Below the pieces are notes generated by a model. The model was given only the letters and a program-made list of their open reading frames with translations, made no database searches and had not been told where the DNA came from. From positions 1,116,001 through 1,180,000 of the forward strand of contig NZ_LNAL01000008.1 in assembly GCF_001483135.1 (NCBI RefSeq): a stretch of DNA of 64,000 nucleotides, given 5' to 3'. The translations under genes were made by a program, and so were the position numbers. This DNA is from Solirubrum puertoriconensis (GTDB lineage: Bacteria > Bacteroidota > Bacteroidia > Cytophagales > Hymenobacteraceae). Position 1 is the stretch's first letter. Each line of letters opens with the position of its first letter. Below, piece after piece: positions 1 to 64,000 of the stretch.

Positions 1-1142
1 GGGCCAGCCCGAAGGAGAAATCAACGGGGTATGTGGTTGCCAAGAGTTACTCCAGGCAATAAAGGCATCGGCAATTGGCAGCGTACCAAACAAGTAGCAC
101 TTTTGCCCCCGGCTTGCCCAAGGTATTCCGAAGGCCTCGATGCTATTACGCAGGCGAACGGCCAAAAGCGTATCGCCATATTGTTCCGCCGCCCGACGTC
201 CTACAATCGAAGCAGCGCCTCCGATACCCACACAACAGGGCCGGAGTCGATGTCGCTTGCGCCGTCAACGCCGTGCGGATGCTCTCGAAACCCTGGCAAA
301 CCCAACCGCTCATCAGCAAAGTGCTGTTTATACAGCATGTAATGCGGCCGGGCATACGCCGGATCAATCTCGTAGAGCATGCTTAGTAATAAGCTTTGCG
401 AAGAGCCACGGGCACTTTCAAGCACTTTGCCCGACTGGGCTTCTACCGAGTGTGGAATCATCCCGCGCATATCAGTGTGAGTGGCTACCCGTTGTAGCCA
501 AACTTGCAGCAACTCTTGGTATAGGGGAGTGAACACCCGATCGTGCGTGGCTAACGCTGCGGCGCATACTGCTGCATCGGCTGGCCAAGCACCTCTGGCG
601 TAGGACTCCGGAAAAGGTGTGCCTGCATCCGCAAGTACGGCGGCAATTTGCTGGCATGTGCGCCGAAACAACTCCACATCGCCAGGCCTACGCTTAGCCG
701 CTGGCTGACTCAGCAGCAACTTACCTAGGGAGTAACCCAACCAACCGTTGTAAAAAGCGCCATGTGGCAGCGGCAGCGTGGCATCAAACACCTGCTGGCC
801 AGCAGGCGAAGCAATTTCCTTCACTGCCCAACTACTTTCGGCGGTTGCTTCTTGGTGCAACATTGTTTGTGGAGAAGCGGCGGCGGCTACCTCACTCCAA
901 CAAAGGCTGTAAAAGGCGTTCAGGAATACATGTCCTTCGGGATATATTTCTTGCATGTCATGTGCAGCACCGGCATGCAACTGTGCTTTCAAATGGCGCA
1001 GTTGAGCTAGCAAATCAGCATTCATGGAGTTCGTTCCACCATCTGTGTTTGGCTGATGATACAGCCGAACATTGAGGGTGATTATGTACAGAAGTATGCT
1101 CCCTAACAACAAGCTGGCTGTTAGCCGTAATAGCTTTATCAT
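1..1142 (-). pseudogene. Conserved membrane-anchored protein, frameshifted and cut by the window edge
   Basis: The gene starts at ATG 1142 and runs off the left edge. The first 313 residues begin with one hydrophobic segment (about residues 7-25), a signal peptide or anchor, followed by a soluble helical-looking domain. In the original frame it stops at 201-203, just after a conserved-looking stretch DIDSGPVVW. If one base is added in the short C run near 227-233, translation continues in another frame as GIGGAASIVGRRAAEQYGD and stays open to base 1, still with protein-like composition. So this is either a recent one-base deletion or a sequencing error; the sequence alone cannot decide. I do not recognise the family. 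It is separated from the upstream SDR gene by a strong hairpin terminator, so it is probably transcribed alone. Confidence 0.7.
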
Positions 1143-1190
1143 GATGATTGTATCTGTTAAGCAAACCAGCTAATAAGTAAATATGGAAAC

Positions 1191-1226
1191 AGCAGGGCCC
1201 GCATATGAAGGTATGCGGGCCCTGCT
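1191..1226 (-). terminator. Rho-independent-type hairpin
   Basis: A perfect 15-bp stem (1191-1205 with 1212-1226) closes a 6-base loop. It lies just past the stop codon of the minus-strand epimerase gene, with only a weak T-run after it, and probably ends that transcript. Confidence 0.7.
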
Positions 1227-1259
1227 GTTTGGTATGCTTGTTAAAAACAAATAGCTCAG

Positions 1260-2189
1260 CTACTCTTCTTCACGTTGGTAGAAGGACTCCAACGCTTCGC
1301 GTAAGTCGGGGTGCTCGAACCGGAAACCTTGCTCCAGCACTTTTTGTGCACTAACGCGCTGCGAGGCCAGTACTATCTCGCTCATTTCGCCCATAAGCAA
1401 CTTCAGGCCAAACTCTGGCACTTTGGGTAATACCAGCGGGCGGTGAAGTACTTCGGCCAGCGTAGAAGTAAACTCTTTATTAGTGACAGGGTGCGGCGAC
1501 ACCGCGTTGTATGTACCCTGCCACTCGGGCTCTTCCATCATCTGGATAAGCAAGCGGCAAAGGTCGTCGATGTGCACCCACGACATGTACTGGCGTCCGC
1601 TACCTAGGGCCGCACCAGCCATCAGCTTTACCGGACGGGCAATGCTGGGCAGTGCGCCGCCTTCGTCGCTGAGCACAATACCGATGCGGGTAATCACAGT
1701 ACGAACGCCTAGGTTTTGCACCTGCTGCGCAGCACGCTCCCACTGTGTAGCCACGTCGGCCAAGAAATCATCGGCCGGGGCAGGAGGGGTATCCTCGGTT
1801 AACACTCGGTCGTCGGCGTCGCCGTAGATGCCGATAGCCGAAGCCGAGATGAATGCTTTCACGTGGTGCGGCCGTTCGCGCAACTCGCGCGCGAGCAGGT
1901 TAGTGCCTCCCACGCGGCTCGACATGATTTCGTGCTTCCGCTCCTCCGACCATTTTTCATCGGAAACGCTGGCGCCAGCGAGGTTCACAATAAAATCGGC
2001 ATACCCAATAGCGGCCTCGTCGATCTGATCGGCAGCGGGGTCCCAGCGGAAACTGCAGTAGCGTCCACGTCCGGTTTGCCGGCTGAGGTGGGCAACTTCG
2101 TATCCGGCATCAATCAGCATTTCGGAGAGGCGCATACCAATAAGGCCGCGTCCTCCCGAAATCAACACTTTGCGCAACGATGGTTTCAT
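1260..2189 (-). CDS. TIGR01777-family SDR epimerase (YfcH/SulA-like)
   Basis: A 309-residue extended short-chain dehydrogenase-like protein. The N-terminus carries the nucleotide-binding glycine motif GGRGLIG (about residues 12-18), followed by NLAGASV and the SASAIGIYGD block that is characteristic of the TIGR01777 branch; the last 50 residues match the DUF1731 C-terminal piece (HRPLVLPKVPEFGLKLLMGE). Length is normal for the family. Members are cytoplasmic NAD(P)-binding proteins whose substrate is not established, so no reaction is assigned. ATG 2189 sits directly before the motif-bearing strand and is the natural start. It is followed by its own terminator hairpin. Confidence 0.9.
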   Translation of the reverse strand: MKPSLRKVLISGGRGLIGMRLSEMLIDAGYEVAHLSRQTGRGRYCSFRWDPAADQIDEAAIGYADFIVNLAGASVSDEKWSEERKHEIMSSRVGGTNLLARELRERPHHVKAFISASAIGIYGDADDRVLTEDTPPAPADDFLADVATQWERAAQQVQNLGVRTVITRIGIVLSDEGGALPSIARPVKLMAGAALGSGRQYMSWVHIDDLCRLLIQMMEEPEWQGTYNAVSPHPVTNKEFTSTLAEVLHRPLVLPKVPEFGLKLLMGEMSEIVLASQRVSAQKVLEQGFRFEHPDLREALESFYQREEE

Positions 2190-2319
2190 TGTATAAGCAC
2201 TACGAAGAGCCCGTATACTGCCGATAAGCTCAAAAGGGGCTGCAAGTTAAGGGGCTGGCTTCACATCCACCTTTCAGGAACGATTGGGGTGGCAATTAGG
2301 TGCGTTATGCCGATGGGAG

Positions 2320-2985
2320 TTACTTCCCAATCAGTCGCAAAAACTCGCGTCGCAATTGTTCGTCGCGCCCAAATGCGCCGCCGTACTCCGCTGTAATGGT
2401 AGAGCTGCTGGTATCGTTTACGCCGCGGCTCATTACGCACAGGTGGTCGGCTTCGATGAGTACGGCCACGTCGTCGGTACGGAGGCTCTGCTTTAGCTCC
2501 TCGGCAATTTGGCGGGTCAGGCGTTCCTGCACTTGGGGGCGGCGGGCATAGTATTGCACTACGCGGTTCAGCTTCGAGAGGCCTACTACATGCTCGCCGG
2601 GTAGGTAAGCTACGTGCGCCTTACCTATAATAGGTACGAAGTGATGCTCGCAGCACGAAAACAGCGTAATGTCGCGCTCAACCAATATGTGATTATACTG
2701 GTAACGATTCTCGAACAGGCGCACTTCGGGCCGATGCTGCGGATCGAGGCCGCGGAACCATTCGTTCACGAACATTTTGGCCACCCGGCGCGGAGTACCG
2801 TTCAGGCTGTCGTCGGTGAGGTCGAGACCGAGCAGGTGCATGATCTCGCGGAAGTGCGCCGTGATGCCGGCAATTTTGTCTTCTTCGCTAAGGGCGAAAG
2901 CATCGGGCCGCAAAGGGGTGCGCAGCTCGGCATCCAGGCGGTCGTCGGCTCCTGGAAGGGCTGCTGGGTCGGGCTGTTTAGCCAT
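2320..2985 (-). CDS. folE: GTP cyclohydrolase I
   Basis: A 221-residue protein that converts GTP to 7,8-dihydroneopterin triphosphate, the first step of folate and pterin synthesis. The zinc and catalytic signatures are intact: CCEHHF at about residues 110-115 and HLCVMSRGV near residue 180, which carries the second zinc Cys. The N-terminal 30 residues are a variable extension; the family core starts near EEDKIAGITAHFREI. Its ATG overlaps the last 8 bases of the upstream pterin gene, so the two are translationally coupled. Together they feed the same pterin pool, and a dihydroneopterin aldolase gene is found about 30 kb away in the window. Confidence 0.97.
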   Translation of the reverse strand: MAKQPDPAALPGADDRLDAELRTPLRPDAFALSEEDKIAGITAHFREIMHLLGLDLTDDSLNGTPRRVAKMFVNEWFRGLDPQHRPEVRLFENRYQYNHILVERDITLFSCCEHHFVPIIGKAHVAYLPGEHVVGLSKLNRVVQYYARRPQVQERLTRQIAEELKQSLRTDDVAVLIEADHLCVMSRGVNDTSSSTITAEYGGAFGRDEQLRREFLRLIGK

Positions 2986-3385
2986 GGTATTCTACAAAGT
3001 TGCGGTCCGTTTCGTGAAGCGTGACCGATAAGGCCAGGTTGTTGGCCAGGTGAGGCCGCAGCCGCTGCCAGCACACGCGGGCAATATTCTCGGCCGTGGG
3101 GTTGAGCTGGCGAAAATCCTCGGTGTCGAGGTTCAGGTTGCGGTGGTCAAAGGTATTTAGAATCTCGCGTTTGATTAGGTCGCTCAGCTCCTTCAGGTCA
3201 TACACATAGCCCGTATCGGGGTTAGGTTCGCCCGTCAGACGCACCGTTAGCACATAGTTGTGTCCGTGGTAGTTAGGGTTGTTGCAGAGGCCAAATACCC
3301 GGTCGTTCTCCTCGTCCGACCAGGATGGGTTGAAGAGGCGATGCGCCGCGTTGAAATGCTCAGTGCGTCCTACGGTTACTTTCAT
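2978..3385 (-). CDS. queD: 6-pyruvoyl-tetrahydropterin synthase / QueD family
   Basis: A 135-residue 6-carboxy- or 6-pyruvoyl-tetrahydropterin synthase. It uses dihydroneopterin triphosphate, the product of the overlapping folE gene. The zinc histidines are visible as FNAAHRL (His15 region) and HGHNY (about residues 40-44), and the catalytic pair region FDHRNLN and the C-terminal LHETDRNFVEY are conserved. Length is typical for QueD. Whether it serves queuosine or tetrahydropterin synthesis cannot be told here because no other queuosine gene is nearby. Start ATG 3385 is upstream of all conserved blocks. Stop codon and folE start overlap by 8 bases. Confidence 0.93.
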   Translation of the reverse strand: MKVTVGRTEHFNAAHRLFNPSWSDEENDRVFGLCNNPNYHGHNYVLTVRLTGEPNPDTGYVYDLKELSDLIKREILNTFDHRNLNLDTEDFRQLNPTAENIARVCWQRLRPHLANNLALSVTLHETDRNFVEYHG

Positions 3386-3650
3386 GAGGTGCTTAACTGC
3401 TAGTTTGGGCGGTTTGTTTCGGTATTTGCATCCTACTCAATAACAGCACTTTATCAAGTATATATTTTTTGAATCTTGAACTTAACAAATATTTCAAAGG
3501 ATATATCTAATAAAAATTATATGGAGTAAAAAAAATCTAGGTCCTACTCTGGCGCTTTGTGTAGGGGTGGTTAAATTTGGTGAGTTGTTACCCGCAAATA
3601 GCGAGCGGCTGCACCTCACACTTCGTTTTCACACACTTATTTCACACTCT
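3386..3650. promoter_or_regulatory. AT-rich divergent intergenic region
   Basis: This 265-base spacer separates divergent queD (minus) and the secreted coiled-coil gene (plus). Bases 3450-3540 are strikingly AT-rich compared with surrounding DNA. A match to the Bacteroidota -7 element TAnnTTTG is present at 3572-3579 (TAAATTTG), 72 bases before the plus-strand start, but a TTTG at 3556-3559 is too close to be its -33 partner, so the promoter call is tentative. Confidence 0.4.
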
Positions 3651-4355
3651 ATGAAATCAGGCGTACTCCTCTCTCTGTTGCTGTTCGTCCTGACGACTGC
3701 AGGCTTCGCTCAACGCTCGCCGGTAGACGAAACGGAAATGGCAGTAAAAGGCATCCCTCGTAAAGGTCAGCGCGTGACTATCCAGCTGGATAGCAAGCGG
3801 GTTGAAGATTCGTGGGTAAAGCTCATCAACGAAAAAATCGGCAAAGTTAAAGCCGATAAAGGTGTGTACTCGATGGATGGTGTAGTGGTTGAGTCGATTT
3901 CTAAGACTCCGATCCGCATCATCTCGAAAGTTGACGCCGTACCGACCGGTACTACCGTTTGGTGGTCGATCGACTTGGGTAACGCTTACCTGAGCAAAGA
4001 CGCTACTCCGCAGCAGTGGAAGTCGGCCGAAAACTACCTGAAGGATTTCGCTCGCCAACTGTACCGCGAAGACATTGCCCTGCAGGTACAAGAAGCTGAG
4101 CGTGCTCTGATTAACTCGCAAAACAACCACATGGCTGTAATTGCGAAGCAGGATGCCATCAAGAAGGACATCGAGCGCAACAAGCAGAAGAAAATTGAAA
4201 TTCAGCAGCAGCTGGCCGAAAACGCTGCCGAACTGGTGAAGCTCAACAACATGGTTGACTCGAACCTGAAGGAGCAAGAAGCCGCTCGCGCCGACATTGT
4301 TAACATGCGCGTGCAGCTGGAGTCGGTTAAGGAGCGCATGAACAAGATCGAGTAG
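3651..4355 (+). CDS. Secreted coiled-coil protein of unknown function
   Basis: The frame is open from GTG 3567, but ATG 3651 gives a clean signal peptide (MKSGVLLSLLLFVLTTAGFA, cleavage before Q) and is chosen; product 234 residues. After the signal, residues about 25-140 form a compact domain that starts MAVKGIPRKGQRVTIQLDSK, and residues about 140-234 are a charged helical coiled coil rich in Q, E, K and A. Codon choice is less GC-biased than in the neighbours (many GCT and CGT codons), which suggests high expression. I do not recognise a named family; it looks like a conserved periplasmic or surface-associated Bacteroidota protein. A strong terminator follows. Confidence 0.8.
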   Translation: MKSGVLLSLLLFVLTTAGFAQRSPVDETEMAVKGIPRKGQRVTIQLDSKRVEDSWVKLINEKIGKVKADKGVYSMDGVVVESISKTPIRIISKVDAVPTGTTVWWSIDLGNAYLSKDATPQQWKSAENYLKDFARQLYREDIALQVQEAERALINSQNNHMAVIAKQDAIKKDIERNKQKKIEIQQQLAENAAELVKLNNMVDSNLKEQEAARADIVNMRVQLESVKERMNKIE

Positions 4356-4377
4356 TTCTGTTCGCGGCTTTCTAATA

Positions 4378-4416
4378 CAAAAAAGCCCCGCCACATTGCT
4401 GGCGGGGCTTTTTTCT
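4378..4416. terminator. Bidirectional terminator
   Basis: A 12-bp stem AAAAGCCCCGCC / GGCGGGGCTTTT (4381-4392 with 4401-4412) with flanking A and T runs lies between convergent genes and can end transcripts from both strands. Confidence 0.9.
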
Positions 4417-4490
4417 TTTGTAGTGCTTCAGAAGTTGTGCATAGTATGGCCCCCTTTCGGGACTGAGTGCACCGCTGACCTAGGTCGTAG

Positions 4491-5153
4491 CTACGGCTTA
4501 AGCACGGCGCGTATTTGCTGCTCAGCGGCTTCGGGGCCGCGCCACCCAACCACGCGTATCTGCCCCGGTTCGCCGGTGTGCTGGTACCAAAGGCGCAAGG
4601 TTTCGCGTGCGGCCGGGTAGCGCGTGACCAACTCTTGCCACGTGGTAACGGGCAAGTTGCGCAGGCTGGGCCGAGCCGGAACTGTGAGCACCACCGATTC
4701 CATTTCGCCGCCGTTGTCGAGGAGTAGCAGGGCCAGCGGCAACACCTCGAGCACGGTGCCCGATGGCTGACCCTCTGCCAGCACAATAGCTGGTTGCGGC
4801 CGCCCTAGGGAATAGCGTTTGGAGGCAGGGAGGTGCGTGGAAGGAATAAAGCCTGCATTTACTGGGAAAGGCAGGAAATCGATGCGGCGCTCAATGCCCG
4901 CGTGCATCTCCGGCTTGAAATCGTTGCTGCGAGGTTCGTAGCGTAGCACACGGTTTGAGCCGGCGGGCGTTTCTACCACCACTTGCAGCAGGCGGCGCTC
5001 TTCGGAATAGGCAGGCAGTTTATCAAAACGCTCCTGACAACTGGTAAGCCCAGCCGCCAGGAGCGCGAATGATACAGTAACTGCAGAACCTGAATTACCG
5101 AAGTGCCTGATCGATGAGGCGCAGCGGGTTGGCTTTTTGCAAATTGAGAACAA
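4491..5153 (-). CDS. Inorganic pyrophosphatase-like lipoprotein, probably inactive
   Basis: A 220-residue protein with a lipoprotein signal: a hydrophobic stretch ending LAAGLTSC, where the Cys would be lipidated. The mature part follows the family I pyrophosphatase fold: VVVETPAGSN, then FPVNAGFIPST (compare the family pattern PANYGFIPNT), then GTVLEVLPLALLLLDNGGE. The acidic metal ligands are missing: the usual DPLDVLV is RPQPAIVL here and the later DxGExD is LDNGGEMES. It is therefore likely a pseudoenzyme or binding protein on the membrane. The ATG at 5153 lies 59 bases inside the upstream peptidase gene; no later ATG or GTG precedes the signal region, so the start is uncertain. It is co-transcribed with that peptidase. 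Confidence 0.65.
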   Translation of the reverse strand: MFSICKKPTRCASSIRHFGNSGSAVTVSFALLAAGLTSCQERFDKLPAYSEERRLLQVVVETPAGSNRVLRYEPRSNDFKPEMHAGIERRIDFLPFPVNAGFIPSTHLPASKRYSLGRPQPAIVLAEGQPSGTVLEVLPLALLLLDNGGEMESVVLTVPARPSLRNLPVTTWQELVTRYPAARETLRLWYQHTGEPGQIRVVGWRGPEAAEQQIRAVLKP

Positions 5154-8094
5154 AGCGAATGTTGTCGGTGAAGTTCTTGCGGCTGCTAGGGAAACCGTTG
5201 TCGTACTGCGAGCCTGCTATCGGCAAATAAAGCCGGAATGCATCATTCAGTAAAGGCAAAGCCAGGCCGGCATCGTAAAACAGCCGTTGGTTTCCGCCGC
5301 CGGGCAGCGTAAAGCGACGGTTGGCTGCGCCTAGGTCGGCAAATACTACGAAGGCCGTTTTGGGCAAATCGGCTTCTAAATTGAGGGTGGTAAGCCACTT
5401 ATCAGCATACACTGGCAGAAATGCTTTGAAAGCGCCGTCGCGGTCGTCGGTTTGGTGCACCTGAGCCGTAAGGGCATCGGAGATTTGCCGGCGGTCCAAG
5501 AAGGGAGTTTGCCGGCGGTAATCGGGGCTGCCGCTCAGGCCAATAACATACGGCGACTCGGCTGCCTGCGACAGGAACCGACCACCAAACAGGCGCACTC
5601 GGAAGCTACGCTTCTCGGCGTAATGCTGCTCGTAGCGCAAAGCGGCACGCAGCAACTGAGGCGAATCGTAAGTAGTGCCTGCGCTCCGTGGCGTAAAGGC
5701 GTTGAGCTCCACATCGGCTCCGTAGCTGCGGGCGGCATCGCCACCTAGGAGCTCGTAACGGAGAGTAGGAATGATGTTGCCCGTCGAGGAAGGGTCTTGC
5801 TCGGTGCGTACGATGGTGTAAGCCAGCTGCACTTGCTGGCGCAGGTTGCCCCACTGCGTGCGGCGCAGCTCCAACGACAAGCTCGGCTCGAGCTTAGTAT
5901 ACCGTTCAAAGCTCGACATGTGGAAGGAGGTAGTAACACGCTGCAGGTAGCGGCTGCTCGGCAGCGCGGTCAGGTTTAGCTGGCCAATGCCTTTCAGGTC
6001 GCGGCGGTTAAAGCTGAACATCGGCATGGCCACGTAGCTCAGCTTGTTCAGCACCAACGGGTTGTTGTAGAAAGCAGCACCTAGCATAAACTTATCGTAG
6101 GTGTTGGCGCCTACAACTGGTAGCCAGTAGAAGTCGGTACGGTCCCAACGCTCTACGCCTGCCAGCGGCCGGAGACGCAGTGGCTCAAGGGTAGGAAAAG
6201 TGCCCTCGAGCAGGCGCTGCTCGTCGCGGCGGTTGAGCTGCGGCGTAATGTACTCGGGGTCCACAACGACGGCTGCCACCTCGGGCGTGCGGCGGAAGTT
6301 GAGCTGCGTTACGTCGGTGTCTTCGTCGCCGGTAGTGCGGTCTTCGGCTTCGCGGCCGCCAAATACGGGCGTCCACTGCAACTCTAGTACTTTGCCTTGG
6401 GCATCTACCGTTGCTACCGGCACCGACCAAGGGGCCGTCGATTCGTTACGGACCAGCACTTTCACCTGGTCACCAGCCTTCAGCAGGTTCGACACGGTAG
6501 CGTTGTAGCGCGTAGTGGTGCCAAGCATCTGCTGGAAGAACCAGTCGAGTTTCTGACCGGTTGCTTCTTCAAATGCCACTTGCATATCGGCCGGCGAGGG
6601 GTGGCGGAACTTCCAACGGTCGTAGTAGAAGTGCATGGCTTTGTCGAACCTTTCCTGCCCTAGGTACCCAGCGAGGTAGCGGAGCAGGGCAGCGGTTTTC
6701 ACGTACACCACTGCGCCGTAGTTGTAGCTGGTATACTGGCCGGCAGCTAATCCAGCATTGGGCTGATCGTAGCCACGGCTGGCAGCTGCCTGCCACTGAG
6801 CTTGGGCTACTGCCGCGGGTGGTACGCCCGTCAGGCCAAGTTTCTGGGCTACGGTTGGGTTGTTGGCGGCCTTCGCCAAGGGGTCGGAAGGGGTCTGATG
6901 AAACGCCTCGAGTACCCGGTTCTCTAAATACGAATTCACCCCTTCGTCCTGCCAAGGATGCTCGCGCTCGTTGGAGGCCAAAATACCGTAGAACCAGTTG
7001 TGGCCAACTTCGTGCACGATGGCAAACGGATCGGTAACCGTAACCATCGGATACTCCATGCCCGAGCCGGCACTCAGCGCGCCATCAACGGCGGTTGCGG
7101 CCGAATAGGGGTATTCGCCAACCCAGCGCGAGTAGCCCTCCAGCGCATACCGAATGTCGTTGCGATGCTTCAGCCAATCGGCGGCGTTGCGGTTGGTAAA
7201 GAGCATCCACGCGGTTACGCTCCGGCCTGAGTTGGGCAGTTGCACTACGTCTTTCAGCACGTTAAAGCGCTTATCGGCAAACCACGCAAAATCGTGTACG
7301 CGGTCTTGGGTGTAGCGCAGCGTTTTGCTGTTCGACGACGAAGCTGGAAATTCCTCGCTGGTGCCAAACTCCTCGGGCTTGGTTTTGCCCGCCGAAGAAG
7401 TCGCCAGTTGGTTGAGACGCTGTAGCTCGTCGGGGTTCTGCAGCTCGCCCGTCGCTCCTACCACGTAGTTGTCGGGCAGGGTAATGCGCACATCAAACGA
7501 GCCGAACTCCGAGTAGAATTCGCCCTGATCGAGGTAGGGCATAGGGTGCCAGCCGGTGCGGTCGTACACGGCGGGCTTGGGATACCACTGGGTTATTTGG
7601 TAGCTCTGCCCTACGTGGCCCATGCGCGAAAAAGAATCGGGCAGCTTTACACGGAAGGGCGTGCTAATGGTAATGCGCTGCCCCGGCTGCACCGGTTGCG
7701 GCAACACAAGCTTGGCAATGTCGGGGTTTTGCGCATCGAGCTCGAAGCGCGCCGATTGCCCATCGACTTTAAAGTCGAGCTGATCGATGTATCCGCGTGC
7801 TTCGGGCTTTGCAAACTCAAACTTCAGCTTACCCACTTGGCGCTGTTGCCGCGCAAAAGCCGTGGAGTTGTCGCGGTATGCGTTGGGCCATAAATGGATG
7901 TAGATAAAAGGCAGCGCGTCGGGCGAGTTGTTGACGTACTGCATTTCCTCGCGGCCTGTCAGCACGTGCTGCTTGTCGTCGAGGGCAACGTCGATGGAGT
8001 AGTTAACCTCCTGTTGCCAATACGGGCGCTCGGTTTGGGCAAGGGCTGCCAGCGGCAGCACTACCAGCGCAAGGCTGGCTATTAATTTTTGCAT
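5095..8094 (-). CDS. M1-family zinc metallopeptidase with C-terminal barrel-like domain
   Basis: A 999-residue secreted protein. Residues 1-19 are a signal peptide ending ALA. Residues about 25-560 are a gluzincin aminopeptidase: exopeptidase-like motif GSGMEYP at 343-349, zinc site HEVGH at 361-365 and the third ligand Glu384 exactly 18 residues after the second His. Residues about 560-640 look like a beta-sandwich. The last 340 residues, from about RRDEQRLLEGTF on, have alternating aromatic and polar strands typical of an outer-membrane or surface barrel, which simple M1 enzymes (about 600 residues here) do not need. Predicted to act at the outer membrane on peptides. The lipoprotein gene follows and overlaps its 3' end. 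Confidence 0.85.
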   Translation of the reverse strand: MQKLIASLALVVLPLAALAQTERPYWQQEVNYSIDVALDDKQHVLTGREEMQYVNNSPDALPFIYIHLWPNAYRDNSTAFARQQRQVGKLKFEFAKPEARGYIDQLDFKVDGQSARFELDAQNPDIAKLVLPQPVQPGQRITISTPFRVKLPDSFSRMGHVGQSYQITQWYPKPAVYDRTGWHPMPYLDQGEFYSEFGSFDVRITLPDNYVVGATGELQNPDELQRLNQLATSSAGKTKPEEFGTSEEFPASSSNSKTLRYTQDRVHDFAWFADKRFNVLKDVVQLPNSGRSVTAWMLFTNRNAADWLKHRNDIRYALEGYSRWVGEYPYSAATAVDGALSAGSGMEYPMVTVTDPFAIVHEVGHNWFYGILASNEREHPWQDEGVNSYLENRVLEAFHQTPSDPLAKAANNPTVAQKLGLTGVPPAAVAQAQWQAAASRGYDQPNAGLAAGQYTSYNYGAVVYVKTAALLRYLAGYLGQERFDKAMHFYYDRWKFRHPSPADMQVAFEEATGQKLDWFFQQMLGTTTRYNATVSNLLKAGDQVKVLVRNESTAPWSVPVATVDAQGKVLELQWTPVFGGREAEDRTTGDEDTDVTQLNFRRTPEVAAVVVDPEYITPQLNRRDEQRLLEGTFPTLEPLRLRPLAGVERWDRTDFYWLPVVGANTYDKFMLGAAFYNNPLVLNKLSYVAMPMFSFNRRDLKGIGQLNLTALPSSRYLQRVTTSFHMSSFERYTKLEPSLSLELRRTQWGNLRQQVQLAYTIVRTEQDPSSTGNIIPTLRYELLGGDAARSYGADVELNAFTPRSAGTTYDSPQLLRAALRYEQHYAEKRSFRVRLFGGRFLSQAAESPYVIGLSGSPDYRRQTPFLDRRQISDALTAQVHQTDDRDGAFKAFLPVYADKWLTTLNLEADLPKTAFVVFADLGAANRRFTLPGGGNQRLFYDAGLALPLLNDAFRLYLPIAGSQYDNGFPSSRKNFTDNIRFVLNLQKANPLRLIDQALR

Positions 8095-8233
8095 AGAGTA
8101 AAGGCGAATGCGTGGCGAAAGTACGTGTTCGGCACGTATGGCGGTTGCCTTGCCATAACCTAGGTACTACCGCGGCCGTTAGCCTGTGCACGGTGCCGCT
8201 TGGCGCCAATGCTTAACCATACACCTAAGCCCG

Positions 8234-8635
8234 ATGGAAAAGAAGTATGTACAGCACGAGGTGCACCTCGATGCAGCCGCTAAGCTACTCAGCGGCGACT
8301 TGCAGGAAGAAGCTAACCGCGCTGGCCTCGACAACCAATTGCAGCGCTGGATTGAAGACCTAAAGGATGGCGGCCACCAAGATTTCCACGAACTCATCGT
8401 GGATCTGCAGGCGCTAAAAGCCCACTTCGGCGGCGGGGCCATCGATGGCAAGTTGGTGGGGCAGTTGCTGCACCGCCTAGGTGAGAACACCGCTAAGGTG
8501 GCGCACCTGGCCGAAGGCAACGTTAAGCCCCGGGTTGAGAATTTAAGCCAAGCCTTGCTGGAGGCTGCACGCCAAGTAGCGGGTGGCCGCACCAGCCCCG
8601 ATGAAGATTTGCGGCAAGACTCAGCTCAGCGCTAA
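8234..8635 (+). CDS. Small soluble hypothetical protein
   Basis: ATG 8234 is preferred over GTG 8186 because the extra 16 residues look random while MEKKYVQHEVHLDAAAKLL reads as a folded start; product 133 residues. It is helical, acidic and without a signal or membrane segment. I recognise no domain. It stands alone, divergent from the M1 peptidase gene and convergent to rplS, and is followed by a strong bidirectional hairpin. Confidence 0.6.
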   Translation: MEKKYVQHEVHLDAAAKLLSGDLQEEANRAGLDNQLQRWIEDLKDGGHQDFHELIVDLQALKAHFGGGAIDGKLVGQLLHRLGENTAKVAHLAEGNVKPRVENLSQALLEAARQVAGGRTSPDEDLRQDSAQR

Positions 8636-8671
8636 GTCTAATACAACAGCCGCATCAACGTGTATGAAACA

Positions 8672-8707
8672 AAACAGGGCCTCTACCGCTAGGTAGAGGC
8701 CCTGTTT
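8672..8707. terminator. Bidirectional terminator
   Basis: A 16-bp perfect stem starting AAACAGGGCC (8672-8687 with 8692-8707) with a 4-base loop separates the convergent small gene and rplS. A run of T follows in both directions. Confidence 0.9.
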
Positions 8708-8727
8708 GTAATAGGGAGCTAAATGCC

Positions 8728-9084
8728 TTAGGCGCGCTTCTCCTTGATACGAGCTGCTTTGCCCGACAGGCCGCGCAGGTAGAACAGGCGGGCACGACGA
8801 ACTTTACCGCGACGGATCAGTTCGATCTTGTCAATGTTCGGCGAGATAATCGGGAAGATGCGCTCCGTACCGATCTGGTTCGACACCTTACGTACAGTGA
8901 AAGTTTCACCGTTCGTGTTAGCATTCCGGCGCTGAATAACTACGCCTTGGAACTGCTGGATGCGCTCCTTGTTGCCTTCGCGAATCTTAACGTGTACGTT
9001 AACGGTATCGCCGGGTGCAAACTCGGGGAAGCTGGCGCGGCGCTCTTTGGCTTCCTGGTTGATGAGGTCGAGAAGTTGGCTCAT
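8728..9084 (-). CDS. rplS: Ribosomal protein L19
   Basis: A 118-residue protein of the 50S subunit at the 30S interface. The family pattern is clear: [50 protein letters not shown] and the end [20 protein letters not shown]. An in-frame GTG at 9123 adds 13 residues not found in L19, so ATG 9084 is used. It ends the rpsP-rimM-trmD-rplS group, but a very good promoter lies between it and trmD, so it can be made independently. Confidence 0.97.
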
Positions 9085-9143
9085 GACAGCAAAAAATCTT
9101 GAAAGGACGGCGCCGCCGCCCAAGTGGTTTCGGTAAGGAGGCG

Positions 9144-9174
9144 CAAATATAGCTGTTGTAAAGCTTAGCTACAA
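9144..9174 (-). promoter_or_regulatory. Bacteroidota-type promoter of rplS
   Basis: On the minus strand a TTG (9174-9172) is followed after exactly 20 bases by TATATTTG (9151-9144), a full match to the known TTG-N19-21-TAnnTTTG consensus. The -33 element is next to the trmD stop codon. Transcription would start about 50 bases before the rplS ATG. Confidence 0.7.
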
Positions 9175-9176
9175 TA

Positions 9177-9914
9177 CTAAGCGTTAGGTTTTTTGCGACG
9201 CCGCTTGGGTTGCGGCGCCTCAAAGGCTTCGGCAGGCAAATCGGACAACAAATCCGGGCGGCGCTGGCGGGTACGCTCCAGTGCTTTTTCCTGCCGCCAT
9301 TCGTCTACTTTGGGCGTATCGCCCGATACCAGAATGCTCGGAACCTCGCGGCCGCGCCACTCCGCGGGGCGGGTGTATACGGGCGGGGCTAGCAAACCAT
9401 CCTGAAAAGAGTCGCTTAGCGCCGACTCCTCGTTGCCCAACACACCCGGCAGCAGACGTATTACGGCATCTACCACCACGGCTGCGCCTAGCTCGCCACC
9501 GCTTAGCACAAAATCGCCGATGCTGATTTCCTCGGTGACATACTCTTCCCGGATGCGCTCGTCGATGCCCTTGTAGTGGCCGCAAAGCAGAATGATGTTC
9601 TGCGTTAACGAGAGACGGTTAGCCGCTGCCTGCCGAAAGGTTGGCCCATCGGGCGTGAGGTAGATGACAGCGTCGTAGGTGCGCTCTGCCAATAACCCAT
9701 CGAGGCAAGCAGCAATGGGCTCGGGGCGCAATACCATGCCGGCTCCGCCACCAAAGGCATAGTCGTCGATCTGGCCGTGCTTGTTGATGGCAAACCGACG
9801 CAAATCGTGCAGATGAATTTCGGCCAAGCCTTTGTCCTGTGCCCGGCGAACAATAGAGTGCGCGAAGGGGCTGGAGAGCAACTCGGGCTGACAGGTTACG
9901 ATATCGAAGCGCAT
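9177..9914 (-). CDS. trmD: tRNA (guanine-N1)-methyltransferase
   Basis: A 245-residue SPOUT methyltransferase that makes m1G37 in tRNAs reading codons starting with C or G next to the anticodon, using S-adenosylmethionine. The trefoil-knot signatures are present: DDYAFGGGAGMVLRPEP (about residues 50-66), LLCGHYKGIDERI (about 110-122) and EISIGDFVLSGGE with the catalytic Asp. The C-terminal 30 residues are a basic tail (PKRRRKKP). Start ATG 9914 is immediately before the family's first strand MRFDIVT. It lies between rimM and rplS as in many bacteria. Confidence 0.97.
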   Translation of the reverse strand: MRFDIVTCQPELLSSPFAHSIVRRAQDKGLAEIHLHDLRRFAINKHGQIDDYAFGGGAGMVLRPEPIAACLDGLLAERTYDAVIYLTPDGPTFRQAAANRLSLTQNIILLCGHYKGIDERIREEYVTEEISIGDFVLSGGELGAAVVVDAVIRLLPGVLGNEESALSDSFQDGLLAPPVYTRPAEWRGREVPSILVSGDTPKVDEWRQEKALERTRQRRPDLLSDLPAEAFEAPQPKRRRKKPNA

Positions 9915-9981
9915 GGGGAATACTAGTGGCGCAGGGCGTGGGGCCTAGGTGGGCAAACGCTCCGCAGCAAACGGCAGCTGA

Positions 9982-10563
9982 TTACGGCTCGTCGAATTCG
10001 TCGGGCTCGTCACGCTCGCGCGACGTGGGGCTGAGGTAGACATCGAGCAAACCCTCGGGCAGCGTTACGTGCAGCTCGCGAGCTTCCTCGTCGGCGTGCT
10101 GTATCAACTCATCTACCACCGGAATCAGTACTTCCTTGCCTTGATAACTCATGGCGAGTAAGTCCTGCTCGGGCATTTCGTAGAAGCTTTCCACAATGCC
10201 CAGCTTGCCTAGGTTGGCATCAATCACGGTGTAACCAACAACCTCATGGAAGTAAAACTGATCTTCTTCCAGTTCCGGCAAATCGGCAAGCGGACGGTAG
10301 AGTTTCAGGCCCCGAAACAGCTCGGCATCTTCTAGCCGGTCCACGTTTTTAAGCTTGAGGAGCACGCGCGTACCCGCCTGCACCGACAGGCGCTGCACCT
10401 CGAAGCGGTACAGTTTACCCGAGCCCACGGGGCGCTCTACGTACACTTCTTCCACATCAAGATACTCCTCGATGTTGTCTACGTCGAACTCGGCCACCAG
10501 CTGGCCTTTCAGGCCGTGGGCTTTCACCACAAAGCCCAGTTCGTAGCATTCGTCGGTAGTCAT
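9982..10563 (-). CDS. rimM: Ribosome maturation factor RimM
   Basis: A 193-residue 16S rRNA processing factor that binds S19 and helps assemble the 30S head. The N-terminal beta-barrel has GFVVKAHGLKGQL (about residues 9-21), and the C-terminal PRC-barrel has FHEVVGYTVID and LIPVVDELI. The frame is open further upstream, but ATG 10563 directly precedes the conserved part, while the longer N-terminus would be translated from the large hairpin, so 10563 is chosen. The C-terminus is strongly acidic (DEPDEFDEP). It lies in the rpsP operon. Confidence 0.95.
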   Translation of the reverse strand: MTTDECYELGFVVKAHGLKGQLVAEFDVDNIEEYLDVEEVYVERPVGSGKLYRFEVQRLSVQAGTRVLLKLKNVDRLEDAELFRGLKLYRPLADLPELEEDQFYFHEVVGYTVIDANLGKLGIVESFYEMPEQDLLAMSYQGKEVLIPVVDELIQHADEEARELHVTLPEGLLDVYLSPTSRERDEPDEFDEP

Positions 10564-10583
10564 GGCTGTTTGTGAAGTAAAAA

Positions 10584-10661
10584 GTTTAGGAGTTTTTGAG
10601 CTTGCGGCTCGAGAATTTCCGGGGGAAACTCCCAAGCTGCGCAACTCAAAAACTCCTAAAC
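10584..10661 (-). repeat. Long near-perfect hairpin between rpsP and rimM
   Basis: The outer arms GTTTAGGAGTTTTTGAG (10584-10600) and its exact complement (10645-10661) make a 17-bp stem. The interior continues pairing in short blocks: TTGCG with CGCAA, GCT with AGC, GAG with CTC, TTTCC with GGAAA, around a GGG loop. The whole 78 bases can form one long rod in RNA from either strand. A further copy of CTCCTAAA lies just beyond. It sits inside a ribosomal-protein operon, where it could attenuate, be an RNase cut site, or be a small palindromic repeat element. Confidence 0.8.
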
Positions 10662-10682
10662 AGAGAAGACTCCTAAAATGAA

Positions 10683-11219
10683 TTAGGCGTTGGCTTCTTC
10701 AGCGTTTTCGGCCGGAGCCTCAGCACCTTCGGCTTCAGCTTCGGCAGCCGGAGCGGTTGCAACGGCTTGCTTCTGACGCAGAGCTTCGGCGCGGGCTTCG
10801 CGAACTTTGGTTTCAGCAGCAAGCTGCTGCTTGCGAGCCTCGTCCTTGGCGCTGCCTACGTTGGTGCGCTTGCTCTCGATCTTGGCGTTTTTCTCGTCGA
10901 GCCACTGGGTGAAGCGTTGGTCGGCTACATCCTGCGTGATAGCGCCCTTGATAACGCCGAGTTGCAGGTGCTTGCGGAACAGCACACCGCGGTACGACAG
11001 CATAGCACGCACCGTGTCGGTCGGCTGAGCGCCTTTCATCAGCCAATCGAAAGCCTTGTCGGCATCGAAGTTGATGGTAGCCGGGTTGGTGAGCGGGTTG
11101 TAGGTGCCGAGCTTCTCGATGAAGCGGCCGTCGCGAGGCGAGCGGGAGTCAGCAACTACGATGTCGTACATAGCGGCCTTCTTGCGGCCGCGACGGGCGA
11201 GGCGGATTTTAACTGCCAT
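10683..11219 (-). CDS. rpsP: Ribosomal protein S16 with long C-terminal tail
   Basis: A 178-residue S16. Residues 1-85 are the standard protein ([37 protein letters not shown] within it). Residues about 85-130 continue with a helical segment found in Bacteroidota S16, and residues about 130-178 are a low-complexity tail rich in Ala and Glu. S16 in most bacteria is about 80-90 residues, so this is the long Bacteroidota form with an extra acidic tail. It is first in the rimM-trmD-rplS group. Codons are more uniform and abundant-tRNA-like than in neighbours. Confidence 0.96.
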
Positions 11220-11277
11220 AAACCGTGTCGGTTAGGTGACGGAACTCGTCCGTCGGATGAAAAATGATTTGGAGGCG

Positions 11278-11285
11278 CAAAGGTA
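11278..11285 (-). promoter_or_regulatory. Probable -7 element upstream of rpsP
   Basis: TACCTTTG on the minus strand matches TAnnTTTG about 60 bases before the rpsP ATG. No TTG is present at the expected -33 distance, so the assignment rests on one element. Confidence 0.4.
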
Positions 11286-11399
11286 AGGGAAATCTGCCAC
11301 TTTGCGGAATGCCGCTGCCGATTTATCGATGCTTGCTAACCGACCTGCAACCTATTTCCTAGGTGACAACTGGCGCAAGAGGTTAAAGCTTGATAAAAG

Positions 11400-11435
11400 C
11401 ACAAGGCCATTCCGCAGCTGCGGAATGGCCTTGTG
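11400..11435. terminator. Perfect 36-bp palindrome terminator
   Basis: The sequence from 11400 is a perfect 18+18 palindrome beginning CACAAGGCCATTCCGCAG. It follows the desaturase stop codon on the minus strand and would form a very stable hairpin. Confidence 0.8.
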
Positions 11436-11452
11436 TGATGATGCGAATGGAC

Positions 11453-12214
11453 TTAGGCTGCAAGGCGCTCGGGCTCTTGGGCCGCTACTTTGCGCTTCAG
11501 CTTGATAATACCTACTTTATCCAGCGTCCAGATGACGGGGTAGGTGGGGTCAACTTCCCACCACTTCACGCCGAAGTTGACGCGCATGGGCAGCTTGTGG
11601 TGGTTGTTCTGGAATAGCTCGCCGCCGGTGAGGAAATCGAAGAACAGAGAGTTGCGCGACTTGTCGTTGTTGTCGAAGTTCTGGTAGCCGTACTTGTGCC
11701 CGCTCCAGTTGACGATGGCGCCGTGGATGGGGCCCATTAGGAAGTGCAGGGGCAATAGCAGAAACTGCCACCACGCTGTGGCAAACGCCACGTAGAACAG
11801 CACATAAGCGGTGCCCCAGCCCACGCGCGACATCCAATTGTCGCCAATGCGCTCCAGCACATTCCAAGTGGGGTAGTCGCCCTCGAAGCGTTTGGCCAGC
11901 TCGTAATCGTTGTTCAGTACCGAGTTGTAGATGTTTTTCGTCTTCCACATCATCGTAAAGGCATTAGACGAGAAGTGGGGCGAGTGCGGATCCTTTTCCG
12001 TATCGGAGTAGGCGTGGTGCATGCGGTGCAACAGCGCGTACGCCCGCGGCGACAAGTACGAGGAACCTTGCGCTACGTAGGTTAGCGCAAAGAAGAACTG
12101 CTCCCAAAATCGGTTCATGGTGTACATTTTGTGCGCTGCGTAGCGGTGCAGATAGAACGTCTGCACGAACAGCGACAAGTACCAGTGCCCGACGAAAAAC
12201 AACAGAATCGGCAT
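11453..12214 (-). CDS. Acyl-CoA / fatty acid desaturase
   Basis: A 253-residue integral membrane di-iron desaturase that introduces a double bond (usually delta-9) in long acyl chains. The three histidine boxes are visible: HRYAAH at about residues 23-28, HRMHH at about 63-67 and NNHH at about 204-207. Hydrophobic segments at the N-terminus and at about residues 130-160 anchor it. Length is short but normal for bacterial acyl-CoA desaturases. Start ATG 12214 precedes the first membrane segment. It is a single gene with a terminator behind it. Substrate specificity cannot be read from sequence. Confidence 0.9.
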   Translation of the reverse strand: MPILLFFVGHWYLSLFVQTFYLHRYAAHKMYTMNRFWEQFFFALTYVAQGSSYLSPRAYALLHRMHHAYSDTEKDPHSPHFSSNAFTMMWKTKNIYNSVLNNDYELAKRFEGDYPTWNVLERIGDNWMSRVGWGTAYVLFYVAFATAWWQFLLLPLHFLMGPIHGAIVNWSGHKYGYQNFDNNDKSRNSLFFDFLTGGELFQNNHHKLPMRVNFGVKWWEVDPTYPVIWTLDKVGIIKLKRKVAAQEPERLAA

Positions 12215-12290
12215 GGATGATATTGAAAAAGATGTGGAAAAGCCTTGAACGCCTAAACACGCTCAAGGCCGTTTGGTTCAAGCCAGTGCG

Positions 12291-12298
12291 CAAACGTA
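12291..12298 (-). promoter_or_regulatory. Probable -7 element of the desaturase gene
   Basis: TACGTTTG on the minus strand matches TAnnTTTG, 77 bases before the desaturase ATG. There is no TTG at the right distance upstream. Confidence 0.35.
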
Positions 12299-12387
12299 CG
12301 ACAGCTTTAGCGGCTAATAAAAAGTGACTTTTGTCAGAATTCGCTACTGCTTGTTCGGGCGTTGGCTGCCTAAGATTTTGTGCTGCT

Positions 12388-13101
12388 TTAGGCAAACGCA
12401 AGCTCGCGCGCGGGGTCCCACACCTCGGCATCGGGGAGTGGAGCCATCACGTCCATCTCCTGCTGCGTAACGGGGTGCTTGAAGCGCAGCCGGCGAGCAT
12501 GCAAGGCAATGCTGAGGTCGGGGAGAGGAGCCATGGCCCCGTACTTTACGTCGCCGGTAATGGGCGTACCCAGGCCGGTAGAAAGCTGTACCCGGATTTG
12601 GTGCGGGCGCCCGGTTATGGGGTTTACCTCGAGTAAGTAGCGGTGGCCTACTTGGGCCAGCACTTTGTAGTGTAGCTCGGCGCGCTGGCCCTGTGTGTGC
12701 TTCTGCGCATAGGCCTTGGTTACGTTGCGCATGGGGTCTTTCACCAGCCAATGCACCAGTGTGCCTTCGGTTTGCTGGGGTGCCTTGCCCACCAATGCCC
12801 AATAGGTTTTGTGCATGTGGTTGTCGCGGAACATCTCGTTCAGGCGGCTTAGGGCTTTGCTGGTTTTGGCCAGCACCACCACGCCCGTAACGGGCCGATC
12901 GAGGCGGTGGCACACGCCCACAAAAGCATTGCCGGGCTTCTTATACTTCAGGCGCAGGTATTCGGCCGCCTTCGACGAGAGCGGTTCGTCGCCGGTTTCG
13001 TCGCCTTGTACCAAGGTACCAGCGGTTTTGTTGAGCACCAGCAGGTGGTTGTCTTCGAACAGAATTTCCTTCTGCTCCGACCAGATAGCAGGTCTATTCA
13101 C
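12388..13101 (-). CDS. RluA/RluD-family RNA pseudouridine synthase
   Basis: A 237-residue enzyme that isomerises uridine to pseudouridine in rRNA or tRNA. The catalytic motif HRLDRPVTG (about residues 65-73, with the nucleophilic Asp) and the later GRPHQIRVQL and LHARRLRF blocks are intact. There is no S4 domain, which fits RluA/RluC-like short forms. The start is GTG 13101, as no ATG lies before the first conserved strand ILFEDNHLLVLNK. The target base cannot be told from sequence. Confidence 0.92.
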   Translation of the reverse strand: MNRPAIWSEQKEILFEDNHLLVLNKTAGTLVQGDETGDEPLSSKAAEYLRLKYKKPGNAFVGVCHRLDRPVTGVVVLAKTSKALSRLNEMFRDNHMHKTYWALVGKAPQQTEGTLVHWLVKDPMRNVTKAYAQKHTQGQRAELHYKVLAQVGHRYLLEVNPITGRPHQIRVQLSTGLGTPITGDVKYGAMAPLPDLSIALHARRLRFKHPVTQQEMDVMAPLPDAEVWDPARELAFA

Positions 13102-13303
13102 AAGTGGAATCCAGAAAAGGTATGTAAGCGTTGGGGGCGGGCTCGGAATAATTCAACACGCTGCAAATACCGCTCCGCAAAACAGAAGCCGGCTGCCGTG
13201 CCTACCAACGATCTGCACAAATAAACGACAGAGTTTGGAAACTGATGCGGAATTGCGAATTAAAAGCGGATTAGGGCCTTGCTACGCGGCGGGCTAGATA
13301 GCA

Positions 13304-13363
13304 GCTGCCGCGGCACGCACTAGTAATGCCTAGGTGGCAGTAGCTAGTGCGTGCCGCGGCAGC
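13304..13363 (-). terminator. Large terminator hairpin after panB
   Basis: A perfect 20-bp stem starting GCTGCCGCGG (13304-13323 with 13344-13363) carries a 20-base loop that itself can pair TGCC with GGCA around TAGGT. It lies 18 bases past the panB stop codon. Confidence 0.8.
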
Positions 13364-13380
13364 AATGGGTAAGCTTAGGC

Positions 13381-14196
13381 TTAGTAAGCCTCTTTTTCGT
13401 TCGGAAAGTCGCGGCCCTTTACGTCTTCAATGTACTGCGTTACGGCTTGGTGCATCAGGTCGCCGAGTTCGGCGTAGCGGCGCAAGAAGCGGGGTTTGAA
13501 CTCTTGCGTAATGCCCAGCATGTCGTGTACTACCAGCACCTGGCCATCTACATCGGGGCCGGCGCCAATGCCGATAACCGGAATGGTGAGCTGCTCGGCC
13601 ACTTGTTTGGCCAAGGCCGACGGAATTTTCTCGAGCACCAACGCAAAGCAGCCCAGTTCCTCCAGCAGCTTGGCATCTTCGATCAGCTTCTGCGCTTCGG
13701 CTTCTTCTTTGGCCCGCACGGTGTAGGTGCCAAACTTATAAATGCTTTGCGGCGTGAGGCCTAGGTGCCCCATCACCGGAATGCCGGCTGTGAGGATGCG
13801 GATAATGCTGTCTTTGATTTCGGCGCCGCCTTCGAGCTTTACCCCGTGCCCGCCCGATTCCTTCATGATGCGGATGGCCGAACGCAAAGCCTCCGACGAG
13901 TTGCCTTGGTACGAGCCAAACGGCATATCAACCACCACAAACGCCCGGCCTACCGCGCGCACTACCGAGGCGGCGTGGTAAATCATTTGATCCAAGGTGA
14001 TGGGCAGCGTGGTTTCGTGGCCGGCCATTACGTTGGAGGCCGAGTCGCCGACGAGCAGCACATCGATGCCGGCGCCGTCGAGGATTTTGGCCATCGAGTA
14101 ATCGTATGCGGTGAGCATCGAGATTCGCTCGCCGCGCTGCTTCATGGCCAGCAGTTGGTGCGTGGTTACCCGTTTGATTTCCCTGTGCTGCGACAT
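13381..14196 (-). CDS. panB: 3-methyl-2-oxobutanoate hydroxymethyltransferase
   Basis: A 271-residue ketopantoate synthase, the first committed step to pantothenate and CoA, using methylene-tetrahydrofolate. Family blocks in order: [74 protein letters not shown] and the metal-binding DMLGI. An upstream GTG/ATG at 14289 would add 31 residues not seen in PanB, so ATG 14196 ([12 protein letters not shown]) is used. Single gene, ended by the large hairpin at 13304-13363. Confidence 0.96.
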
Positions 14197-14286
14197 CGGA
14201 AGAAAGCTTGTAGGCTGATGGTGGTTGATTGCGGAACAGCGGCAAAGCTGCAGGTTTTTTGGCACATCGGCCACCTGTTTACAAAG

Positions 14287-14329
14287 CAAAACCGCTCCTT
14301 GGCAACGTGGCTGCCGAGGAGCGGTTTTG
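14287..14329. terminator. Terminator after lptD
   Basis: An 18-bp stem (14287-14304 with 14312-14329, one G-U pair) starting CAAAACCGCTCC closes a 7-base loop between the lptD stop and panB start on the minus strand. Confidence 0.85.
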
Positions 14330-14354
14330 GTACCTAGGGCTACCCGCGGAGGCG

Positions 14355-17150
14355 CTAGCGGTTAAGGAAGGTACGGTTGCGATTGAGCTTCAAATCCTGC
14401 AGCAGCGCCGATTTAGCCCCGATGGTTACGCTAAACCCTTGAATTTGGCCGACGGGCGTCCAGCTACCGGTAATCTGCCAGCAGTGCAAGTCGCGGAAGA
14501 AGTTGAGCTGCGTGATGGTTATGCGGTTCGCCACGAAGTCGTAGCCCGAGGTGTAGCTCAAACGCATTTTATCCGTCAGCTTCACCTCGCCGCTTACGTT
14601 GAGCGCCACGGTTGGCCACGAGCGTTGCCGCTCAAAGCCTGGGCGCGGAGCCCTAGGTCCGGGGTCTTGGTAGAGGGCGCCCAGCGAGGCGTTCAGCGTC
14701 CACGGAATGGTGAAGTCGAGGTAATCTACGTAGGAGTCGGGCTGGTTGGGGTTGCCCAGCACGGGGTCGTTGGTGGGCGCTACCCGCTGTTGGCGGTTGC
14801 CCGGCTGGCCTGGGCGCCTGTTGCTGTCGAACTGGTACGTCAGCTGCACCGAGGCGTTATCGAGGCGAGCTAAGCGCTTGGCTTCAAACAGGTAGCGGTC
14901 GATTAGTCGGCCCGTGGAGTCGCGCTGGTAAAAGTTGAGCGAGGAAGACACCAGGAAATTCAACTTCTGGGCTACTTGGGTGCGGAAGCTAACCGACAGT
15001 GGCGCGAGGCGCAGCGAGTCGGCCGCAAAGTTGTAGCCCGAGCTCAGATCAAAGCCGTCGATCAGGCTAACCTTTTTGTAGGGCTGAGTGCCGGTGGTGT
15101 CCTGCTTGTTGCGCACCTTCATTTCTACCTGGTTTTGCAGGCCAAAACTAACTTGGCTTACGCGCCCACCTGCCGGAATGGCAAACGGGAAACCAGCATA
15201 GCGCGAGAAGGCACGAGTATCATTCAGTGGCGTTAATAATTGGCCGGAGGTGTTGCGCAAATCACCTAGCCGTAGCTGATCATACAGTCGGCGGCTCCCT
15301 TGGTAGTTCGGCGAGCCGGTAAAGTTGATACTCGGCGCGAGACGGTGGCGGATGGCCTGAATTTTACCACCTGGCTTAAAGTTGACAGTGCCGTAGAGGT
15401 TTGTAGATAGCGAGGCACCGTACGATACATTGTGTACAATGTTGAATCCGCGAACGGTGTCGATACGCACCGCCCGAGCGGCCGGTACATAGGTGTAGTT
15501 GAGTTGCTTGTTATACCACGTTTGTCCGTAGTTGACCGTTGGCGTAAGCGAGAAGTGTCGGAAGAGATTGTACTGACCTAGGGTGATATCGAAGCGGTTC
15601 TGAACGGCGGTTTGGGCGTTGCGCAAGAACGGGCGCAGGTTATCGAAGCGCACTGGAATGGTACGCGACTGCGCTTGGCCACCGAGTAGCGGAATGCCGG
15701 CTTCAAGCACCCGCGCCTGCTCCACGTTGGTCAGGCGGTTTTGGCCCGTTAGCTGGTAGGCTACCGCAAACTGCTCGTACCAGGCGCCGCGCGTGGGCAG
15801 GCCCAGCAAACGGTAGAAGTTTTGGCGCTGCACGCCCACCGTTACGTCGGGCAGGGTTAGGTTCACGGTGCCGGTAATGGTGTTCAAATCCTGCGCGGCC
15901 TGAACCGAGTAGTTGATGGGCAGGTTGCGCAGCTGCTTCTGGTAGCTGATCGTAGAGTTGAACGCCGGCGTGAGGTAGTTGCGCACATCCAGCGTGTTCT
16001 GCTGGTTGAACTCGGGGCTACCCGTGCGCACGTTGGCCGAGAAACGGCCACCACCAGGCCGCGGCGTGGGGTTGTGGCTCCACGACAGCCAGAAAGTGCG
16101 CGGCTTGAAATTGCGCCGCACGTTGGGGTCGGTATTTACCGCCTCGGAGCGCAGCAGCTGCCCAGCCGGGCGGCGCGAATAGCTAAAGTCGAGGCGGCCA
16201 TCGTAGCGGTAGCGCTTGCGGTAGGTAAGGTCGGTATTTACGCCGAAGCCGCCGAACGACACGCCGGCACCTGAATACACGCTGCCCGTTACCCGTAGCC
16301 CTAGGTACTGGTTGATGGCCCAGTAATAGCCACCGTTGGTGAGGTAAAAGCCGCGGTCGACGGCTTGCCCGAACGTAGGAATAATCACGCCCGAGGCGCG
16401 GCTTTTGCCGGGGCTGGGAAAGTAACCGAATAAGAAACCTAGGGGCGTCGGAATGTCGCCAATAACCAGGTTAAAGGGCCCGGTAACTACCTGCTTGCGG
16501 GGTACCACCTTCATCTTGCTGGCGTTGATGAAGAAGTGCGGGTGCTCGAGGTTACACGTGGTGTAGCGGCCGCGCAGGCCGTAAATCTCGTTCAGCTCGT
16601 TTTTCTTCACCACCTCGGCATGGATGTAGCCTTCGCCCTGCTGGGTTATGGCCTCCGAAATCTTGCCTTTGCGGGTTTTGAAGTTGTAAGCAATGCGACC
16701 GGCCTGGTAGGTTTCGGCAGCGTCCTTAAACACCGGCTTGTCGCGCACGCGGCCCGTCGAGTCTTTCAGCCCCTCGGCCGTCAGCACGTTTTGGTTGTAA
16801 TCGACGGTGATAACGCCCGCTTTCAGCGACATTTCGCCGTAGTCGACGTTGGCTTTGTCGTAGAGCGTGGCTTTTTTCTCCTGCACATTAAAGCGAATGG
16901 AGTCTTTGGCCTGGTACTTAACGGTGGTTTCAATGTCGCCCTTGCGGGTAACTACGCGCACTGTATCGAGCGTGCGGCGAATGGTATCGGGCGGAAGGGC
17001 AGCGGGCGTAGTGCGGCGCGGGCCTTGCTGCGCCCATGCGGCCGGCAAGCCTACCGAACAGAGCATAAACAACAAGCCAAACAAGAGCAGGCAGTGCTGC
17101 GCCCGTTGGTTGCGGCATAGCGTTTGAATATGCGCCCCAGGAAGAGTCAC
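14355..17150 (-). CDS. lptD: LPS assembly protein LptD-like, OstA domain plus barrel
   Basis: A 931-residue outer-membrane protein that inserts lipopolysaccharide at the cell surface. After a signal region ending AAWA, residues about 60-250 form an OstA/LptA-type jelly roll ([35 protein letters not shown]), followed by [20 protein letters not shown], typical of Bacteroidota LptD, and then a long strand-rich barrel to the C-terminus. The frame is open to 17312, but that would overlap the divergent amidase gene; GTG 17150 gives a signal peptide and lies 38 bases after a -7-like promoter element. The partner LptE and the transport ATPase genes are not in the window. Confidence 0.88.
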
Positions 17151-17187
17151 GTAGAGCAGAATTGCTTTATTTTGTGGCTTAAGTGTG

Positions 17188-17195
17188 CAAAAGTA
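17188..17195 (-). promoter_or_regulatory. Probable -7 element of lptD
   Basis: TACTTTTG on the minus strand matches TAnnTTTG, 38 bases before the GTG start chosen for lptD. No -33 TTG is found at the standard distance. If real, it excludes starts upstream of 17188. Confidence 0.45.
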
Positions 17196-17224
17196 GCGGG
17201 TAGCCGCCCCATCTAACGAACTCT

Positions 17225-18058
17225 GTGCGGAATATTGTCCTTCTCGGTACGGCGCTATTGGCGCTATTAGCCGGTCCGGCGGCCAGCGTACAGCAGGTGC
17301 CTGGCCAGCCAACTGATACGACCCGAACCACTGGTTCGGCTAACGTTTTTCGGCTGCGTACGGTGGTGCTCGATGCCGGCCACGGCGGCAAAGACCGGGG
17401 CTGCGCCGGCCAATCGGCCCGCGAGGCCGATGTGGCCCTAAAAATTGTGCTGGAGCTAGGTCGGCAGATAGAAGAAAACATGCCGGAGGTGCGGGTGATT
17501 TACACGCGCAAAACCGACGAGTTTGTGGAACTGGCCGACCGCGCTGGCATTGCCAACAAGCACAACGCCGACCTGTTCATCTCGGTGCACTGCAACGCCG
17601 GCCCCACGGTAGCGCGCGGTACCGAAGTGTGGACCATGGGTGCGCACAAAACCGAGGCAAACCTGGCTACGGCCAAGCGCGAAAACGCCGTAATTCTGCA
17701 GGAAGACAATTATAAGGAGCGCTACGCCGGCTTCGATCCCAGCTCACCGCAAAGCCACATCCTGTTCTCGCTTTACCAAAGCGCCCACATCGACAACAGC
17801 CTGCGCTTCGCGGCCAAAGTCGATCATGAATTTCGCACCTCGGTGGGGCGGCCTTCGCGGGGCGTAAAGCAGGCAGGTTTTCTAGTGCTCTGGAAATCCA
17901 CGATGCCTTCGGTTCTCATTGAAGCTGGCTTCCTTACCAACCCCGCCGAAGAACGATATCTGAACGATAAAGCCAACCAATCGTATATGGCTTCGGGTAT
18001 CTACCGGGCGTTCCGCAAGTACAAGCAAGAGCTTGAAGCGGGCAGTGCGGGCAATTAA
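17225..18058 (+). CDS. N-acetylmuramoyl-L-alanine amidase (Amidase_3)
   Basis: A 277-residue secreted zinc amidase that cleaves the bond between N-acetylmuramic acid and L-alanine in peptidoglycan, used in daughter-cell separation and wall turnover. Signal peptide at residues 1-22. Zinc ligands: His in DAGHGGKDRGC (about residues 49-59), Glu in READVAL, His in SVHCNA, and catalytic Glu in PSVLIEAGFLTN near residue 232. GTG 17225 is the start, as the signal peptide begins there. The gene is divergent from lptD and 75 bases before the MlaD-like gene, both envelope functions, and probably forms an operon with the latter. Confidence 0.93.
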   Translation: MRNIVLLGTALLALLAGPAASVQQVPGQPTDTTRTTGSANVFRLRTVVLDAGHGGKDRGCAGQSAREADVALKIVLELGRQIEENMPEVRVIYTRKTDEFVELADRAGIANKHNADLFISVHCNAGPTVARGTEVWTMGAHKTEANLATAKRENAVILQEDNYKERYAGFDPSSPQSHILFSLYQSAHIDNSLRFAAKVDHEFRTSVGRPSRGVKQAGFLVLWKSTMPSVLIEAGFLTNPAEERYLNDKANQSYMASGIYRAFRKYKQELEAGSAGN

Positions 18059-18133
18059 ATGGCCGCTACTTGCCATCTTGCGCCGCCGGCACGCCGGTAG
18101 TCCGCATTATCTCTCGTCCTTCCCGCCATCTCC

Positions 18134-19174
18134 GTGTCCAAAGAAGCCAAAGTTGCACTGTTGGCCGTCGTTGCCCTAGTGGCACTGTTTATCGGCTTTC
18201 GTTTTCTGAAAGGCAGCAACGTATTCTCTAACGACCGCACCTTCTACGCCACCTACGACAACGTCGATGGGCTGAACCTCTCGGCGCCTGTGATGCTGAA
18301 CGGCATTCAGGTAGGCCAAGTGAAAAACCTAGAGCTGCAGCCCGAAAAAGGCAACCAGATTCGCGTAGCCATCGAAATTCAGAAACGAGTAGAGGTAGGC
18401 GACTCCACCGTGGCCAGCCTCTCCGGCTCGCTCCTAGGTTCGAAAACCATTACGCTGCTGCAGGGCCGCAACACCAAGGTGTACGAAGGCGGCCAAGAGT
18501 TGCGCTCTTATCACGCGGCCAGCCTTACCGACGCTTTCCAGGCTAAAGCACTACCCGTACTCGGTACCGTCGATAGCACGCTCATCAAGGTAAACCAGTT
18601 CCTGAGCAAGGAAGCGCGCCTGAGCTTGCAGCAAACCCTGCAAAACACGCAGGCCTCCACGGAAGCCATGAAAAACCTGCTGGTGATGAACCAGCGCAAC
18701 ATCAACGAAATTACCAGCAACATGGCCACGCTTACCCGTTCGCTGAACGCGACGGAGCGCAAGTTTGACCGGTTGGCCACTAACCTAGCCCAGATTACGG
18801 ATACCCTGAAGGGCGCGCCGCTGGCCGGCACCGTGCGTAAGCTGAACACGACCGTGGCGGAAGCGCAGGTAGCCATGAAGCAGCTAAACCAGTCGCTCAC
18901 GAGCACCAAAGGCTCCCTGGGTAAGCTGATGAACGACGACTCGCTCTACACCAACCTCAACAAAACGGCGGCCAGCTCCAACGCTTTGCTCGTCGACCTG
19001 AAAGCCAACCCCAAGCGCTACGTGCACTTCTCGGTGTTTGGCGGGGGCGGTAAGGAGAAAAAGAGCAAGCAGAAATCCGAAACGGAGCAAAAGCCCGACG
19101 GCACGATAGAGCGCGAAACCAAAACCGTGACGCAGCAACAAGCCGCGCCGGTTGATACGGCCGTGAAGCCCTAG
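18134..19174 (+). CDS. MlaD/MCE-family lipid transport protein
   Basis: A 346-residue protein with one N-terminal membrane anchor (about residues 7-24) and an MCE domain at about 35-120 (FYATYDNVDGLNLSAPVMLNGIQVG within it; SGSLLGSKTITLLQG at its end). A long periplasmic helical region follows, and the last 45 residues are charged low complexity. Family members form hexameric substrate-binding rings of ABC-type lipid transporters at the inner membrane. No permease or ATPase is adjacent. GTG 18134 is the only sensible start. The stop codon TAG is formed inside a CCTAGG palindrome (19170-19175). Confidence 0.9.
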   Translation: MSKEAKVALLAVVALVALFIGFRFLKGSNVFSNDRTFYATYDNVDGLNLSAPVMLNGIQVGQVKNLELQPEKGNQIRVAIEIQKRVEVGDSTVASLSGSLLGSKTITLLQGRNTKVYEGGQELRSYHAASLTDAFQAKALPVLGTVDSTLIKVNQFLSKEARLSLQQTLQNTQASTEAMKNLLVMNQRNINEITSNMATLTRSLNATERKFDRLATNLAQITDTLKGAPLAGTVRKLNTTVAEAQVAMKQLNQSLTSTKGSLGKLMNDDSLYTNLNKTAASSNALLVDLKANPKRYVHFSVFGGGGKEKKSKQKSETEQKPDGTIERETKTVTQQQAAPVDTAVKP

Positions 19175-19208
19175 GTGGCTGCCGCCTCGCTCAGCACTAC
19201 AACTTTAC

Positions 19209-19248
19209 AAAACCTAACGGGCTACGAACGCTCGTTAGGTTTTTTGTT
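19209..19248 (+). terminator. Terminator after the MlaD-like gene
   Basis: Stem AACCTAACG (19211-19219) with CGTTAGGTT (19233-19241), followed by a run of six T, 36 bases past the stop codon. Confidence 0.85.
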
Positions 19249-19315
19249 TTCCTACCTTTGAAAGCGGCCCCACGTAGGCGGCACATTCGCTCCCATCTGC
19301 ATTCCCACTTACCCC

Positions 19316-20980
19316 GTGAATCAACCCGCTTCTCCTCAGCCCGACCAGAAGGTAAACCTGGAGTTCAACAAGAACGAAGACAGCAACAAGCAGCTCGTGT
19401 TTCAGCTGAGCCAGCGCCTGAAAAAGGTGCACCTAGGCGGCGGCGAGAAGCGCATTGCAGCCCACAAAGCCAAAGGCAAGCTTACGGCCCGCGAGCGTAT
19501 CGAGTACCTCATCGACGAGGGCTCGGCTACGGTTGAAATTGGTGCCTTTGCTGGCGAAGGCATGTACCCCGAAGAGGGCGGCTGCCCCTCGGGCGGCGTG
19601 GTGGTGGTAATTGGCTACGTGCAGGGCCGCCAGTGCGTGATTGTAGCCAACGACGCCACCGTGAAAGCCGGTGCGTGGTTTCCCATCACGGCCAAGAAAA
19701 ACCTGCGTGCCCAGGAAATCAGCATCGAGAACAAGCTGCCGATTATCTACCTCGTCGACTCGGCGGGCGTGTACCTGCCCATGCAGGACGAAATCTTCCC
19801 CGATAAGGAGCACTTCGGCCGCATCTTCCGCAACAACGCCGTGATGAGCAGCATGGGCATCGTGCAGATTGCCGCCATCATGGGCCCGTGCGTGGCCGGC
19901 GGCGCCTACCTGCCCATCATGTCCGACGAGGCCATGATTGTAGATGGCACCGGTTCGGTGTTCCTGGCGGGTTCGTACCTCGTGAAATCGGCCATCGGCG
20001 AGAGCATCGACAACGAAACCCTAGGTGGCGCTACCACCCACTCCGAGATTTCGGGCGTTACGGACTACAAGTTCGCGAACGATCAGGAGTGCCTCGACCA
20101 CATCCGCAACATCTTCGACAAGATGGGGGCCACGCCCTCGGCCGGCTTCGACCGCAAAGCTCCCGCTGCTCCGGCCGAAAACCCCAAGGAGATTTACGGC
20201 CTGCTGCCCTCCGACCGCGTGAAGCCCTACGACATGATGGACATCATCAAGCGTTTGGTGGATAACTCGGAGTTCGAGCCCTACAAGGACCTGTACGGCC
20301 AGTCACTCATCTGCGGCTTGGCGCGTATCGATGGCTGGGCCGTGGGCATTGTGGCCAACCAGCGCAAAATTGTGAAGACGAAGAAGGGCGCCATGCAAAT
20401 GGGCGGCGTTATCTACTCCGACTCGGCCGACAAGGCCGCGCGCTTCATCATGAACTGCAACCAGAAGCGCATTCCACTGGTGTTCCTGCACGACGTGTCG
20501 GGCTTCATGGTAGGCTCGCAGTCGGAGCACGGCGGCATTATCAAGGACGGCGCCAAAATGGTGAATGCCATGTCGAACTCGGTGGTGCCCAAGTTCTCAG
20601 TGATTGTGGGCAACAGCTACGGCGCCGGCAACTACGCCATGTGCGGCAAAGCCTACGACCCGCGCCTGATTGTGGCCTGGCCCTCGGCCCAGCTAGCCGT
20701 AATGAGCGGTGCCGCCGCGGCCAACACGCTGCTGCAAATTCAGGTAGCCGCCGCCGAAGCCAAAGGCGAAATGCTGACCGACGAGGCGAAGAAGGAGATG
20801 TTCGACAAGATCAAGGCCCGCTACGACGAGCAGCTCTCGCCGTACTATGCCGCCGCCCGCCTGTGGGTTGATGCCGTGATTGACCCGCTGGAAACCCGCA
20901 AGGTGATTTCGGAGGGTATTCGGATGGCTAATCATGCGCCGATTGAGAAGCCGTACAATGTGGGCGTGATTCAGGTGTGA
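19316..20980 (+). CDS. Acyl-CoA carboxylase beta (carboxyltransferase) subunit
   Basis: A 554-residue carboxyltransferase that moves CO2 from biotin to an acyl-CoA. Both crotonase-type halves are complete. The N-terminal half has GGCPSGGVVVVIG, LVDSAGVYLPMQDEIFPD, HFGRIFRN and MGPCVAGGAYLP; the C-terminal half has HDVSGFMVGSQSEHGGII, GNSYGAGNYAMCGKAYDP and WPSAQLAVMSG. The DSAGVYLPMQ/FPD pattern resembles methylcrotonyl-CoA carboxylase beta more than propionyl-CoA carboxylase, but substrate is not certain. Start GTG 19316. The biotin carboxylase/carrier subunit is not in the window. Confidence 0.92.
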   Translation: MNQPASPQPDQKVNLEFNKNEDSNKQLVFQLSQRLKKVHLGGGEKRIAAHKAKGKLTARERIEYLIDEGSATVEIGAFAGEGMYPEEGGCPSGGVVVVIGYVQGRQCVIVANDATVKAGAWFPITAKKNLRAQEISIENKLPIIYLVDSAGVYLPMQDEIFPDKEHFGRIFRNNAVMSSMGIVQIAAIMGPCVAGGAYLPIMSDEAMIVDGTGSVFLAGSYLVKSAIGESIDNETLGGATTHSEISGVTDYKFANDQECLDHIRNIFDKMGATPSAGFDRKAPAAPAENPKEIYGLLPSDRVKPYDMMDIIKRLVDNSEFEPYKDLYGQSLICGLARIDGWAVGIVANQRKIVKTKKGAMQMGGVIYSDSADKAARFIMNCNQKRIPLVFLHDVSGFMVGSQSEHGGIIKDGAKMVNAMSNSVVPKFSVIVGNSYGAGNYAMCGKAYDPRLIVAWPSAQLAVMSGAAAANTLLQIQVAAAEAKGEMLTDEAKKEMFDKIKARYDEQLSPYYAAARLWVDAVIDPLETRKVISEGIRMANHAPIEKPYNVGVIQV

Positions 20981-20983
20981 GTA

Positions 20984-21418
20984 ATGACTGCCAGGAAGCT
21001 AATAATTGGTGCCTTGCTGATGCTGTTGCCGGTACTTGGCTTTTGCCAACTACCGCAACGCGCCGATAGCATCTTTTATCCTGGCGGTGCAAGTAATATG
21101 GCTCTGCTATTAGCCTTTTCAGAAAACCAAGAAGCAGAAGCTGCCTTGCTGGCTGAGCGTGATATCGCGGCTGGTCGTTTATTCTTGATACTTAAGAGTG
21201 GTATCGCACCGGTTGTTTACTCCTCTGATAGCGTATTTGAGAAGAAGTTTCGCGTTACATACTGGGAAGAAGGCTGTTCAGGACCAAACTATGCTTGCAT
21301 GCAAGCATACAACAGCCGAATGTTCACCCATTTGACCAGCTTGTATGGGAAAGCTTGGCGGCGAACTGTTAGGCGTGACGTGGTTGGCTATAAACAATGG
21401 AGGAAAGCATCTAAGTGA
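20984..21418 (+). CDS. Secreted hypothetical protein
   Basis: A 144-residue protein starting 3 bases after the carboxylase stop. It has a signal peptide (hydrophobic residues 6-20, ending GFCQ), and a C-terminal half with YWEEGCSGPNYACMQAYN and YGKAWRRTVRRDVVGYKQW, a pattern I associate with small conserved Bacteroidota proteins of unknown role. Two cysteines in that half could pair. Base composition is visibly more AT-rich than in both neighbours, so the gene may have been acquired separately. A strong hairpin follows. Confidence 0.75.
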   Translation: MTARKLIIGALLMLLPVLGFCQLPQRADSIFYPGGASNMALLLAFSENQEAEAALLAERDIAAGRLFLILKSGIAPVVYSSDSVFEKKFRVTYWEEGCSGPNYACMQAYNSRMFTHLTSLYGKAWRRTVRRDVVGYKQWRKASK

Positions 21419-21452
21419 CATGGAACGTTGCATTTGGACTGACTAGCAGATT

Positions 21453-21491
21453 CACAACGCGCCGCTCAGCATTGCTGAGCGGCGCGTTGTG
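21453..21491. terminator. Strong terminator hairpin
   Basis: A 19-bp perfect stem starting CACAACGCGCCGC (21453-21471 with 21473-21491) around a single central base, followed by TTTT, ends the carboxylase-hypothetical transcript. Confidence 0.9.
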
Positions 21492-21561
21492 TTTTGCAAC
21501 AACTTATGGGCGTCCGACAACCTAGGTGCCGCGTATAGCCATCTTCAAACTCCTGAAGAAG

Positions 21562-23286
21562 ATGGCGAAGAAAAGCGTAGCCGAATGGCTGGTTGATGCC
21601 TTGGAAGCCGCGGGCGTGCGGCGCGTGTACGGCGTGGTAGGCGATTCGCTGAACGCCTTTACCGAAGTAATCCGCCAGCGCGGCACCATCGAGTGGATGC
21701 CGGTGCGGCACGAAGAAGCCGGGGCCTTGGCGGCCGGCGCCGAAGCCCACCTAACCGGCACCCTGGCCGTGTGCGCCGGCAGTTGCGGGCCGGGCAACAC
21801 CCACCTCATCAACGGGCTGTTCGATTGCCACCGCAGCCGCGTGCCGGTGCTGGCCATTGCTGCCCAAATACCCAGCGCCGAAATCGGGAGCGGGTATTTT
21901 CAGGAAACGCACCCCGAGCGGCTGTTTCAGGAGTGCAGCCACTTTTGCGAGCTGGTGGCGCAGGCTGGGCAAATGCCGCACGTGGCCGAAACGGCCATCC
22001 AAACGGCATTGTCGCGCGGCGGCGTGTCGGTGCTGGTGATACCGGGCGATGTGGCCTACCACGAGATAGAAGGGAAGGAGCTGCGCCGCCAACCCCGGCC
22101 ACCGGCAGCCGCGCTGGTGCCCGCTGAAGCCGAGGTGCGCCAAGCCGCCGATATGCTGAACGCTGCGGCAACCGTAACCATACTGGGCGGCGCCGGCTGC
22201 GCGGGTGCTCATGCCGAACTGCTGCAAGTGGCCGAAGCGCTGCAGGCGCCCATTGTGCACGCGCTGCGCGGCAAGGAGTTTATCGAGCCCAACAACCCGT
22301 TTGATGTGGGCCTGACCGGCCTCCTAGGTCAGCCGGCCGGCTACCACGCCGTGAAGGACTGCGACCTGCTGCTGATGCTGGGCACCGACTTCCCATACCG
22401 CCAGTTTTACCCCGACGATGCCCAGGTGGTACAAGTGGATAACCGCCCCGAGCACCTAGGGCGCCGCACCCGCATCGACCTGGGCTTGGCCGGCGACGTG
22501 CGCGCTACCCTGCAAGCGTTGCTGCCGCACCTTGCGCCCAAAACCGATGGGCGGCACCTGGAGCGGGCTCGGCAGCGGCACCAGGAAGATCAGCAGGACC
22601 TTGCCGAAAAAGCTACCGCCGAAGCCGGCCAAGCGCCGCTGCACCCGCAATCGGTGGTGCGGCTGCTCGACGAGCTGGCCGCCGACGATGCCATTTTTAC
22701 CTGCGACGTGGGCACGCCTACCGTGTGGGCCGCGCGCTACCTCAGCATGAACGGGCGCCGCCGGCTGATTGGCTCCTTCAACCACGGCACCATGGCCAAC
22801 GCTATGCCGCAAGCCCTAGGTGCCCAGCTGGCCTACCCCGAGCGGCAGGTAATTGCCCTGTGCGGCGACGGTGGCCTGGCCATGCTGATGGGCGATTTGC
22901 TTACCCTGCGCCAGCTGAATGTACCCGTGAAGCTGGTGGTGCTAAACAACGGCTCCCTGGGTTTCGTGGACCTGGAGATGAAAGCCGCTGGCCTGCTGCC
23001 CTTCGGTACCGAGCTGCACAACCCCAACTTTGCCCTGCTGGCCGAAGCGGTAGGGCTGCGCGGCATCAGGGTGAACGACGGCGGCCAACTGCACGACGCG
23101 CTGGCCGTAGCCTTGGCGCACCAAGGGCCGGTGCTGGTTGATGTGCACGTAAGCGCGTTGGAGCTGTCGATACCGCCGACCATCGACCCCAAACAGGCCG
23201 TGGGCTTCGGGCTGTACACGCTCAAAGCCATCATGAGCGGCCGCGGCAACGAAGTACTCGACCTGGCTGCTACCAACCTGCGCTAG
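21562..23286 (+). CDS. poxB: Pyruvate dehydrogenase (quinone) / pyruvate oxidase
   Basis: A 574-residue thiamine diphosphate and FAD enzyme that decarboxylates pyruvate to acetate and passes electrons to membrane quinone. It closely follows E. coli PoxB: GVVGDSLNAFTEVI, IEWMPVRHEEAGALAAGAEA (catalytic Glu), VCAGSCGPGNTHLINGLFDC and GSGYFQETHPERLF; the thiamine diphosphate motif is GDGGLAMLMGDLLTLRQLN with NNGSLGFV. An in-frame GTG at 21526 adds 12 residues; ATG 21562 (MAKKSVAEW) gives the family's normal length. The C-terminal membrane-binding peptide of E. coli PoxB is not obvious here. It is a single gene. Confidence 0.93.
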   Translation: MAKKSVAEWLVDALEAAGVRRVYGVVGDSLNAFTEVIRQRGTIEWMPVRHEEAGALAAGAEAHLTGTLAVCAGSCGPGNTHLINGLFDCHRSRVPVLAIAAQIPSAEIGSGYFQETHPERLFQECSHFCELVAQAGQMPHVAETAIQTALSRGGVSVLVIPGDVAYHEIEGKELRRQPRPPAAALVPAEAEVRQAADMLNAAATVTILGGAGCAGAHAELLQVAEALQAPIVHALRGKEFIEPNNPFDVGLTGLLGQPAGYHAVKDCDLLLMLGTDFPYRQFYPDDAQVVQVDNRPEHLGRRTRIDLGLAGDVRATLQALLPHLAPKTDGRHLERARQRHQEDQQDLAEKATAEAGQAPLHPQSVVRLLDELAADDAIFTCDVGTPTVWAARYLSMNGRRRLIGSFNHGTMANAMPQALGAQLAYPERQVIALCGDGGLAMLMGDLLTLRQLNVPVKLVVLNNGSLGFVDLEMKAAGLLPFGTELHNPNFALLAEAVGLRGIRVNDGGQLHDALAVALAHQGPVLVDVHVSALELSIPPTIDPKQAVGFGLYTLKAIMSGRGNEVLDLAATNLR

Positions 23287-23323
23287 GGGTTGCAGCGCCG
23301 ATGAGCTAGGCGAGGTAGGCGGT

Positions 23324-23354
23324 TGATGTGTGTAGCTACAGCTATACTCACATC
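23324..23354 (+). terminator. Possible weak terminator after poxB
   Basis: TGATGTG (23324-23330) can pair with CACATCA (23348-23354), with inner TAGC/GCTA pairing. It lies 38 bases past the stop but lacks a T-run downstream (an A-run follows), so the role is unsure. Confidence 0.35.
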
Positions 23355-23499
23355 AAAAAGGGATTGTGCGGTAAGCTCGGCAGTAGTGCGCCCCGAAATA
23401 GGTGCATATACATGCGATACCGCCGCGTAGGGGGCGCAAGGACCTTTGTGGAGCCTGATTGTGGCAAACAGCCTAAGCAACACTCCACCTAACAAACTT

Positions 23500-26400
23500 A
23501 TGCTTTCTCCCTTTTCACTGCGGTGCCTCGGCCTGCTCACGGTCTTTGGCCTAGCCGGTGCATTTGCTACGCCAGCCCTCGCGCAAACTGCGGGCGTGGG
23601 CATCGGCTCCGCATCCTTCACTCCCGATGGCAGCGCCCTGCTCGAGCTGCGCTCCACCACCCAAGGCATACTGGCCCCGCGCATGACATCGGCGCAGCGC
23701 ACGGCTATTGCCAACCCGGCGCCCGGCTTGCTTGTGTACCAAACCGATGGCATGCTGCTGGGCCTGTGGCAAAACCAAGGCACCGCGGCAGCCCCCAACT
23801 GGCAGCGCGTAGGCGACGGGCTAGGTAACCACGCCGCCACTCAAAACCTGAACCTGGGTACGTACAAACTGGTGAATGGTAGCTCCAGCGGCATTGGGGT
23901 GAGCAGCATGGGCGGCCTGGAGCTCGGTACGAGCACCGGCAACAACATCCTGATCGGCTCCAGCGCCGGCCTCAACCTGAGCAGCGGCTTGTACAACCTC
24001 TTCGTGGGGCATCAGGCCGGGGCCAATAACACCACGGGCTCGGCCAACCACTTCAACGGTTTTGCCAGCGGCCTCAGCAACACCACTGGCTCGGTAAACT
24101 ACTTCAGCGGCTACATGACGGGGCAGGACAATACCACGGCCTCGGGAAACCATTTCGTGGGGTACCAGGCCGGCTGGCGCAACACCATTGGGGTGCAAAA
24201 CCAATTCAGCGGCTTTCAGAGCGGCTACAACAGCACCACCGGCAGCAGCAACTATTTCGATGGCTACCAGAGTGGCTACGCCAATACCACCGGCAGCAAC
24301 AACCACTACAGCGGCTACCTAAGTGGAACGGCCAGCACCGGTGAGTACAACCAATTTGTGGGCAACAAAAGCGGTTGGCAGAACACCACGGGCAGCCGGA
24401 ACTACTTCAGCGGTTACCAAAGCGGCGACGCAAACACCACGGGCAGCAACAACCTGTTCGTTGGTTTCGCCGGCGGATACCTAAATACCACGGGCAGCAA
24501 CAACACGGCCCTAGGTTACGAGGCTGGCCCAACAACGGGCAACCTGACGAACGCTGGCGCCATTGGCTACCGGGCCAAAGTAAGCCAGAGCAACTCGCTG
24601 GTGTTGGGCGGCACCGGCGCCGATGCGGTGAAAGTAGGCATTGGCACCACAGCGCCCTCGCAGGCGCTGGAAGTAGCCGGCAACGTTAAGATCAGCGGGG
24701 CGAGTAACGGGCTAACGTTTCCGGATGGTACCGTGCAAACCACCGCGGCCACCGGCAATGGCAGCGCTGCCACGGCCAGCAACGGCCTGACGAAAACCGG
24801 CAACGACATTGCCCTAGGTGGCGCCCTCACCGCCGCCACGCAGCTTGCCATCGATGGCAACAACCTGAGCTTCGTTAGCGGTAATGGAGCCAGCGTAGCA
24901 GATCAGGTTTCGCACGCGGCCACGGCGGCAGGCAACCCCAGCACCCCAACCTGGCAAACCTTTACGCCCGGTGCCACGGGGCAACTCACCCGACTGGAGC
25001 TGCCCATGCGCAGCATCTCCGGCGCCGCCATCACTACCGACGTGACGGTATCGGTGTACAGCGGCGCGACTACCAGCGGAACACCTCTAGCCGTGGCTAC
25101 CAAAAACGCCACCTTGCCCTCTACCACGGAAGGAGCCACAGTGGTGTTTGATTTCTCGAACGCTCCGGCGTTGGTGGCGGGTAGTACCTACACCTTCCAG
25201 CTGACTTCGCCCACGGCCGTGAGTGCCCGGCAAAGCTGCGAGAATATTTATGCCGGCGGCCGCGACGCTTTCGGCGCCAGCTGCGACCTGCTGTTTCGCA
25301 CGTACATGCGCTCCGATGCCTCCACGGTGCTGGCCCTGAACGCCACGGGCAACGTTGGGGTGGGCACCGCCGCCCCAACGCAGAAGCTGGAGGTAGCCGG
25401 CAACGTAAAACTCAGCGGCGCGGGTAGCGGCTTGCACTTCCCCGATGGCACCGTGCAAACCACGGCCGCTACCAGCGGCAGCAGCACCACCGCCAGCAAC
25501 GGCCTTACCAAAACCGGCAGTGACATTGCCCTAGGTGGCACGCTTACGCAAGCCACGCGGGTGATTACCGGCAACAACCAGCTCTCGTTCCTCAGCAACG
25601 ATGGCACGGCCGCCTTCATCGATCAGGAAAATACGATCGGCAGCGCGGGAGCTTCGATGGGCGGTTGGCAGTCGTTTACGCCCAGCGTAACGGGCGAGCT
25701 GATGACCTTCGAAACGGGGTACAACGGCTCGGGCTCTACCACCTTTACGGTGGCGCTACACGCCGGCACGGGCACCGGCAGCACGCCGCTGTACAGCTTT
25801 ACCCAGCCGACGACCATCCCGACGAACGGCTCCATGACTGTATTTACTTTTCCGGCGCCGCCAACGGTTACGGCTGGCCAAGTGTATACCGTGAGCGTGA
25901 TACCGAACACTGCCCTAGGTAGCTGGCGCCTGAACTATGCCAACAGCTACGCCGGTGGCCGCAGCTTTAATGCCCCCGATTGGGACTTGGTATTCCGGAC
26001 CACCATGCGCACCGGCGCCGCTACCACGCTGGCTCTTACCGGCACGGGCAATGTGGGTGTAGGCACGGCCGTGCCCACCCAAAAGCTGGAGGTAGCCGGC
26101 CAGGTGTACAGCAGCAGCGGCGGTTTCCGCTTCCCCGATGGCTCGGTGCAAACCACGGCCGCCACGCCAGCTGCCAGTACCACGGCCAGCAACGGCCTCA
26201 CCAAAACCGGCGACGAGGTGAAGCTGGGCGGTACGCTTTCCGAAAACACCGTGCTGATTCAGGCCAACCGTTCGTTCAGCTTTACGGGCGGCAACCTAGG
26301 GCTGGCCGTAAGCTCCTCGGCCGAAGTAACCAGCCCCGTTACGGTGGGCGGCGCCCTGGCAGTACCGTTTACCGAAACCACTGGCACCAGCTTCAGCCTG

Positions 26401-26658
26401 AACTCGCTGCACCAAACGGTGCGCCGCATCAACGCGTGCACTTCCGTTAGCCTGCCCGACCCGGGCACTTGCCGCGGCCGCGTGTACACCATCATCAACT
26501 CCACCTCGGGCGGCACCTACACGCTCAGTTTGTCGGCGGTAAACAACGCCAGCATCTACGACGACGTGCTTGGCAGCAGCGTAACCAGCCTGGCCAGCGC
26601 CAAGCGCCTCACCGTGCAAAGCAGCGGCTCCTCGTGGATTGTCATCAGCCGCGACTAA
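23500..26658 (+). CDS. Secreted repeat-rich fibre-like surface protein
   Basis: A 1052-residue protein. ATG 23500 (MLSPFSLRCLGLL) gives a signal peptide ending ALAQ and is preferred over the upstream frame extension. Residues about 25-120 are a head typical of Bacteroidota tail-collar-like surface proteins (GSALLELRSTTQGILAPRMT). Residues about 175-345 are ten tandem 17-residue repeats of the form NTTGSxNxFxGYxSGxx. Then three modules of about 235 residues repeat, each starting VGIGTxAPxQxLEVAGNVK with FPDGTVQTTA and ASNGLTKTG. The last 90 residues are a Cys-containing cap (INACTSVSLPDPGTC). It resembles trimeric beta-solenoid fibres; no S74 chaperone domain and no T9SS domain are visible. 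Confidence 0.75.
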   Translation: MLSPFSLRCLGLLTVFGLAGAFATPALAQTAGVGIGSASFTPDGSALLELRSTTQGILAPRMTSAQRTAIANPAPGLLVYQTDGMLLGLWQNQGTAAAPNWQRVGDGLGNHAATQNLNLGTYKLVNGSSSGIGVSSMGGLELGTSTGNNILIGSSAGLNLSSGLYNLFVGHQAGANNTTGSANHFNGFASGLSNTTGSVNYFSGYMTGQDNTTASGNHFVGYQAGWRNTIGVQNQFSGFQSGYNSTTGSSNYFDGYQSGYANTTGSNNHYSGYLSGTASTGEYNQFVGNKSGWQNTTGSRNYFSGYQSGDANTTGSNNLFVGFAGGYLNTTGSNNTALGYEAGPTTGNLTNAGAIGYRAKVSQSNSLVLGGTGADAVKVGIGTTAPSQALEVAGNVKISGASNGLTFPDGTVQTTAATGNGSAATASNGLTKTGNDIALGGALTAATQLAIDGNNLSFVSGNGASVADQVSHAATAAGNPSTPTWQTFTPGATGQLTRLELPMRSISGAAITTDVTVSVYSGATTSGTPLAVATKNATLPSTTEGATVVFDFSNAPALVAGSTYTFQLTSPTAVSARQSCENIYAGGRDAFGASCDLLFRTYMRSDASTVLALNATGNVGVGTAAPTQKLEVAGNVKLSGAGSGLHFPDGTVQTTAATSGSSTTASNGLTKTGSDIALGGTLTQATRVITGNNQLSFLSNDGTAAFIDQENTIGSAGASMGGWQSFTPSVTGELMTFETGYNGSGSTTFTVALHAGTGTGSTPLYSFTQPTTIPTNGSMTVFTFPAPPTVTAGQVYTVSVIPNTALGSWRLNYANSYAGGRSFNAPDWDLVFRTTMRTGAATTLALTGTGNVGVGTAVPTQKLEVAGQVYSSSGGFRFPDGSVQTTAATPAASTTASNGLTKTGDEVKLGGTLSENTVLIQANRSFSFTGGNLGLAVSSSAEVTSPVTVGGALAVPFTETTGTSFSLNSLHQTVRRINACTSVSLPDPGTCRGRVYTIINSTSGGTYTLSLSAVNNASIYDDVLGSSVTSLASAKRLTVQSSGSSWIVISRD
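24025..24530 (+). repeat. Ten tandem 51-base repeats encoding 17-residue units
   Basis: In-frame repeats coding N-T-T-G-S-x-N-x-F-x-G-Y-x-S-G-x-x, with small substitutions and one unit shortened by a residue (around 24330-24375). The DNA copies differ at many positions, so this is an old protein-level repeat kept by selection. Confidence 0.85.
24630..26260 (+). repeat. Three long tandem modules, about 700 bases each
   Basis: Copies begin near 24635, 25351 and 26052, each with VGxGTxxPxQxLEVAG, FPDGTVQTTA, ASNGLTKTG and a LGG segment. The first two also share a lectin-like insert with a WQxFTP motif; the third is truncated and leads into the C-terminal cap. Confidence 0.8.
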
Positions 26659-26694
26659 CCAGTCTTTCGTGTGCAATACTCAATGTGTATTCCG

Positions 26695-28134
26695 ATGAAA
26701 CGGCTCGTGGCAGTAGCTACCTTGCTGGGCCTCGGCGGCCCCGCGGCGGCGCAAAGTATTACTGTAAGCGGCGCTCGGTTGTCGGTGCAAGCCGGCACTA
26801 CGGTATCGGTGTCCGATTCGCTGCTTAACCGCACCGGCAGCCAGCTCAGCAACAGCGGCACCTTGCATCTAGGACGTACGCTCAACAACGCGGGCAGCTT
26901 TACCTCCGATGGGCTGCTGCGCTTTAGCGGCACCGCAAAGCAACGGCTGGTTTCCGGTGGTGCCACCGTGGCGCAATTGGAGGTGGATAACACCGCCAGT
27001 GCCGGCCAAAACCAATTGGTTGTAACCGACGACCTTGCCATTACGCAACGCTTGCTACTCACCAACGGCCTAGTGCGCACGCCCGGCACCAAAATCATCA
27101 GCTTGCTTAATGGCGCCACCCTCGAGGGCGAAGCGGCCGGGCGCTACGTGGTGGGCAATGTGCGCATTACGCGCTCGGCTGTGGCAGGCCCGGTTGACTT
27201 TGGTCATGGTGCCTGGCTCGATGCCTCGGGGCAGAACCTAGGCGACGTAACCATTACCCGCACGGCAGGCCTGCGTGCGGCCGGTGTCAGCTACGGCACC
27301 AACCTAGGGGCTACCACCAAAGGCATCGACCGTATCTGGACGATTACTGCCGCCCAAGCACCCACGGCCGCCGTGCCGCTGCGCCTATCGTGGCCCGCCG
27401 CCGACGACAACGGCCTGACGGATTTCGCGCAAGCGCAAGCGTGGCGCCAAGGCACGCCGGCGGCAGCCTGGGAGTTGGTGGGGGCGCGTAGCAACGCCAA
27501 CAGCCGCAGCATCAGCACCAGCACTGCAGCCTTTGGGCGCTTTACCGTCAGCAATGCGGCCAATCCTTTGCCCGTGGAGCTGATCAGCTTTACGGCCGAG
27601 CGGCGTGGCCCCGATGCGTGGTTGCGTTGGGCTACCGCCTCGGAGAAAAACAGCTCCTACTTTGTGGTGGAGAGCAGCCCCGATGCCCGCACGTTTCGGG
27701 CGGTGGGCCAGGTGAGCAGCCGCGGCACCACCACGCGCCGCACCGAGTACCAGTTTACCGATGCCAACCTAGGGCGCTACGCAGCCACTACCGTGTACTA
27801 CCGCCTGCGGCAGGTAGATGCCGATGGCGCCGAAAGCTACTCGCCGGTGCAAGCCGTGAGCGTGCCGCTCGAAGCAGCGCTGGCGGTACAAGCCTGGCCC
27901 AATCCTTTCCGCAACGAGGCGGTAACCATGCTCATTAGCACTCCGCACACCGGCCCGGCCACCATCGAGCTGGCTGATGCCGTGGGCCGCGTGCTGTGGC
28001 GGCAGCCAACCAACCTAGGCAAAGGCAGCAACACCATTAGCCTGCCGCGCACCGCGCAGCTGCCCGAAGGCGTGTACCTGGTGCGCGTACAGCAGGCCGC
28101 CGAGCTGCGCGTCCTGAAGCTGGTATGCCAGTAA
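26695..28134 (+). CDS. Secreted protein with type IX secretion (type A) sorting domain
   Basis: A 479-residue T9SS cargo. ATG 26695 gives the signal peptide MKRLVAVATLLGLGGPAAA. Residues about 20-300 form a repetitive beta-rich domain (GTLHLGRTLNNAGSFTSDG, then an autotransporter-like passenger pattern). LPVELISFTAERRGPDAWL near residue 300 begins the fibronectin-like linker common before Bacteroidota sorting domains. The last 80 residues are the CTD, with WPNPF near its start, ATIELADAVGRVL and a final LPEGVYLVRVQ strand. It follows the fibre protein by 36 bases and is probably co-transcribed. Confidence 0.88.
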   Translation: MKRLVAVATLLGLGGPAAAQSITVSGARLSVQAGTTVSVSDSLLNRTGSQLSNSGTLHLGRTLNNAGSFTSDGLLRFSGTAKQRLVSGGATVAQLEVDNTASAGQNQLVVTDDLAITQRLLLTNGLVRTPGTKIISLLNGATLEGEAAGRYVVGNVRITRSAVAGPVDFGHGAWLDASGQNLGDVTITRTAGLRAAGVSYGTNLGATTKGIDRIWTITAAQAPTAAVPLRLSWPAADDNGLTDFAQAQAWRQGTPAAAWELVGARSNANSRSISTSTAAFGRFTVSNAANPLPVELISFTAERRGPDAWLRWATASEKNSSYFVVESSPDARTFRAVGQVSSRGTTTRRTEYQFTDANLGRYAATTVYYRLRQVDADGAESYSPVQAVSVPLEAALAVQAWPNPFRNEAVTMLISTPHTGPATIELADAVGRVLWRQPTNLGKGSNTISLPRTAQLPEGVYLVRVQQAAELRVLKLVCQ

Positions 28135-28173
28135 CATAATCGAACGTATCTAAGAAATTGCCTTGGTAATGCA

Positions 28174-28203
28174 GCAGGCCCGGCCATCGTTGGCTGGGCC
28201 TGC
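28174..28203 (+). terminator. Terminator after T9SS cargo gene
   Basis: Stem GCAGGCCC (28174-28181) with GGGCCTGC (28196-28203), extended inward by GGCCA with TGGCT (one G-U pair), 40 bases past the stop. Confidence 0.75.
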
Positions 28204-28347
28204 CGTTGTTTAATCCTTACCGCGAGCATTAGTAAAACCACCTAGGGCGCTACGTAAACCGCTGAAAGCTAATAATACCGATTGGTAGTACGCCTCTACA
28301 AGCTAGGTTTCCGTATTTATCAGTGGCCAGCCAGTGCCGCTGCTGCT

Positions 28348-28405
28348 ATGGTCGGGCACCACGCGCGCGGCCACGTTTGCCGCCGTGCGCGTGGTGCCCG
28401 ACCAT
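28348..28405 (+). terminator. Strong terminator with T6 tail and no obvious gene
   Basis: Stem ATGGTCGGGCACCACGCGC (28348-28366) with its complement (28387-28405), followed at once by TTTTTT. It is a textbook terminator for a plus-strand RNA ending near 28411, upstream of the SirB1-like gene. Confidence 0.85.
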
Positions 28406-28478
28406 TTTTTATGAGTTATTTTGACAACCTAAAGCAGCGCCGGCTACGTGTGTACTGCGTTTTGGCGCCGATGTGTTA

Positions 28479-29369
28479 ATGACCAACAAAGAATTAAAAG
28501 CCCTTATCTCGTTGCTCGACGATGCCGAACTGCGGCCGCAGATCGAAGAGCGCATTCATGAGCTGGGGGAGAGCGTGATACCGTTTTTGGAGGAAGCCTG
28601 GGAGGAAAGCCTCGATTCGCAGCAGCAAACGCGCATCGAGGAGCTCATCCACGACCTGCAGTTTTCGGGCTTGCAGGAGCGCCTGCGCGTGTGGCGCGAC
28701 TCGGGTGGCGAAAACCTGCTGGAGGGCATGTGGCTCATCAACTCGTACCAATATCCCGATGCCGACCTGCAGGCGCTTAACCGCGCCATTGAGCAACTGC
28801 GCTACGAAACCTGGACGATGCTGCTGCCCGAGATGACGGCCATTGAGCAGGCACGGGCCATTAACCATGTGCTGTTTCGGGTGCACCGCTTTGCGGCCAA
28901 CACCCAAAACTTTCATGCGCCGGCCAACTCCATGCTGCATTTGGTGCTGGAGTCGCGCCGGGGCAATCCGCTTACGCTCTGCGTAATTTACCTGCTGGTG
29001 GCGCAGCGTCTGGGGCTGCCCATCTACGGCGTAAACCTGCCCAACCTATTCATTCTCACGTTCCGGCCCGAACAAGACGAGGAGCAGCCGTTTTACATCA
29101 ACTGCTACAACCGCGGCCTTATCCTCACGCGCACCGATATCGAGCACTACGTGGCGCAGCTCAACCTGCCGCCCAACGAAATTTTCTTCGAGCCCTGCTC
29201 GCACCTCGATATTGTGCGCCGCGCCCTGCGCAACCTGGCCGTGAGCTTCGAGAAGATGCAAGAGCCGCACAAAGCCAACGAGGTAAACAAGCTGCTGGCC
29301 ATTCTTACCGGCGACGATACGCCCGCTGCCTCGCCCAACGAAGAAGCCGACGACGAATCGGATCAGTAA
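28479..29369 (+). CDS. SirB1 / transglutaminase-like protein
   Basis: A 296-residue cytoplasmic protein of the SirB1 family (transglutaminase-like core). The recognisable part is residues about 95-215: MLLPEMTAIEQARAINHVLF, the catalytic-like ESRRGNPLTLCVIYLLVAQR and LPIYGVNLPNLFIL. GNP followed by L/SL at the Cys-equivalent position is the family signature. The N-terminal 90 residues are helical. The C-terminal tail is acidic (NEEADDESDQ). Two codons upstream (GTG 28473) are in frame, but ATG 28479 is preferred. The biochemical role of the family is unsettled. A strong terminator follows. Confidence 0.85.
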   Translation: MTNKELKALISLLDDAELRPQIEERIHELGESVIPFLEEAWEESLDSQQQTRIEELIHDLQFSGLQERLRVWRDSGGENLLEGMWLINSYQYPDADLQALNRAIEQLRYETWTMLLPEMTAIEQARAINHVLFRVHRFAANTQNFHAPANSMLHLVLESRRGNPLTLCVIYLLVAQRLGLPIYGVNLPNLFILTFRPEQDEEQPFYINCYNRGLILTRTDIEHYVAQLNLPPNEIFFEPCSHLDIVRRALRNLAVSFEKMQEPHKANEVNKLLAILTGDDTPAASPNEEADDESDQ

Positions 29370-29386
29370 CAGGTATGGGGTAAACC

Positions 29387-29432
29387 CACGAAAAAGCCCG
29401 CCGCGGAAGGTACCGCGGCGGGCTTTTTCGTG
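29387..29432. terminator. Bidirectional terminator
   Basis: A 20-bp perfect stem from CACGAAAAAGCCCGCCGCGG (29387-29406 with 29413-29432) with a 6-base loop serves the convergent SirB1-like and redoxin genes. Confidence 0.92.
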
Positions 29433-29460
29433 AAACAGATTAAGGTGCCCTAGGTAGCGG

Positions 29461-30069
29461 TTAGTTCTTCTTGATCAGGCAGCCCGAAGCACGCTTTTCG
29501 GCAATGGGGGCGTTTTGGCCGGCAAGCACCGCATCAAGCGCGTTTTTGAGGTAACGGTCCTTCACGTACGCTTCCATTTGCGGGTTATCGTCGATGGCGC
29601 CGCGGTAGCGCACCACAAAGCCGCCGGTAGCAGGCTGCAATACCACGGCCTCGGGCGTTTTGCTGATGCCGAGCAGGGCCGCGGTTTTCAAGCCTTCGTC
29701 GGTGAGGTATTGCAAATCGGCGCCGGCCGAGGTTTTCACTTTCAGCTTATCCGCGTCGAGGGTTTCGGCGGTTTGCTCGATGTTGATGGGGGCCGTTACG
29801 AACAGGAACTCCACGCCGCGGCCGGCGTAGCTGCTGCTCAGGGCACCTAGGCGGTTTTGGTAAAGGCGCGAAAACGGGCAAGCCGGGTTGGTGAACACCA
29901 CCACCACAGCTTTGCTGCTGGCCAGCGAGCTGAGGCTCACGGTAGCGTTGTCGGCCTTCGTTAGCGAAAAATCGGTGACCAATGCTGTTTGGGCGCGGGC
30001 CGTAGTAGCCAAGGCCGCGGCAGTAAGCAGCAGCGCAGCGGTAAGCAGGGAAAGACGTCGGAACGACAT
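29461..30069 (-). CDS. Secreted thioredoxin-fold redoxin (AhpC/TSA-like)
   Basis: A 202-residue protein with signal peptide (ending TARAQ). The thioredoxin fold is shown by FSLTKADNATVSLSSL, VVVFTNPACPFSRLYQ (active-site CPFS, one Cys only) and the cis-Pro loop SKTPEAVVL. Single-Cys CxxS redoxins of this type are periplasmic, with peroxidase or thiol-transfer roles; no specific reaction is assigned. A second Cys lies near the end in ASGCLIKKN and could be the resolving one. It starts 27 bases after the phosphopantetheinyl transferase gene and is likely in its operon. Confidence 0.85.
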   Translation of the reverse strand: MSFRRLSLLTAALLLTAAALATTARAQTALVTDFSLTKADNATVSLSSLASSKAVVVVFTNPACPFSRLYQNRLGALSSSYAGRGVEFLFVTAPINIEQTAETLDADKLKVKTSAGADLQYLTDEGLKTAALLGISKTPEAVVLQPATGGFVVRYRGAIDDNPQMEAYVKDRYLKNALDAVLAGQNAPIAEKRASGCLIKKN

Positions 30070-30096
30070 ATGATGAGGGGGAGAAGTCGAAAGATA

Positions 30097-30744
30097 TTAC
30101 AAAGCCACGCACCACGTTAGCACGCAATCATGGGTAAGGCGCTCGTAGCGGAGCAGGTGTTGCGAGGGTGCCTCGTTGGGCGGGAGCAAGTGCCCGGTAA
30201 GGGTGCCCTGCGCCTGCAAGGCAAACGGCTCGAGCTGGATGTGCTCTTTGAAAAGAAGGCGGCGGCGGCTGTGCAGTTTGTAGAGGGTTTCTTTGGCGCT
30301 CCAGTACAGGCTGTGCTTGGTTTCGTCGGGGCCGGCATCAAGGCGCTCGGCTTCGCTCAGAAACTTGGTAGCCAGCTGGCGGGCTTTGGGCCGTACTTGT
30401 TCAACATCTATGCCAACTCGGCCTTTGGGCGTAAGCAGCGCCGCCACCCACTCGCCTGAGTGCGAAAGTGATATGCCAGCACCCGATAAGCCTGTTACCA
30501 GCGGTTGGCCCGTGTCGGCATCGGTTTGCACCAAAGCAGGGGCGTCGGTAAGCTCGCGCAGCAGCTCGTGGGCCAAGGCGCGGCCGGCTAGCCATTGCCG
30601 CGGGCGCTCCGGGTCGCGGCCCGTGGGCAGCCAAGCGGCATAGTTGCCGGGCAGGCGCGCGAGCAGCTCTTCGGCAGGCTCGGTAAGGCGCCACAAACCC
30701 AGCAAAGCAGCATCGGGAGTAGTGGTGAGGCTATGAAGCGGCAC
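30097..30744 (-). CDS. 4'-phosphopantetheinyl transferase superfamily protein
   Basis: A 215-residue Sfp-type enzyme that moves phosphopantetheine from CoA to a Ser of carrier proteins. Signatures: LAGRALAHELL (about residues 49-59), SLSHSGEWVAALL, the magnesium site GIDVEQVRPKA and WSAKETLYKLH, where Glu and Lys are catalytic. The open frame runs far upstream, but those extra residues would be antisense to the WD40 gene and look random; GTG 30744 gives a normal length. No carrier protein or synthase gene is near, so the target is unknown; it may act on fatty-acid ACP. Confidence 0.88.
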   Translation of the reverse strand: MPLHSLTTTPDAALLGLWRLTEPAEELLARLPGNYAAWLPTGRDPERPRQWLAGRALAHELLRELTDAPALVQTDADTGQPLVTGLSGAGISLSHSGEWVAALLTPKGRVGIDVEQVRPKARQLATKFLSEAERLDAGPDETKHSLYWSAKETLYKLHSRRRLLFKEHIQLEPFALQAQGTLTGHLLPPNEAPSQHLLRYERLTHDCVLTWCVAL

Positions 30745-30867
30745 TATTGATTGAAGTAGAGGCCTGCGGAAGCAAGCGAATTCGGCGGCAATTACGGTGG
30801 GGGCGGGCACTTGGCCGTACTTTCGCGCTGCCAAATCTTGCTGCCCTAGGTGGCAGCCCGCTTGCTC

Positions 30868-31806
30868 ATGAACACCACCCAGCGCCCTCAAGTGCAGAAA
30901 CTGGCTCAGCTCACCGGTCACCGCGACTGCGTGTACGCCTTGGCCGGGCACGCCACCGAGCCTCAGTTCTTTTCGTCGGGGGCCGATGGCATGGTAGCGG
31001 CTTGGAGCATCGACGAGCCCGAGCACGACGGCCAGCTCATTGCTAAGGTAGAAAACTCGGTGTACGCTCTGCACCACGAGCCCAGCCGGCAACTGCTCGT
31101 GCTGGGGCACAACTACCAGGGCGTACAGGTAATCAGCCTCGCCGATAAAACCCTGCTGCACGCCACGGCGCTGCCGCCCACGCCCATCTTCGATTTTGCC
31201 TACTCGGCCCAGCGGCAGCGGCTGTTTGTGGCCCTAGGTGATGGCACGCTGGCCGTGCTGCGCACCACCGATTTCGGCGTGGAGCGCCTCGTGCGCCTAT
31301 CCGACAAAAGCCTGCGCTGCCTGAGCCTGCACGAAACCCTAGGTGAGCTGGCCGTAGGCGGCTCCGACCACCGCCTGCGCATCCTCGATGCCGATACCTT
31401 GCAGCTAAAGCACACGCTGGAGGCGGCTACTAATTCGGTGTTTACGGCGGCTTATCACCCTACCAATAACCGGCTCTACACGGCTGGCCGCGATGCTCAT
31501 TTGCGCGTGTACGATGCCTCCCAGGGCTACGCCGAAGTGCACACGGTGGTAGCGCATTTGTTTGCCATCAACCACCTCACCTTCAGCCCCGATGGCCGCA
31601 TGCTGGCCACCTGCAGCATGGATAAAAGCATTAAGCTGTGGGACGCCGATACCTGCCGCCTGCTGCGCGTGGTGGATAAAGCCCGCCACGCCGGGCACGG
31701 CACCTCCGTAAACCGGCTGTTTTGGTCGGGGCGGCAGAATCGGTTAGTTTCGTGTAGCGACGACCGCAGCCTAGCCGTCTGGCAGGTTGAAATGAGTAGC
31801 CAGTAA
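30868..31806 (+). CDS. WD40 repeat protein
   Basis: A 312-residue beta-propeller. Seven blades can be traced from GHRDCVYALA to SVNRLFWSGRQNRLVSCSDD; clear WD-type ends are DGMVAAWSID, DGTLAVLR, DHRLRILDA, DAHLRVYDA, DKSIKLWDAD and DRSLAVWQ. No signal peptide, so cytoplasmic, most likely a protein-binding scaffold. An in-frame GTG at 30850 adds 6 residues; ATG 30868 is preferred. It is divergent from the phosphopantetheinyl transferase gene and 108 bases upstream of the DivIVA-like gene. Confidence 0.88.
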   Translation: MNTTQRPQVQKLAQLTGHRDCVYALAGHATEPQFFSSGADGMVAAWSIDEPEHDGQLIAKVENSVYALHHEPSRQLLVLGHNYQGVQVISLADKTLLHATALPPTPIFDFAYSAQRQRLFVALGDGTLAVLRTTDFGVERLVRLSDKSLRCLSLHETLGELAVGGSDHRLRILDADTLQLKHTLEAATNSVFTAAYHPTNNRLYTAGRDAHLRVYDASQGYAEVHTVVAHLFAINHLTFSPDGRMLATCSMDKSIKLWDADTCRLLRVVDKARHAGHGTSVNRLFWSGRQNRLVSCSDDRSLAVWQVEMSSQ

Positions 31807-31914
31807 GCGGAAGCGGGATTGGACACGCGCCAAGCACCCTAGGTGGCTGGCCCGCAATTGGCTTCCGTAACTACGCACCACCAACTACTCAGTACCCAGT
31901 ACCAGTACCTTTCC

Positions 31915-32916
31915 ATGAAGATTACCGCTCTCGACATCCGCCAGAAAACGTTTGAGCGCGCCTTTCGGGGTGTTGATAAAGACGAAGTAGAAGGCTTCCT
32001 GCTCACGCTTTCGCAGCAATGGGAGCGGATGACCGACGAAAACCGCGAGCTGCGCCGCCAACTAGAGCAGGCTCAGCACGATGTGCAGCGCATGCGCGAA
32101 GTAGAAACGTCGCTTTACCGAACCCTTAAAACGGCCGAGGACACCAGCTCCAACATTGTGGAGCAGGCCCAGAAGTCGGCCGATCAGAAGCTGTACGAGG
32201 CCCAAACGATGGCCGAGCAGGTACTATCGGAGGCCCGCCAAAAGGCCCGCTCGGTGGTAGAGGACGCCTACAAGCAAGCCGAGCGTGCCTTGGCTGATAT
32301 GCAAGGCGAGGTAAACAAGCTAGGGCAGGAGCACCAGCGCCTCGAGGGTGTGTACGACACCTTGGTGCGCGACTTGCAGCAACTGACCACCAACGTGCAG
32401 GAAAAGGTAGACGAGGCCAAGCAACGGCCCCGCGGCGCAGTGGCGGCTATCCTTTCGAAGGCGGCAAGCGTAAAGGTGAAGCGTGAGGAACCCACCTCGC
32501 CCACAACCGAACCAGCCATGTACGTGTCCGCCTCTTCCGCTTCATCTGCCGCCTACATTCCGTCGGCTGCCCCCGCCACGGGTGGCAGCGCTTTCGACGG
32601 CGGCGCACCCACCAGCCGGCCTATCGGGCCGCAGCCCGGCCGGCAAAACCAGCCCGGCGAACCTTCGCAGGTACCGGGGCCCGAAATCGATCCGCTCCGG
32701 CCGAGCGAAAACCCCGGCACCGCCGAGCCCTCGCGCATTCACGTGCCCGATCCGGTGCGCGTGCCCACGCCCGACGCGCCGCGCATCGAGCCCACTGCCC
32801 CCGATATTCAGCCAATCGGCCCCAGCGGCCCCGAGATTACGCAGCCCTCGCCGGCTACGCACCCGGGCTTGGCGGCCGTAGCCGAAAGCGAGAAATCGTT
32901 TTTTGATGAAATCTAG
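31915..32916 (+). CDS. DivIVA-domain protein
   Basis: A 333-residue protein. Residues 1-60 match the DivIVA N-terminal domain (MKITALDIRQKTFERAFRG, VEGFLLTLSQQWE), followed by a coiled coil to about residue 180 and a long proline- and glycine-rich disordered tail (about 190-320), ending with a short acidic/hydrophobic peptide EKSFFDEI. DivIVA proteins bind curved membrane and organise division or polar complexes. ATG 31915 matches the family start exactly; upstream frame is discarded. The end peptide is reminiscent of protein-docking tails, but that is inference. A terminator follows. Confidence 0.9.
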   Translation: MKITALDIRQKTFERAFRGVDKDEVEGFLLTLSQQWERMTDENRELRRQLEQAQHDVQRMREVETSLYRTLKTAEDTSSNIVEQAQKSADQKLYEAQTMAEQVLSEARQKARSVVEDAYKQAERALADMQGEVNKLGQEHQRLEGVYDTLVRDLQQLTTNVQEKVDEAKQRPRGAVAAILSKAASVKVKREEPTSPTTEPAMYVSASSASSAAYIPSAAPATGGSAFDGGAPTSRPIGPQPGRQNQPGEPSQVPGPEIDPLRPSENPGTAEPSRIHVPDPVRVPTPDAPRIEPTAPDIQPIGPSGPEITQPSPATHPGLAAVAESEKSFFDEI

Positions 32917-32938
32917 CGCCTTCCGCTGCTAGCAAGAG

Positions 32939-32964
32939 GCCTGCCCCACGGGGCAGGCTTTTTT
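32939..32964 (+). terminator. Terminator after the DivIVA-domain gene
   Basis: Stem GCCTGCCC (32939-32946) with GGGCAGGC (32951-32958) and a following T6 run, 22 bases past the stop codon. Confidence 0.9.
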
Positions 32965-33092
32965 GTTTCCTTTGCGGCGGCACGCAGGGCGCATCAAATC
33001 GGCTGGTTCGCAACCCCTAGGTGCCGCGGTGCTTTGGAGCAGAAAAGCCTAACTCGCCAATACAATAACTCACCAACTCGCTAACGGAACCC

Positions 33093-33464
33093 ATGGGCCA
33101 TATTGCACTCGAAGGACTGGAGTTTTTTGCCTTCCACGGTTACTACGACGAGGAACAGAAGATCGGGAACAAGTACGGCGTGGATTTGCGCGTGCGCACC
33201 AATCTGTACCGCGCCGGCAGCACCGACCACCTTTCCGAAACCGTAAACTACGAGGTGCTCTACCGCATGGTAGCCGAAGAAATGCAGGCCCCGGCCCGCT
33301 TGCTCGAGCACTTGGCCCACCGCATCATCGACCGCATTTTGCACGAGTTCGGCCACGTGCGTTGGGTTGAGGTAAGCGTTTCCAAGTTCAATCCGCCGGT
33401 AGGGGGCATTTGCCAGCGTGCCCGCGTTACGCTCAAGCGCAAGCGCCCGGCTCCGGCCTTGTAG
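33093..33464 (+). CDS. folB: Dihydroneopterin aldolase
   Basis: A 123-residue enzyme that splits dihydroneopterin into 6-hydroxymethyl-dihydropterin and glycolaldehyde in folate synthesis. Conserved: EGLEFFAFHGYYDEEQ with catalytic Glu, VNYEVLYRMV, LLEHLAHRIID and the late Lys in VSKFNPPVGG. Length is typical. ATG 33093 is 4 residues before the first strand. It lies away from folE (2320-2985), so the folate genes are scattered. It has its own terminator. Confidence 0.95.
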   Translation: MGHIALEGLEFFAFHGYYDEEQKIGNKYGVDLRVRTNLYRAGSTDHLSETVNYEVLYRMVAEEMQAPARLLEHLAHRIIDRILHEFGHVRWVEVSVSKFNPPVGGICQRARVTLKRKRPAPAL

Positions 33465-33489
33465 GTGGCCGCATACTCGCTGTTTTTCC

Positions 33490-33524
33490 GCCCGATTGGC
33501 CGCCTAGGCTAATCGGGCTTTTTT
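33490..33524 (+). terminator. Terminator after folB
   Basis: Stem GCCCGATT (33490-33497) with AATCGGGC (33511-33518) followed by TTTTTT; the loop contains a CCTAGG palindrome. Confidence 0.85.
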
Positions 33525-33667
33525 GCGCCGCATAGGGTAGCTGACTGGCGAAAGACGAGGCCAGGGTTGCACTGAAATCAGCCGGTTTCATTCCGCCGAA
33601 AAATCCTAAGTAGCTGTTTGCCGCTCAAGCAGCTTGCAGTGGTATTTAGCGTCTGTCAGCAAGAGTG

Positions 33668-33681
33668 ACGAAATATTTCGT
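33668..33681. promoter_or_regulatory. Operator-like palindrome O1
   Basis: ACGAAATATTTCGT, a perfect 14-bp palindrome, 74 bases before the BlaI-type repressor gene. It shares ACGAAA/TTTCGT arms with O3. Confidence 0.7.
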
Positions 33682-33690
33682 AGCAATTGC

Positions 33691-33722
33691 TTGACTTCTA
33701 CGATGTGTTTCGTATATGTTTG
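33691..33722 (+). promoter_or_regulatory. Bacteroidota-type promoter of the BlaI/BlaR1-like operon
   Basis: TTG (33691-33693), 21 bases, then TATGTTTG (33715-33722): both elements and spacing match the Bacteroidota housekeeping consensus. O2 fills the spacer and O3 begins at the last base of the -7 element, so repressor binding would block RNA polymerase. Confidence 0.75.
33699..33714. promoter_or_regulatory. Operator-like site O2, imperfect
   Basis: TACGATGTGTTTCGTA has matching TACGA/TCGTA arms and lies inside the spacer between the -33 and -7 elements of the repressor promoter. Confidence 0.6.
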
Positions 33723-33741
33723 TTACGAAACGTTTCGTAAC
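33722..33741. promoter_or_regulatory. Operator-like palindrome O3
   Basis: GTTACGAAACGTTTCGTAAC, a perfect 20-bp palindrome, over the expected transcription start and 14 bases before the repressor ATG. It is the best binding site for the repressor encoded next to it. Confidence 0.8.
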
Positions 33742-33755
33742 GACGCACCTGAGCA

Positions 33756-34169
33756 ATGACCAAAAAGAACATACCGCGCCCGACGGAATCGGAGCTGGAG
33801 ATTTTACAAGTGCTGTGGCAGCAAGGCCCCAGTACTGTACGCTTTGTAAACGACGAGCTGAGCAAGCGCCGCGACGTGGGCTACACCACCACGCTGAAGC
33901 TGCTGCAGCTGATGCACGAAAAAGGCATCGTTACCCGCGACGACTCGAGCCGCACCCACGTGTACCGCGCGGCCCTGCGCGAACAGGAAACCCAAGGCAT
34001 GCTCATCGACCGCCTGCTGGATGCTGCCTTCGGGGGCTCGGCCCTGAAGCTGGTGCAGCAGGCCCTCGGCAACCGCCAAACCAGCCGCGAGGAACTCGAT
34101 CAAATCCGCAATCTGCTCGACAGCATCGACAACCAAAACCCAACCACCGACCCCGATGAATTGGCTTGA
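33756..34169 (+). CDS. BlaI/MecI/CopY-family transcriptional repressor
   Basis: A 137-residue winged-helix repressor. The DNA-binding half is clear: PTESELEILQVLWQQGPSTV (about residues 9-28), then DVGYTTTLKLLQLMHEKGIV with recognition helix, and SRTHVYRAAL as the wing. The C-terminal half is the dimerisation helix region (LIDRLLDAAFGG). Family members are cleaved after a partner M56 protease senses a signal. The partner gene overlaps by 14 bases. The three palindromes upstream are expected to be its own operators, giving autoregulation. Confidence 0.93.
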   Translation: MTKKNIPRPTESELEILQVLWQQGPSTVRFVNDELSKRRDVGYTTTLKLLQLMHEKGIVTRDDSSRTHVYRAALREQETQGMLIDRLLDAAFGGSALKLVQQALGNRQTSREELDQIRNLLDSIDNQNPTTDPDELA

Positions 34170-36690
34170 GAACTTGCTAACGCCTGCGTTGGTGCGGGCC
34201 GTAGGCTACACCATCCTGCACTCGCTGTGGCAGGGGGCGGTGGTGGCAATAGCCCTGGCTGGCTTGCTGCTGCTGCTGCGCCGCCACTCGCCCCAAGTGC
34301 GCTACGGCGCTACGGCCGCGGCCCTCGGGCTGGTGCTGCTGCTGGCCGCCGTTACGTTTGTGCGCTACTACCTTACGGCCCTGCCCGGCGCCAGCAACGG
34401 CCCCGTTACGGCCGTGGTAATGGTGTCGGATGCGGTAGGGGCCCAAAGCAACGCTAACGGCGCTGCCCTGTTGGCCGACGAAGGCCCGCTGAGCGCCAAA
34501 ACCGTGCTGCGTTACATCGAGCAACACTTGCCGCTGCTGGTTACGCTGTGGTTTATGGGCCTGCTAACGATGACACTGCGCATGCTTGGCGGCTTGGCCT
34601 ACGTGCAACGCCTGCGCCACTACGGCACGCAGCCCCTAGGTCTGGCCTGGCAAAACCGACTAGCCAACCTCGCTGAGCGTGCCGGCCTGCAGCGCCCCGT
34701 GGCTCTCCTTGAGTCGTCGATGGTGCGGGTGCCCATGGTTATTGGCCACCTGCGGCCTGTTATTCTGCTGCCCCTAGGTGCCGTGGCGGGTTTATCAACG
34801 CTGCAGCTCGAGGCCATTCTGGCCCACGAGCTGGCCCACGTAGTGCGGCGCGACTACCTCGTGAACCTGCTGCAATCGGTAGCCGAAATCCTGTTGTTCT
34901 ACCACCCGGCGGTGTGGTTCCTGACGGCCACGCTGCGCTCGGAGCGCGAAAACTGCTGCGACGACGTAGCCGCCTCGCTCTGCGGTGACCCGCTGGTGCT
35001 GGCCCGCGCCCTGGCTGCGCTGGCCGAGTTGGGCCTCGAACGTGCCGTTGCCCCGCGCCTGACGATGGCAGCCGTGGGGCCCAAGGGCTCGTTGCTGGGC
35101 CGGGTGCGCCGTTTGGTGCAAGGCCGCACGGCGCCCACTTTCTCCGAAGGTTTTATGGCCGCCTGCGTGGTAATGGCTGGCTTGGTGCTGCTGTCGTTTA
35201 CGGCTGCTGCCGCCCTGGCCAACCCGCGCCTGGCCGCCGAAGCGCCCCGCCTGCTCCGCTCCACGGTGCTCAAGCCCTTTATGCCCGCTGTTGAAGCCGC
35301 GCTGCCTGCCTTGCCTGCTTTGGAGGAGGAATGCCCCGAGGAAGCTGCGCTGGCCGCTAAGCCGGTGGGTAATGCCGCCGACGACGATGAGGACAAGCGC
35401 AAGCGCAAAAACAAGCGCAACAGCGACACCCGTGTGGTAGTAGTTGATCGGGGCCTCGAAACCCGCGGCCGCCGCGGCGAGCCTGGCACCGTAGTTATCG
35501 AGAAGGATAAGAAAGGCCGGCTGAAAGAACTGTACGTGAACGGCCAGCGCGTGGAAACCGGCGACGAAAGCCGCCGCGGCGGCAAGTCAAAAGCCGACGA
35601 GCAGGTGCGCGTAATTCAGCTGCCCGCCACGGCCCACGGCCGCCACTACACGCCCGGTACCTACGAGTTTCACTTCGATAACGGCCTCGACGAGAAGAAG
35701 CTCCGTGGCCAGCTGCGCCAGCTTGAGTCGGGCACCAACTGGGTGCGCGTACCTTCCGAGGGTGAAGTGCGCATCATCAACCGCGATGCGCTGGTAACAG
35801 CCGAGCGCGCCTTGGCCAAGGCCCGCCTGAGCGGCGACCTGAGCGAAGAGGAGCGCGAGCGGATTGAGGATGAACTGGACCGCCTGCGCGACCAGCGCGA
35901 GGAACTGCACGAGCGCGATGCCGAGCAGCGCGCCCGCGAGGCCGAAGCCCGCGCCCGTTACAACGAGGAGCGCGCCCGCATCAACGAAGAGCGGGCCCGC
36001 GTAAACGAGGAGCGTGCCCGCGAGCGGGAAGCCCGGGCTCGGGAGCGTGAGGCGGAGGCCCGTGAGCGGGAGCGTAAGTTCCGCGAAGGGGAAGAAGCCT
36101 TTATTAAGGAGCTGAGCAAGGAAGGCCTGATCAGCGACGTTAATTCTTTCCAGCTGCTGCTGAACAACTCGCGCATGGTGGTAAACGGCAAAGAGCAGCC
36201 CGAGAATGTGCGCCGCAAATTTCTGGACCTCTGGACCAAGCACACCGGCCGCAACATGACGGGCTCTACCTCGCTCTCCATCAACCGCAACGGTGGCAAC
36301 TCCAACATCTGGATTTCGGGCAGTGATTCGGGCCACGGCGTAGAGGCGCCGGTGCCTCCCACGCCCCCTGCAGCTCCGCGGCCACCTAGGGCTCCGCGTT
36401 CGGCTGCCGGCGCCTTGGCACCACTGCCTCCGCTGCCGCCAAGCGCCCCCCGCCCGCCGCGTGCGCCGCGCCGGAGCACCATGGTAAACGGTGTGAACCT
36501 GGGCGAGGAGCTGCGCAAAGATGGCCTCATCAGCGACGCCGACCGCAGCTACGAGTTTCGCCTGAACAACAGCGAAATGGTGGTGAACGGCAAAAAGCAA
36601 CCCACCGCTATGGCCAGCAAGTACCGCAAGCTGCTGGGCGGCGACAAGGGCGGTAAAGTCGACATCAACATTGTGCTGCGAGAAGACTGA
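34156..36690 (+). CDS. M56 (BlaR1-type) membrane metallopeptidase with large C-terminal extension
   Basis: An 844-residue sensor-protease. Membrane segments lie at about 13-42, 53-72, 125-145 and 330-355. The zinc site HELAH is at 224-228, with Glu in SERENCCDD near 264. Expected to cleave the overlapping BlaI-type repressor. The C-terminal part is not a penicillin-binding domain: it has a strand-rich region (about 420-540), a highly charged coiled coil built of NEERAR-like repeats (about 550-645), and two copies of one module, EGLISDVNSFQLLLNNSRMV (about 655) and DGLISDADRSYEFRLNNSEM (about 795), separated by a proline-rich linker. The inducing signal is unknown. Confidence 0.9.
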   Translation: MNWLENLLTPALVRAVGYTILHSLWQGAVVAIALAGLLLLLRRHSPQVRYGATAAALGLVLLLAAVTFVRYYLTALPGASNGPVTAVVMVSDAVGAQSNANGAALLADEGPLSAKTVLRYIEQHLPLLVTLWFMGLLTMTLRMLGGLAYVQRLRHYGTQPLGLAWQNRLANLAERAGLQRPVALLESSMVRVPMVIGHLRPVILLPLGAVAGLSTLQLEAILAHELAHVVRRDYLVNLLQSVAEILLFYHPAVWFLTATLRSERENCCDDVAASLCGDPLVLARALAALAELGLERAVAPRLTMAAVGPKGSLLGRVRRLVQGRTAPTFSEGFMAACVVMAGLVLLSFTAAAALANPRLAAEAPRLLRSTVLKPFMPAVEAALPALPALEEECPEEAALAAKPVGNAADDDEDKRKRKNKRNSDTRVVVVDRGLETRGRRGEPGTVVIEKDKKGRLKELYVNGQRVETGDESRRGGKSKADEQVRVIQLPATAHGRHYTPGTYEFHFDNGLDEKKLRGQLRQLESGTNWVRVPSEGEVRIINRDALVTAERALAKARLSGDLSEEERERIEDELDRLRDQREELHERDAEQRAREAEARARYNEERARINEERARVNEERAREREARAREREAEARERERKFREGEEAFIKELSKEGLISDVNSFQLLLNNSRMVVNGKEQPENVRRKFLDLWTKHTGRNMTGSTSLSINRNGGNSNIWISGSDSGHGVEAPVPPTPPAAPRPPRAPRSAAGALAPLPPLPPSAPRPPRAPRRSTMVNGVNLGEELRKDGLISDADRSYEFRLNNSEMVVNGKKQPTAMASKYRKLLGGDKGGKVDINIVLRED

Positions 36691-36736
36691 TTTACCGCAG
36701 CCCTACCCACTGCTTGTATGACTAAGTAAGCAGCCA

Positions 36737-36775
36737 AAGCCGGTTGGGGTGCCTACCCCAACCGGCTTCTATTTT
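36737..36775 (+). terminator. Terminator after the M56 gene
   Basis: A 14-bp stem AAGCCGGTTGGGGT (36737-36750) with its complement (36755-36768), loop GCCT, followed by ATTTTT. Confidence 0.9.
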
Positions 36776-36824
36776 TGCGCCGCACCTAGGGTTGTTGTGG
36801 CCAGCGTCACATGCATGTTTGCCC

Positions 36825-36840
36825 TCACATAAATATGTGA
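36825..36840. promoter_or_regulatory. Possible operator palindrome upstream of the DUF5916 gene
   Basis: TCACATAAATATGTGA has perfect 7-base arms around AA, 84 bases before the next start codon; another TCACAT lies at 36807-36812. The bases are AT-rich within GC-rich DNA. The cognate regulator is unknown. Confidence 0.4.
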
Positions 36841-36924
36841 TGAAGCACAGGCAACCGCGCAGGCACCAACTGCATCTATTAGCGCACTTCATCATCCGCC
36901 GCCCATTTTCTGCCGCCGTTGCCT

Positions 36925-39504
36925 ATGCTCACACGTACGCTATTACTGATTCTTTGTAGCCTCTTCATACGTTTGGCATGGGCGCAAACCCCAAGCGCAG
37001 CGGGCACTACACCCGCCACGAAAAAGCAGTTGCAGGCCCAGCGCATTACAGAAGGCATTAAGCTCGACGGCATACTGGATGAAGCCGTGTGGCAGCAAGC
37101 GCCCATTGCCACCGATTTTGTGGAGATGCGCCCCAACCCCGGTGCGCTCGAAAAAAACAAAACCGAAGTGCGCGTGCTCTACGACGACGCCAACCTGTAC
37201 GTGGGCGCCATCATGCACGACGTGTCGCCCGATGCTATCCTGCGCGAGCTATCGGCCCGCGACCAGTTCGGCAACTCCGATTTCATCGGCATCTTTTTGG
37301 ATACCTACCACGATAAGCTAAACGGCTACGGCTTTTTCGTGACGACGGGCGGCGTACAGATGGATGCACGCTACTCGCCGGCCGGCGGCGAAGACTGGAA
37401 CTGGAACGCCGTGTGGGACTCGCGCACTACCATGCAGGGCAACGACTGGATTGCCGAGCTGCGCATTCCGTACTCGGCCATTCGCTTCAGCAACGCGCCC
37501 GAGCAGCTGTGGGGTCTCAACTTTATGCGCCGCCGCAAAAAGGACAACCAGGATTTCACTTGGAACGAGGTAAAGCCCGCCATCGATGGTTTTGTGAACC
37601 AATGGGGTACGCTACAAGGCGTGCGCGACGTGAAGCCGCCCTTGCGCCTCTCGCTGACGCCCTACGTATCGAGCTACCTGGAGCATTACCCGTACAACGA
37701 GCAGGGCAAGCGCAACACCAGCACCAGCTTTAACGGCGGGGCCGACGTGAAGTGGGGCATCAACGAGAGCTTTACCCTGGACGCTACGCTGGTGCCGGAC
37801 TTCGGGCAGGTGCAGAGCGACAATCAGGTGCTAAACCTGTCGCCCTTTGAAGTGCAATTCGCCGAAAACCGGCAGTTCTTCACCGAGGGTACCGAGCTTT
37901 TCAACAAAGGCGGACTGTTTTACTCGCGGCGGGTAGGAGCACAGCCCATAGGCGTTGGGCAAGTAGAAGGCCAACTGCGCCGAGGCTACTACGACAACGA
38001 CGGCCAGCGCGTGGCGGGCGAATATGTGGTGCAGAACCCGGGCGTAACGCGGCTGCTGAACGCCACCAAAATATCGGGCCGTACCAAGGGTGGCCTGGGG
38101 GTGGGCGTGTTCAACGCGCTCAGCAACGATGTCTACGCCATTGTGCAAGACAGCACCAGCGGCGAGCAGCGCAAAATCCTGACCCAGCCCTTCAGCAACT
38201 ACAGCATTGCTGTGCTCGATCAGTCGCTGAAGAACAATTCCTACGTCTCGCTCATTAATACCAACGTGACGCGCTGGGGCCAAACCTACGACGCCAACGT
38301 AACGGGCGGCCTGTTCCGGTTTGCCAACAAAAGCAACTCTTACGCCGTGGATGGCCGCGTGGTGTACTCGCGCCGGCGCGGCAACAGCTTCGGCTCCGAC
38401 AAGCAAATCGACGACCGCGACGGGTACAAGTACTCTCTGAGCGTAGGCAAGATCAGCGGCGCGTTTACCTGGACACTAAGCCACGGTATCGAATCGGACC
38501 GGTACAACCCCAACGACCTGGGTATTTTGTTCGGCAACAACAAAATCTCGCAGGAGCTGCAGGTACGCTACAACAAGTTCAAGCCCTTCTGGAAGGTTAA
38601 TAACCTCTCTACCTACCTAGGTACCTACTACGGGTTGCTGTACTCGCCAACGCGCTACCAGGCCGTGAACTTGTACGGCGGCGCTAACACTACTTTTACC
38701 AAAAGCTTCCTGAGCACAGGCTTTTACTTTGAACTGTACCCCGTAACGCGGGATTATTTCGAGCCGCGTCAGTACCCGTTGGGCCGCTATTTCGTCAGGA
38801 AACCTGCCAATGCAGTGGTGGGGGGCTACGTCTCCTCCGATTACCGCAAAAAGCTGGCCTTGGACGTGAATATGAACTTGGTGCCGTATGCCCAGGACGA
38901 CCGGCTGCCGCGTCCGCGCCGCATGGATGTCAGCTTTGGCATCTCGCCCCGTTACCGCGTAAACAATCAGCTGAACTTTCGCTACAGCATCGATTGGAGC
39001 TTGAACCACAACCAAATCGGCTACGTGAACGGCGGCATGAGCAAAGATGAACCGCTCGATCAGCCTTTCGCAGAACAAGGCCAGGTAATTTTGGGACGGC
39101 GCAACGTGGTGACGGTGTCGAACGTGGTGCAGATGGCCTACACCTTCAACAACCGCATGTCGTTTACGCTGCGCACGCGCCACTACACCAGCAACGTGCG
39201 CTACCGCGACTTCGCGCGCCTCTTGCCCGGCGGCGACGAGGAGCTCATCGACTACCGCCGCAACCGCGACAACACCTACAACGCCTTCAACGTGGACGCG
39301 GTGTACTCCTGGTGGTTCGCGCCCGGCTCGCAGGTGAGCTTCGTGTGGAAAAACGCCGGCTCCACCTTTTTGCAAGCCGAGCAAGCCACGCCGCTGTACT
39401 TCGACAACCTGAACAACACCATCAACACTCCGCACAACAACTCGGTGTCCATCAAGGTGCTGTACTACCTCGATTACCTTGCGCTGCGCCCCAAGCGCAA
39501 CTAA
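36925..39504 (+). CDS. DUF5916 outer-membrane barrel with CBM9-like N-terminal domain
   Basis: An 859-residue protein. ATG 36925 gives the signal peptide MLTRTLLLILCSLFIRLAWA. Residues about 35-215 are a carbohydrate-binding family 9-like sandwich (ITEGIKLDGILDEAVWQQAP, DANLYVGAIMHDV, FFVTTGGVQMDARYS). The rest is the DUF5916 barrel, recognised by VPDFGQVQSDNQVLNLSPFE and QFFTEGTELFNKGGLFYSRR, and ends on amphipathic strands. Such proteins are common in Bacteroidota outer membranes; function is not known, and sugar binding is only suggested by the N-terminal fold. Single gene with an upstream palindrome. Confidence 0.88.
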   Translation: MLTRTLLLILCSLFIRLAWAQTPSAAGTTPATKKQLQAQRITEGIKLDGILDEAVWQQAPIATDFVEMRPNPGALEKNKTEVRVLYDDANLYVGAIMHDVSPDAILRELSARDQFGNSDFIGIFLDTYHDKLNGYGFFVTTGGVQMDARYSPAGGEDWNWNAVWDSRTTMQGNDWIAELRIPYSAIRFSNAPEQLWGLNFMRRRKKDNQDFTWNEVKPAIDGFVNQWGTLQGVRDVKPPLRLSLTPYVSSYLEHYPYNEQGKRNTSTSFNGGADVKWGINESFTLDATLVPDFGQVQSDNQVLNLSPFEVQFAENRQFFTEGTELFNKGGLFYSRRVGAQPIGVGQVEGQLRRGYYDNDGQRVAGEYVVQNPGVTRLLNATKISGRTKGGLGVGVFNALSNDVYAIVQDSTSGEQRKILTQPFSNYSIAVLDQSLKNNSYVSLINTNVTRWGQTYDANVTGGLFRFANKSNSYAVDGRVVYSRRRGNSFGSDKQIDDRDGYKYSLSVGKISGAFTWTLSHGIESDRYNPNDLGILFGNNKISQELQVRYNKFKPFWKVNNLSTYLGTYYGLLYSPTRYQAVNLYGGANTTFTKSFLSTGFYFELYPVTRDYFEPRQYPLGRYFVRKPANAVVGGYVSSDYRKKLALDVNMNLVPYAQDDRLPRPRRMDVSFGISPRYRVNNQLNFRYSIDWSLNHNQIGYVNGGMSKDEPLDQPFAEQGQVILGRRNVVTVSNVVQMAYTFNNRMSFTLRTRHYTSNVRYRDFARLLPGGDEELIDYRRNRDNTYNAFNVDAVYSWWFAPGSQVSFVWKNAGSTFLQAEQATPLYFDNLNNTINTPHNNSVSIKVLYYLDYLALRPKRN

Positions 39505-39519
39505 CCGCAACCTCTCGCT

Positions 39520-39924
39520 ATGAAAGCTCAACGCCTAGGTGCTGTGGCCTTGCTCGTGCGCGACTATGACGAAGCCATAACGTTTTACACCCGCGCCCTA
39601 GGTTTCGAGCTGATCGAGGACACCAACCAAGGCAACGGCAAGCGGTGGGTACTGGTGGCACCGCCGGGCGCGTTGCCGGGTACTTGCCTGCTGCTAGCCA
39701 AGGCCGAAGGCGACGAGCAAGTGCAGGCCGTAGGCAACCAGAGCGGCGGCCGCGTGTTCCTGTTTTTGTATACCGACGATTTTTGGCGCGACTACCACGC
39801 CATGCGCGAGCGAGGCGTGCACTTTTTAGAGGAGCCGCGCACCGAAGCCTACGGCACCGTGGCCGTGTTTCGCGACTACTACGGCAACAAGTGGGATTTG
39901 CTGGAGCCTCGTGCTGCCGAGTAG
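39520..39924 (+). CDS. VOC / glyoxalase-superfamily protein
   Basis: A 134-residue two-module vicinal oxygen chelate protein: GAVALLVRDYDEAITFYTRA at the start and DDFWRDYHAMRERGVHFLEE with AVFRDYYGNKWDLLEP at the end. One expected metal Glu (WDLLE) is present; the first metal His is replaced (VALLV), so a typical glyoxalase I site is incomplete. Cytoplasmic; substrate unknown. It starts 15 bases after the DUF5916 gene and may share its transcript. Confidence 0.85.
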   Translation: MKAQRLGAVALLVRDYDEAITFYTRALGFELIEDTNQGNGKRWVLVAPPGALPGTCLLLAKAEGDEQVQAVGNQSGGRVFLFLYTDDFWRDYHAMRERGVHFLEEPRTEAYGTVAVFRDYYGNKWDLLEPRAAE

Positions 39925-39940
39925 CCCTAGCCCCTAGGTG

Positions 39941-40918
39941 CTACAAATCGAGTAGCTCGTCGGCAGCAGCAAAGGCCGATTTTTCGCCGCGCATCACCTG
40001 CTCGCGAATTGCGCCTAGTTGCTGCTGCACCGCGGGGCGGGCATAGAAGCGCTCCTCCAGTGCCTCCCGGATGCTGTGGTGTAGCCACTGCAAGTTTTGC
40101 TCTTGCCGGCGGCGCTCGAAGTAGCCGTTGCCGCGCGCGTGTTCCAGGTAGCGTTGTAGTTCTTCCCACACGCCGGGCACGCCTTCGCCGGTAAGGGCCG
40201 AGCAGGTGCGCACCACGGGTGCCCAACCCGAGCTGCCCAGCGGAAACAGGTGCAACGCGCCCTGGTACTCGCGGCGGGCGCGTTTGGCGGCCAGTTCGTT
40301 GCCCGAGTCGGCTTTGGTGATGACGACGGCATCGGCCATTTCCATGATGCCGCGCTTCACGCCCTGCAGCTCGTCGCCGGCACCGGCCAGCATCAGCAGC
40401 AAAAAGAAATCGACCATGCCGTGCACGGCCGTTTCGCTTTGTCCCACGCCCACGGTTTCGACGAAGATGACGTCGTAACCAGCCGCTTCGCACAGCAGCA
40501 GGGCCTCGCGCGTAGCCCGTGCCACGCCACCTAGGGAGCGGCCCGCCGGCGAAGGCCGAATGTAGGCATTGGCGTGCGCCGAAAGGTGCTGCATGCGGGT
40601 TTTGTCGCCCAGAATGCTGCCGCCGCTGCGTTGGCTGGTGGGGTCGATGGCCAGCACGGCCAGGCGCAAGCCCAATTGCTCCACCACGTACATGCCCAAG
40701 GCCTCGATGAAGGTGCTTTTGCCCACGCCCGGCACCCCCGTAATACCAATGCGCACCGAGCGACCCGTGCGCGGCAGCACGGCGCCAAGCACTTGCTGCG
40801 CCAGCGCGTGGTCGGTAGCCAAGGTGCTTTCAACGAGGGTAATGGCGCGGCTGAGCACGAGCCGGTCGCCGGCAAGCAAGCCTTTGGTGTATTGTTCAGC
40901 GGTAAGGCGTCGGGCCAA
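39941..40918 (-). CDS. meaB: Methylmalonyl-CoA mutase-associated GTPase MeaB
   Basis: A 325-residue G3E GTPase that protects and reloads B12-dependent methylmalonyl-CoA mutase. Visible: Walker A GVPGVGKST (about residues 60-68), AIDPTSQRSGGSILGDKTRM with the switch regions, ETVGVGQSE and the base-specificity region TKAD. The C-terminal dimerisation arm is present. The start appears to be TTG 40918; no ATG or GTG is near the conserved N-terminus. The mutase subunits are not in this window; the acyl-CoA carboxylase at 19316-20980 could belong to related acyl-CoA metabolism. Confidence 0.93.
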   Translation of the reverse strand: MARRLTAEQYTKGLLAGDRLVLSRAITLVESTLATDHALAQQVLGAVLPRTGRSVRIGITGVPGVGKSTFIEALGMYVVEQLGLRLAVLAIDPTSQRSGGSILGDKTRMQHLSAHANAYIRPSPAGRSLGGVARATREALLLCEAAGYDVIFVETVGVGQSETAVHGMVDFFLLLMLAGAGDELQGVKRGIMEMADAVVITKADSGNELAAKRARREYQGALHLFPLGSSGWAPVVRTCSALTGEGVPGVWEELQRYLEHARGNGYFERRRQEQNLQWLHHSIREALEERFYARPAVQQQLGAIREQVMRGEKSAFAAADELLDL

Positions 40919-40950
40919 AGCAGAGGGGCTAGGTAGGCAGTCGGGAAAAT

Positions 40951-40979
40951 CAAAGCCGCAGCACGGAGCGGCGGCTTTG
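40951..40979 (-). terminator. Hairpin upstream of meaB
   Basis: Stem CAAAGCCGC (40951-40959) with GCGGCTTTG (40971-40979). It is the second of two hairpins after the WD40-like gene; it may be a backup terminator or part of the meaB leader. Confidence 0.5.
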
Positions 40980-41044
40980 GGTGGATAAAAATACTTACTC
41001 GTGGGCTACGGCAAGGAGCTGCCTGGGTTGGGGCTGCAAACAAA

Positions 41045-41073
41045 CCGGGCCGAGCGTTGTGTGCTCGGCCCGG
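41045..41073 (-). terminator. Terminator after the secreted propeller gene
   Basis: Stem CCGGGCCGAGC (41045-41055) with GCTCGGCCCGG (41063-41073), immediately past the stop codon at 41078, with T-rich sequence beyond on the minus strand. Confidence 0.8.
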
Positions 41074-41077
41074 GGCG

Positions 41078-42184
41078 TTAGGGTTTCTGCTGAAAGTAGA
41101 TTTGGATGAAGTTGGGCAGCCCCAGCTTGCCGCGTCGGCCGCCGAGCTTAATGCCGTCGTCGACGTATTTGCTGCCCATGCCCATGGCGTTGGGGTTTTC
41201 GATAACGCCTAGGTAGGGGTTGTCTTCGCGGGCCACGTAGATGCGGCCATCGGGGCCGAGCTGCAGCGAGCCGATTTTGCGGTTGGCCGAGTTGCCCACG
41301 GCGGTTTTGGTGCCACTGGCCAAATCTACCTGCCACACTTGCGCGTTGCCGCCGCCGTTGCCATTGCTGGTAGCGTAAAGCTTGCTGCCATCGGGCGAAA
41401 ACTCCACGCCGTACGCTTCCTCAAAGGGGCCGTACGATTTGGGGTTGCTCACCTTGCCAGTAGCGTTGTCGAAATCGAATACCTCCACGCGGTTGGCCTC
41501 GCGCCAGATAGCTACGGCCAGTTTACGGCCATCGGGCGAGAACTTCATGCAGCCAATGGCGTTGCGACCGGGGCCGGCGTGCATAGCGCCCACGTTGCTG
41601 AGGTTGGGCTTGGTTACCACACCGTCGGGCGTAACGAGGTAGCTCACGAAGGCATTGGAGTTCCAGCGGTGGCCCACCACCCAAATGTCGCGGCCGTTGC
41701 GGTGGCGCACGGCGGCTAACTTTTCGGCTACCGGCGAAATCAGCAGCATGTTGCTGCGCTTCACGTCGCCGAGGCCGCCTTCGGCCGTCATATCAACCAC
41801 GGAGTAGCGCATGCCGTTGGAGCTGCCTTCGGCACCGGTAGTGAAGATGTAGAACACGTTGCCGCTGCCGGGGTCGGGCACGATGAGGGCGCTCTGGCTG
41901 CTCGATTTGCTGCCCATCAGGTTTTTACCGTTCAGCATGGGCTCGTGCTGGCGGTTCCAGACGGTGACGCCGTTGGTGTAGAATAGCAACTGCCCGCGTG
42001 AGGTAGTCGCCACCGACGAGCCCTCGTAGGTGCTCAGCTTGCCATCGAGCAGGGGCGTGGGGGCACCCTGCCGGAAATCGAGGCCGGCCTCTTGGCCAAA
42101 GTACCAGATGGAGGATTGCTGTTGGGCCTGAACTCCTAGGGCGCCGAACAGTAGAAAGAGGAACGGAAAAAGTCGAAAACGCAT
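41078..42184 (-). CDS. Secreted beta-propeller protein
   Basis: A 368-residue protein with signal peptide (MRFRLFPFLFLLFGALGVQA) and a WD40-like propeller. The opening SIWYFGQEAGLDF and QLLFYTNGVTVWNRQHEPML followed by SSQSALIVPDPGSG are typical of Bacteroidota proteins that often carry a gliding-associated C-terminal domain. This copy stops after the propeller (NFIQIYFQQKP) and has no such domain. Later blades show FSPDGRKLAVAIW and FSPDGSKLYATSN. ATG 42190, two codons upstream, is also possible. Location: periplasm or surface. Confidence 0.82.
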   Translation of the reverse strand: MRFRLFPFLFLLFGALGVQAQQQSSIWYFGQEAGLDFRQGAPTPLLDGKLSTYEGSSVATTSRGQLLFYTNGVTVWNRQHEPMLNGKNLMGSKSSSQSALIVPDPGSGNVFYIFTTGAEGSSNGMRYSVVDMTAEGGLGDVKRSNMLLISPVAEKLAAVRHRNGRDIWVVGHRWNSNAFVSYLVTPDGVVTKPNLSNVGAMHAGPGRNAIGCMKFSPDGRKLAVAIWREANRVEVFDFDNATGKVSNPKSYGPFEEAYGVEFSPDGSKLYATSNGNGGGNAQVWQVDLASGTKTAVGNSANRKIGSLQLGPDGRIYVAREDNPYLGVIENPNAMGMGSKYVDDGIKLGGRRGKLGLPNFIQIYFQQKP

Positions 42185-42381
42185 GTGCATTTACCACGGC
42201 CAAACCGGAGGGTTAGCGGTTGGGCTTGGCCGACTAATAACGCAAAAGCGTGCCAAACAGAGACGCGAGGCAGAAATTGCGTGTGTAAGGTGTTGAGATA
42301 AGGCCCAGTGCGCCTGCCGCCGTTGTGCATACCTAGGTGCTACTAAAGGATGTTGAGGTGCGCTAGTAAAGCGAACTAGCG

Positions 42382-42400
42382 GTAGGCCGAGGCGGCCTAC
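42382..42400 (-). terminator. Hairpin after the Nudix gene
   Basis: GTAGGCC (42382-42388) pairs with GGCCTAC (42394-42400), with outer CTAG pairing. It lies 7 bases past the Nudix stop codon on the minus strand. Confidence 0.45.
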
Positions 42401-42407
42401 TAGCAAC

Positions 42408-42950
42408 CTATACCGCCCACTCACCCGCTAGCAACCTAGGCAGCAGTGGCCGCACAATGCGGTAGCTCAGGCCCCAGAGTTTATGCTCGCCGATGCGGAT
42501 AAACGAGATGGGCATGGGGCGAGGCCAGCCGTCGAGCTGCCAGTGCTCGGTGGCGTGATTGGCCGGGTTGGCTAGGTCGGCCACGCGTACTTCTAACACC
42601 TCTTCCACTTCGCGCTCCAGCCAGCGCCACACCTCGGGGCGGGTAATGCGGGCCAGAAAAGGCGCTACCTGGTAACCCGTGGTAATGGTGCTGATGATGG
42701 GCAGCTCGGTAAGCACCTGAATGGCCGAGCTAGGCAGGTGTACTTCCTCTTCGGCTTCGCGCAGGGCGGTGTGCAGCAAGGAGGCATCGGTGGGGTCGTG
42801 CTTGCCGCCCGGGAAAGCCAGCTGTCCGCCGTGTACGCCGAAGTTGCTGCGCCGCACCAGCACTAGGCGCAGTTCGCCCTCGGCGTCGCGGTACACGGGC
42901 ACGAGCACAGCGGCGGGGCGGAGGGTGGCAAGTGTGGTAGGCTCCGACAT
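42408..42950 (-). CDS. Nudix hydrolase, CoA pyrophosphatase type
   Basis: A 180-residue Nudix enzyme of the CoA diphosphatase branch (NUDT7/8-like): HGGQLAFPGGKHDPTD followed by ALREAEEEVHL makes the extended Nudix box, and VLVRRSNFGVHGG upstream fits the CoA-specific UPF0035 pattern. These enzymes split CoA or acyl-CoA into 4'-phosphopantetheine and ADP. The frame is open further upstream, but ATG 42950 (MSEPTTLATLRPAAVLVPV) starts the domain and avoids the cupin gene. It lies 35 bases after that cupin gene. Confidence 0.88.
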   Translation of the reverse strand: MSEPTTLATLRPAAVLVPVYRDAEGELRLVLVRRSNFGVHGGQLAFPGGKHDPTDASLLHTALREAEEEVHLPSSAIQVLTELPIISTITTGYQVAPFLARITRPEVWRWLEREVEEVLEVRVADLANPANHATEHWQLDGWPRPMPISFIRIGEHKLWGLSYRIVRPLLPRLLAGEWAV

Positions 42951-42985
42951 GCGGTACTTGTTGCTAATTAACCTAGGGCTGCGCG

Positions 42986-43354
42986 CTAAATACGCTCCAG
43001 GTTTTCGACGGTTCGCTCGCCCTGCACATTGCCGGTGTTGAGGGTGCCGGCGGGTTCGAACAACAACAGGTGTACCTCTTCGTCGGCTACGGGGCGGTGC
43101 TCCACGCCGCGCGGCACCACCAAAAACTCGCCCGGCTCCAGCCAAATCGGCTCCTGGCCCTGCAGCTCCATGCACAAGCGACCTTTCACTACCAGAAACA
43201 GCTCGTCTTCGTTCTCGTGGTGGTGCCACACAAACGGGCCTTGCAGCTTGGCCAACTTTACGTGTTGCCCGTTCAGCTCGCCCACAATCTTGGGGCGCCA
43301 TTGTTCCTGAAACAGGTTAAACTTCTCCTGCAGGTTTACTTTCTGAAGTGTCAT
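42986..43354 (-). CDS. Cupin-domain protein
   Basis: A 122-residue single-domain cupin. Motif 1 is WHHHENEDELFLVVKGRL (two metal His plus Glu) and motif 2 is PGEFLVVPRGVEHRP (third His). The metal site is complete, so an enzymatic or sensing role is possible; the substrate is unknown. The open frame extends upstream, but ATG 43354 (MTLQKVNLQEKF) is the family-like start. It is followed 35 bases later by the Nudix gene, probably in one transcript. Confidence 0.85.
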   Translation of the reverse strand: MTLQKVNLQEKFNLFQEQWRPKIVGELNGQHVKLAKLQGPFVWHHHENEDELFLVVKGRLCMELQGQEPIWLEPGEFLVVPRGVEHRPVADEEVHLLLFEPAGTLNTGNVQGERTVENLERI

Positions 43355-43517
43355 ATCGGGTGGGTTGTTGGCATTGCAGATGGCGGAGGTTGCGCGGTGT
43401 AAGGGCACACAGGCAGCCAAGGCACCTAGGCGTAGCCGAGGGTTGCCGCGGCTTCAAAAGTATCAGTAACCAACATACTCAACGGTCCGCAGCCGACGAC
43501 ACCGTGCGGAGCCAGTA

Positions 43518-44252
43518 TCAGGGCCGTACGTGGTAACCACCGCGGGCATCTACCTCTACGCCAGGCACGGTGCGAGTTGCCTCGAAATAGCGGTAGGCCG
43601 GGGCCAGGCTCTGCCAAAAGGCGTAGTGCGGACTGCTGCGGCGTGTTTGCAAGGCCGCTTCGGTAAGCTCGAAGGGGAAGATGTGCACCGGCAGCTCGGC
43701 CTGCCCGGCGGCGCGGGCCTCTACAGCCAGCACGTACAGCTCTTCCATCAACGCATCGGTGATGGGCAGGCAACCAATGGTAACATCGGAACCATGGATG
43801 AAGATGTCGCCGCCGGGGTTGGGAGCGGTGTGGGCGAGGTCGGCGGCGTTGGGGTAGTCGAGGCCGAGCGAGAGGTGGTAGAGGCTTTGGGGGTTAAAAC
43901 GGTCGACGAAGTAAAAGCCTTCGGGCACCTGCCCGTCGCCGGAGCGGCGCTTGGGGCCCAGGGTGCCCGAGGTGCCGGCTATGTAATAGTTGCGCAGCAG
44001 CTGAAATCGGCCTTCGCCTTGGTTGCGGGCCCACACCTCCAACCGGCGGCCAACCTTAAACGCACGCAGGTACAGCTCGAGCCGCTCGGGCTGCAACTTC
44101 AGGCGCTGTAAATCGGCAAGTAACCTAGGCCAGCTGTTGGCATAGGCGGTGCGCACCCGCGGGTAGCGGTTTTGCTCGAGCCGAAAGGTAGGGGCAGAGG
44201 AGGATACAAAGCCGAGAATCGGCAAGAGCAGCAGGCACAGCAATAAGCGCAT
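43518..44252 (-). CDS. L,D-transpeptidase-family (YafK/YkuD-like) protein
   Basis: A 244-residue exported protein with signal peptide (MRLLLCLLLLPILGFVSSSA). The catalytic motif HGSDVTIGCLPI (about residues 150-161) has the His and the nucleophilic Cys of YkuD enzymes in the YafK-like spacing; upstream are YYIAGTSGTLGPKR and VPEGFYFVDRFNPQS. Family members act on peptidoglycan, some cutting the link to lipoprotein and others cross-linking; the exact reaction is unclear. An upstream ATG at 44285 adds 11 residues and is not needed. An AT-rich segment containing TATTCGAATA lies before the gene. Confidence 0.85.
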   Translation of the reverse strand: MRLLLCLLLLPILGFVSSSAPTFRLEQNRYPRVRTAYANSWPRLLADLQRLKLQPERLELYLRAFKVGRRLEVWARNQGEGRFQLLRNYYIAGTSGTLGPKRRSGDGQVPEGFYFVDRFNPQSLYHLSLGLDYPNAADLAHTAPNPGGDIFIHGSDVTIGCLPITDALMEELYVLAVEARAAGQAELPVHIFPFELTEAALQTRRSSPHYAFWQSLAPAYRYFEATRTVPGVEVDARGGYHVRP

Positions 44253-44306
44253 TGGTGGGGCAGAGGAGCAAATTCGCAACCTCAACGCTACCGCACAGGT
44301 GCTTAG

Positions 44307-44316
44307 TATTCGAATA
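44307..44316. promoter_or_regulatory. Palindrome TATTCGAATA in AT-rich leader
   Basis: A 10-bp palindrome within TTAGTATTCGAAT, about 60 bases before the L,D-transpeptidase start. The same 13 bases occur in the other orientation at 50331-50343, also in an AT-rich spacer ahead of a minus-strand gene. Confidence 0.3.
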
Positions 44317-44372
44317 TTTTAATATACAAACGCTATGCTTCGGTGCCTTGCCGTGGTGCTGGGCTGAGCGTG

Positions 44373-44693
44373 CTACCTAGGGCCGGGCAATGTTTTCCAG
44401 GTCACCTCCGACACGGCGTCGGTTTTGGTGGAGAGGTACTTGTTGTAGAGCGCCTCCGCCTGGCCGTGGTCGAGCACGGCGCCACCTTCGGAGCGCAGCA
44501 CCAGCAGCGGGGCGTTGGCGCCCAACCCAAGGCCTTGCGAAAGCGCTTGGTGCAGCTCGGGTGGCGTGGCAGCATCTTGCAGCTTTACCACGGTAATGGT
44601 TTGGCCGTCTTGCTCGATTTGCGTGAACACGCCCGTGGGGCTGGTCGAGAACGTGCCGCCGGGGCCTGCGGAGTAGTCTTGGTCGTGTGGCAT
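44373..44693 (-). CDS. Small hypothetical protein
   Basis: ATG 44693 (MPHDQDYSAGPGG) is preferred over the longer frame; product 106 residues. It is soluble and mildly acidic, with FTQIEQDGQTITVVKLQDAA in the middle and an alpha-beta pattern but no domain I recognise. It ends 120 bases upstream of the L,D-transpeptidase gene and is divergent from the lipoprotein gene. Confidence 0.6.
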   Translation of the reverse strand: MPHDQDYSAGPGGTFSTSPTGVFTQIEQDGQTITVVKLQDAATPPELHQALSQGLGLGANAPLLVLRSEGGAVLDHGQAEALYNKYLSTKTDAVSEVTWKTLPGPR

Positions 44694-44878
44694 AAATGTG
44701 GGTTGCGGGTAACTAATGCGCTGTACGCAGAAGCGCCACCGCACGGCCAAACCGCCCTAGGTGGCACGTGCCAATAAGTGGCTGGGCATCTGCGGGCGGT
44801 GCGGCTGCGTAGAGGCTTAGGCTTGCCGGGTGCCCGTGGCACCTAGCTGGGCTTTTGCGCACCCAACACTCTATTGCT

Positions 44879-45424
44879 ATGAAAACCCTTTTGTTTGCGC
44901 TGCTGCTGAGCTTGGCGGCCTGCACCGCCACCAACGTCGAATCGGTAAACGAAGCGCCGGGTGTCAACTTTGCTGCCTACCGCACCTACAACTTCCTGGA
45001 TGTATCGGCCCGCAACGAAGCTGCGTTTCAGAGCCCGCTCAATGGGGTGGAGGAGCTTAAAAGTGCTATTGCCACGCAGCTGGAGCGCCGCGGCTACCAA
45101 CGCGCCGAGCAGCCCGATGTGTGGGTGAACATTGGCATAGTAACCCAGCAGCGCGTGCAAACCCGCGAAACCACCGTGCGCGAGGCCCCCGTGTACCTGG
45201 GGCAGCGGCGCTACGCGTGGCGCAGCCAGGAGGTGCCCGTGCGCGAGTACACCGAAGGCACGGCCACCGTGGAGCTGGTTGATGCCGCCCGCAACGAGCA
45301 GGTGTGGGAAGGCGCCGTGGCCGGGGTGCTCAGCGATAAACCCGAGGCCCTGAGCAAGCGCATCGAAGCGGCTATTGAAGACTTGTTTGAGCGCTATCCC
45401 GTGAAGCCGCAGCAGCAGCCCTAG
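44879..45424 (+). CDS. DUF4136-family lipoprotein
   Basis: A 181-residue lipoprotein: ATG 44879 starts MKTLLFALLLSLAACTA, with lipobox LAAC at residues 13-16. The rest matches the DUF4136 fold: VNFAAYRTYNFLD near residue 35, then AIATQLERRGYQRAEQPDVWVNI, GTATVELVDAARNEQVWEG and AIEDLFERYP at the end. These are small outer- or inner-membrane lipoproteins of unknown role. Its TAG stop is inside a CCTAGG palindrome (45420-45425) and the next gene begins 7 bases on. Confidence 0.88.
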   Translation: MKTLLFALLLSLAACTATNVESVNEAPGVNFAAYRTYNFLDVSARNEAAFQSPLNGVEELKSAIATQLERRGYQRAEQPDVWVNIGIVTQQRVQTRETTVREAPVYLGQRRYAWRSQEVPVREYTEGTATVELVDAARNEQVWEGAVAGVLSDKPEALSKRIEAAIEDLFERYPVKPQQQP

Positions 45425-45431
45425 GTAGCTT

Positions 45432-46400
45432 ATGCCCGCCGCCAACGCCTACCTGCCCGATGTGCTTGAGGGCTTCGAGCAGCTGTTTATCGAGCAGCTT
45501 GCCGATTACGAAGGTCCGGTGCGCTGCACCTTGGTGCGGCCACAAGCGCCGCCGCCCGCCACGGGGCGCGCCGTACTTTACGTACACGGCTTTTCGGATT
45601 ACTTTTTTCAGCAGGAGCTGGCCGAGCAGTGGCAGCAGCATGGCTTCCGATTCTATGCCCTCGATTTGCGCAAGTACGGCCGCTCGCTGCTGCCCCACCA
45701 GCGCGCCAACAACGTGCGCCACCTAGGCGAGTATTTCGCCGACCTCGACGCCGCTCTAAGTCAGTTGCAAGCCGAGGGAGCCCGTACCATCGTGCTGAAC
45801 GCGCACTCCACCGGCGGGCTGATTGCCGCGTTGTACGCCGATGGGGGCACCCGCCGCGCGGCCGTGGCGGCGCTGGTGCTCAACAGCCCCTTTCTGGAGA
45901 TGAACCAGCCCTGGCTACTGCGCCGCGTAGCCTTGCCGGTAATTACCCGCCTGGGCGCGGTGGCGCCCAACTTCAGCCTGCCCGCCCGGCTGCCTTGGGG
46001 CTACGGCCAAAGCCTGCACCGCCAGCACCACGGCGAGTGGGACTACAACCTCATCTGGAAGCCTATCGAGGTATTTCCCGTCAATTTTGGCTGGTTGCGC
46101 GCCATCCGGCAGGGGCACACGCGTGTGGCCCGTGGCCTGCAGGTGCAGCAGCCCATGTTGGTGTTGCACTCGGCCCGCACGGTACGCCGCTACCACCCGT
46201 TTTCCGACGAGTATTTCGGGGCCGATGGCGTGCTGAACGTGCAGCACATTCGAACGCTGGCGCCGCGCTTGGGGCCGCAGGTTACGGTGTGCGCCATCGA
46301 GGGCGGTATGCACGATCTGGTACTATCGCGGCCCGAGGTGCGCGCCGAGGTGTACCGCGTTATGTTCGGGTGGGTGCAGCAGGCCTTGCCACCGCTTTAG
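45432..46400 (+). CDS. Alpha/beta hydrolase (serine aminopeptidase S33 / lysophospholipase-like)
   Basis: A 322-residue cytoplasmic hydrolase. Motifs in order: YVHGFSDYFF (oxyanion-hole region, about residue 50), LDLRKYGRSL, nucleophile NAHSTGG (Ser near residue 124), VLNSPFLEMN and the late catalytic His in EGGMHDLVLS; the acid is probably in FSDEYFG. The Hx-Sx-G elbow has Ala where Gly is common (AHSTG). Related enzymes act on lysophospholipids or monoacylglycerols. It starts 7 bases after the lipoprotein gene, so the two are one transcript. Confidence 0.88.
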   Translation: MPAANAYLPDVLEGFEQLFIEQLADYEGPVRCTLVRPQAPPPATGRAVLYVHGFSDYFFQQELAEQWQQHGFRFYALDLRKYGRSLLPHQRANNVRHLGEYFADLDAALSQLQAEGARTIVLNAHSTGGLIAALYADGGTRRAAVAALVLNSPFLEMNQPWLLRRVALPVITRLGAVAPNFSLPARLPWGYGQSLHRQHHGEWDYNLIWKPIEVFPVNFGWLRAIRQGHTRVARGLQVQQPMLVLHSARTVRRYHPFSDEYFGADGVLNVQHIRTLAPRLGPQVTVCAIEGGMHDLVLSRPEVRAEVYRVMFGWVQQALPPL

Positions 46401-46538
46401 CTGCGGGCAAGCTCGGCTACATCGCAATCGGGCAGGGTGCGTATGTGCAGTAATCGGCCCAATGGCCCTAGGTGCCAGCAGCCCGGCGGGCAAGGGCACC
46501 TTGGCGGGGCAAATATCCACGTCAAACTATCCTTCCCG

Positions 46539-47675
46539 ATGAACGTCAAGCTCAAACCGCTCGATCAGCAAACCATTGTAATAACGGGCGCTAGCAGCGG
46601 CATTGGCCGCGCTACGGCCCTGCAAGCGGCCGCCAAGGGCGCCAAGGTGGTGCTGGCCGCCCGCAGCGAAGACGAGCTGCGCAAGGTGGAACAAGAAATA
46701 ACCAGCAAAGGCGGCCAGGCCTTGGTAGTAGTAACCGACGTGGCCAACCGGGCTGATATTCGTAGGCTCGCCGACCGCACCATCGACCACTTTGGCGGCT
46801 TCGATACGTGGGTGAACGATGCCGGTATTTCTATTTGGGGCCGCCTCGACGAGGTAAGCGACTACGACCACCGCCGCCTGTTCGAAACCAATTTTTGGGG
46901 CGCTAGCAACGGTTCACTCGAAGCCATTAAGTACCTGCGGCGGCACGGCGGCGCGCTCATCAACGTGGGCAGTGTAGCCTCCGATGTGGCTTTTCCGCTG
47001 CAGGGTATGTACTGTGCCAGCAAGCACGCCATCAAAGGGTTTACCGATGCCTTGCGCATGGAGCTGGAAGAGATGGGCGCACCCGTTTCGGTTACGCTCA
47101 TCAAGCCTGCGGCCATCAACACACCGTTTCCGCAGCACGCCCGCAACTACATGGAGAAGGAGCCCAAGCTGCCCCCGCCCGTGTACGAGCCCGAGGAGGT
47201 AGCCGCGGCCATATTGCACGCCGCCACGCACCCCGAGCGCGACATGTATGTGGGCGGCGGGGGCAAGCTAATGAGCACCCTTAACAAGCACGTGCCCCGC
47301 GCCATGGACCGCTTCAGCGAAACCCTAATGGTGGAGCAGCAGAAGCGCAAGGAGCGGCCTCGCAAGCCGCAGGGCTCGTTGCACCAGCCTAGCCACGGCG
47401 GCCCCATTAAAGGCGACCACCCCGGCTACGTAATGAAAACCAGCCTCTACACCCGCGCCACTATGCACCCCTGGGCTGCAGGTGCCCTCATGGCCGTAGT
47501 AGGTGCCGCCACCGTGGCGCTGCTGGGTGGCAAGCGTAGTAAAGGCACCGCTGCTACCACCCCAGGTGGAGCACATGTGGCACCCGGCTACACCAGCCGC
47601 CCGCCCGTGCCGGTAGGCCAAAGCCCTGCCCTAGGTGCTGTGGGCACAACCAACCAAACCGGAGCCGGCATTTGA
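46539..47675 (+). CDS. SDR-family oxidoreductase with C-terminal membrane tail
   Basis: A 378-residue protein. Residues about 5-250 form a classical short-chain dehydrogenase: cofactor motif TGASSGIG, NDAGISIWG, and active site Ser/Tyr/Lys in INVGSVAS...MYCASKHAIKG. Residues about 270-310 are charged, followed by one membrane segment (WAAGALMAVVGAATVALLGG) and a Gly/Pro/Thr-rich end. The tail would anchor it on the membrane. Substrate unknown. ATG 46539 (MNVKLKPLDQQ) is the SDR start; the longer frame is rejected. Confidence 0.88.
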   Translation: MNVKLKPLDQQTIVITGASSGIGRATALQAAAKGAKVVLAARSEDELRKVEQEITSKGGQALVVVTDVANRADIRRLADRTIDHFGGFDTWVNDAGISIWGRLDEVSDYDHRRLFETNFWGASNGSLEAIKYLRRHGGALINVGSVASDVAFPLQGMYCASKHAIKGFTDALRMELEEMGAPVSVTLIKPAAINTPFPQHARNYMEKEPKLPPPVYEPEEVAAAILHAATHPERDMYVGGGGKLMSTLNKHVPRAMDRFSETLMVEQQKRKERPRKPQGSLHQPSHGGPIKGDHPGYVMKTSLYTRATMHPWAAGALMAVVGAATVALLGGKRSKGTAATTPGGAHVAPGYTSRPPVPVGQSPALGAVGTTNQTGAGI

Positions 47676-47826
47676 ACACACTTCACCGGTTCGTAAAATC
47701 GGCTGGGTACTTGGGAAAGCAGGGGCCGCTAGGCTCACTTACTCCTAGGTACGCGGCCCGTAAGCATCATTCTGGCGTTTGCGCCGTATGGTGGGCTGCT
47801 GTTGTGTTCACTTTAGCTCTGCCCTT

Positions 47827-48312
47827 ATGTCCTTCTCCTCTGCCCAACCCGAAGACCTACTCATCGACGCTGCCCGCCGGGGCGACGTAGCCCTGATTCG
47901 GGAGCTGCTGGCCACCGGCCTCGATGTCAACCTACAAAATGGCAAGGGCTTTACCCCGCTGATTGTGGCCTCGTACGACGGCAACCTCGAAGCTACCCAA
48001 GTGCTGCTCGAGGCCGGGGCCAACCCCAACGTGCATGACGTAAGCGGCAACACCGCACTGATGGGGGTTTCCTTCAAGGGCTACCCCGAAATTGCCCGCT
48101 TGCTCATTGAGCACGGCGCCGACCTGAACCAGCAGAACGGCAACGGCGGCACGGCGCTCATGTTTGCCACTCTTTTCGGCCGGCACAACATCGTGCCCGT
48201 GTTGCTCGAAGCCGGCGCCGATACCAGCATCCGGGACGTGCGCGGTCTGTCGGCCCGCGACCTGGCCGTGCAGCAAGGCAACGAGCAGGCGCTGCAATTG
48301 CTGAAAGAGTAG
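47827..48312 (+). CDS. Ankyrin-repeat protein
   Basis: A 161-residue protein of about four ankyrin repeats, with clear units DVNLQNGKGFTPLIVASYDG, NPNVHDVSGNTALMGVSFKG, DLNQQNGNGGTALMFATLFG and DTSIRDVRGLSARDLAVQQG. No signal peptide, so a cytoplasmic binding scaffold. ATG 47827 (MSFSSAQPEDLL) is chosen; upstream frame is noise. A perfect terminator palindrome separates it from the convergent T9SS gene. Confidence 0.9.
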   Translation: MSFSSAQPEDLLIDAARRGDVALIRELLATGLDVNLQNGKGFTPLIVASYDGNLEATQVLLEAGANPNVHDVSGNTALMGVSFKGYPEIARLLIEHGADLNQQNGNGGTALMFATLFGRHNIVPVLLEAGADTSIRDVRGLSARDLAVQQGNEQALQLLKE

Positions 48313-48371
48313 CCGCAGCGCCTAGGTGCTTGCAGCTGAAGGAGCTGCTGGTACTTGCATTGGCATATCAA

Positions 48372-48405
48372 AAAGGGCCGCCAAACATATGTTTGGCGGC
48401 CCTTT
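48372..48405. terminator. Bidirectional terminator palindrome
   Basis: A perfect 34-base palindrome, AAAGGGCCGCCAAACAT with its complement (48372-48388 with 48389-48405), between convergent ankyrin and T9SS genes. Confidence 0.88.
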
Positions 48406-48485
48406 ATTGTTGCGCTAGGTGTGCTGTGCGCAAAGCGGCAGGGTAGCACACGATGTATGCGTGCTGGCGGAGGTTACTGCTGGCC

Positions 48486-50117
48486 TTACTGCACCGTAAC
48501 GGCGCGGGTAGTTACCTGCTGACCGTGCTCTACGCGCAGGATGTACACGCCCGTTGGCAGATTGGCCGTGTTGAAGGTGGTTTCGGTAACGGCACCGGCG
48601 AGCTGCAGCGTTTGCTCGGCAACGCGGCGGCCCAGCTGATTGAGCAGCACTGCCCGCGCGGGTTGGGCATCGTAGCCCTCGAGGCGCAGCGTAAACTGCT
48701 CGCGGGCCGGGTTGGGATACACGCTGGTCGCGGCGAGGGTAGCGTTGCTTTCAGTGATGCGGTTGCGGGCGTTGGAGGCGCCAAAGCTCGCGAGGTAGCC
48801 GCTCGTAAAGGTGCTGTTGAGCGCATCGGTGCCAAACCGGCACGAACCCGTGAACACACCCGCCGTGAAGATGGTGTTGTTGCGGTCGATGGCCAGCGCG
48901 GTGCTGGAGCTGGTACCCGGGCCGCTAACCAATGTGGGCTCAAATGCCTTGCCGTTGGGCTGCAGCTGCACCACAAACGATTGGTTGGTGCTCTGCGAGG
49001 TAAAGTTTGCAACACCCGACATAAACACTTTGCCCGTTGCCTTGTCCACGGCCAAGTCGCCGTCGTAGTCGCCGTTGGTGCCCCCTACGGCGGTAGCCCA
49101 GCCTACTCGGCCGTCGCGGTTGTAGCGCACTACTACTGCATCGGCGTCGCCGTGGCTGGTCAGGATTTTGCTGCCAAAGGTGCTGGTGCCCGAAAACGAG
49201 CCCGCCAGATACACATTGCCCTGGTTGTCGGTGGCCAGGGAGTTGCCGTTGCCGTTGGCGGCCGGAGCCTGCAGCCATTGCAGCTGGCCCTGGCGGGCAT
49301 CAAACTTGGCCAAAAACAACGAGTAGCTGCTATTGGCCGGAATGCTTTGGCCCGCCAGCTGCATGCCGCCAAACTGGTTGCCGCTCAGGTAGCAATTGCC
49401 AAAGTTATCCACCGACACGCCCCAGCCGCGGTTGCCGCCGTAGCTGGCTACGCTTTGCCACATTTGGGCCCAGCGCACCGTGCCCTGCGGCGTGTAGCTG
49501 GCGAGGTACGTTTGCCGCTCGCGGTTGGCAAAGGCCAGCGCCCCGATGTGCACCTGGCTGCCGCTAGCCTGCCCCGTGAGGTAAGCATTACCCGCCAGAT
49601 CGACGGCCACGGCCCAGGCCTCGCACGTGCCGTAGAGCTCGGTGCCCGATGCGCTGATTTGTTGTACCCACTGCACCTGCCCCGCGGAGCTGCACTTCAG
49701 CAGAAAAGCGGTATTGCCGCCGTCCGGGGTTTGGGCCGTTACCTGCTGGTTGTTGCCATAGCTCAGCGTACCCTGAAAATAGCCGGCCACGTAGCTGTTG
49801 CCCTGGGCATCTACCTGCACGCTGGTACCTAGGGCATTGGCGCTGCAAGGCAGTTGGGTAGCCCACACCACTTCGCCCGAGGGGCGGCATTTGGCTACGT
49901 ACACGCTTAAGCTACCGGGCGAGGTAAGCTGCGTTTTGCCGAGCTGCAGCGTGCCAGCCACACGGCCGGTAACGTAATAATAGCCCGCGGCGTCAGTGGC
50001 TATGTCCATCACGCCGTTGAAATCAGAAACCGGTTGCGCCCACTTCCAAGTGGCGTTGGGTTGGGCTTGGGCCGACATACCAATAAATAGGCACAGGGCG
50101 AGTAGTAGCTGCTTCAT
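48486..50117 (-). CDS. Secreted repeat protein with type IX (type A) sorting domain
   Basis: A 543-residue T9SS cargo. Signal peptide MKQLLLALCLFIGMSAQA. Residues about 20-450 contain repeats of the SBBP type, each with a D-x-x-G-N-x-Y-x-x-G core: DAAGYYYVTGRVAG, DAQGNSYVAGYFQG, DLAGNAYLTGQASG, DNFGNCYLSGNQFG and DNQGNVYLAGSFSG, a propeller architecture. The last 85 residues are the T9SS CTD: SVYPNPAREQFTLRL, then RAVLLNQLGRRV and LPTGVYILRVEHGQQV. A second in-frame start lies two codons up (TTG 50123). Confidence 0.9.
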   Translation of the reverse strand: MKQLLLALCLFIGMSAQAQPNATWKWAQPVSDFNGVMDIATDAAGYYYVTGRVAGTLQLGKTQLTSPGSLSVYVAKCRPSGEVVWATQLPCSANALGTSVQVDAQGNSYVAGYFQGTLSYGNNQQVTAQTPDGGNTAFLLKCSSAGQVQWVQQISASGTELYGTCEAWAVAVDLAGNAYLTGQASGSQVHIGALAFANRERQTYLASYTPQGTVRWAQMWQSVASYGGNRGWGVSVDNFGNCYLSGNQFGGMQLAGQSIPANSSYSLFLAKFDARQGQLQWLQAPAANGNGNSLATDNQGNVYLAGSFSGTSTFGSKILTSHGDADAVVVRYNRDGRVGWATAVGGTNGDYDGDLAVDKATGKVFMSGVANFTSQSTNQSFVVQLQPNGKAFEPTLVSGPGTSSSTALAIDRNNTIFTAGVFTGSCRFGTDALNSTFTSGYLASFGASNARNRITESNATLAATSVYPNPAREQFTLRLEGYDAQPARAVLLNQLGRRVAEQTLQLAGAVTETTFNTANLPTGVYILRVEHGQQVTTRAVTVQ

Positions 50118-50492
50118 ACACAAAAACGGTAAGTAGGGGGTGGAGGAGTGGCCCGGCGTGGGGCCTGTGTGGCTGGTGCATAAGCACCCCAGCTCTTACG
50201 GTAACGGGCCAGAACAAGCTGCCCAAACTTTCAATCAACACTCGATGCCAACCAGCGCAGCTAATACCCTTAAATGGGCCACTGCCGACTAACCTCCCAA
50301 GCCAAGCTTACGGCGGAGGTTAGTAACATAATTCGAATACTAAAGCTAGGAGTGCTTGTGGTTAATCCAAAACAAAAATGAATAAGTTATAATAGTTGAG
50401 CTTGATAGTTGTGTTGTTTATTTAGTGTTGATGAGCTTTAAGCAATTGGTTATTAATGTGCTGCAATTATTTGCTGCATAAGGTAGGTGAGC
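50118..50492. other. Gene-free AT-rich spacer
   Basis: This 375-base spacer lies between the PIG-L gene (ending 50493) and the T9SS gene, both on the minus strand. Bases 50330-50490 are markedly AT-rich, likely promoter DNA for the T9SS gene. It holds a hairpin with arms CTAACCTCC (50289-50297) and GGAGGTTAG (50315-50323) and the 13-base motif shared with 44303-44315. I see no open frame worth calling. Confidence 0.6.
50289..50323. repeat. Inverted repeat, 9-bp arms
   Basis: CTAACCTCC and GGAGGTTAG flank 17 bases that can also pair (AAGC with GCTT). It could be a leader hairpin of the T9SS gene or a terminator 170 bases after the PIG-L gene. Confidence 0.5.
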
Positions 50493-51305
50493 CTAGGTTT
50501 TAATGGCTAAAGGAGTGTGCAGTCTTAACCCGGAAGGTAGAGCTGCAAGGTGCTCCGCATGTATGCTGAAACGCTCCGCTACCGAGTTCAAACCGGCCGC
50601 TTGGCCCTCGGCCTGCGCCAGCGCGTGCAGCTTGCTGGCGGCCTGCTCGGGCCCTCCGAACTGAAACGGTACTTGGGTGCAGTACGCCTGCGAAGCTGCG
50701 ATTTTAGCCTCCAGAGCCTCGGCGGATAGTGGCACGGCTACTTCGCCCAAATTGGTAGGTAGTTCGGGCGCGGGCTGGGCCGTGGGCTGCCGAATAATAT
50801 AGGGCGTGTCGCGGTACCACAGCACTGGCAACTCGCCGGCTGCAGCGCGTACGGCCTGCATCAGCCGCCGGTGGTCGACGTGCAAGCCCAAACCTTGCGG
50901 CGCAAACAGCAGTTGAGGTTGCAGGGCAGCCAGCTCGTGCCGGAGCAAAGTTTCTATTTGCTGGCCGATGTCGTCGGAGGGCAGCAGATCGGCAAACAGC
51001 GCGGCCGCGCTTTGGTAGCCCCGGTGCGGTGCTTCGGGCAAATCGAGCCAGCGCACGGTCGCTGCCCCAAGCAAGCTGGCGGCGGCGGTGTCTTCCTGCC
51101 GGCGCAGGGCCAGGTAATCTACCTCGGCGGGCAGGCCCTTATCGGTTTGGCAGGCCAGCGCAAAGCCGGTGGGATTGGGCACCGAGCGCGTAAAGGCCGT
51201 AAGCAGCACGCATTGCCAACCTTGGTGCGCTAAGCTGGCAAAGGTGCCGCCGCAGGAGAATGCTACGTCATCGAGGTGCGGCGAAAGAAACAGCGCTATG
51301 GGCAT
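50493..51305 (-). CDS. PIG-L family deacetylase
   Basis: A 270-residue zinc deacetylase of the LmbE/PIG-L/MshB/BshB fold. The metal site PHLDD (His10, Asp12, Asp13) and HVDH (His142, His145) are present, so it should be active. Relatives remove acetyl groups from N-acetylglucosaminyl conjugates: GlcNAc-inositol in mycothiol, GlcNAc-malate in bacillithiol. It is the last gene of the YcaO operon, 95 bases after a family 4 glycosyltransferase, the same pairing as in those two thiol pathways. The specific substrate is inferred, not seen. The stop is followed by a long AT-rich spacer. Confidence 0.88.
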   Translation of the reverse strand: MPIALFLSPHLDDVAFSCGGTFASLAHQGWQCVLLTAFTRSVPNPTGFALACQTDKGLPAEVDYLALRRQEDTAAASLLGAATVRWLDLPEAPHRGYQSAAALFADLLPSDDIGQQIETLLRHELAALQPQLLFAPQGLGLHVDHRRLMQAVRAAAGELPVLWYRDTPYIIRQPTAQPAPELPTNLGEVAVPLSAEALEAKIAASQAYCTQVPFQFGGPEQAASKLHALAQAEGQAAGLNSVAERFSIHAEHLAALPSGLRLHTPLAIKT

Positions 51306-51400
51306 AGGCCAGGTATTCGGTATTGAGTACTACGGAATGGTTCACTTCTGACTTTATGCTGTTAACCGCTCATTGCTCATCATTTATTGATAATTGCCTA

Positions 51401-52642
51401 TTACAGCAAGTGCGGAGCTTCGCGGTAGCGGCAAGGCTCGGGCGCGGCTGAGTCGTCGGGCCAGCCCAGATCGGGGGTGGTGCCGGCAAGCTGGCGGTAC
51501 ACCGCGTCGATTTGCCGCCCGATAATGGGCCAAGCATAGGTACTACGTACCTCGTTAAGGGCGGCGTGGGCCAGTTGCGCCCGCAAAGGCTCATCGTCTA
51601 GGGTTAAAGCCAGGGCATTGGTTAGGGCCGCTACATCGCCGGGGCGCACCAGCAGGCCGTTTTCGGCGTGGCGCAGGCAGTCGACTACGCCCACGGCCTC
51701 GGCCGCTACGCAAGGCAAGCCGCTGGCCATGGCTTCGAGAATGGTGTTGGAGAAGCCCTCGGCGTAGGTCGGCGACACAAACACATCGGCGCGGTGGTAC
51801 ACGGCGGGCACCTCGTCGTAGGCTACGTAGCCCGCAAGCTCCACCTGGGCCTGCCACGGGGCAGTTTGCACACGCTGGCGTACGGCTTCCAAATCGGGCC
51901 CAATGCCCGAAACAATCAGGCGCAGGTTGGGGCGCGTGGGGGCGAGTTGCTCAAAGGCATAAAGCAAATCAAGCACGCCCTTGCGCCGATCGACGCGGCC
52001 GTGGTAAAGCAGCGTGGGGTGGGCGGCGTTGGCCCACTGCCCCGGCTGCCAGTCGGCCCTAGGTCGGAAGCGGCTTACATCCACGGCACCGGGCACGTAG
52101 GTAAACCGCTCGGGCGCGGTGCCGTGGTTTTCCATCACCTCCTGCGCAAACGAAGGGCAGCCGATGAGCACCGCGCCAGCGTGGTTGAGCACCGCCCGAA
52201 TGGCCCGCTGGTGGGTGCCGCAGCAGTTCACGCCTACCCAATGCCCGTCGCCGCCTTGGATGCTGACCACGTTAGGCACGCCTAGCAGCCGGCTCAGCTG
52301 CAGCGCGGCCAGGCCGGGTGGGTAGCCGTACTGCGCATGAATAATGTCGAAAGGGCGCTGCTGGTGCAGGTGTTGCACGGTATCCACAATGGCTTGCACG
52401 TCGTCTTCGAACCGCCCGCCGTTTTGCTCGCCGTGAGCTTCGAGCCCTACCACCCGCACGCCCGGCACCGGCGGCGGTGGCCCGCCGCCGTACACGCCGC
52501 GGCCCACGGCATCGTTGCGGTACTGCGACACCATGGTTACCTCATGACCTAAGGCCACCAGCTCGCGCAGCAGGTTTTGCGCGTACACGCTCATGCCCGA
52601 AATGGCCGGAAAGTAGCGGCGGGAGATAAAGCAGATGTTCAT
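51401..52642 (-). CDS. Family 4 glycosyltransferase
   Basis: A 413-residue GT-B enzyme. ATG 52642 (MNICFISRRYFPAISGMSVY) is the true start; earlier codons are overlap with the previous gene. The acceptor half has SVYAQNLLRELVALGHEV and FDIIHAQYGYPPG. The donor half carries LYHGRVDRRKGV and the nucleotide-sugar motif EGFSNTILEAMASGLPC with catalytic Glu. It resembles the MshA/BshA branch in general layout, but the acceptor is not certain. Its ATG overlaps the TIM-barrel stop by 4 bases (ATGA), so it is coupled to the upstream genes of the operon. Confidence 0.88.
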   Translation of the reverse strand: MNICFISRRYFPAISGMSVYAQNLLRELVALGHEVTMVSQYRNDAVGRGVYGGGPPPPVPGVRVVGLEAHGEQNGGRFEDDVQAIVDTVQHLHQQRPFDIIHAQYGYPPGLAALQLSRLLGVPNVVSIQGGDGHWVGVNCCGTHQRAIRAVLNHAGAVLIGCPSFAQEVMENHGTAPERFTYVPGAVDVSRFRPRADWQPGQWANAAHPTLLYHGRVDRRKGVLDLLYAFEQLAPTRPNLRLIVSGIGPDLEAVRQRVQTAPWQAQVELAGYVAYDEVPAVYHRADVFVSPTYAEGFSNTILEAMASGLPCVAAEAVGVVDCLRHAENGLLVRPGDVAALTNALALTLDDEPLRAQLAHAALNEVRSTYAWPIIGRQIDAVYRQLAGTTPDLGWPDDSAAPEPCRYREAPHLL

Positions 52643-53598
52643 GCGGATTGCAGTTGGCGTTCGGTCTGGCGCAGGTAGCGCAGGGCTTCGGGTATCATGA
52701 GGTGGGCGCGGTGCGACTCGCGCGAAAGCTCCACGCACACCAGGCCCCGGAACCGCACGGCGCGCAAGGCTTGAAGCACGGCGGCTACGTCCATGTCGCC
52801 TTCGCCGAAGGGCAGGTGCTCGTGCACGCCCCGCCGCATGTCTTCGATGGCTACGGTACCAAGCAAGGGCGCCAGCTCGTGCACGGCAGCGGCCGGTTCG
52901 CGCTCCTGCGTAACCAGCAGGTGCCCCGTGTCGAGGGCCAGGCGCAGGCTGGGCACGGCCTGGCGCACCCGCAGAAAGTCATCAACGGTTTCAATCAGCA
53001 TGCCGGGCTCGGGCTCCACGGAGGCTACCACGCCGCGCTCCTGAGCTGCCGCGGCTACTTGGTGCAAACCTTCGAGCAGCCACTCCCAGGCTTGCTCGCG
53101 GGCCACGCTCGGTTGCGGCACCCCGGCCCAAAACGACACGGTTTCGCTGCCGCAGGCCGCACAAATGTCAAGGCAGCGCGTCAGGAACTCGACGCGCCGC
53201 TGCCGGCCGGCCAGGCTGGGGCTGAGCAGCGTGGGCTCGTGTTTCTGGCGGGCATCGAGCAGGTAGCGGGCGCCGGTTTCAATTACCAGTCCTAGGTTTA
53301 GCTCGCGCAACTGGCGGTTGAGCTGGGCGTTGCGGCCCCCGAAGTCGGGCGCAAACGGGTCGTGGTGATGGTGGTCGAGCGTTAGGGCCACGCCGTCGTA
53401 GCCGGCTTCGGCAATCAGTTCCAGCGCATCGCTGAGGCGGTGGTTAGCAGCCCCGTTGGTGTTGTAGGCGTAGCGAAGCCCTAGGTTATCCGGCTTGCTT
53501 TCCGGTTGTGAGGTAGGGTGGCTTGGAGTAGCAGCGACCGAGAAGTTAGCCGGGGTTGTGGGCTGAAGTGCCCCGCGGGCAGCAAAGTTTTCAGGCAT
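52639..53598 (-). CDS. Sugar phosphate isomerase/epimerase (xylose isomerase-like TIM barrel)
   Basis: A 319-residue TIM-barrel protein. After about 40 low-complexity residues come GLRYAYNTNGAANHRLSDAL, EAGYDGVALTLDHHH, ETVSFWAGVPQ and metal-ligand strands EPEPGMLIETVDDF, LALDTGHLLV and GTVAIEDMRRGVHEHLPFGE, with a late Glu in VCVELSRESHR. These fit the AP-endonuclease-2-like isomerase family with a divalent metal site. Such proteins isomerise or epimerise keto sugars or inosose; substrate not determined. It overlaps the YcaO gene by 8 bases and the glycosyltransferase by 4. Confidence 0.87.
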   Translation of the reverse strand: MPENFAARGALQPTTPANFSVAATPSHPTSQPESKPDNLGLRYAYNTNGAANHRLSDALELIAEAGYDGVALTLDHHHHDPFAPDFGGRNAQLNRQLRELNLGLVIETGARYLLDARQKHEPTLLSPSLAGRQRRVEFLTRCLDICAACGSETVSFWAGVPQPSVAREQAWEWLLEGLHQVAAAAQERGVVASVEPEPGMLIETVDDFLRVRQAVPSLRLALDTGHLLVTQEREPAAAVHELAPLLGTVAIEDMRRGVHEHLPFGEGDMDVAAVLQALRAVRFRGLVCVELSRESHRAHLMIPEALRYLRQTERQLQSA

Positions 53599-55081
53599 GG
53601 GCGGGAGCAGTTTCGGGCGTGCTGAAATGGTAGACGTGGCGTTCCGGCTCGCGGTACAGCGCGTACAACTCGCCCACCACCTCGCGGGCCAGCACGGGGT
53701 TAAACCAGGCCGGTTCACCTAGGGCGGCCTCGGCGGAGGCGGGCAGCGGCACGCGCAGAGCACCGGGGGGCGGCGTACCTAGGCCCACCAGTGGGCTGCG
53801 CCGGGCTAGTAGTTTGCTAAGGTTGCGGCGACCGATGCGGTCGTACGTCATGGTTTCGACCTCCAACTCGGGCACTACGGCCTTGAGGGTGCGCACCGGG
53901 CCGCTGGGGTCGGTAAACTCCACGTAGTACACTTCGAGCCCCGCGGTAGCTAGTCGCTCGTGCACCACGCGCAATAGCTCAGCAGGGTTGCCGAGCGAGC
54001 CGTAGGGCACCGTGGGTAGCTCCGAAAACCGCACCCTGCGCGCTACCCGAAACACCGTATCCTGCAGGCGGGCAAATAGCTCGGTGGGCGTAAGGGCCAA
54101 CCACTGCCGCATGGCCTCGGCGGCGCGAGTTTCCTGGTTTTCGAGGCGGGGTGGGTCGTGGCGTACCTGGGCCAGGTACTCCGGCGCCACGTCATTCAGC
54201 CAAGCCATATCGCCGTGCTCGAAGCGCTTGCGCACGCGGCTCGAGGCAAACTCGCGCAGGGCTTTGGCCAAGGCTACTTCGCGGTCGGGGTGGGCGGCCT
54301 CGCCGCAGCCCGTGAGCATCAGCGGGTGCGGCACCTGCCCTAGGTCGCGCTCGTAGCCCACCACGTAGAGGCTGCAAATACCGAAGTCAGCCGAAGCCAG
54401 CTTTACCTGAATTTCTAGCCCGGCCTCGTCGTAGCGCTGCAGCAGGGCGCGGGTTTCGGGGTCCTGCACCTCATCAAGCTCGATGAGCACGCCTTGATCG
54501 AGGGCACGGTAGCTAATGGCGTTGCCGTCGCGCTGCAGCAGCTCAAGCAGCCCGTGCGACAGCGCCCGCTCCAACGACTCGCCCGCGCCCATGCCGTTGG
54601 TTATGGGCGTGTACAGCCAATCGTGCGCGGCTTGGCCGTGCCAGTCGCCGGGCCAGGTAGCCGCCGTTTCAATGGGCACCCAAATAACTTCCTGACTTGG
54701 GTAGGAGCGGGCTTGTGTCCAGAGCAGTTCGGTGTCGGGTGTGTAGGAGGTGCCGACGGGCAGCCGGTCGCGCATCGGATCGAGGCAGCGTACGCCTTCG
54801 GCCAGCAGCTGCCGGTACGAGGCCCGGCGCCGCGGCATTTGCGTGAGGTAAAGGTTCACGAAGGTTTCCTCCGTGATTTCGCCATAGGCACCTAGGCGCG
54901 CCTGGTAATCGGTGGGGCCGTAACCGGTACCGGTGCTCATACCGCCGGGTAACCACTGCGCCAGGCTCCAAACGGGCACGCCTAGGTAATCGAGCGAGCT
55001 GAGGGGTATTTCATACACCGGCGCCGGCGGCAAGGCTTTCTGGTACAACTGAATTGGATCCGTGGGTGAGGTCGGGGGCAT
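53591..55081 (-). CDS. YcaO-domain protein (ATP-dependent amide/carboxylate activator)
   Basis: A 496-residue YcaO protein. The ATP-binding elements are in order: GAYGEITEE (64-72), NGMGAGESLERALSHGLLEL with LLQRDG (162-186), and TGCGEAAHPDREVALAKALR with EFASSR (257-282). The family phosphorylates an amide or carboxyl oxygen to drive cyclodehydration, thioamidation or amidine formation. The C-terminus lacks the PxPxP ending of azoline-forming YcaOs, and no partner E1-like, TfuA or precursor-peptide gene is near. Context is sugar and inositol enzymes, so a small-molecule substrate is more likely than a peptide. ATG 55081 lies 71 bases inside the upstream gene; the start is therefore unsure. 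Confidence 0.88.
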   Translation of the reverse strand: MPPTSPTDPIQLYQKALPPAPVYEIPLSSLDYLGVPVWSLAQWLPGGMSTGTGYGPTDYQARLGAYGEITEETFVNLYLTQMPRRRASYRQLLAEGVRCLDPMRDRLPVGTSYTPDTELLWTQARSYPSQEVIWVPIETAATWPGDWHGQAAHDWLYTPITNGMGAGESLERALSHGLLELLQRDGNAISYRALDQGVLIELDEVQDPETRALLQRYDEAGLEIQVKLASADFGICSLYVVGYERDLGQVPHPLMLTGCGEAAHPDREVALAKALREFASSRVRKRFEHGDMAWLNDVAPEYLAQVRHDPPRLENQETRAAEAMRQWLALTPTELFARLQDTVFRVARRVRFSELPTVPYGSLGNPAELLRVVHERLATAGLEVYYVEFTDPSGPVRTLKAVVPELEVETMTYDRIGRRNLSKLLARRSPLVGLGTPPPGALRVPLPASAEAALGEPAWFNPVLAREVVGELYALYREPERHVYHFSTPETAPAHA

Positions 55082-55910
55082 GGCTGGAAGTCGTTAGCGG
55101 AAGGATATCGGCGAAGGGGCGCCCGGCGAGCTGGGCCGCGAATAGCTGCCGGGCGGCGGCTTTGCCGCCCGCGGGCACGGGCTCCCAAGGCGTGAGTACC
55201 CCGTCGAACTCGAGCGGCTCGAGTACGGCCTGGTAGTGGCGCACATCGGCGTGCGATAGGGGAATGTGCGCGTCGTAGGCCCGGTGGGTGCTGATGTGGG
55301 TAGCCTGCCCATCGGCATCGAGCTTAAACTTGAGCGCATCGCCGCAGCACAGCAGCTGCCGCGGGGGCAGGTGCAGCACGGCGTGGCCGGGCGTGTGGCG
55401 GCCGGTGTGGTGAAGCACGGCGCCCGGGTGCAGCTCGGCGCGGTCTTCGTAGGGCCAGTTCACCCGAAAAGCCTGGCAGAACGGCAGCTCATCTTGCTGC
55501 ATTACTACCTCGGGCTCGAAGGCCTCCACCAGCTGCCACAAGGCGCCAAACACGTGGCAGTGCGAAGCCGATAGGTACCGAATGCCTCCTAGGTCGCGGA
55601 TGAAATCCAGCGCCTCGGCGCTGTAATAACCGGCGCCTTCAAAGGCTACGTTGCCGTGCTCGGCATCCACAATGAGGTAGCCGCGCGGGCCAATGCCCAA
55701 CTGCGGCTCGTTCCAGAACTGCCAGATGCCCGGCAGCACCTCGGCCCACTGCATGCGCAAGCGGCCGCCCACCTCGGCTTCGGTGGCGAAGGTCCAGCCA
55801 TTAGGGGGCAGGGGGTGGCGGTAATCGAGGCAAACCGGGCAGCTGGGTGGGCCCGGCGCAAAGTAGCGCTGCCAAAAACCGCAGTTGGTGCACGCGTAAA
55901 GCTGATGCAT
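55011..55910 (-). CDS. Metallo-beta-lactamase-fold hydrolase with N-terminal zinc ribbon
   Basis: A 299-residue protein. Residues 1-30 hold a rubredoxin-like ribbon, Cys7-x2-Cys10 and Cys24-x2-Cys27. The MBL fold follows: SASHCHVFGAL (His117, His119), TPGHAVLHL (His176) and CGDALKF (Asp191). The standard HxHxDH is reduced to HCHVFG, so the second metal site is missing and chemistry may differ from normal MBL enzymes. Homologous architectures with rubredoxin parts act in redox or sulfur chemistry, which would suit a partner of YcaO, but this is inference. Its 3' end overlaps the YcaO start by 71 bases. Confidence 0.82.
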   Translation of the reverse strand: MHQLYACTNCGFWQRYFAPGPPSCPVCLDYRHPLPPNGWTFATEAEVGGRLRMQWAEVLPGIWQFWNEPQLGIGPRGYLIVDAEHGNVAFEGAGYYSAEALDFIRDLGGIRYLSASHCHVFGALWQLVEAFEPEVVMQQDELPFCQAFRVNWPYEDRAELHPGAVLHHTGRHTPGHAVLHLPPRQLLCCGDALKFKLDADGQATHISTHRAYDAHIPLSHADVRHYQAVLEPLEFDGVLTPWEPVPAGGKAAARQLFAAQLAGRPFADILPLTTSSHAPDLTHGSNSVVPESLAAGAGV

Positions 55911-55953
55911 GGAAAGCTGGCGTTTGGGTAGGAGGAAAGTACCTAGGTCGCAA

Positions 55954-57057
55954 TCAGTACGTCAGGGCCAAGGAGGCTTGGCCCGCGCCGGGTTCGGTTG
56001 CGGCGGGCGCAGCAGCTGATGCCGGCGCCACGGCATGCGCGGTGGGCTGCGCGGCGGCATCGAGCAGGCGCATGGTGTGCAAATCGAGGGTGGCGGGGTA
56101 CGGAAACGGCCGGCCCGTGCGCACGGCTTCGGCAAAAGCCTCGATCTGCCGCTGAAAAGGCGAGGCTTCTAGGTCGAAAGCCACGTCTTCGGTGCGGCCG
56201 TCGGCGTGGGTAAGCTGCAGCGAACCGCCGGGTGTCTGGCCCATGGTGTTCAGGGCCACGGCGCGGGCCCGGTCGCCGATTACCTCCAGCGTGCGGCGCG
56301 GGTAATTGTCGGGGCAGTTGTAAGCCACAGAGTGCGAAAGCAGCACGCCGCTGGCCGTGCGCCCAATCAGCACGGCGCCATCGTCGACGGGGTAGGGGTG
56401 CACGCGGCGCTGCATGAGGGCGGCAATTTCCACGAGCGGCTCGCCCAGCAGCGTTTGGGTGAGGTCGAGGCCGTGCGGCGCCAGGTCGATCATGGCGCCG
56501 CCGCCAGCCTCCTCGGGCGAAATGCGCCAGTTGTGGTACACACCTAGGTCGGTTTGCGGCGTCCAGTCGGCGGGCGTCCAGCAGGCGTAGTGGATGCGCA
56601 CGCAGGTGATGGTGCCCAGCACGCCGGTTGCAATCAGCTCGCGCAAGCGCACGTGGGCCGGATGGAAGCGCTGATCGAAAGCCGTAGCCAGCAGGGTGCC
56701 CGCTTCGGTAGCCGCTTCAATCATGCTGGCCGCTTCTGGGGCTGTACGGGCCAGTGGCTTTTCGCAAAGCACGGGCAGACCTGCCGCGGCCAAGGCCTGT
56801 ACTACGGCGGCGTGGTGGGCGTTGGGCGTGGCCACGTACACGGCCTGCAGCCCCGGCGTGTGGATAAACTCTTGCAGGGCAGTGGTGCGCAACACCTGCG
56901 GCTGCTCGGGCGCAACGGCTGCCAAGGCCTGCGGATTCAGGTCGCAGAGGGCGACTAAGTGGCCGTTGGCCGAGGCCGTAATGGCCGGCGCTACGTAGTC
57001 GCGAGCTACCCAGCCGCAGCCTACAATACCCCAACCAACCGATGTTGCGTTGCTCAT
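55954..57057 (-). CDS. Gfo/Idh/MocA-family oxidoreductase
   Basis: A 367-residue NAD(P)-dependent oxidoreductase. The Rossmann half has GIVGCGWVARDYVAPAI and VYVATPNAHHAAVVQ with the catalytic CEKPLA (about residues 98-103). The C-terminal half has HNWRISPEEAGGGAMIDLAP and HGLDL, where the substrate His is expected. Family members oxidise or epimerise sugars and inositols; inositol 2-dehydrogenase is one of them, which matches the inositol synthase in this operon. The tail after residue 330 is Ala-rich and disordered. It lies 91 bases after the HD-like gene and 43 bases before the MBL gene. Confidence 0.9.
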   Translation of the reverse strand: MSNATSVGWGIVGCGWVARDYVAPAITASANGHLVALCDLNPQALAAVAPEQPQVLRTTALQEFIHTPGLQAVYVATPNAHHAAVVQALAAAGLPVLCEKPLARTAPEAASMIEAATEAGTLLATAFDQRFHPAHVRLRELIATGVLGTITCVRIHYACWTPADWTPQTDLGVYHNWRISPEEAGGGAMIDLAPHGLDLTQTLLGEPLVEIAALMQRRVHPYPVDDGAVLIGRTASGVLLSHSVAYNCPDNYPRRTLEVIGDRARAVALNTMGQTPGGSLQLTHADGRTEDVAFDLEASPFQRQIEAFAEAVRTGRPFPYPATLDLHTMRLLDAAAQPTAHAVAPASAAAPAATEPGAGQASLALTY

Positions 57058-57148
57058 AACCTAGGGGTTGCGTTGCTGAATGAAGTTGCCGAGGGTCGGA
57101 CAAGCCTAGCCCTGCGGCTTTGCCTAAGCGGGTGCCGAATGGCGCTGC

Positions 57149-58096
57149 CTAGGTATGCGGCAACAAGCCGGCTGCGGCCAGCACCTGCCGGTGAAACTGC
57201 TGCGTAAAGCCGGCGTGCACGATGTTCAAATCGTCGAGGGCGTGGTGCAGCCGGAACTGCGCGCTTTGGTCGTGCCAGGCCATTTCGAGCACGCGGTCGA
57301 GCACATCGGCGGCATGGAAAGCCTGGGCCGAGGCATGCTCCAGCGCTTGAATACGCGCCAGCGCCTGCTCTACGGCGGGCCGCAACGTGGCCGGCAATTG
57401 CCCTAGCGCCTGCGCAGTGGCCTGCGCCATGAGCCCTGGCAAATGGTTGCCCAGTAGCTCGTCGCCGGCGTAGCCGGGGTCGGGCAGCACGGCGTTGTGC
57501 AGGTGGTGCGCCATGCCCATCAGGAACGCCTCGCCGGGCTCTGCTTCAAACTGCGGAGAAAGCAGCACGGCGTAAACAGCTACCATCAGGCAATGGTCGG
57601 CGTGGCTTTCGGTAGGCCACAGTATAATGCGCGCCCGGCCGGGGTGCGTAGCGCCGGCGCGGGGCTGCTGGGCGAGCTGCGCTACAAAGGCGGGCTCGGC
57701 ACCTAGGGCGGGCGTGGCAAACAAGGCATCGGCCAGCTGCGCGCTTAGCGCGGGCGGTAACTGGGCGGTAATTTGCCCTAAAGCCTGTTGCAATACTTCG
57801 CGGGCGGTTTCGGCGGGCATGCCCAGTTGTTGCAGTAGCGCGGCGTGGTAGCCCGGCAGGCGCACACTTACCAGGGCGCGGGCAGTTTCGTGCAGGGCTA
57901 CTTCGGCTAAGGGTGCGCCCGCTGCCAGCGCGGCCCACGCGCGGGCAAAAGCCTGCTCGGCCAGAGAGTGGGAACTACCGGCCACGCGTACCCGCTTCAG
58001 GTCGTTTAGTTCGCGCAGCAGCGGGGTTGGGGTGCACAAAGCGGCCAGCGCCTCGGACCTGGCCGGAGCGCTGGTAGGCAATGCAGCCAGCACCAC
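57149..58096 (-). CDS. HD-domain-like protein
   Basis: A 315-residue protein that starts at GTG 58096, the base next to the stop codon of the inositol synthase gene. The N-terminal 150 residues are Ala-rich helices. A domain at about 150-290 has WPTESHADHCLMVAVYAVLL, GMAHHLHNAVLPDPG and HAADVLDRVLEMAWHD, an order of H...H(H/D)...D like HD phosphohydrolases. The central HD pair reads HHLHN, so one Asp ligand may be changed or shifted. If active it would cut a phosphate ester. It has no close match I can name. Confidence 0.7.
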   Translation of the reverse strand: MVLAALPTSAPARSEALAALCTPTPLLRELNDLKRVRVAGSSHSLAEQAFARAWAALAAGAPLAEVALHETARALVSVRLPGYHAALLQQLGMPAETAREVLQQALGQITAQLPPALSAQLADALFATPALGAEPAFVAQLAQQPRAGATHPGRARIILWPTESHADHCLMVAVYAVLLSPQFEAEPGEAFLMGMAHHLHNAVLPDPGYAGDELLGNHLPGLMAQATAQALGQLPATLRPAVEQALARIQALEHASAQAFHAADVLDRVLEMAWHDQSAQFRLHHALDDLNIVHAGFTQQFHRQVLAAAGLLPHT

Positions 58097-59431
58097 CTAG
58101 GCCGTAGGAGCGTTGGGGCTGAAATTGGCCAGCGCCGCTGCCATGGCGCCGTTCACGGCTACTGGGGCGGCGGGTTGCTCGGCAGCCAGCCAATCGAGCA
58201 GCATGGCCTGTTGGCGCTCAAATGCGTGCTCGGGCTGGGTGTGCGCATCGGGCACCATCGGCGATTTAAAGAAGCCGCTCAGGGCCGGCACCACGCCGCC
58301 TTCGCCGCGGCGCTTGGCTAAATCGGCGAGGCGTACCAGCTCCAGCACCAGCGGCGCGGCCAAAATGGAGTCGCGGCACAAGAAGTTAACCTTGATCTGC
58401 ATTTTCTGGCCCAGGAAACCTTCGACGTCGATGTTGTCCCAAGCTTCTTTGTTGTCGCCGCGCGGCTGGTAGTAGTGAATGTGCACCACGTGGCTATCCA
58501 CCTTGTAGCCCAAAATCTGATCGAGCACCGAGCCTTTGGTGGTGAGCTTGGAAGCCAACGATTCAGGGTTGTCGAGCGCCTTGCCGTCGCGGTTGCCCAG
58601 GATGTTGGTCGAAAACCAGCCGTCGACGTGCAGGTTGCGGGCGCGGAAGGCCGGCGCCAGCACGGTTTTCATAAAGGTTTGGCCCGTTTTGCCATCCTTG
58701 CCCGCCACCGGAACGCCGCGCTGCTCGGCCAGGCGCAGCAACGCCGATGCATCGGCCGCGCACGAGGGCGTGAAGTTGACGTAGGGCACCTCCTCCAGAA
58801 TGGCCGCGTAGGCGTAGAGCATGGCCGGCGGTATGCGCTCATCGTTGTTGCGCACGGCTTCGTCAAAGGCTTCGGGCGTGGCAAACAGGGGCAGCGTAAG
58901 GTCGGGCATGGCTTCCGTCGAAGCCAGATTAACTACCACCACGCGCTCCAACTGCTGTTCATCTTTAAAGCGCCCTAGGTCGGCCCGAATGGCCTCTACG
59001 GCGGCAGCGTGCGAGCTTACCGCCAGCAAGTGCTGGCCCGTAACGTTGCGGCAAAAACGCGCATTACCCACGGCTGGCCAGGGCCGTAGAGCACTAAGCT
59101 CGGCATCGGCGGCGGCTAGTTGCTGCGGCTCCAGCACGCGGTGCTGGCGGGCGGCGGTAGCAAGGTCGTCGGCACACAAATCCCAGCCGGCAAATACCAG
59201 GTTCCCGTAATCAGCGAGTTGGGCGGTAAGCTCGGCGGGCAAGGTAGCCAGCGGCAAACCCGTGGTGCCAATTGCGCCAGCCCGCATTAGAGCTACGCCG
59301 GCAATGGCGGTGCTGGCCACTGCACCACCTAGGCCCACTACCGCTACGCCAACGCGCTCCGAGCGGGCATTACTACGAGATGTGACGGTGCCGGCAACTG
59401 CCCCGTTACGTGGAGTGGTAGATAACGACAT
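58097..59431 (-). CDS. ino1: Inositol-3-phosphate synthase
   Basis: A 444-residue NAD-dependent enzyme that turns glucose 6-phosphate into 1D-myo-inositol 3-phosphate. The Rossmann motif is GVAVVGLGGAVAS (about residues 27-39), and the core signature is GKDGKTGQTFMKTVL, then VDGWFSTNILGNRDGKAL, NPESLASKL and KMQIKVNFLCRDSILAAPLV. The family is clear. It is the first gene of the operon and so probably supplies the inositol building block. The TAG stop is formed inside CCTAGG (58096-58101), with the next gene's GTG directly after. Promoter DNA lies in the AT-rich spacer beyond 59431. Confidence 0.95.
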   Translation of the reverse strand: MSLSTTPRNGAVAGTVTSRSNARSERVGVAVVGLGGAVASTAIAGVALMRAGAIGTTGLPLATLPAELTAQLADYGNLVFAGWDLCADDLATAARQHRVLEPQQLAAADAELSALRPWPAVGNARFCRNVTGQHLLAVSSHAAAVEAIRADLGRFKDEQQLERVVVVNLASTEAMPDLTLPLFATPEAFDEAVRNNDERIPPAMLYAYAAILEEVPYVNFTPSCAADASALLRLAEQRGVPVAGKDGKTGQTFMKTVLAPAFRARNLHVDGWFSTNILGNRDGKALDNPESLASKLTTKGSVLDQILGYKVDSHVVHIHYYQPRGDNKEAWDNIDVEGFLGQKMQIKVNFLCRDSILAAPLVLELVRLADLAKRRGEGGVVPALSGFFKSPMVPDAHTQPEHAFERQQAMLLDWLAAEQPAAPVAVNGAMAAALANFSPNAPTA

Positions 59432-59789
59432 ACAAAAGGGTTTTGGTTGGGGGATAGACTAGGCTAGCTAAAGGCGCAGGATCAGGAGTTTACTAGAACG
59501 AGGGGCATTGCGTATGGTTGAGAGTATCTAGGTATTTTTATATAATATTTTAACCAGCTAAACAATGCAGTAACACAGCTGTTGTAGCAGCCCCATTGTG
59601 CTTACAACTGGTAGCTTTGTTAGCAGAACACCTCGCTCCGGGCTGGCTGCGCTTTAGCTAACCCCAAGCGGAGCCCAGCGAACGTATGCCAACCGTTGCA
59701 CTTGCCAACTGCGCTGGCTGCTATAGGTATGCTGCCTTCGCTGGTGGGCTTTTAGGAGCTGTTCGCTTCTCCCGATTACTTGGCTAATT
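59432..59789. other. Divergent AT-rich spacer between ino1 operon and histidine kinase
   Basis: This 358-base spacer must hold the promoters of both the eight-gene minus-strand operon and the plus-strand kinase gene. Bases 59525-59565 are nearly all A and T. A -7-like TAGCTTTG lies at 59612-59619 on the plus strand, without a TTG at the right distance. I see no open frame or RNA gene. Confidence 0.5.
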
Positions 59790-62393
59790 ATGCCTACTGC
59801 AGCCCCTCAGCCCAATGCCAATTTGCAAGCCAGTACGGCCGAACAAGCGCTGGCGCTCGGCTCCATGTTCGACACCATGCCGTGGGGCGTGCTGCAGTTT
59901 GCGGCCGATGGCACGCTGGCTCTGGTAAGCAAGGCGGCCGAAGCGCTCTGGGGTTTATCGCGCCCGAAGTTGATGGGCACGGTGCCTTGGCAAGCCTATC
60001 CCGAGGCACTGCCAGCCCAACTCTACCAAGCCCTGCAGTACGCGCTGCACCAACCCGGCACCCCCGAGTTGGCCGTGTTTTGGTTGCCCAATACACAGCG
60101 CTACATCAGCATGAGCAGCGCGCCTGCCTCCAATGGCGGCGTGTGGGTGTACTGGCAAGATGTAACTGAGCAGCAGCAGCAGGTGCAGCAGTACCAAGCC
60201 CTTGTCGAGAATACGCCCGACATCATTACGCGCTGGAACCAAGAGTTGCGGCTGGTATTCAGCAACCGGGCATTTCAGCAGAAAACGGGGGAGCCGCCCG
60301 CTTGGCTGCTAGGCAAAACCACCCACGAAATAAGTCAGCCCGAAACCGTAACCGGTCCGTGGGTGGCCAAGCTGCAGCGCGTGCTCGATACGGGCGAGCC
60401 GCAGGAGCACTACAGCTCGGTGACTACTGCCAACGGGGTAGCGCACTATTTCACGCGCATGGTGCCCGAGCTGCACAACGGCATTGTGCAAACGGTGCTG
60501 GCCATTACGCACGACATCACGGAGCTGCGCGAGCAGGCCTACTTCACCGAAAAACTTACCAACAGCACCCCCGATCTGCTGTACGTACTGGAGCTTACCG
60601 AGCCGCACGTTACCTACATCAACAGACGGGTAGAGGCCGTGCTGGGTAGTCCGCCCTCGGAGGTAACGGCCACCGGGGCCATGGTGCTGCGCAATGCCCT
60701 TCACCCCGACGACCTAGGCCGCCGCATGGCGCACATTGCTGCCTGCCGCGACTTAGCCGACGATGAAGTAAAAATCATTGACGTGCGCTTTCGCGTAGCC
60801 GATGGCTCGTACCGCTGGTTTCGGCTGCGCGACCGGGCCTTTATGCGCGGGCCCGACGGCCGCGTAACGCACACCATTGGCTCGGGGCAGGATATTGATG
60901 CCCAGCGTAAGGCCGAGCGCGAGCTGCAGGAAAGCAAGGCTTTTATCGAGGAAGTAACCAAGTCGACGCCCGATCTGATTACCATTCATGATGTGCCGAG
61001 CAACCGCGTGGTGTACGCCAACCATACCGACCCGTGGTACGGGCAACTCGCGTTGCCCTTGGTGCACAGCATGCCCGACTCTGAGCGCGTGCAGCTGCTC
61101 TTTCACCCCGACGACCACGTGCGGGCCAATGAGTTTATGCAACAGCGGCGGCAGCTAGCCGACGGCGACATCTTGGAAATTGAGGTGCGCAACCAATTCG
61201 GGAACACCGAATGGCAGTGGCTGCGCATCAGGAGCAAGGTGTTTCGGCGCAATGCTGCCGGGCAGCCCTTGCAAATCATTTCGTTTACCAGCAACATCAC
61301 CGCCGCTAAGCAGGCGCAGCAGGCCCTGCAGCAAGCCCACGCGCAGCTTACCTGGGCCAGCTCTACCATTCGGCGCATGCTCGATGGCTCGCCGGCGGCC
61401 ATTTGCCTGATGGAGGCCCGGCGCGATGCACACGGGCGGATCGTCGACTTTGTCTTCCGGGGAGTAAACCAGGCCGCCGAAGATCTAAACCAACGCACCG
61501 AGGCCGAACTGCTGGGCCACGGCTTGCTCGAGTTTTACCCCAACGTGCGGCAGGTGTTTTTCGACGATTACGTGCGCGTGGTAGAAACCGGTGAGCCTTT
61601 CCGGACGGAGCGGGGCTACACCGGCGAGCATTTCCGCAACCGGTGGTTTGATGTATCGGCCGTGAAAAACGAGGACGGCTTCATCATGACCTACCTCGAT
61701 ATATCCAGCCGCAAGCAAATTGAGCTGGCCCTGCAGCAAGCCAATACGCGCCTGCAGCAGTTAAGCGGGGCCGTGCTGCAAGCGCAGGAAGAGGAGCGCC
61801 AACGTATTGCCGAAAGCCTGCACAACGGCCTGGGGCAGGTGCTGTACGCCGCCAAGCTGCAGCTCGATCAGTTGCCCAGTGCGCAGGCGCTTTCCGATAC
61901 TCCTCGGCAAGCTGCTGCCCGCCGCGAGGCCGACCGCTTGCTGGCCGAGGCCATCCGGCTCACGCGCAGCATTTCGCACGAGCTTACACCGCGCATTGTG
62001 GCCGAGCTCGGCCTGGAGGCTGCCCTGCAGGATATCTGCCGCAGCCTTAGCACAGGCATGCTGCACATGCAATGCCTGATACTGCTCGACGACGAATTGC
62101 CCTTAACCTTGCAAGTAGCCTTGTACCGCTTAGCGCAGGAATTGGCCCAGAACATTGTAAAGCACGCCGGCGCCACCCAGGCCACTCTGGAGGTAGCCAC
62201 GCGCCCCGGTTGGGTGGTGATGCAAATTGAAGACAACGGCTGCGGCTTTGTGCCCGAAGAACCGACTACCGGCATTGGCCTCAAAACCCTGCGCGACCGG
62301 GTCGACCTGATTGGCGGAACCACGCACATCAGCACCTCGGCCCGGCAGGGCACGCGCATTCAGGTGCGCATACCGCTGCCGGCGGCCAATTAG
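59790..62393 (+). CDS. Multi-PAS sensor histidine kinase (NarL-partner type)
   Basis: An 867-residue cytoplasmic kinase. About five PAS-like domains can be traced (from about 20, 140, 265, 390 and 530), for example YQALVENTPDIITRWNQELR and LTNSTPDLLYVLELTE. Residues about 650-690 are HisKA_3, with the phospho-acceptor in ERQRIAESLHNGLGQVLY. The ATPase half has N-box ELAQNIVKHAGA, G1 EDNGCGF and G2 GIGLKTLRDRVDLIGG. There is no signal peptide or membrane segment, so it senses inside the cell. No response regulator is adjacent. It is divergent from the ino1/YcaO operon and could control it, which is inference. Its stop overlaps the next gene by 4 bases. Confidence 0.9.
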   Translation: MPTAAPQPNANLQASTAEQALALGSMFDTMPWGVLQFAADGTLALVSKAAEALWGLSRPKLMGTVPWQAYPEALPAQLYQALQYALHQPGTPELAVFWLPNTQRYISMSSAPASNGGVWVYWQDVTEQQQQVQQYQALVENTPDIITRWNQELRLVFSNRAFQQKTGEPPAWLLGKTTHEISQPETVTGPWVAKLQRVLDTGEPQEHYSSVTTANGVAHYFTRMVPELHNGIVQTVLAITHDITELREQAYFTEKLTNSTPDLLYVLELTEPHVTYINRRVEAVLGSPPSEVTATGAMVLRNALHPDDLGRRMAHIAACRDLADDEVKIIDVRFRVADGSYRWFRLRDRAFMRGPDGRVTHTIGSGQDIDAQRKAERELQESKAFIEEVTKSTPDLITIHDVPSNRVVYANHTDPWYGQLALPLVHSMPDSERVQLLFHPDDHVRANEFMQQRRQLADGDILEIEVRNQFGNTEWQWLRIRSKVFRRNAAGQPLQIISFTSNITAAKQAQQALQQAHAQLTWASSTIRRMLDGSPAAICLMEARRDAHGRIVDFVFRGVNQAAEDLNQRTEAELLGHGLLEFYPNVRQVFFDDYVRVVETGEPFRTERGYTGEHFRNRWFDVSAVKNEDGFIMTYLDISSRKQIELALQQANTRLQQLSGAVLQAQEEERQRIAESLHNGLGQVLYAAKLQLDQLPSAQALSDTPRQAAARREADRLLAEAIRLTRSISHELTPRIVAELGLEAALQDICRSLSTGMLHMQCLILLDDELPLTLQVALYRLAQELAQNIVKHAGATQATLEVATRPGWVVMQIEDNGCGFVPEEPTTGIGLKTLRDRVDLIGGTTHISTSARQGTRIQVRIPLPAAN

Positions 62394-63127
62394 GCGAGCT
62401 GGCCTAGGTCGAGCACCGCGCCGGGCTGCAGGGCATGAATGCGCACATCGGCTTCGGCTGATAAGTGCGCTTGCAGTTGCTCGGGCGTGCCTTTCAGGGC
62501 GGGGTAGGTGCCGTAGTGGAAAGGCACTACGTGGCGCACCTGCAGCAGGCGTGCAGCGCAGGCCGCCTCCAACGGGCCCATGGTGTACTGGTCGCCGATG
62601 GGCAGCAGCGCCACGGTGGGTTGGTACAGCTCGGCCAGCAGGCGCATGTCGCCAAACACGGCTGTGTCGCCGGCGGCGTACACCACCGCGCCATCAGAGA
62701 AACGCAGGATAAAACCTACGCCCTCGTGCGGGAAGCCGGCCGTGCCATCGGGCAAATCGATGTGGGCGCTGTGGAAAGCCAGCGTCATGGTGATGCGCAC
62801 GCCTAGCACCTCAATTGAGCCGCCTTTGTTCATGGGCTCGAACTGCGCAGTGGGCACGCCTTGGCTGTAAAGGTAAAAGCGCACTTGCGGCTGGGCGATG
62901 CAGCGGGCACCGGTGCGGGCCAGCAGCTCGGCTAGATTCGCGTCGAAGTGGTCGTCGTGGCCGTGGGTGACCAGCACCAAGTCGGCCTGCTCGGGCTGCC
63001 ACAGGTGCTCGGGCACGAATGGGTTGTTGGTAAACCACGGGTCGATGAGAATAACGCGGCCCTCAGGCGAGGTGAGGCGAAAGGCCGCGTGGCCCAGAAA
63101 CTGCAGCTGCGTGCTGGCGTTTGGCAT
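62390..63127 (-). CDS. UPF0173 metal-dependent hydrolase
   Basis: A 245-residue metallo-beta-lactamase-fold protein of the UPF0173/YtkL type. Metal motif THGHDDHFD (about residues 53-61), FHSAHID, AGDTAVFGDM and HYGTYPAL are all present. ATG 63127 (MPNASTQLQFLGHAAF) starts the first strand; the longer frame is rejected. Cytoplasmic; substrate not known for the family. It converges on the histidine kinase gene with a 4-base overlap. Confidence 0.9.
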   Translation of the reverse strand: MPNASTQLQFLGHAAFRLTSPEGRVILIDPWFTNNPFVPEHLWQPEQADLVLVTHGHDDHFDANLAELLARTGARCIAQPQVRFYLYSQGVPTAQFEPMNKGGSIEVLGVRITMTLAFHSAHIDLPDGTAGFPHEGVGFILRFSDGAVVYAAGDTAVFGDMRLLAELYQPTVALLPIGDQYTMGPLEAACAARLLQVRHVVPFHYGTYPALKGTPEQLQAHLSAEADVRIHALQPGAVLDLGQLA

Positions 63128-63286
63128 GTGGTGAGGTGCTGGTTGGGGCCGCAAAATAGCGGGTTGGCAGCCTGGGACAGCTAATGACTTGCTGCCCCAC
63201 TGCCAACCTAGCCGATGGGTTTGCGTAGGCCTAGCCCAACCAATCGCACCGGGTACCAACCCCGAAGCCTTCCTTACGCTTACCGC

Positions 63287-63709
63287 ATGCAATCAGCCCC
63301 CGCCACCCTGCGCGTTTATTTCGAAAATGCTTCGGGCCGCGTAGCCGAGCACCCCGAAGGTTTTGCGGTGGTTACCTGGTACAAAGGCACGCGGCAGCTC
63401 GACGACTTCAGGGCGGTGCTTAACCACCTCGACCGCCTGCTGCGCCTGCGCAACGGGAGCAAGCTGCTGGCCGATCAGCGGCTGATGACGCCCTTTACGC
63501 CCGCCGAGAGTAACTGGGTGGTAGAAGACTGGCTGCCCAGGGCCGTGGGCGAAGGGCCCTACCGCTACGCCGCCGTGCTGCTGCCGCTCGATGTGTTTGC
63601 TCGGCTTTCAACCAAAAACGTGCTGTCGGAGTCGCAGGAGAAGTTTCTGGCCTACCAGTTTTGTGCCGATGAGGCGGAAGCCGCGCAGTGGCTGCGGCAG
63701 CTACCGTAG
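63287..63709 (+). CDS. STAS-like hypothetical protein
   Basis: A 140-residue soluble protein. ATG 63287 (MQSAPATLRVYFENASG) is preferred over the longer frame. The pattern FAVVTWYKGTRQLDDFRAVL, LLADQRLMTPF and YAAVLLPLDVFARLSTKNVL resembles SpoIIAA/STAS-like folds (strand, helix, conserved polar loop), but I cannot name a family with confidence. It is divergent from the UPF0173 gene and converges on the truncated SnoaL-like gene, with 4 bases between the stop codons. Confidence 0.7.
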   Translation: MQSAPATLRVYFENASGRVAEHPEGFAVVTWYKGTRQLDDFRAVLNHLDRLLRLRNGSKLLADQRLMTPFTPAESNWVVEDWLPRAVGEGPYRYAAVLLPLDVFARLSTKNVLSESQEKFLAYQFCADEAEAAQWLRQLP

Positions 63710-63713
63710 CCAA

Positions 63714-64000
63714 TCAGGCCATCGGCATGCTGCTGTTCCAAATGTCGCGGTGCAGCTTCCACTGACTGCCTTCGTGCTTCCAAACGGCCAGGTACTTGCC
63801 GCGGTCGACGAGTTGGTGCGCTTCGCCAAACAGCCGGTAAGTGCCTATTTCAATGGCCGTATCATCGTCGAGCTGCTCTACCTCCACGGGGTGCAGCGCC
63901 GCCTCCCGAATACCGCTTTGCATGGCGGCTTGCCAATAAGCAGCAATGTTCTCCTGGCCTACCACCGGCTCGTGGCCCGAGGGCAGCACCGTGCCGCTGG
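63714..64000 (-). CDS. SnoaL/DUF4440-like protein, 5' end outside window
   Basis: The C-terminal 95 residues of a nuclear-transport-factor-2 fold protein: LPSGHEPVVGQENIAAYW, then ALHPVEVEQLDDDTAIEIG and a last strand with AVWKHEGSQWKLHRDIWN. This is the usual DUF4440 ending. The frame stays open through base 64000 (SGT before the GTG at 63989), so the start lies beyond the edge. The role in this family is varied (small-molecule binding or isomerase-like); none is assigned. Confidence 0.75.
   Translation of the reverse strand, partial: SGTVLPSGHEPVVGQENIAAYWQAAMQSGIREAALHPVEVEQLDDDTAIEIGTYRLFGEAHQLVDRGKYLAVWKHEGSQWKLHRDIWNSSMPMA

Follow-up and report, generated by a model that had tools for sequence, protein, structure and literature searches.

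A conserved YcaO operon with cyclitol and sugar enzymes in several bacterial phyla and its possible product

Introduction

Mycosporine-like amino acids are synthesized by the DDGS MysA, the O-methyltransferase MysB, the ATP-grasp enzyme MysC, and MysD. Vertebrate gadusol synthesis involves EEVS and MT-Ox (PMC4426668), which provide a cyclase, a methyltransferase, and an NAD oxidoreductase. For the YcaO family, the functions described in excerpts of two papers concern peptides or proteins (PMC13063428, PMC8442711), and include the formation of amidines on peptides (PMC8442711). Methylobacterium is reported to produce UVA-absorbing compounds, including methylobamine (cited in PMC9664959, PMC12573535); the literature passages name no genes for such compounds of phyllosphere bacteria.

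Here we analyze a multi-phylum block of about eight genes, apparently not previously described, in which a YcaO gene is found together with genes for cyclitol and sugar enzymes. In the open-licence literature, no title or abstract opening among the matches listed describes this gene set, nothing pairs YcaO with mycosporine or with extorquens, a single review pairs it with sunscreen, and no paper combines at least three of the terms YcaO, PIG-L, inositol-3-phosphate synthase, MBL fold, and Gfo.

Organization of the operon

The window, a stretch of 64,000 nucleotides from the Solirubrum puertoriconensis contig NZ_LNAL01000008.1, contains the operon at positions 50493-59431. By the ORF list of the window, the operon consists of eight genes, all on the minus strand:

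58097..59431, minus strand: ino1, myo-inositol-1-phosphate synthase, the first gene (PF07994, 218 bits; PF01658)
57149..58096, minus strand: HD-domain protein (HD_3, PF13023, 23.1 bits, cut-off 22.5)
55954..57057, minus strand: Gfo/Idh/MocA NAD(P)-dependent sugar/cyclitol oxidoreductase (PF01408)
55011..55910, minus strand: four-Cys ribbon plus metallo-beta-lactamase fold, MBL (invariant residues, fold model, fusions)
53591..55081, minus strand: YcaO ATP enzyme, proposed pathway ligase (PF02624, 186 bits, cut-off 25.7)
52639..53598, minus strand: TIM-barrel sugar isomerase/epimerase/dehydratase-like protein (xylose-isomerase-like, PF01261)
51401..52642, minus strand: GT4 retaining glycosyltransferase (PF00534/PF13692)
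50493..51305, minus strand: PIG-L family de-N-acetylase, the last gene (PF02585, 63.8 bits)

The ORF coordinates agree with the initial annotation, which had given eight minus-strand genes in this order, gaps of 0 to 95 bases, and overlaps of 4, 8, and 71 bases. The gaps are 0 (ino1/HD), 91 (HD/Gfo), 43 (Gfo/MBL), and 95 bases (GT4/PIG-L), and the overlaps are 71 (MBL/YcaO), 8 (YcaO/TIM), and 4 bases (TIM/GT4). The listed ORFs of the TIM and GT4 genes begin farther upstream at GTG; the orthologue-supported ATG codons at 53598 and 52642, respectively, were used instead.

Distribution of the operon

The complete gene set was found in one order in 63 of 84 homologous loci, and the operon is thus a real conserved unit, beyond chance. 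Complete copies are present in Bacteroidota, Pseudomonadota, Actinomycetota, and Myxococcota. Plasmid pMaq22A_1p of Methylobacterium aquaticum MA-22A carries the operon. Variant operons were found in one locus each of Armatimonadota, Verrucomicrobiota, Planctomycetota, and Chloroflexota. In the family of a Methylorubrum, 28 of 248 genomes gave YcaO matches. Distribution within the window's own family is patchy (6 of 204 genomes), and among 58 close relatives the operon was found in its own genome only. The expectation that the genes would be neighbors in related genomes thus holds far beyond the relatives, although most close relatives lack the operon, so that its conservation is visible only outside the family. 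Since the eight genes are adjacent across distant genomes, the idea of a single pathway survives.

Two other roles were considered for the block. An anti-phage defence system was rejected, with 0 PADLOC families for all eight proteins, as was a phage origin, with no match for the YcaO protein in 50,697 phage records.

Cyclitol-forming enzymes

The Ino1 family of the operon aligns to the solved MIPS 7nwr (411 bits) and to 1u1i of A. fulgidus. All 20 sequences compared have the same four lysines, K266, K270, K299, and K360 (counted from an internal start that lies 29 residues into the protein); we take them to be the MIPS catalytic set, and one of them corresponds to the position occupied by Ala in 3qvw. 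By its MIPS domains and these lysines, the window protein is predicted to be a bona fide myo-inositol-phosphate synthase. It is the sole PF07994 match in its genome.

In three loci from three phyla (L022, L025, and L026), a DHQ-synthase-superfamily cyclase opens the operon instead of Ino1 and the TIM enzyme. The genomes with these loci hold two DHQ-synthase-type enzymes, and 16 of 18 tested Ino1-type genomes hold only one. A second DHQ-synthase-type gene was seen in Hymenobacter YC55. No Ino1 match was found in two of the three cyclase-type genomes, and L026 has an Ino1-like gene elsewhere. Searches for YcaO in 151, 288, and 294 genomes of the phyla of L022, L025, and L026, respectively, revealed the centre genome only and no further loci of this type. 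In one more locus (L038), neither Ino1 nor the cyclase is present.

The cyclase falls in the NF004852 model. Its match to the DHQS 5eks (158 bits) exceeds those to the EEVS 4p53 (143 bits) and to 5tpr (101 bits), presumably a DDGS. Of two positions compared in the L022 cyclase with 4p53 (ValA) and 5eks, the DHQS Asn is replaced by Asp, as in ValA, and a later His is retained as in DHQS.

Ino1 and the cyclase are seemingly interchangeable suppliers of a cyclitol core, and this swap offers a direct test of whether the core is a cyclitol. The inositol- or amino-sugar-based metabolite of the initial annotation fits the gene set, although inositol would not be essential, since the sugar-phosphate cyclase replaces Ino1 and the TIM enzyme in three loci.

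GT4 and PIG-L

Together, Ino1, GT4, and PIG-L follow the enzyme logic of mycothiol, and GT4 and PIG-L are likewise common to bacillithiol synthesis. The three enzymes could then make GlcN-inositol for a mycothiol- or bacillithiol-like thiol, YcaO replacing the cysteine ligase MshC. The solved proteins nearest to GT4 are Tll1590 (118 bits) and then MshA and BshA (102 bits each). However, both operon proteins lie far under the curated cut-offs: GT4 scored 76.3 bits for the MshA equivalog TIGR03449 (cut-off 462.5) and 97.8 for BshA (273.7), and PIG-L scored 29.2 for BshB1 (182.5). Ino1 reached 51.6 bits for the mycothiol-type TIGR03450 (cut-off 638). Compared with one correctly aligned MshA row, GT4 has neither K-E-[ED]-L-P nor HTLAKVKN; its family has an invariant motif of its own, around SIQGGDGHWVG-CC-TH. 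On these score and motif differences, identification of GT4 as MshA was rejected. No cysteine ligase was identified among the eight proteins, and the cyclase-type loci contain no Ino1. In addition, the two Micromonospora genomes and the one Streptomyces genome tested also hold an above-cut-off MshA (the Rubrobacter genome does not), and beside the operon, H. volaticus has an annotated bshB1 as a separate gene. A thiol product is accordingly quite improbable.

Oxidoreductase, TIM enzyme, and methyltransferase

The EKP and DxxxH motifs of the Gfo/Idh protein are invariant (24 of 24 sequences). Its nearest solved relative is 1,5-anhydrofructose reductase, not inositol dehydrogenase, which counts against the pathway proposed below. 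In the TIM enzyme, E163, D191, H194, H229, and E258 are invariant in 24 of 24 sequences (numbering of the alignment's first row, start 53502). The best solved relative of this enzyme is UlaE. It is not clearly IolE (31.0 bits for the NCBIfam IolE model, cut-off 290), and it matched no NCBIfam model named for EboE, of which we assume one to exist. An extra methyltransferase gene was found in 63 of 84 loci; it is missing from the window operon and, among the cyclase-type loci, is present in L026 only.

HD protein and MBL

The HD protein consists of a helical N-terminal half and an HD-like metal domain, in which the HD motif is altered to HH (model pLDDT 92.3). Residues H165, H168, H197, H198, D264, D267, and H294 are invariant in 28 of 28 sequences. 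The HD half weakly resembles HDDC2-type HD proteins, with no PDB match at E <=0.001. As to an inositol-oxygenase-type enzyme, the structure model gave 1xx7 and HDDC2 proteins as its top matches, none better than E 0.016, and PhnZ had a probability of 0.12. A phosphatase acting solely on the Ino1 product is disfavored: the HD gene is also kept in the cyclase-type loci, so such a simple role does not explain it.

The window copy of MBL has no Pfam match. Its Roseomonas orthologue matches Lactamase_B (26 bits), with a rubredoxin-like ribbon below cut-off. The predicted model is a generic MBL fold, which points to no more specific function. Residues C7, C10, C24, C27, the HxH motif, H172, D191, and H209 are invariant (20 of 20), HxHxDH being present without its DH. 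MBL is likely a partner of YcaO, with which it shares one open frame in six loci, none of them the window's. It was not found in 46 of 84 loci, including all 37 labelled Methylobacterium or Methylorubrum.

YcaO and the search for a peptide substrate

A PF02624 score above the cut-off and conserved ATP/Mg residues place the protein in the YcaO superfamily, as judged from sequence. Residues E71, E180, Q183, R184, D185, E277, R282, and R284 are invariant in 32 of 32 sequences, and we take these Glu, Gln, Arg, and Asp residues to have an ATP/Mg role. The nearest solved relative in alignments is MJ1094, presumably an archaeal protein-modifying YcaO. Two YcaO clades occur in one operon in L022 and L025, the second directly after PIG-L.

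This relative, together with the peptide and protein functions described for the family, would speak for a RiPP or thioamide system: the YcaO substrate would be an unlinked peptide or protein, comparable to the ribosomal protein uL16 for E. coli YcaO, and would be decorated by the sugar enzymes. The operon does share the YcaO family and its ATP residues with the clusters for RiPPs and for McrA/uL16 thioamidation. It differs from them in its partners, which are enzymes of cyclitol and sugar metabolism. By Pfam, neither an E1/Ocin-ThiF nor a TfuA domain was found in the eight window proteins or in the extra operon proteins scanned. The YcaO protein also scored below every curated NCBIfam YcaO cut-off tried, including SagD (102.6 against 219.25 bits) and methan_mark_1 for McrA thioamidation (110.7 against 365).

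A search of 1899 small ORFs around the 84 loci and the window, run without a positive control, revealed no precursor peptide. Five groups of small minus-strand ORFs are common to several genera. Of these, four overlie MdoH-like, cyclase, or UDG genes, and the fifth, with four GC-rich members, lies at the UDG end or slightly beyond it. The initial annotation had named as contrary evidence a YcaO of a peptide-modifying branch with a precursor gene elsewhere; no precursor gene was seen near the operon, and modification of a peptide or protein is very unlikely. The thioamide suggested for YcaO is unlikely as well, because the operon genes include no recognized sulfur donor or TfuA partner; formation of a C-N bond is the better guess.

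Proposed pathway and product

The operon very probably encodes a peptide-free cyclitol-sugar pathway. The sequences, which have conserved catalytic, metal, or ATP residues in Ino1, Gfo/Idh, the TIM enzyme, and YcaO, support four predicted functions: cyclitol supply by Ino1 or, in some bacteria, the sugar-phosphate cyclase; cyclitol oxidation, of which Gfo/Idh may be capable; addition of an amino sugar by GT4 and its unmasking by PIG-L; and ATP-driven activation by YcaO.

We propose that Gfo/Idh and the TIM enzyme would convert inositol to a dehydrated inosose, whose enediol tautomer (2,3-dihydroxycyclohexenone) would be the chromophore type of gadusol. The methyltransferase, where present, would make a 2-methoxy enone. 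Glucosamine or an amino acid would contribute an amine, which would add at the carbonyl of the vinylogous acid. The oxygen may be phosphorylated by YcaO, in many lineages together with MBL, and departure of the phosphate would leave a C-N bond, a task that falls to the ATP-grasp enzyme MysC when mycosporines are made. In operons with a second YcaO, that protein would attach a second amine. The chances that YcaO forms a C-N bond on a cyclitol or sugar are about even. We would expect a very polar product that resembles mycosporines or gadusol and serves as a UV screen or redox protectant; that it absorbs UV is possible, if rather doubtful. As a whole, a non-ribosomal, glycosylated, amine-conjugated cyclitol, joined by YcaO and serving as UV screen or redox protectant, is a tentative proposal with somewhat less than an even chance.

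The logic proposed to be common with mycosporine-like amino acid synthesis comprises a cyclitol enone, O-methylation, and ATP-dependent joining of an amine. A sugar-phosphate cyclase of the DHQ-synthase superfamily, a putative core-forming enzyme also common to both, is present in 3 of 84 loci and absent from the window operon. The operon differs in having YcaO in place of the ATP-grasp ligase (no ATP-grasp domain was found in the operon proteins scanned), usually Ino1 in place of DDGS, and GT4 and PIG-L in addition. The enzyme types of the vertebrate gadusol pathway (PMC4426668) are complete in one locus, since the window lacks a methyltransferase and, among the cyclase-type loci, only L026 has one. 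There, the methyltransferase gene immediately precedes that of the NAD-dependent oxidoreductase; the two are separate proteins, likened to MT-Ox by enzyme type, and further genes follow. The Ebo operon (PMC5133447) likewise is uncharacterized and perhaps protective, and it encodes a xylose-isomerase-like protein along with a cyclase that forms a cyclitol. It differs in that no UbiA-type or PF01663-type domain was found in the eight window proteins.

The presence of Ino1 or a cyclase together with GT4 and PIG-L would also suit an aminocyclitol pseudodisaccharide, used as an antibiotic or signal. Kasugamycin has an architecture of this kind. GT4 would put GlcNAc on an oxidized or epimerized inositol, PIG-L would free the amine, and YcaO would convert it to an amidine, in line with the YcaO clade directly after PIG-L and with the amidines that YcaO proteins form on peptides (PMC8442711). 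No recognizable resistance gene or exporter was found among the eight window genes, and occurrence in eight phyla in a fixed order would be more expected of a protective or housekeeping-like function than of an antibiotic. We regard this product as rather unlikely.

If the proposed mycosporine-type pathway is true, the YcaO family reaches from peptides to small molecules, YcaO gains a MysC-like role, and the UVA-absorbing compounds of phyllosphere bacteria become accessible to genetics. In its broadest form, one to three YcaO proteins would serve as small-molecule ligases that couple amines with an ATP-activated cyclitol enone derived from inositol or from the sugar-phosphate cyclase. This would be a second, independently evolved mycosporine-type sunscreen route in surface-living bacteria (lifestyle taken from names), explaining the Methylobacterium UVA compounds. 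We consider this broad form speculative and somewhat unlikely. In the nine Methylobacterium or Methylorubrum genomes tested, one DHQ-synthase-type gene each was found and hence no second cyclase, although UVA-absorbing compounds are reported from Methylobacterium.

Neighboring genes

Near 14 of 84 loci, a gene for an MdoH-like membrane glycosyltransferase was found, and an LPG_synthase_TM protein is encoded near the M. bullatum locus. These neighbors would suit an extracellular or membrane glycoconjugate for desiccation tolerance, for example an inositol-containing headgroup or glycan. Such a product leaves YcaO unexplained, no CDP-alcohol phosphotransferase or flippase was found among the eight window proteins, and we consider it very improbable. 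In favor of the proposed pathway, a UDG-family gene is located near 44 of 84 loci, although mostly in one genus (35 of the 44), and SPL photoproduct-lyase genes are located near 4 of 84.

Conservation of the YcaO Operon

The operon at 50493-59431 of the window is real, widely conserved, patchily spread and biosynthetic. Re-examination of the window ORFs gave the same placement, gaps and overlaps for the eight genes as the initial annotation:

50493-59431, minus strand: ino1, HD, Gfo/Idh, MBL, YcaO, TIM, GT4, PIG-L

The gene identities proposed there also hold, with seven of the eight proteins named by Pfam. The exception is MBL, for which a ribbon of four cysteines was found by alignment and the metallo-beta-lactamase fold is taken from an orthologue and a structure model. 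None of the papers listed in a literature search describes this operon.

Conservation of the genes in order, a check suggested with the initial annotation, was analyzed in 84 loci. These loci include the best 80 of 212 relatives found by scanning a collection of 84,980 species with YcaO, as well as four plasmid loci. A complete and collinear set was found in 63 of the 84, a sample biased towards Methylobacterium and query-like YcaOs. The arrangement Ino1-HD-MT-Gfo-YcaO-TIM-GT4-PIG-L, where MT is a methyltransferase, was found in 37 loci, every one from Methylobacterium or Methylorubrum; the same arrangement plus MBL was found in 20 loci, and the complete set with MBL and without MT in 6. Among the 21 remaining loci, operon genes lie at most 100 bases from a contig end in 12, and nine (L022, L026, L028, L035, L037, L038, L042, L057, and L095) are divergent inside the available stretch. 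MBL is also missing in nine more incomplete loci, including L039, L058, and L092, where Gfo/Idh adjoins YcaO. Since an MBL homologue lies about 3 kb upstream of the operon on the opposite strand in a Methylorubrum-family genome (L116:291-1094), MBL may sit elsewhere in the MBL-less genomes. Five of seven additional genome regions are complete, including that of the Bacteroidota genome G248; of the other two, one lacks a PIG-L match and the other is truncated at the contig start. The Gfo/Idh gene of Hymenobacter volaticus (L012:7102-8150) is annotated as two overlapping pieces, reflecting a broken gene or a sequencing error.

Distribution and Possible Lateral Transfer

YcaO is missing from most close relatives: among 58 genomes, it was found only in the own genome. 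It was found in 1 of 8 genomes of the genus and 6 of 204 of the family. In the phylum sample of 395 genomes, 10 have matches. Two are full-length, in the own genome and in G248 (53% identity), and eight are partial (E 5e-10 to 6e-4). A plasmid search with YcaO returned 107 records, four of them close.

Plasmid-borne YcaO genes (identity), each with the operon around it
Hymenobacter volaticus: 82.6%
Roseomonas haemaphysalidis: 44.4%
Methylobacterium bullatum: 41.1%
M. aquaticum: 40.2%

The patchy occurrence and the plasmid copies suggest spread by lateral transfer. In the YcaO tree, the closest relatives of the window copy are from Hymenobacter. The Bacteroidota YcaOs form one group (8 rows, support 100/97), and those of Methylobacterium likewise cluster, which argues against recent transfer between phyla.

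Enzymes of the Operon

In alignments, Ino1 retains four lysines aligned with A. fulgidus MIPS, which we take to be catalytic; Gfo/Idh retains EKP and DxxxH; the metal set of the TIM protein is complete; MBL retains HxH, H172, D191, and H209 without the DH pair; and HH replaces HD in the motif of the HD protein, which has a confident structure model and weak PDB matches. The ATP residues of YcaO are invariant (32 of 32), and GT4 has an invariant motif not found in the one MshA row compared. In the window, MBL and YcaO share 71 bases read in two different frames; in six loci, they form one open frame. For Gfo/Idh, the closest solved relative is 1,5-anhydrofructose reductase, at 207 bits; in the 60 matches listed, the scores of inositol dehydrogenases are about 76-101 bits. 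Assignment of the TIM protein as IolE was not supported by NCBIfam scoring and comparison with solved structures.

Apparent Replacement of the Cyclitol-Forming Step

No Ino1 or TIM matches were found in L022 (Armatimonadota), L025 (Verrucomicrobiota), and L026 (Planctomycetota). The first gene in these cyclase-type loci encodes a DHQ-synthase-superfamily protein (PF01761 + PF24621) scoring 483-549 bits against NF004852 (cut-off 333). No cyclase match was found in any other locus of L001-L095 and L113-L119 (E 1e-4, at least 50 bits). Two DHQ-synthase-type genes are present in each of the three cyclase-type genomes, and one in 16 of 18 Ino1-type genomes, the exceptions being Hymenobacter YC55 and one Micromonospora with a weak second match. 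PF07994 has 0, 0, and 1 matches in the cyclase-type genomes; Ino1-type genomes have one match (13 of 18) or two (5 of 18), one of the five second matches being below the cut-off. From these sequences, the cyclitol-forming step looks to have been swapped by non-orthologous replacement. HD and Gfo/Idh probably act on something common to Ino1-type and cyclase-type loci, because both are kept in either type. An exception is L038 (Acetobacteraceae KSS12), an operon with neither Ino1 nor cyclase in the locus; a very large ORF before HD (L038:1834-5709) is PutA-like by eye.

Precursor Peptides and Number of YcaO Genes

That the product is a cyclitol-sugar compound containing no peptide is well supported. 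Comparison of 1899 small ORFs from in and around the window and the 84 loci gave five groups, all on the minus strand, that were common to different genera. Four of the five overlie MdoH-like, cyclase, or UDG genes in this search, which had no positive control. The fifth consists of four GC-rich ORFs in three Methylobacterium loci and one Paracraurococcus locus, at or just past the UDG end. Precursor peptides are at times hypervariable.

YcaOs encoded after PIG-L (L022, L025, L028, and L037) form one clade with that of L035 (100/100), to which the main YcaOs of L022 and L025 do not belong. Two YcaO genes were found in each of L032 and L034 (Corallococcus) and three in L033 (Myxococcaceae MAG), standing close together in all three loci; L030, L036, and L057 (Corallococcus) have one each. 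A natural reading is that each coupling step would have its own YcaO. In L035, L042, and L095, this YcaO family occurs without the operon in the available stretch, beside genes that are sugar ABC-transporter permease-like by eye.

Proposed Pathway

IolG-type oxidation and then IolE-type dehydration convert inositol to trihydroxycyclohexane-1,2-dione, the enediol tautomer of which is 2,3-dihydroxycyclohexenone; 2-O-methylation of the latter would yield the gadusol chromophore. None of the eight window genes was recognized as a ring-opening IolD. In the YcaO step, a vinylogous acid would replace the amide and an amine would be the nucleophile, giving a mycosporine-forming step. YcaO is a plausible ligase of small molecules, and the whole chain would lead from inositol through the enone to YcaO amine coupling. 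A mycosporine-like sunscreen would be the most interesting reading of the product, and one that can be tested.

Vertebrate gadusol formation requires a cyclase together with a methyltransferase and an NAD oxidoreductase (PMC4426668). All three are present in L026, whereas L022 and L025 lack the methyltransferase. UVA-absorbing compounds of Methylobacterium, including methylobamine, are cited in passages of PMC9664959 and PMC12573535. A DDGS route is unlikely in Methylobacterium and Methylorubrum, since no second cyclase was found in any of the 9 genomes examined.

Neighboring Genes

Spore photoproduct lyase (SPL) genes were found near 4 of the 84 loci (Roseomonas, Rubrobacter, Isosphaeraceae MAG, and Microvirga), adjoining the operon or an orphan YcaO.

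SPL-like genes near the compared loci
L013:14735-16853: two in a row, Roseomonas (PF20903 for both)
L024:1028-2074: one gene (tblastn match)
L026:10176-10412: one gene (tblastn match)
L095:3167-4285 and 8699-9808: two genes (PF20903 for one, tblastn for the other)

A UDG-superfamily gene (PF03167; e.g., L014:13334-13966) was found near 44 of the 84 loci, scoring 22.8 bits against UDG family 4 (cut-off 125.3). In 42 of these loci, it lies directly downstream of PIG-L in the same orientation, separated by no more than 305 bases; in Skermanella (L023 and L029), it precedes ino1 on the other strand. The product of this neighbor could serve in repair or be an enzyme repurposed for the pathway, and the SPL and UDG association may simply reflect relatedness. 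Some hosts are named aerolata, aerophila, aerilata, or crusticola, and others are leaf or lichen isolates, which is suggestive of a UV link and no test of it.

A gene for an MdoH-like membrane glycosyltransferase lies near the operon in L013 (13182-14741) and 13 other loci, from Roseomonas, other Acetobacteraceae and relatives, Skermanella, and Aerophototrophica. In the window, a PAS-domain histidine kinase-like protein (by eye), a possible regulator, is encoded at 59790-62393, divergent from ino1, and a secreted protein of the beta-propeller (SBBP) type that carries a T9SS sorting tail is encoded downstream of the operon at 48486-50123.
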